Source: Clostridiales bacterium (GTDB lineage Bacteria > Bacillota > Clostridia > Lachnospirales > Lachnospiraceae). From it: 17,442 nucleotides of DNA. The position numbers were made by a program, and so were the translations under genes. Positions 1 to 17,442 of this stretch are shown here, piece after piece. The DNA lies in contig JAJQIQ010000081.1 of the NCBI GenBank assembly GCA_021199135.1, positions 6,080 through 23,521 on the forward strand. Reading direction: 5' to 3'. The notes under the pieces are model-generated. The model searched no databases, had not been told where the DNA came from, and saw only the letters and a list, made by a program, of their open reading frames with translations. The stretch's first letter is position 1, and each line of letters starts with the position of its first letter.

Positions 1-1319
1 ACGAGGAGGACGGCAAGAAGCAGATAAAGCTTCTCCTCATCGCGATTCCCGACAACCTTCTCACGAACTACTGCCAGTTGGCCGAGCAGATCGGCCTCCG
101 GGTCGACACGTTCGACTACATCGGCAACGGCACCGTGCAGTACATGCGCGGCCTGCTCGATGACAATTCGGTCGTAGTGCAGCTCGAGGAGCAGGCGACG
201 GTCATCAGCATCATAAAGGACAAGAAGCTCGCGTTCCAGCGCGTCACCCCGTACGGCTACAGCTCAGCGCTCGCGTCTGTCGTCGACAACACGGTGCTCG
301 GCGTCAGGGATGAGTACGAGGCGTTCGACTTCCTGCTGAAGAACGACGTGATCTACAGCCGCCCGTACGCGCACGACGCCGGGGACAGCGAGGACGTCGC
401 TAGCCGGCAGGCGCTCCTGGACGAGGCGTACGACGAGCTGAAGGAATCGATGAACTATCACCTCCGCGTCGTGAACACGGCGCTCGAGTACTATCAGAAC
501 CAAGTGAAGGAGGACTTCCAGGGAAGCCTGTTCATGGTCGGCGACGGCTCGCGCTTCGCGGGGCTTTCAAAGCTCTTTGAGTCCGAGCTCCCGCTCTATT
601 CCCGCAAGGTCGACTTCGGAGCCCTGATAGACATAAAGGTCGAGAAGGGCGCGTACGTCGAGGAGAACCGTGACCCGGCGATGATGGCCGGCCTGCTCAC
701 CGTCATCGGCGCGGCGTCGAACCCGATCCAGGTGAACGCCCGCGAGATCGCGACCAGCTCCTCCGACAAGAACATCATGAGGACGGCCTACACGGTCCTC
801 GTCGGTGCGGTTGTCATAAGCATCCTGCTCGTCGCCATCGCCTGCTTCAGGCAGCTGAGCGCGGCGTCGGAGCAGAAGAAGCTCCAGGAGGAGATCTCGA
901 AGCTGACCTACGTCCAGGACATATACGATGAGAACACCTTAGCCTCGAGCAACCTCGAGATGGTCACCACCATCCAGGATGCCACGACGACGAACAACGA
1001 GCAGCTCCTCTCCCTCATAGAGAGCCTCGAGGAGTGCTTCCCGAGCGACATGAGCGTCGAGAGCCTTCAGGCCAGCGACACTACCGTCACGATGAACATG
1101 AAATCATCGGAGCGCATATCTATCGGGCAGCTGCTCTTGAACCTCCAGGATGTGCCGGAGCTCGCGGCGGCGTCAGTTCCTTCCATAGCTGAGTCGACGG
1201 ACGAGCTCGGAAACACCATCTGGACCTACACGGTCACGGCGACATACGCGGATTATCCGCCGGAGGAAGAGACGGAAGAAGCTGAGGCAGAGACGGAGGA
1301 GGTAGAGGAAGATGAATAA
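1..1319 (+). CDS. pilMN: Fused PilM-PilN type IV pilus assembly protein, 5' end missing
   Basis: The reading frame is open from base 3 with no stop, so the gene enters from the left edge; an internal TTG at 78 is not the true start. The first ~250 visible residues resemble the C-terminal part of the actin-like ATPase PilM: an IPDNLL segment near 45, a GLRVDTFDY strand near 93, and MVGDGSRFAGLSKLF near 534-578, where PilM has its glycine-rich nucleotide-site turn. Perhaps 100 N-terminal residues are missing. A single membrane helix follows (about 786-848), then a coiled coil (about 860-1030) and a small alpha/beta domain ending near 1255, the PilN layout. The tail is very acidic (Glu-rich, 1258-1316). 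In family terms, cytoplasmic PilM binds PilN, which pairs with PilO outside the membrane; here PilM and PilN are one chain, as I recall for clostridial PilMN. It overlaps the next gene by 8 bp, implying translational coupling. Confidence 0.85.
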   Translation, partial: EEDGKKQIKLLLIAIPDNLLTNYCQLAEQIGLRVDTFDYIGNGTVQYMRGLLDDNSVVVQLEEQATVISIIKDKKLAFQRVTPYGYSSALASVVDNTVLGVRDEYEAFDFLLKNDVIYSRPYAHDAGDSEDVASRQALLDEAYDELKESMNYHLRVVNTALEYYQNQVKEDFQGSLFMVGDGSRFAGLSKLFESELPLYSRKVDFGALIDIKVEKGAYVEENRDPAMMAGLLTVIGAASNPIQVNAREIATSSSDKNIMRTAYTVLVGAVVISILLVAIACFRQLSAASEQKKLQEEISKLTYVQDIYDENTLASSNLEMVTTIQDATTTNNEQLLSLIESLEECFPSDMSVESLQASDTTVTMNMKSSERISIGQLLLNLQDVPELAAASVPSIAESTDELGNTIWTYTVTATYADYPPEEETEEAEAETEEVEEDE

Positions 1320-2061
1320 GGGCGGCATCAAACTATCGGATTCTGACAAGAGACTCATAATCATACTGCTTTCAATCGTCCTTGTCGTGGTCGTGTATTT
1401 CTTGGTTTTCGCGAGGGGCATGAACAAGGCGAGCGAGATAGAGGCGCAGAACGAGGAGGATCAGCAGACCCTCCAGTCGCTCCAGGATATGGTGGCGCGC
1501 GCGCCGCAGATCCAGGAGCAGACCGAGGAGATGAACGCGGAGCGCGATGAGATAATCTCGCACTACCCGGCGTCGGTGAGGACTGAGGACGTCATCAGGA
1601 ATATCCTCGACATGGAGGACGAGACGAACATCGAGACGAGCGAGGTCTCATTCTCCACCGGCAACGCGATGTCGACCACGATCGCAGCGGCCACGTCATC
1701 GACGGACGACTCCGAGGACGGGGAGGGCGCCAGCACCGCGCAGTCAAAGATATACGGTTACTACACGACGGCGAGCGTCCGCTACGCAGGCGGCTATGAG
1801 GACTTGAAGTCAGTCCTCAGCTATATCGCGGACCTGAACGACCGCACGACGATCTCATCGGTCTCGGCGGCATACGACAGCACGACCGGCCAGCTCGCCG
1901 GCACGATGACCATAAATATGTACTACATGCTCGGCACCGACGCGGAGTACGAGGAGCCTGAGTTCGGCACCATCGACACCGGCGTCGAGAACATCTTCGG
2001 GGCTACGCTCGAGAACGCCGAGGAGGGCGAAGGCGAAGAGCAGGAGGCAGAGGCTGAGTGA
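1312..2061 (+). CDS. pilO: PilO-like type IV pilus alignment protein
   Basis: This 249-residue protein has a short cytoplasmic N-terminus, one membrane helix (about residues 15-34) and a Glu/Gln-rich coiled coil (about 36-85). It then has a YPASVRTEDVI segment typical of PilO after its coiled coil, a Ser/Thr/Asp-rich linker (about 115-142) and a C-terminal ferredoxin-like region (about 147-210, YEDLKSVLSYIADL followed by beta strands). Together these match PilO, the partner of PilN in the inner-membrane alignment complex. The C-terminal ~25 residues are an acidic tail resembling that of PilMN. The ATG at 1312 is preceded by GGAGGAGGT (1295-1303), which lies inside the coding sequence for the upstream acidic tail. 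Identification rests on architecture, order and short motifs, because PilO is poorly conserved in sequence. Confidence 0.8.
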   Translation: MNKGGIKLSDSDKRLIIILLSIVLVVVVYFLVFARGMNKASEIEAQNEEDQQTLQSLQDMVARAPQIQEQTEEMNAERDEIISHYPASVRTEDVIRNILDMEDETNIETSEVSFSTGNAMSTTIAAATSSTDDSEDGEGASTAQSKIYGYYTTASVRYAGGYEDLKSVLSYIADLNDRTTISSVSAAYDSTTGQLAGTMTINMYYMLGTDAEYEEPEFGTIDTGVENIFGATLENAEEGEGEEQEAEAE

Positions 2062-2107
2062 CCGGACGCTTGCCCAGAAGTTTAATTAGGATTTGAATTT
2101 ACGGCAC

Positions 2108-2114
2108 AGGAGGG
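2108..2114 (+). promoter_or_regulatory. Shine-Dalgarno that sets the start of the first minor pilin
   Basis: AGGAGGG lies 7 bases before the ATG at 2122. The in-frame ATG at 2161 has only a weak, very close GGACAGGAA upstream. The strong site favours the 2122 start and therefore an unusually long 31-residue prepilin leader. Confidence 0.7.
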
Positions 2115-2121
2115 AGACGGC

Positions 2122-3357
2122 ATGATCTTTGAGCGGTTTAAGCGGCACAAAGGACAGGAAATGGCCGCACATGAAAATGAAAACAAAACTTCATACGGCA
2201 TGGGCGACGCCGGATTCTCCCTCGTCGAGGTCATCATCTCGATGGTTATCCTTGCGCTCATCTCCATCCCGCTGCTGGGGTACTTCACGAACTCCGCGAA
2301 GTACAACTCGCTGATGGCGACGCAGCAGAGGGCGACCGCATTGGCGCAGCAGATCGTCGAGGACATGAAGGAGCAGACCGACCTCATACAGGACACCAGG
2401 GACGACACGGGGAACCTCACGGACATCCAGTCGGGCTACTTGGATGGTTTGGGCTATATCCCCACCAAATACACCACTTCGACCAAGAATACCGAGGGGA
2501 GCGTCACCACGTACGGGTCGGTAGTGTACAACGGCAAGGCATCCGATATCGGTGAGAACTACGACGTGAAGGTTACCTTCACCGACACCAACGACAACAA
2601 CACTGATGTCTACGAGATCCCGAACATGGACAGCGACACCGACGTGATCGCCCTTGACCTGGACCAGAACAACAGCAGCGCAGTCTCATACTTCATGGCT
2701 CTGAACGCGATGTGGGCGAGCAGCGGCGGTGAGGGTGATTCTAGGACAGCGGCATCGAAAGAGGATGTTGAGTCCCGCCTCCAGCGCACGATCACGGTAT
2801 TGATTCAGCAGTCCAGCGGCCACTACCACGTGACGGTCTCGAGCACCTACACCTGCGACGGCCTCAATGGCGCGGATGGCGAGACCTACGAGGCCTCGGA
2901 CCTCGCGGACAGCTACGTGAACGAGCTCGGAAAGATATATGTCATGTTCTACGCGAATGTGAACAGCACTGGCGCGATTAACGACGAAGTCATCATCGAG
3001 AACCTTGCGTCGACTGACTGTTCCCCTGACATTATCTTGGCATGCCAGAACCTCGGCGACGTAGATAAAGAAAGATATGTCATGGCTGTCGGCGGCAAGG
3101 ACTCGGCCGACTCAGACACATTTGTCATTGGCATGAGCAGCGTGGCTGGCACGATAAGGACAAATCTCGCCAGGTTGTATTCCCTGTATACGGATGGTAC
3201 TTTGGGAAGCGCTGACAGCTTCGATTACTCGGCCCTGACCGACAAGGAGGAGGAGACCCGCCGTGTGAACATCGAGGTCTCGGTATACAAGAAGGGCACG
3301 ATGGACACGAGCGACGAGAAGAAGTACATCACGCTCGACGCGACCTATGATATGTAG
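2122..3357 (+). CDS. Minor pilin, PilV/GspI-like prepilin with large C-terminal domain
   Basis: This 411-residue protein carries a class III (prepilin) signal: Gly31 followed by FSLVE and a continuous hydrophobic helix to about residue 55. A prepilin peptidase would cut after Gly31, leaving Phe+1 and Glu+5. Directly after the helix, a region with ATALAQQIVEDMKE (about 69-82) resembles the PilV/GspI N-terminal region. The remaining ~330 residues are Ser/Thr/Asp-rich and predicted beta-rich, much larger than a usual minor pilin, so the protein may carry an added globular domain. It begins 60 bp after pilO and precedes a 282-bp palindrome-rich gap. The leader before Gly31 is long (31 residues from 2122, 18 from the alternative ATG at 2161). 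The pilin call is firm; the subtype is inferred from order and N-terminal resemblance. Confidence 0.8.
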   Translation: MIFERFKRHKGQEMAAHENENKTSYGMGDAGFSLVEVIISMVILALISIPLLGYFTNSAKYNSLMATQQRATALAQQIVEDMKEQTDLIQDTRDDTGNLTDIQSGYLDGLGYIPTKYTTSTKNTEGSVTTYGSVVYNGKASDIGENYDVKVTFTDTNDNNTDVYEIPNMDSDTDVIALDLDQNNSSAVSYFMALNAMWASSGGEGDSRTAASKEDVESRLQRTITVLIQQSSGHYHVTVSSTYTCDGLNGADGETYEASDLADSYVNELGKIYVMFYANVNSTGAINDEVIIENLASTDCSPDIILACQNLGDVDKERYVMAVGGKDSADSDTFVIGMSSVAGTIRTNLARLYSLYTDGTLGSADSFDYSALTDKEEETRRVNIEVSVYKKGTMDTSDEKKYITLDATYDM

Positions 3358-3440
3358 ACACCAGGGGACAAAAGCACGTCAATGCATGCTTGCATGCAAT
3401 TGACGGGATTTGGGACCCGCCCAAACATGAGCAAGTAGCG

Positions 3441-3465
3441 CACCATATGCCGATGGCATATGGTG
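3441..3465. repeat. Perfect 11-bp inverted repeat, loop GAT
   Basis: CACCATATGCC (3441-3451) and GGCATATGGTG (3455-3465) are exact reverse complements around a 3-base loop. This is the longest perfect stem in the 3357-3603 element. Confidence 0.8.
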
Positions 3466-3515
3466 GGCGATGCGCCCGCAAGCGGGCACATTGCAGGGAT
3501 TGCGAATGGTTGGAG

Positions 3516-3548
3516 GGTGCCAGGTGCCAGTGGCACCTGCTAGGCACC
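3516..3548. repeat. Nested double inverted repeat built on GGTGCCA
   Basis: The inner stem CAGGTGCCA (3521-3529) / TGGCACCTG (3531-3539) has a single-base centre. An outer stem GGTGCC (3516-3521) / GGCACC (3543-3548) is also exact, sharing base 3521. GGTGCCA is additionally a direct repeat (3516-3522 and 3523-3529), so alternative pairings are possible. Confidence 0.75.
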
Positions 3549-3639
3549 GACCGAAGCGGAGCGGAGAAGAGAGAGTGCGTAGCACGGAGAAATCCGTGGT
3601 GTCGTTGAAAATCAATCGACGAACGAAAGGAGAGCCGAA

Positions 3640-5964
3640 GTGAAAAAGATTAAGTTTCCTTTTATGAAAAAAGAAGACAGAAACCGCGGAGCGGCGCTCA
3701 TCGCAGTCCTCGTGACGGTAATCTTCATCGGCACGATCGCCGCGATCATCACGACGGTCACAGTGACGAACATCCGCATGAAGGCGATTGAGAAGGGCAG
3801 CCGCGAGAACTTCTACACCTCGGACTCCGTCATAGACGCGCTGACCTCCGGTATAGGCGCCAAGGCCCTCGAGGAGCTCGACGCGGCCTACCAGGACGTC
3901 ATGGGCAATTACGCCTCCTACACCGCGGATGACGCCCAGGACTTGTTCGCGAGGGAGTATATCGACGCGCTGATCTCTGTTTTTCAGCACGTCACGACAG
4001 ACCCTGCGGATCCGAGCGATGCCACGGGCCTCAATACGAATACCGACCCGGACACGGGTCTTGTTACGGCGCAGAGCGCGAAATATAATACCGATACAGT
4101 CAAGGAGTGCCTCCCGGCCGGAGTGGACACGGTATCGGACTGGTTTGCCACGAGCGATGGCGATGCCTTCTACGTCGCGGACTACACCGAGCAGACCTTC
4201 ACCCTGAAAAACATAAAGGTCAAGGAGATGGACTCCCAGGGCTACGAGACTACGATACAGACCGACATCGTCCTCTCGACCCCGTCCCTCGAGCTCACTG
4301 GCGCGGTCACATCCCAGGCCTACATGAACTACTCGCTGATCGCGGATACGGACATAAAGTTTGACACTCCAAACGTCACGGTGGGCGGGAATGTCTACGC
4401 CGGCACGGGAGGAATCATTTCGGCATATATGGCCGGAAGCGGCACCCCGTCCCTGACCGGGGACGTGATCATCACCAGGGGCGACATCGTGAGCAGCGAG
4501 AACGGGACGTCGCTGAGCGTCGGGAACGGAAGCTCATCCATCTGGGCTGAGAACATCACCATCGGCGGCGATTCCACGTCCTTCGACCTGAACGGCAAGA
4601 TCTACATCGCCGACGACCTCGAGGTGAACGGGGCGGACAGCTCGATAGAGCTAAATGGCAGCTACTACGGCTACAACTTCCAGGAGAATTATGGAAGTCT
4701 CAGCCAGACCAGCGATGCGGCGTACAGCAGCGCGATCATCATAAACAACCTGAACTCCAGCGTGGACCTCACGGGGCTTAACTACCTGATGCTCGCGGGG
4801 CGGACCTTCATCTCCCGCAACATCGCCCAGACGTCGAACGATGAGGATGTTACCTATGGCAACATTGAGGGAGAGGATACCGGCGCGGCGGATGTGTTCA
4901 TGGGCGAGTCGCTCTCAGTCCAGTCGAACCAGCTGGCCTACTATGTATCGAACAAGTACCTGGAGCTGGATGATGACGGCGATCCGGTGAAGGATGAGAA
5001 CGGCAATTACATTTTCAATTTCAGCGAGGACGGCCTAGCCGCCTACGAGTCGGCGACCGGCGTCAGCGACCTGATGGACTACCTCAACACGAGCCAGCCG
5101 TTGGTTCCGTACTACTACACGGTGCAGTCGGCGACGGACGGCACCTCGGAGCCGGCAGTGAACTGCTACTTGAACTTCGCGAGTGAGGACAGCGCGAACA
5201 AATTCTTCACCGCCTACATGGCGGGGAGCAAGTCGAGCTCGATCACGAACAAGGCGGAGGACTACCTCGCGAACGATGCTATAATTATTAACGACAGCCT
5301 GGCCTACGCCCTGCGCGGGGATCTCATGTTCCGCACCGAGGCTATGGCGGAGGGCGCGACCGACTCGAACCTGAGCGTGAGAATCGGAGACGCCTGGGGC
5401 AAGGGCAGCGCGCTCTGGGACACCTCAGTCTCCCTCGCAAGGCAGTACAAGGCTTTGGAGCTTACGCTCTCAAACACGAGCTCCGAGGCGACGGCGGACA
5501 ACGTCCGCATTGGCAACAACAAGGAGGACGAGTCGCTCTTCGACTACATCGTCTACACGGACACGCTGAAGAACAACGTAGGTGGCGGCATCAACGTCTC
5601 GCCGAAATCCTATGATGACTTGGATGCCAAGGCCGTTGTTGTAAACAATGAAGGGAAAGGTACCTACAGTGTGCCATCGAACTTCGACAAAGGCCTGGTG
5701 CTTGCGAGCGGCGACGTGTATATCGACCACAATTTCGAGGGCCTCATCATCTGCGGCGGCGAGATCACATTCGGATCCAACGCGACAATCAGCTCTGATG
5801 CAGATTTGATCATGGATCTCTTCGATGCGGACATGGCAGGGGACAACTATTTCGCGATATACTTCAGGGCGTTCAACGTCGGCACGACGACGGGCACGGC
5901 GAGCGCGAACATCGACATCAGCGAGTACCTAGGCTACGCGAACTGGACGAAGAACACCGAGTGA
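3640..5964 (+). CDS. Large PilX/GspK-like pilin-family protein with beta-helix-like body
   Basis: This 774-residue protein starts at GTG 3640, 7 bases after AAAGGAG (3626-3632). The N-terminus has a basic leader ending RNRG (Gly17), then AALIAVLVTVIFIG and a hydrophobic stretch to about residue 45. The next segment (RENFYTSDSVIDAL) is the counterpart of the PilX/GspK 'Q/FQAAEAAL' helix. Glu+5 is absent (Ala), a trait of GspK-type tip pseudopilins. The body shows repeated short beta strands with Gly/Asn turns, strongest at about residues 230-345 and 685-735 (for example GKIYIADDLEVNG and GLVLASGDVYIDHNFEG), suggesting a right-handed beta-helix or bactofilin-like solenoid. It ends in tandem stops (TGATAA). 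A tip-located minor pilin with an enlarged surface domain is the likely role; PilX versus GspK assignment is uncertain. Confidence 0.7.
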   Translation: MKKIKFPFMKKEDRNRGAALIAVLVTVIFIGTIAAIITTVTVTNIRMKAIEKGSRENFYTSDSVIDALTSGIGAKALEELDAAYQDVMGNYASYTADDAQDLFAREYIDALISVFQHVTTDPADPSDATGLNTNTDPDTGLVTAQSAKYNTDTVKECLPAGVDTVSDWFATSDGDAFYVADYTEQTFTLKNIKVKEMDSQGYETTIQTDIVLSTPSLELTGAVTSQAYMNYSLIADTDIKFDTPNVTVGGNVYAGTGGIISAYMAGSGTPSLTGDVIITRGDIVSSENGTSLSVGNGSSSIWAENITIGGDSTSFDLNGKIYIADDLEVNGADSSIELNGSYYGYNFQENYGSLSQTSDAAYSSAIIINNLNSSVDLTGLNYLMLAGRTFISRNIAQTSNDEDVTYGNIEGEDTGAADVFMGESLSVQSNQLAYYVSNKYLELDDDGDPVKDENGNYIFNFSEDGLAAYESATGVSDLMDYLNTSQPLVPYYYTVQSATDGTSEPAVNCYLNFASEDSANKFFTAYMAGSKSSSITNKAEDYLANDAIIINDSLAYALRGDLMFRTEAMAEGATDSNLSVRIGDAWGKGSALWDTSVSLARQYKALELTLSNTSSEATADNVRIGNNKEDESLFDYIVYTDTLKNNVGGGINVSPKSYDDLDAKAVVVNNEGKGTYSVPSNFDKGLVLASGDVYIDHNFEGLIICGGEITFGSNATISSDADLIMDLFDADMAGDNYFAIYFRAFNVGTTTGTASANIDISEYLGYANWTKNTE

Positions 5965-6067
5965 TAATGTTTTTGGGATTACTTGAAAGGCAAGAGAATC
6001 AAGGAAATTGAGGAAATTAAAGCAGGATTTAAGTTTCATTACAGTAAGTGCGGGGTGAGCGGATAAG

Positions 6068-6610
6068 ATGATTAAGAAGATGTGGAAGGAAAATCAAAAA
6101 GGCTTTTCACTGGTCGAGATGATCATAGTCATCGCGATTGCGGCGATCCTCGCGGGGGCGGCCATCGGGATGACCAGTCAGCTCCGCTATGCGAACACGA
6201 AGAAGGTCGTGGACACGATCGACGACGCGATCACGAGGCTCCAGGTCACGGCGATGAGCCAGGAGGACATGCCGTACCTCTACATCTACGAGTGCGACGG
6301 CAATGTCTACATGAAGACCACGACCACGGAGCTCACGAGCTACAACGGCACCGTGCTCGACAAGAGCGGCACGAAGCTCACGAACTCAAACATCAAGGTG
6401 TATTCGCAGACGGCAGATGAGGCGAGCACCGAGAGCACGGACGGCTCGGTTTCTGGGACGCAGGTAAGTGGTACTGATTTCATAAAGGTCGCCTACACGC
6501 GCTCGTCGACGTTCTCCGACAAGACTTCGACGGAGTACATCACCGTTGTCGGGAGCCACACGTCGCAGATTCATCTCGTGACGGACACCGGCAAGCATTT
6601 TGTGGACTGA
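6068..6610 (+). CDS. GspH/FimT-like minor pilin (pseudopilin)
   Basis: This 180-residue protein has a 12-residue basic leader ending QKG, then FSLVEMIIVIAIAAILAGAAIG: a canonical prepilin peptidase site with Phe+1 and Glu+5. After the helix, a basic/polar amphipathic region (LRYANTKKVVDTIDDAITRLQVTAMS, cut here as LRYANTKKVVDTIDDAI and onward) leads to a beta-rich C-terminal domain of ~110 residues. Size and layout fit GspH/FimT-class minor pilins. GGGGTGA (6052-6058) precedes the ATG by 9 bases. The 103-bp gap upstream is AT-richer than the genes and holds a GGAAATT direct repeat (6002-6008, 6011-6017). The stop is followed 19 bp later by the next pilin gene. Confidence 0.8.
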   Translation: MIKKMWKENQKGFSLVEMIIVIAIAAILAGAAIGMTSQLRYANTKKVVDTIDDAITRLQVTAMSQEDMPYLYIYECDGNVYMKTTTTELTSYNGTVLDKSGTKLTNSNIKVYSQTADEASTESTDGSVSGTQVSGTDFIKVAYTRSSTFSDKTSTEYITVVGSHTSQIHLVTDTGKHFVD

Positions 6611-6629
6611 TTCGGAGGGAGGAATTGCT

Positions 6630-7313
6630 TTGAGGAAGGATAACAGGGGCCTGTCGCTGGTCGAGCTCATCATCTCGATCGCGATATCGGTCATCATAAT
6701 GGGCGCTGCGATGCTTCTCCTGTCGAGCGCACTCAGGAATTACAATTTCGCCTCCGCGACGATATCAATGCAGTCGCAGGCGCAGGTGCTGATGGAGCAG
6801 ATCAGCAAGTGGACGATGGAGGGCAACCGCCTCGAGGTCGGCACGACATCTGAAGGCGCGGGCTACAGATACCTCATCATCTGGGACATCCCGACGTCCT
6901 ACACTGAGATAGTCACTTCCTCCACGAGCACAAGCACGGGTACAGATGCGGATGCAGACTCGGCCTCGGCCTCGGCTTCGACCGCGTCGAACCGCGTGAT
7001 ATGGTACTCGGATTCCGGCAAGGAGCTCTATATGGCGACGTTCGATAAAATATCGGTCGACGACGTGGACTCCTGGTCCAACAGCATGACGGGCAAGCTG
7101 ACGAGTTGCATGACATCCGATGTCAAGGAGAAGTACCTGATCGGCGATAGCATTACGAGCGCCACGATAGACTACACCGACGACAGCAAGAATGATGAGG
7201 TGGCGATTTCACTCACGTTCAAGAAGGGGACGCAGGAGTACACGCTCTCGAACGACTTCAAGGTGCGCAACATGGTCGTCATGGACTGGGATGCGCTCCG
7301 GGCTTTCGCCTGA
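6630..7313 (+). CDS. PilW/GspJ-like minor pilin
   Basis: Translation most likely begins at TTG 6630, 7 bases after GGAGGGAGG (6614-6622); an upstream in-frame TTG at 6600 lies inside the previous gene, has no such site and would put charged residues before the leader. The resulting 227-residue protein has a very short leader (MRKDNRG) and then LSLVELIISIAISVIIMG, with Leu+1 and Glu+5. A polar helix follows (SQAQVLMEQISKW), typical of PilW/GspJ pilins, then a beta-rich domain interrupted by a low-complexity Ser/Thr/Asp/Ala stretch (about 6916-6990). The C-terminal KVRNMVV strand is a common ending for such pilins. The subtype is inferred from order and the region after the helix. Confidence 0.8.
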   Translation: MRKDNRGLSLVELIISIAISVIIMGAAMLLLSSALRNYNFASATISMQSQAQVLMEQISKWTMEGNRLEVGTTSEGAGYRYLIIWDIPTSYTEIVTSSTSTSTGTDADADSASASASTASNRVIWYSDSGKELYMATFDKISVDDVDSWSNSMTGKLTSCMTSDVKEKYLIGDSITSATIDYTDDSKNDEVAISLTFKKGTQEYTLSNDFKVRNMVVMDWDALRAFA

Positions 7314-7396
7314 GGCGGATTATGAAAGGGAACAGATTTACCGATATATGATATATGGAGGATAAGGCTTTGCACAAATAGGAGGGAGGCTTTATC

Positions 7397-10300
7397 ATGA
7401 GGAAGAGGACGAGATTCATCAGAAAAAACATGAAGAGGGCAGCGTCGGATAGGCGAGGAGGGGCACAGCTTGCGGTTGTGATTTCCGTGCTCGCCGTCAT
7501 CTGCGTCCTGGTGGCGGTCGTCGCAGGCCTGCACCTGCGCAAGGGCTCCGCGCTCTCGACGAGCGAGGCGGACGCCACGGTCGTCAGGGGAGTGCTCGAC
7601 AGTATTGATGAGCTCAAGGCCGTGAAGACGAACCTTGAGGATGACGCTGGGATGGTTGACAATCCGTTCTTCGTCCTCGAGATCGTGCCGTACGAGGAGT
7701 ACGCCGAGATCGGGTACCAGATTGCGGGCTGCGAGCCGATTACGCTCTACCCGACGATAAATTCCGAGCTTCAAGGTGCGGTCAACACGCTTAATATTGC
7801 GACGATCACACCCTACGCAGCGCTGTACTACTTTGGCGACGAGGAGGAGGCATCGAACCCGCTGAGATATTCCTATAAACAACCATATTGGGTATACACC
7901 GATTCTTATTACGGCTACTATGAGCTCGTCGAGGACGGCACGGGCAATTTCATACAGCAGGACGGCGAGATTGTTGCGCAGGAGGGCGGCAATCTTATTT
8001 GGCATACGGTAAACGGCTCCTATGTGCAGGTGGAAGAGGGCACCGGATATTTCACCAAAATAGGCGACGAATTTGATGAGAATTGGAATTGGATTGATGC
8101 GTCGTATGTCCCGTCTGCAGGCGGAGATTATATTTGGCAGAGCACTCTTAAATCCGACGACGTGGGCGAGGATCAGGCCTTCTCTGACTCGCCCGACAAG
8201 GCCGTCTCCTACATCGGTGACCGCATATACACGACGAGGCAGTGCTCCGAGGACGACCCCGTCTATCAGTGCGACTTCTATTCATACGTAAACAACGACA
8301 ATTTCGTCATCGACACGTTGGGTTTGACCGCAGATGAGGCGGCAACATTCTCAATCGTCATAAAGACCATCACGCCGGAGGAGCTGAACGAGACTCCGGA
8401 GTGGGTGGACTATGCGAATTTGATCTCAATCTCCCCGAAGTCGCACAATGCCGGCATGGTTTCGGCGTGGGAGACCTACAATAGGCTCGGCCATGAGGCG
8501 ACGGCCAACAGGACGGACAATTTCTTCGGGAATGACATCTCCTGGGAGGTCGCGATGAAAATCTACGACAAGGCGACCGCGGATGAGAATTATGCGGGTC
8601 TCATGCTCGACGTGGCCTGCTATGACGTTTCGGGGACCATCTCAGATGAGTATGAAAAGACGGTCACGTTCGACATCCTCGACTGGAACCTTGACCCGGC
8701 GTACTACATGCAGGGTGACGATGTGGTGTATTACACCTACAGCACCACCGGATACAAGAACAACGTCTACAAACTGGCCCTCATGCTGATGAGCATGGAC
8801 ACGAGCGTGTTCAAGTCCCTCTATCTCGACGAGGATGGCCCGAAGGGCGTGAACATCTCGAAGGATGCCTCCGAGGACACCGGGTACTACAACATGCAGG
8901 AGGGCGATGCGGCGATCTACTGGACGGCGCAGACGTTCCTGCCTTTGGCGAGCACCGAGAGCTACGAAAATCCCTTCACCGTTTGGAACTCTGAGGAGAT
9001 GTGGGACAGCTACGGGATAAACGGCAACCTGACGAACAACAGCAAAAATGTGTCGTGGATCAAGGACCACGTGTATGTCTACAACGGCGACAACAGCATC
9101 ACCTCGGGCTATCTGTCCGACGGCGGCGCCGTGAATGGAGAGATGAGCGAGTACGCGGACTATCTCGATAGCATAGACAAGAGCGGGAACGGCTCCCCCT
9201 CCGATGCGGTCCGCTTCATCCTTGGCACGCACAAGAGCACGTACCTGACCGGGACGCTCCGCATCTTGGACATCGAGCCGTGCTACGAGAGCGTCGGCGC
9301 CTGGGAGGACGACGACTCCGTCCCGGAGGGCTGGAGGCTCACCGTGGACGACATAAAGAGCATAATTCCGAATTGCAATAAGTCAACCTTAAATATCGAG
9401 ATCACGCACATGACGACGGCGGCCTTCAACGGCACGGCCGACGACCTGAACAGCGAGTACGACCTGATATACATCGGACTGCAGGACGGCGCGTACAACC
9501 TGAACACGAGCGGCACCCAGATCACGCTCGCGGAGGGCGGCAACTCGACCGAGTACCTGCCGAACTGGAACGACAGCAGCCTGGACGGCTTCATCTACTT
9601 CCACACCGGCGACCTCGTGTACGCGAACGACCCGTCCGCAAACTCGAACAGCCAGGGCGGCGGCGGTGAGAAGGGCCAAAACGTCAACTTCCTCTACACC
9701 GATTCGAGCGGCAACATCATAAACGGCCTGGATTACGGGACGGCGTCCCCGAACGAGAACGAGCTCCGCTATTCCGGCAACGACATCACCGAGCTCATGA
9801 AGGAAAAGCTCGACAATTTCGTCGCGGCGGGATACCCCGTCATCGCGGAGAATGAGCTCTACAACTTGAACAAAAGCATCGTGGACGAGAACTCATACAT
9901 CTACAAGTTCGTCTCCTCGGCGAAGAGCTCCGCAAATTCCGTGCTCTACTCGACGGACGACGGCGATGCGATCTTCGAGACGCTCTACAACAACATGGCC
10001 CCGAGCGTGGACTTCACCTCGCTCCCGGCGATATACAATGGCACCGTCTCAAGCGGATACAAGGTCTCAAGCCCGAACTACCTGACCCGGACCGACGACG
10101 GCGTCCAGCTTCCGTTCGCGTTCACCGTGACGGACAGCGACGAGACGCACAGCTACGCCTACAAGATCTTCTACGACCAGAACCAGGACACCAAGTTCTC
10201 GGACGACGAGATAATCTACGAGGGGAGCGCGTTTTCGACGGGCGGCAGCTCAGCTACGGCCAGCCACACCTGCGTGCTCGACGTCTCGACGATCGGCGTC

Positions 10301-12214
10301 ATCCAGTGGAAGATTGAGGTCTACCGCACGGACAACGAGAACATCTGCTGGAGCGAGAATGGAATTTCCGTGGCCTCCCTCCAGGACGGCGCGGACAAGG
10401 AGAACATCTCCGTCCTGCAGCTCATTCCGAACGACGACACGAGCCGCAGCGACTACCTGAACCTCGAGACCAACAGCTCGTTCAAGAAATATTTCGACGA
10501 GCTGAACGAGTACACGATAAGCGTCGACGCGATGCTCCTCGACGACTACAACAAGCTCTTCTCGACCACCACGGAGGAGGACGAGGACGGCAACGAGGTC
10601 ACCGTGGACTCGGGCTACGTGTTCTCTTACGACACGAACGAGGACGGCACGGTCAAGGATTCGAATATCGACGAAAATAACAGCGTCGACATGCTCTACA
10701 AGAAGTACGACATGATCATCATCGGCTTCGGCGACGCGTACGGCGGCGTGGACCTCACGAACGACGACGGCGAGGTCGACTTCATCAAATATTGGATCGC
10801 CAAGGGCAAAGGTATTTTGTTTACTCATGATTTAACTTCTCTGAACAACAATACCACGGGCAACACCAGCTTTGGCTTCACGGCGAACACCCAGCTGCGC
10901 GACGTCATGGACATGAACCGCTACGGCGCGGTCAGCATGTACTCGAGCGCCATAGCCTCGATCATGAACTACCAGGGCCTGAACAGCCAGGCATACAGCA
11001 CCGTGACCGACATAAGCGGGAACCTGCTCGGCGAGATTCAGGGATTCAGCTATTACGGCATCAAGCGCCTCGCGGCGAACAGCTCCGCGAACACCAATGC
11101 GGGCTATACGATGCCATACCGCTACCTCGTCACGAACCCGTGGGGCGTTTCGGTATCCTCGAAGAGCGCGGCGACTGGCTTCGACGAGGACGACGACCTG
11201 ACCACGAAGGCCACCATGCTCAACGCCGGCCAGATCACGAGCTACCCGTTCGCGATCGACGAGGAGATCAATGTGGCGTCGACGCACGGCCAGTACTACG
11301 AGCTCAACATGGAGGACCCGGAGCTTACCGTCTGGTACTGCCTCGGGAACGACGGCCTCGCGCAGGCGCGCTCATCCGGCGACAAGACGGGTACGGCGAT
11401 GACCTACGGCGTCTCACCGAACGACGCCTCAAACAACTACTACATCTACAGTAAGTCGAATGTCTTCTACTCCGGCGTCGGCCACACGACCGTGACCGAG
11501 GACGGCGAGGGGGACATGGAGATTAGGCTCCTTATAAACACGATCATCGCGGCGTACCGCGCGACCTACCAGCCGCCGGTTGTCATCATCGACAACGACG
11601 AGGACAACAGCACCGCGGACGAGGTCCAGACGACGGCGGCGATCAGCAGCCATAAGACGAGCTATGAGTACTTCTACGACCTCGACGCTACCGACGCGAC
11701 GGCGTTCGAGAAGACCGAGAGTGGCACTTTCCAGTCCACCACGATGGCGGACTACAACGACCAGTACGCGAAGGTCTACTTCACGCCGACCGAGCTGAAC
11801 GGGGCGACGACGACGCTCACGCTCGCGATATACTGCGCCGAGTACGATGGGCCGGACCCGGAGGACTACGAGGGGGACGACGACCCGGTATTCGACTTTG
11901 ACAACTGGGTTCTCTACAATTACACCGACTCGAATGCGAGCATAAGCGGAGGGTATTTCCAGACCATCTACGACGCGGACACGGGCAGCGCGATCAAGGC
12001 CCAGATGACCACGGCAGAAGAGGGCGGGACGGAGTACACCTTCACCGGCATCAAGCAGGGACATCAGTACTACATGTACGTCCCGAAGTCCATGCTCATC
12101 AAGTGCGAGGACATCATATTCAGGATCAACAGCAACAAGGCGGACGGCTACGGCCACACCTGCCTGACGATCGAGGCGGACGACACAGACGTGCCGCTGT
12201 TCATCCTGAATTAA
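7397..12214 (+). CDS. Giant exported DUF5057-like protein, paralogue 1 (1605 aa)
   Basis: ATG 7397 follows GGAGGGAGG (7381-7389). A basic N-terminus (MRKRTRFIRK) precedes one membrane segment (about residues 24-44); the rest is likely extracellular. Recognisable segments: EIVPYEEYAEIG (about 95-107), a tandem GTG-x-F/IW repeat (about 176-252), KTITPEELN (about 325), then RILDIEPCY (about 621) with MTTAAFNG and YDLIYIGLQDG (about 688-698) and AGYPVIAEN (about 810-818). An immunoglobulin-like insert (about 867-998) follows, then VLQLIPN (about 1005), YDMIIIGFGDAYGG (about 1103) and GKGILFTHD (about 1136). HGQYYELNMEDPELTVWYC (about 1297) and YGVSPNDASNNYY (about 1337) lead to a ~200-residue beta-rich C-terminus with YYMYVPKSML. 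I associate these motifs with DUF5057 of Lachnospiraceae, from memory. There is no LPXTG sorting signal. Its function is unknown; its position suggests a pilus-associated surface protein. Confidence 0.75.
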   Translation: MRKRTRFIRKNMKRAASDRRGGAQLAVVISVLAVICVLVAVVAGLHLRKGSALSTSEADATVVRGVLDSIDELKAVKTNLEDDAGMVDNPFFVLEIVPYEEYAEIGYQIAGCEPITLYPTINSELQGAVNTLNIATITPYAALYYFGDEEEASNPLRYSYKQPYWVYTDSYYGYYELVEDGTGNFIQQDGEIVAQEGGNLIWHTVNGSYVQVEEGTGYFTKIGDEFDENWNWIDASYVPSAGGDYIWQSTLKSDDVGEDQAFSDSPDKAVSYIGDRIYTTRQCSEDDPVYQCDFYSYVNNDNFVIDTLGLTADEAATFSIVIKTITPEELNETPEWVDYANLISISPKSHNAGMVSAWETYNRLGHEATANRTDNFFGNDISWEVAMKIYDKATADENYAGLMLDVACYDVSGTISDEYEKTVTFDILDWNLDPAYYMQGDDVVYYTYSTTGYKNNVYKLALMLMSMDTSVFKSLYLDEDGPKGVNISKDASEDTGYYNMQEGDAAIYWTAQTFLPLASTESYENPFTVWNSEEMWDSYGINGNLTNNSKNVSWIKDHVYVYNGDNSITSGYLSDGGAVNGEMSEYADYLDSIDKSGNGSPSDAVRFILGTHKSTYLTGTLRILDIEPCYESVGAWEDDDSVPEGWRLTVDDIKSIIPNCNKSTLNIEITHMTTAAFNGTADDLNSEYDLIYIGLQDGAYNLNTSGTQITLAEGGNSTEYLPNWNDSSLDGFIYFHTGDLVYANDPSANSNSQGGGGEKGQNVNFLYTDSSGNIINGLDYGTASPNENELRYSGNDITELMKEKLDNFVAAGYPVIAENELYNLNKSIVDENSYIYKFVSSAKSSANSVLYSTDDGDAIFETLYNNMAPSVDFTSLPAIYNGTVSSGYKVSSPNYLTRTDDGVQLPFAFTVTDSDETHSYAYKIFYDQNQDTKFSDDEIIYEGSAFSTGGSSATASHTCVLDVSTIGVIQWKIEVYRTDNENICWSENGISVASLQDGADKENISVLQLIPNDDTSRSDYLNLETNSSFKKYFDELNEYTISVDAMLLDDYNKLFSTTTEEDEDGNEVTVDSGYVFSYDTNEDGTVKDSNIDENNSVDMLYKKYDMIIIGFGDAYGGVDLTNDDGEVDFIKYWIAKGKGILFTHDLTSLNNNTTGNTSFGFTANTQLRDVMDMNRYGAVSMYSSAIASIMNYQGLNSQAYSTVTDISGNLLGEIQGFSYYGIKRLAANSSANTNAGYTMPYRYLVTNPWGVSVSSKSAATGFDEDDDLTTKATMLNAGQITSYPFAIDEEINVASTHGQYYELNMEDPELTVWYCLGNDGLAQARSSGDKTGTAMTYGVSPNDASNNYYIYSKSNVFYSGVGHTTVTEDGEGDMEIRLLINTIIAAYRATYQPPVVIIDNDEDNSTADEVQTTAAISSHKTSYEYFYDLDATDATAFEKTESGTFQSTTMADYNDQYAKVYFTPTELNGATTTLTLAIYCAEYDGPDPEDYEGDDDPVFDFDNWVLYNYTDSNASISGGYFQTIYDADTGSAIKAQMTTAEEGGTEYTFTGIKQGHQYYMYVPKSMLIKCEDIIFRINSNKADGYGHTCLTIEADDTDVPLFILN

Positions 12215-12290
12215 AGAAGAGAAACACGCTACATACAGGCAAACGGAACCATGAAACTCTGTCACTGGATACCAGGGAGGGAAGATTTCA

Positions 12291-15200
12291 ATGAGAAAAT
12301 GGACAAGGTTCATAAACAGGAGAAACGCGGTGCAGGCCGTTGCGGGATACGGGAGGGCTGAGATCAAAATCATAGCCTCCGTATTTGCAATCCTCTGCGC
12401 CCTCGTGGTCTGCATCGGCTTCCTGCACGTGCAGCAGGCCGAAGCCCAGATTGTCGGCACTTCGAATTCGACGGTTGTGAGGGGCGTGGTCGACAACCTG
12501 AGCGATTTCTCGAAAGATAAGAATGCAGAGCTCGGCACGGCGGCGAACCCGTTCGTGATCGTTGAGATCGTGCCTTACGAAGAGTATGCTGAGATTGGTT
12601 ACCTTATCGGTGGGTGCGAGCCGGTGGACATGGTTGCAGCGTTGAACGACAATAATTACCAGTATAGTACACCAGCGATACGGGTAGGCACTTATGGGAG
12701 CGACGATTACATAGGCCTCTGGTCGAACAGCTGTGAATCATATTTCTTCTCCGATGAGCCGGAATACACTAAATATACTTATGCATACGGGAGCACAAAA
12801 AGCGTAGGGACTTCGGTCGACGGATATTACGAGCGCGTGGCCTCCGGCGAGGGGACATTCACACAGGACATCTATGGGAGTTTCACAAAGACTTCAAACG
12901 GAAACATCATCTGGCATACCGTAAACGAGGACGAGAAGCTGCTCTATCCTGAGTGGACATTCAATGACAGCACGAAGATTCTGAGCAGCGTCGGGGATCG
13001 CATGTACACCCAGAGGACGGTTACCTCGAGCGATACGTGCAAATCTGTGGGATGGATCAGCTACTACAGAAACTCAGAGCACTTCCTCACGGATACGCTG
13101 TGCCTGTCAGACAGTGAGATAGAAAACTATTCGATTGTCGTAAAAACCATAACAGCGGCTGAACTCAACGAGAATCAGGGCTGGATCGATGTCGCGAACC
13201 TGTTTTATCTCCACAGGACTGCGCCGAATGGGGACAGTTCTGGGACTTATACGAGTCTGTGGAAGACTTATAATCGCCTTGGCCATAGCTCAAGCGCGAC
13301 AAGCTATACGGACACCTTCGAGGGCAGCCGCGACCTGAGCTGGAGCACCACCATGAAGCTGTTTTATAAGATAACGGCAGATACGGACTTCGCTCCCATA
13401 ATGTGGCCAATGAACGTCTATATGCACGGGGCTGCGCCCGATGAGTGGCTCGACAGCGTCACTTTCGATATCATGGACTGGGATTTGGAGTCGTCAGGTG
13501 TCAGCACGAACACAGAGGGAAGCTGCAACAACGTGTTCAAGCTCGCAGTCATGACTATGACTATGGATACGAATTTGTTCAAGCAGCTATATCTGGACGG
13601 CAGCACGTGCTGGATCGATAACAACGGACTCGATCTGCTCCAGAAAAATTCATACGAGAGCGGCGGGCTCGCGGATGCAAATGCGGCGAATTACTGGACC
13701 ATGTACACATTCCTGCTCTCGCCGGAATACCTGTGGTATCCATCAGAGCATGGCTACGATAGTTGGTTCGGTTACTGGAATTCCGATGAGGCATGGGAGA
13801 ATTACAGAATCTACGGAAGCATGGAAAGGTATGATCCATACATAAAGGGACATGTTTTCAGTTTTGGCAACCAGTCGATGCTAAGCCAGTACACGCAGGA
13901 TGTCATGTCCAAAGATGACACCGATATTTACTGGGATGATTTCAGGGATTACATGGACGACTACGATGAGGGATGGACATCCGCAAGCTTCGGCGATGCC
14001 GTCCGCTACATCCTCGGACTCACAAAATCCGGTTCGCTCCGCGTACTCGACGTCGAGCCCTGCTATGATGGAACCGACGCTTGGAGCAGTTCAGAAAACG
14101 GCTGGCTCCTCACCGAGGACGACATAAAGACTATAATTCCGAATGCCTCGAAAAATTATAAGACGATTGAGATCACGCATATGACGACGGCTGCGTTCAA
14201 CGGCCTGGCGAGCGACATAATCGAGGATTACGACCTGATTTACCTCGGCTTGCAGGACGGCGGCTACAACCTGAACACAGGCGGGAGCAAAATCACGCTC
14301 GCGGAGGGCGATGGCACCAGCGAGTACCTCCCAGACTGGAACGACAACAGCATGGACGGCCTCATCTACTTCAGCACCGGCGACGCGGCGGTGGGCAGCA
14401 TCCGCTTCCCGTCGAACGACATAACGGCGCTCAAGAAGGCGAAGCTCCAGAGCTTCCTGAATGCGGGCCATCCTATCATAGCGGAGAATGTGCTCTATGA
14501 CTTGAATAGCAGCGTCATTGACAAGAGCTCCAATATGTATTCGTTCGTGGCTGAGAATGTAGGGAATTCAACACTCTACAGCACGGACGATGGAACTGAC
14601 ATCTTCAATGCGCTTAAAGCGTACTCCGGCTCGAGCGATGGGTCAGCTGATTCGGGAAAAGCCGGAAACAGCGAGGGTATTGCCGTCCTGCAGCTGCTTC
14701 CGAATACCGGGTCAAGCTTTAAGCTCAGCAGCAATTCGGACTTTATGAGCTATCTCAATAGTGTGAGCGACTACAATATCTCCATCGACACCATGACGCT
14801 GGCCGAGTTCGGAGATCTCCTCGCCACGGACGAGGAAGAGGAAGAGGAGGACGGAGAAGAGAACAAGACCTCAGAGATTGAGACACCGTCCGAGGAGGAG
14901 GAGCTCTACCTCACGTACGACTTGATCATCTTGGGATTTGGCGAGAATTACGACGGGTCATATATCTCGGAAAATGAGACCGTCTCGAACTTCATCAACT
15001 ATTGGGCCGAGAGCGGGAAGGGCATCATATTCACGCACGACTTCACGGACACGGACTACACGGATTTCCGCGATGTCATGGTCATGGACCGCGAGACGTC
15101 GGATGGCCTCGGCTACACCTACGACCTGACGAGGCAGCGCGGCAGCACCGGCGGCTCATATGAGATGCCTTACAGCCACCTCGTCAGCAGTACGTCAAAC

Positions 15201-16166
15201 GGCTTTGGCTCCGGCGAGAGCTATACCACGAAGATCACCAGGCTAAACCATACGAGCGAGTATGACGTGACGAACTATCCGTACGTCATCGACGAGACCA
15301 TAACCGTGGGTTCGACGCACGGCCAGAACTTCGAGCTCGACATGGAGGATCCGGACCTCGTAGTATGGTATTGCCTCGGAAATGGCGGCGACGGCGGCGT
15401 GACCTACGGCGTGTCCCCGAACGATGCGTCAAACAACTACTACCTCTACAGCGAGGGCAACGTCTTCTACACCGGCGTCGGCTGCTCGACCTTGAGCAGC
15501 GCGATGGAGGAGAAGCTCCTCGTGAACACGATCGTGGCTGCGTACCGCGCGTCCTACACTCCGTATGTCACGATTGAAAACGACGCGGCCAACAGCACCG
15601 ACAACGAGGTTCAGACCACGACTTCGCTCATGAGCCATAGGCACGTGTCCGAGTACCATTACCTCCTGGAGGCGAACGACGCGACGGCATATGCCTACAG
15701 CGACGGCTCGTTTGTGGCGGACGACGATGCCGACTTCGACGACCAGTACGTCAAGGTTTACTTTACGCCGCAAGAGTTCAACGACAAGAATCCGACGCTT
15801 GAGCTGTCGATCTACACCGTCAGGTACTCAGCGCCAGACGATGAGTCGGAAGACTCGGATTCCAACCCGATGTACGATTACAAGAACTGGTCGCTCTACC
15901 AATACAGCGACACGGACGCGAGCTTGGACGGAGGGTGTTTCGGGAGGATTTACGTTGCCTCGACAGGAGCGTCATTCACCGCGACAAATGGCGTCTTCAG
16001 CGGCGTCGTGAAGGGTCAGACATACTACATGTACGTCCCGAAGTCAATGCTCTCGAGCTGCGACAACATCATGTTTGAGCTCGGCTGCGCCGAGAACACG
16101 GGCGCGGGCCACACCCGCCTCAACGTCGACGCTTCCGGCAAGAACGTCCTGTTCATGCTCGACTAA
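12291..16166 (+). CDS. Giant exported DUF5057-like protein, paralogue 2 (1291 aa)
   Basis: ATG 12291 lies 9 bases after AGGGAGGG (12274-12281), 76 bp downstream of its paralogue, so the two are probably co-transcribed. The N-terminus again reads MRK-TRFI and has one membrane segment (about residues 25-45); QQAEA just after it could also be a signal peptidase site. Shared landmarks: EIVPYEEYAEIG (about 92), KTITAAELN, RVLDVEPCYDG (about 584), MTTAAFNG, YDLIYLGLQDGGYNLN (about 647), AGHPIIAEN (about 725), VLQLLPN (about 798), YDLIILGFGENYDG (about 876), GKGIIFTHDFT (about 909), HGQNFELDMEDPDLVVWYC (about 1010), SPNDASNNYY (about 1041) and YYMYVPKSML (about 1245). It lacks the Ig-like insert of paralogue 1, having a short Ser/Gly linker there, and has an acidic low-complexity loop (about residues 845-866). 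The middle (about 12600-13900) reads as AT-richer than its neighbours. No sortase motif is present and no function is assigned. Confidence 0.75.
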   Translation: MRKWTRFINRRNAVQAVAGYGRAEIKIIASVFAILCALVVCIGFLHVQQAEAQIVGTSNSTVVRGVVDNLSDFSKDKNAELGTAANPFVIVEIVPYEEYAEIGYLIGGCEPVDMVAALNDNNYQYSTPAIRVGTYGSDDYIGLWSNSCESYFFSDEPEYTKYTYAYGSTKSVGTSVDGYYERVASGEGTFTQDIYGSFTKTSNGNIIWHTVNEDEKLLYPEWTFNDSTKILSSVGDRMYTQRTVTSSDTCKSVGWISYYRNSEHFLTDTLCLSDSEIENYSIVVKTITAAELNENQGWIDVANLFYLHRTAPNGDSSGTYTSLWKTYNRLGHSSSATSYTDTFEGSRDLSWSTTMKLFYKITADTDFAPIMWPMNVYMHGAAPDEWLDSVTFDIMDWDLESSGVSTNTEGSCNNVFKLAVMTMTMDTNLFKQLYLDGSTCWIDNNGLDLLQKNSYESGGLADANAANYWTMYTFLLSPEYLWYPSEHGYDSWFGYWNSDEAWENYRIYGSMERYDPYIKGHVFSFGNQSMLSQYTQDVMSKDDTDIYWDDFRDYMDDYDEGWTSASFGDAVRYILGLTKSGSLRVLDVEPCYDGTDAWSSSENGWLLTEDDIKTIIPNASKNYKTIEITHMTTAAFNGLASDIIEDYDLIYLGLQDGGYNLNTGGSKITLAEGDGTSEYLPDWNDNSMDGLIYFSTGDAAVGSIRFPSNDITALKKAKLQSFLNAGHPIIAENVLYDLNSSVIDKSSNMYSFVAENVGNSTLYSTDDGTDIFNALKAYSGSSDGSADSGKAGNSEGIAVLQLLPNTGSSFKLSSNSDFMSYLNSVSDYNISIDTMTLAEFGDLLATDEEEEEEDGEENKTSEIETPSEEEELYLTYDLIILGFGENYDGSYISENETVSNFINYWAESGKGIIFTHDFTDTDYTDFRDVMVMDRETSDGLGYTYDLTRQRGSTGGSYEMPYSHLVSSTSNGFGSGESYTTKITRLNHTSEYDVTNYPYVIDETITVGSTHGQNFELDMEDPDLVVWYCLGNGGDGGVTYGVSPNDASNNYYLYSEGNVFYTGVGCSTLSSAMEEKLLVNTIVAAYRASYTPYVTIENDAANSTDNEVQTTTSLMSHRHVSEYHYLLEANDATAYAYSDGSFVADDDADFDDQYVKVYFTPQEFNDKNPTLELSIYTVRYSAPDDESEDSDSNPMYDYKNWSLYQYSDTDASLDGGCFGRIYVASTGASFTATNGVFSGVVKGQTYYMYVPKSMLSSCDNIMFELGCAENTGAGHTRLNVDASGKNVLFMLD

Positions 16167-16198
16167 ATTTGCGGCATTGCAGCTTTGCGCCGAAACTT

Positions 16199-16210
16199 AA
16201 ATCATGATTT
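16199..16210. repeat. Perfect 12-bp palindrome before the terminator
   Basis: AAATCATGATTT reads the same on both strands. It lies between the last operon gene and the terminator. It could be a regulator site but may be chance; no second copy was noticed nearby. Confidence 0.35.
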
Positions 16211-16216
16211 GACATC

Positions 16217-16248
16217 TGGCGGCCCGGAACTCCCTGGGCCGCCATTTT
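16217..16248 (+). terminator. Intrinsic terminator of the pilus operon
   Basis: TGGCGGCCC (16217-16225) and GGGCCGCCA (16236-16244) form a perfect 9-bp GC-rich stem with a 10-base loop, followed by TTTT (16245-16248). It lies 50 bp after the stop of the second giant gene and upstream of the gltX promoter. Confidence 0.85.
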
Positions 16249-16274
16249 ATGTTGCGCCCGCTCGAAACTTCCTC

Positions 16275-16303
16275 TTGCAATTCCCCCGCCGGGATGGTAC
16301 AAT
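16275..16303 (+). promoter_or_regulatory. Sigma-A-type promoter for gltX
   Basis: TTGCAA (16275-16280) and TACAAT (16298-16303) are separated by exactly 17 bp. TGG directly before the -10 box gives an extended -10 (TGn). It lies just after the terminator and about 157 bp before the gltX start, so transcription would begin near 16310. Confidence 0.75.
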
Positions 16304-16309
16304 GTGAAA

Positions 16310-16459
16310 AAGCAAATTTTCTGCTCGGTGCGGAGGCAGGCGCTTACTGGCCCACGCCGCGATCCAAGGGAAAGCGATTCCCTGTCATAGTTCAAACCGG
16401 AGCCCGAATGCGACAGCTCGGGGCACTTTAGACCGCAGCAAAAAGAGGAGACAGATAAC
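16310..16459 (+). other. gltX 5' leader, about 150 nt, no recognised riboswitch
   Basis: The region between the predicted transcription start and the gltX ATG holds a perfect 6-bp hairpin (AGGGAA-AGCGA-TTCCCT, around 16368-16384) and a weaker GCCCGA/TCGGGG pairing around 16401-16426. A GAGGAGA Shine-Dalgarno sits near 16445-16451. I find no T-box core (GGGTGGNACCGCG) and no terminator before the gene. Confidence 0.45.
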
Positions 16460-17442
16460 ATGGGCAAGATTAGGACAAGATTTGCGCCGAGCCCGACGGG
16501 GCGGATGCACGTCGGGAACCTGCGCACCGCGCTGTACGCATACCTCATCACGAAGCACGAGGGCGGGGACTTCATACTGCGCATCGAGGACACGGACCAA
16601 GAGCGCTACGTCGAGGGCGCGGTCGACATCATATACCGCACGCTGCGTAAGACCGGCCTCCTCTGGGACGAGGGCCCGGACAGGGACGGCGGCGTCGGCC
16701 CCTACATCCAGAGCGAGCGCCAGGCGGCGGGCATATATTTAAAGTATGCGAAGGAGCTCATCGACAAGGGTGAGGCCTATTACTGCTTCTGCGACAAGGA
16801 GCGTCTCGATAGCCTCAAGACCACGGTCGCGGGCAAGGAGATTTCCATATACGACAAGCACTGCCTGTCTCTCTCGAAGGAGGAAGTCCAGGCGAAGCTT
16901 GACGCGGGCCTGCCCTACGTCATCCGCCAGAACAACCCGCGCGAGGGCGAGACGGTCTTCGACGACGAGATATATGGCGAGATCCGCGTCGACAACGCCG
17001 AGCTCGACGACATGATCCTGATAAAGTCTGACGGCTACCCGACGTACAATTTCGCGAACGTAGTCGACGACCACCTTATGGGCATCACCCACGTCGTCCG
17101 CGGCAACGAGTACCTCTCGTCGTCGCCGAAGTACAACAGGCTCTATGAGGCGTTCGGCTGGGACATCCCCACCTACATCCACTGCCCGCTGATAACGGAC
17201 GAGGGGCACCAGAAGCTCTCGAAGCGCAGCGGCCACTCGTCGTTCGAGGACCTGATCGAGCAGGGCTTTCTGACCGAGGCGGTCGTAAACTTCGTCGCTC
17301 TTTTGGGCTGGAGCCCGGAGGACAACGTGGAGATCATGACGCTTGATGAGATGGTGGAGAAGTTCGACTACCACCACATGAGCAAGTCCCCGGCGGTCTT
17401 CGACTTCACGAAGCTGCGCTGGATGAACGGCGAGTACATAAA
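16460..17442 (+). CDS. gltX: Glutamyl-tRNA synthetase, 3' end missing
   Basis: The class I aminoacyl-tRNA synthetase charges tRNA-Glu with glutamate in the cytoplasm. The visible 327 residues begin [20 protein letters not shown]: the PTG..H.G signature (MHVGN at about 16-20) is the HIGH-type ATP site, followed by [17 protein letters not shown] (about 38-46) binds the amino acid. C109 and C111 with Y131 and C135 form a CxC...YxxxC pattern compatible with the zinc-binding motif of zinc-containing Glu[25 protein letters not shown] is split at about 193-215 and is highly family-specific, and KLSKR (252-256) is the KMSKR loop variant. The gene is complete at its 5' end and runs off the right edge; a usual family length near 480-500 residues implies about a third is missing. 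It has its own promoter and is not part of the pilus operon. Confidence 0.97.

Follow-up and report, generated by a model that had tools for sequence, protein, structure and literature searches.

Giant DUF5057 proteins encoded behind minor-pilin genes are candidate pilus-tip proteins of single-membrane bacteria

Parts of PMC7541494 and PMC8179133 describe PilY1/PilC as a large non-pilin protein with a Sec-type signal and variable modules that is often encoded with minor pilins, and the former places a Glu5-less PilX beside PilY1 in a model. In PMC9565799, TcpF and CofJ are hooked onto a tip minor pilin by a short peptide at one terminus, in which an aromatic residue is critical. In monoderms, PilB and PilC of Streptococcus sanguinis are modular pilins that display large adhesive modules on type IV pili (T4P; passages of PMC8179133 and PMC6916266). 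Sections of two reviews (PMC6916266, PMC10191384) list late or outer-membrane-associated diderm components, PilC/PilY1 included, as missing in monoderms and credit monoderm adhesion to modular pilins. The name DUF5057 found no mention in the literature searched.

The window, the whole stretch of 17,442 nucleotides that was analysed, encodes PilMN-PilO-PilV-GspK/PilX-FimT-PilW, followed by two tandem DUF5057 paralogues and a terminator.

3..1319, plus strand: PilM-PilN fusion, C-terminal part; PilN (PF05137) match of 23.3 bits, over its cut-off; gene start upstream of the window (L004:5552)
1312..2061, plus strand: PilO/GspM-like assembly protein; T2SSM, PilO and GspM_XpsM matches weak and below cut-off; synteny
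2122..3357, plus strand: PilV/GspI-like minor prepilin, 411 aa; GFSLVE motif, N_methyl over cut-off, TIGR02523 at 30.5 bits, below its cut-off of 52.2
3640..5964, plus strand: GspK/PilX-like minor prepilin, 774 aa; leader RG/AALIAV without Glu5
6068..6610, plus strand: FimT/GspH-like minor prepilin; N_methyl 36.6 bits, ComGD and GspH below cut-off
6600..7313, plus strand: PilW/GspJ-like minor prepilin; GLSLVE, N_methyl 27.8 bits
7397..12214, plus strand: giant 1, DUF5057 protein, 1605 aa, Sec-type N-terminus
12291..16166, plus strand: giant 2, DUF5057 protein, 1291 aa, tandem paralogue of giant 1
16217..16244, plus strand: intrinsic terminator 3' of the operon; 11-bp stem, T-rich tail

The minor-pilin order, gene coordinates, tight spacing, ribosome-binding sites and terminator at 16217 given in a preliminary description all held, with 83 bp between PilW and giant 1, 76 bp between the giants, and GGAGG ahead of each giant start. 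A scan of the window returned 13 terminator-like sites, where 12.2 would be the mean by chance; among them, 16217-16244 is the longest and the sole one outside genes. The gene at 3640-5964 has no profile match over any cut-off, and we assign it to GspK/PilX from its place in the operon, the leader RGAALIAVLV and synteny with relatives. In relatives, the PilM_2 open frames span about 500-650 aa. A Clostridiales-1 RNA at 3356-3604 was considered as a part of the system and set aside, as it is one of 16 matches scattered over the genome; no match at the gathering score occurred in the loci of the 7 relatives searched, of 91 fetched. The window's own assembly (73.7% complete) contains two T2SSE ATPases, which from their size we take to be PilB and PilT. 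In the same assembly, neither PilC (T2SSF) nor a major pilin (an N_methyl protein beyond the window) gave a match.

The link to pili extends well beyond this locus. DUF5057 is present in 80 genomes, the window's own included, out of 397 from one family, which the named relatives indicate to be Lachnospiraceae, and in 9 of 391 in a class sample, so that the clostridial scope first proposed stands in a narrower form, mainly for one family. DUF5057 genes proved to lie inside pilus loci rather than mostly away from them: 75 of 86 (71 of the 79 other family genomes) are preceded on their strand by two or more pilus gene families, a count that is partly circular because the locus-built profiles were trained on 40 of the same loci. 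Two checks are independent of those profiles. At least 47 of the 86 genes have Pfam PilM_2 on their own strand, 6.9-12.1 kb upstream, and 79 of 90 loci show a prepilin motif upstream, likewise on the same strand. Among the remaining 11 genes, seven are too near a contig end and four have room but no pilus gene recognized by profile. PilW immediately adjoins the DUF5057 gene in 72 of 81 cases; the gap has a median of 18 bp and does not exceed 100 bp in 69 of these 72. The same operon occurs in cultured Roseburia, Butyribacter and Anaerocolumna, and four of five class matches outside the family show the linkage. Giants off a recognized pilus locus occur in L101, in L027, where the giant is a second copy in its genome, and as weak matches in L162, L164 and L166. 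The L101 giant sits between what we take, by eye, to be comM-like and dprA-like genes; topA, codY and flagellar genes, and PilB, PilT and PilC in L109, are likewise presumed identities, assigned by eye or size.

We also considered 20 loci lacking DUF5057, chosen for long PilM frames among the matches listed and so not a random sample. In 5 of the 17 that were evaluable, another giant occupies the same slot, two of them with strong profile similarity to the family. By hhalign, L178 (98.5%) and L182 (97.9%) are well supported, L179 (77% over 27 columns) and L181 (24% over 28 columns) are weaker, and L184 (5%) is alike by eye only. The resemblance to DUF5057 giants is confined to the N-terminal part, and the last 230 residues of the slot proteins all scored below 4% against the family. 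GspK measures 760 aa or more in all 4 loci with a profile-missed slot giant and 710 aa or less in all 11 that have none, with the length threshold set after viewing the data.

Both window giants match DUF5057 (PF16480), giant 1 at 193.3 bits and giant 2 at 117.3 bits, against a curated cut-off of 27.9; the Pfam model spans only residues 795-1145 of giant 1, across its middle and last domains. The two proteins had been described as sharing an N-terminus, which they do, but the likeness is not limited to it: they are 38-39% identical and paralogous along almost their whole length. The domains of giant 2 were placed as follows.

12534..13409, plus strand: giant 2 N-terminal domain region, residues 82-373; hhalign with L178 98.5%
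14037..14630, plus strand: giant 2 middle domain, residues 583-780; hhalign to the last domain 96.7% over 31 columns; alignment
14673..15545, plus strand: giant 2 last alpha/beta-like domain, residues 795-1085; weakly ThuA-like; alignment

As shown here by profile comparison, successive giant domains are related in sequence, with a poor score for first versus last (hhalign, 17%). PDB sequence searches with profiles of the whole protein, the C-terminal part, the middle domain and the last domain returned nothing convincing, the best match (E 0.0046) being an unrelated ABC ATPase.

The giants look Sec-exported, judging from a basic leader followed by a hydrophobic stretch. An N-terminal hydrophobic segment is present in 86 of 90 giants, and the remaining four are truncated by a contig end. 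That segment had been called membrane-spanning; the hydrophobicity stands, but a Sec signal sequence is the better reading than a proven membrane anchor. Giant 1 carries RGGAQLAVV, which at first looked GspK-like, but we discarded the possibility that the giants are modular pilins, with a prepilin motif in none of 90 and no N_methyl match in the two window giants. Sortase anchoring was also dropped, as LPXTG occurs within the last 60 residues of none of 127 giants, which bears out the lack of a sortase signal reported at the outset; a late hydrophobic stretch occurs in 2 of 126. The reported lack of PilY1 likeness was borne out too, by the lack of any PF05567 match in either window giant with Pfam searched up to E 1. 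A PilY1 profile matched 0 of 200 family genomes, in a search whose controls gave no match either. In the same-genus genome G672, the giants' N-terminal profile had no match, in a search that had no control.

The conservation of the extreme C-terminus is a new observation. A tail of the form [LM]F-x-[LM]-x ends 75 of 116 giants, but just 3 of the 1450 remaining proteins encoded in the loci. The motif is also present in all 24 homologues from a protein search; these are closely related to one another, and the Fisher values count related sequences as independent. Both window giants carry it.

12197..12211, plus strand: giant 1 conserved C-terminal tail, LFILN
16149..16163, plus strand: giant 2 conserved C-terminal tail, LFMLD

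L027 and L101 retain the tail, which shows that a gene outside the operon need not lose it; it is absent in L167, L168 and L169, which are pilus loci outside the family.

The minor pilins offer a possible partner. The Glu5 prepilin motif is found in 0 of 119 distinct GspK-like proteins, versus 108 of 114 for PilV, 110 of 119 for FimT and 102 of 120 for PilW. Once PilD and PilMN distances are factored out, giant distances across 47 loci show their highest correlations with those of GspK (0.44) and PilV (0.42), then with PilO (0.31), PilW (0.29) and FimT (0.21). The giants thus co-vary modestly with GspK and PilV, and GspK-PilV co-variation (0.55) is above any giant correlation. Linkage may explain part of the giant signal, because PilO, which is no pilin, co-varies too.

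Membership of the operon is no proof of display on the pilus. Nevertheless, the two giants are probably non-pilin effectors of a clostridial type IV pilus, carried by its minor-pilin tip complex. They would be exported by Sec and held by a complex of PilV/GspI, FimT/GspH, PilW/GspJ and the Glu5-less GspK/PilX protein, and would be displayed at or near the tip as the filament grows through the thick wall, much as PilY1 on diderm pili or TcpF/CofJ on type IVb pili. The tail may serve as their docking signal. We infer display, contact with GspK and PilV, tail docking and the role of the giants, for which adhesion to fibre, mucin or other cells would be the likeliest use. More tentatively, a separate class of non-pilin tip proteins might exist on monoderm T4P, its [LM]F-x-L-[D/N] tail acting as a sorting or docking signal read by a GspK/PilX-PilV tip complex. 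If so, Gram-positive bacteria would possess a secretion signal for type IVa pili in this tail, and other proteins carried by the pilus could be traced through it.

Alternatively, the pilus might push the giants through the wall and release them, its tip serving as a piston rather than a display platform, by analogy with TcpF secretion via type IVb pili or with type II secretion system (T2SS) pseudopilus substrates. We consider this unlikely. It would suit the Sec-type N-terminus, the lack of a sortase motif or late membrane segment, and a minor-pilin set resembling the HIJK set common to T4aP and T2SS, but a second T2SSE ATPase beside PilB, whose size points to the retraction motor PilT, is a typical trait of true pili, and very large multi-domain proteins would fit display better. 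The F-containing tail is comparable to the terminal peptide with its critical aromatic in TcpF/CofJ (parts of PMC9565799), except that those proteins use the N-terminus.

Similarly improbable is that the giants are merely co-expressed, pilus-independent surface proteins, held by an uncleaved N-terminal helix or loosely by the wall. The hydrophobic segment in most giants and the few giant genes away from pilus loci agree with such proteins; the fixed place directly behind PilW, kept outside the family too, and the co-variation with GspK and PilV argue against them, and the conserved tail would be left without explanation. Least of all do we favor wall-remodelling or carbohydrate-active enzymes that clear the pilus path or act on glycans through a ThuA-like domain: ThuA is the second most frequent family for the last domain (5 of 35 members, best E 0.0027, weak), which carries an invariant H and D in the alignment, and in the weak off-locus match L162 a 3-keto-disaccharide hydrolase profile scores slightly above its cut-off, but no known hydrolase or wall-binding domain was found in the two giants or the five slot giants, and the latter share the N-terminal part only.

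With the tip-display reading preferred, the giant family of gut and related clostridia is a good candidate for the pilus-tip protein of single-membrane bacteria, owing to its near-constant place behind four minor-pilin genes and to the conserved five-residue tail in most members. DUF5057, a family without an assigned function, thereby gains a clear hypothesis and a short, testable peptide. With a conserved non-pilin giant encoded after a complete HIJK-type set of minor pilins, monoderms, among them the gut bacteria Roseburia and Agathobacter, would have a second means of arming the pilus tip.

Compared with described systems, the giants differ from the S. sanguinis modular pilins, which are true pilins with class III leaders that the giants lack; some loci hold both a giant and a large PilW. 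They resemble TcpF/CofJ as operon-encoded, putatively soluble proteins with a short terminal peptide, whose binding to a tip minor pilin is only putative in the giants, whereas the TcpF/CofJ peptide is N-terminal and the pilus, of type IVb, has just one minor pilin. TcpF/CofJ are also far smaller than the giants. Like PilY1/PilC of diderm T4aP (PF05567), they are large, modular proteins with a putative Sec-type signal, encoded beside minor pilins; unlike it, they have other domains in place of a PilY1 match, a monoderm host and a conserved tail. The earlier proposal of a convergent counterpart of PilY1 is partly supported, by position, by four minor-pilin classes of which one lacks the Glu5 motif, by the modest GspK/PilV co-variation and by the tail.

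The position of the giants directly behind the minor-pilin genes, proposed in the preliminary description, is real and more strongly supported than could be known from the one sequence. DUF5057 (PF16480) matches occur in 80 of 397 genomes sampled in the family Lachnospiraceae and in 9 of 391 sampled in the class, the window's genome being counted in both, and in none of 14 control genomes. Of the 91 matches whose neighborhoods (up to 20 kb) we tabulated, 86 are genes from 79 family genomes other than the window's, and five come from other families. Profiles derived from 40 loci of strict gene order bear out the expected co-occurrence with pilus genes: 75 of the 86 genes (71 of the 79 genomes) have at least two of PilMN, PilO, PilV, GspK, FimT, and PilW upstream on the same strand, and so do four of the five genes outside the family. 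Independently, Pfam PilM_2 lies 6.9–12.1 kb upstream on the same strand of at least 47 of the 86 genes, and 79 of 90 loci have a prepilin motif upstream, likewise on the giant's strand. The immediate upstream neighbor is PilW in 72 of 81 cases, with a median gap of 18 bp.

A contig end falls within 2.5 kb of seven of the 86 genes, and four have room but no pilus gene (loci L101, L109, L162, and L164). L162 and L164 are weak DUF5057 matches, as is L163, one of the seven near contig ends. At L109, PilB-, PilT-, and PilC-like genes, recognized by eye, directly precede a giant lacking its N-terminus, and this seems to be a decayed locus; L101 is a true exception to the linkage. By eye, comM-like, dprA-like, topA-like, codY-like, and flagellar rod genes lie behind or flank the giant in L046 and L101. 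Given that comM and dprA function in competence, a part for the pilus in DNA uptake is worth considering. G672, a genome 99% complete from the window's own genus, has no DUF5057 match, nor any match to the giants' N-terminal profile in a search that had no positive control, suggesting loss of DUF5057 within the genus.

A scan of named genomes yielded 36 loci, whose names point to Lachnospiraceae apart from a few MAG titles, one of them 'Bacteroides'. The order pilin–PilD (prepilin peptidase)–PilMN–PilO–PilV–GspK–FimT–PilW–giant is found in Roseburia faecis M72 (L015), Butyribacter intestini (L017), Eubacterium sp. MSJ-13 (L014), and two Anaerocolumna genomes (L030, L031), each genome having one DUF5057 gene. 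The MAG SUG1654 carries one giant in a pilus locus (L026) and a second at a site apart from pilus genes (L027). Large exported-looking proteins stand as tandem pairs behind the minor pilins in L134 and L132 (one genome), in L165, and in the window, which lies on contig C205 of an assembly of 1.57 Mb that is 73.7% complete.

Features of the window operon (window positions; L004 denotes the window's own surroundings)
L004:4671-5432, + strand, prepilin peptidase-like gene (identified by eye and, in relatives, by profile)
after the prepilin peptidase-like gene, + strand, PilM-PilN fusion
after the PilM-PilN fusion, + strand, PilO/GspM-like
2122-3357, + strand, PilV-like
3640-5964, + strand, GspK/PilX-like
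6068-6610, + strand, FimT/GspH-like
6600-7313, + strand, PilW/GspJ-like
7397-12214, + strand, giant 1
12291-16166, + strand, giant 2
16217-16244, terminator behind giant 2

BLAST aligns the two giants over nearly their full length in two segments (37.8 and 39.2% identity), between which about 115 residues are present in giant 1 and absent from giant 2. In its C-terminal part, giant 2 shares 50% identity with giant 1 and no more than 40% with any of the other 48 aligned sequences; this closeness suggests a tandem duplication within the window's lineage. Between the PilV and GspK genes lies a Clostridiales-1 RNA (RF01699, 65.5 bits; 3356-3604, + strand), which looks like a dispersed element, since 16 matches, 15 above the cut-off, are scattered across the partial genome; none was found in the seven relatives' loci searched. 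Another contig of this genome (G000:C177:6456-8569) encodes two T2SSE ATPases, PilB and PilT by size. Neither T2SSF nor an N_methyl protein other than those of the window was found in the incomplete assembly, possibly reflecting an assembly gap.

A basic leader followed by a single hydrophobic stretch is present in 86 of 90 giant N-termini, the other four (L087, L110, L123, L130) being truncated by a contig end. None of the 90 N-termini has a prepilin motif, none of 127 giants has LPXTG near the C-terminal end, and two of 126 have a hydrophobic stretch past residue 100. Profile comparison within the giants links the N-terminal with the middle part (74%), the middle with the last (96.7%, with only 31 columns aligned), and, more weakly, the first with the last (17%); the C-terminal end links to no other part. 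This pattern would fit a series of alpha/beta units related to one another, each carrying an 'ILEIVP'-like strand, with a beta-rich end behind them. For the last unit, ThuA ranks second in frequency among Pfam families, being matched by 5 of 35 members with a best E of 0.0027. Solved-structure profile searches gave no convincing match, the best being an ABC ATPase for the middle unit (E 0.0046). The giants are not members of the PilY1 family, the domain that defines it having been sought in the two window giants and not found.

Giants with a complete 3′ end share a conserved C-terminal tail: among 118 distinct ones, Leu occupies position −5 in 88, Phe −4 in 87, Leu −2 in 108, and Asp, Asn, or Glu −1 in 91. 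With weak matches removed and the two window giants added (n = 116), [LM]F.[LM].-COOH terminates 75 giants versus 3 of the 1450 remaining proteins encoded at these loci; a looser pattern gives 105 versus 40 of 1450; the strict pattern occurs at 35 of 173844 internal positions. The tail is also found in all 24 homologues examined among 120 listed by a protein search, which are mutually close relatives. The window giants end in LFILN and LFMLD; outgroup proteins at L167, L168, and L169 lack the tail, and that at L165 ends in PSLD.

Where a genome lacked any DUF5057 match, we also hand-picked PilMN loci, 20 in all, of which 17 remained after leaving out L183 and L196, which end too early, and L197, which has no recognizable minor-pilin set. 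Directly behind the pilins, L178 and L182 encode exported-looking proteins of 903–918 aa that match the N-terminal portion of the giants (98.5% across 257 columns and 97.9% across 82 columns, respectively; at most 0.2% in seven shuffled controls) and end in FFMLD and MFELN. The proteins in this position match weakly in L179 (77%) and L181 (24%), and that of L184 (5%) resembles the giants by eye only. L186 has a lipoprotein-like protein there. In L191, an LPETGG-ended surface protein (1699-aa gene) follows the pilins in the giant's place, possibly a sortase-type substitute or a mere neighbor.

Ten of the 17 loci have no exported-looking protein above 600 aa directly behind the pilins; two of these (L189, L190) have a 540–542-aa protein with an N-terminal hydrophobic segment. 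Because PilW measures 421–1396 aa in eight of the ten, modular pilins may replace the giants' role where no giant is present; a giant and a large PilW are not exclusive, since several DUF5057 loci carry both (PilW 591–1145 aa). In four loci with a giant in this position (L179, L181, L182, L184), GspK has 760 aa or more, and it does not exceed 710 aa in eleven giant-less loci (the ten and L186), a split among non-independent relatives with a threshold chosen post hoc and with L191 (189 aa) and L183 (264 aa) excluded. Prepilin-like proteins of 1049–2475 aa stand in the PilV or PilW position in L185, L192, L094, L119, and L137; in the available sections of a modular-pilin survey, the extreme case, judged by how many domains are added, is an 860-aa protein (PMC8179133).

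None of 119 distinct GspK-like proteins (0 of 126 with duplicates and cut ones) has the prepilin motif with Glu at position 5, as expected for GspK and PilX. After PilD and PilMN distances are removed, distances among the giants of 47 complete loci correlate with those of GspK (0.44), PilV (0.42), PilO (0.31), PilW (0.29), and FimT (0.21), values reached by 0, 0, 0, 2, and 13 of 999 permutations, respectively. As PilO, a non-pilin, correlates too, part of this co-variation may stem from linkage; the GspK–PilV correlation (0.55) is above that of giant and GspK.

The literature searched yielded no mention of DUF5057, and titles and abstract openings on tip adhesins of monoderms, on pili of Lachnospiraceae or Roseburia, and on large secreted proteins encoded at pilus loci, with subscription papers mostly outside the scope, described no family like the giants. 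In the text available of a survey from 2011 on type IV pili of Gram-positive bacteria, a term search found none of the words PilY1, Roseburia, and Lachnospiraceae; Eubacterium ventriosum and Ruminococcus gnavus appear there with tad operons (PMC3244431). The secretion-related operon predicted in Roseburia by a gene-embedding study, with a CpaF-type ATPase and DUF5411, differs from the giants' operon (PMC9523054).

From the portions available, one review names PilC1/PilC2, PulA, and TcpF as non-pilin tip-located effectors, all of diderm systems, and describes monoderm machinery as simpler (PMC10191384); a second gives late components as absent in monoderms (PMC6916266), and the described monoderm route to adhesion is modular pilins (PMC8179133). 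PilX is modeled adjoining PilY1 in Myxococcus (PMC7541494, in part). TcpF and CofJ are carried on tip minor pilins by a short N-terminal peptide with a critical aromatic residue, according to the excerpted account (PMC9565799). By parallel with that terminal peptide, the tail is a candidate docking signal, although it lies at the C-terminus in the giants and at the N-terminus in TcpF and CofJ. The giants would most likely act like PilY1 or TcpF.
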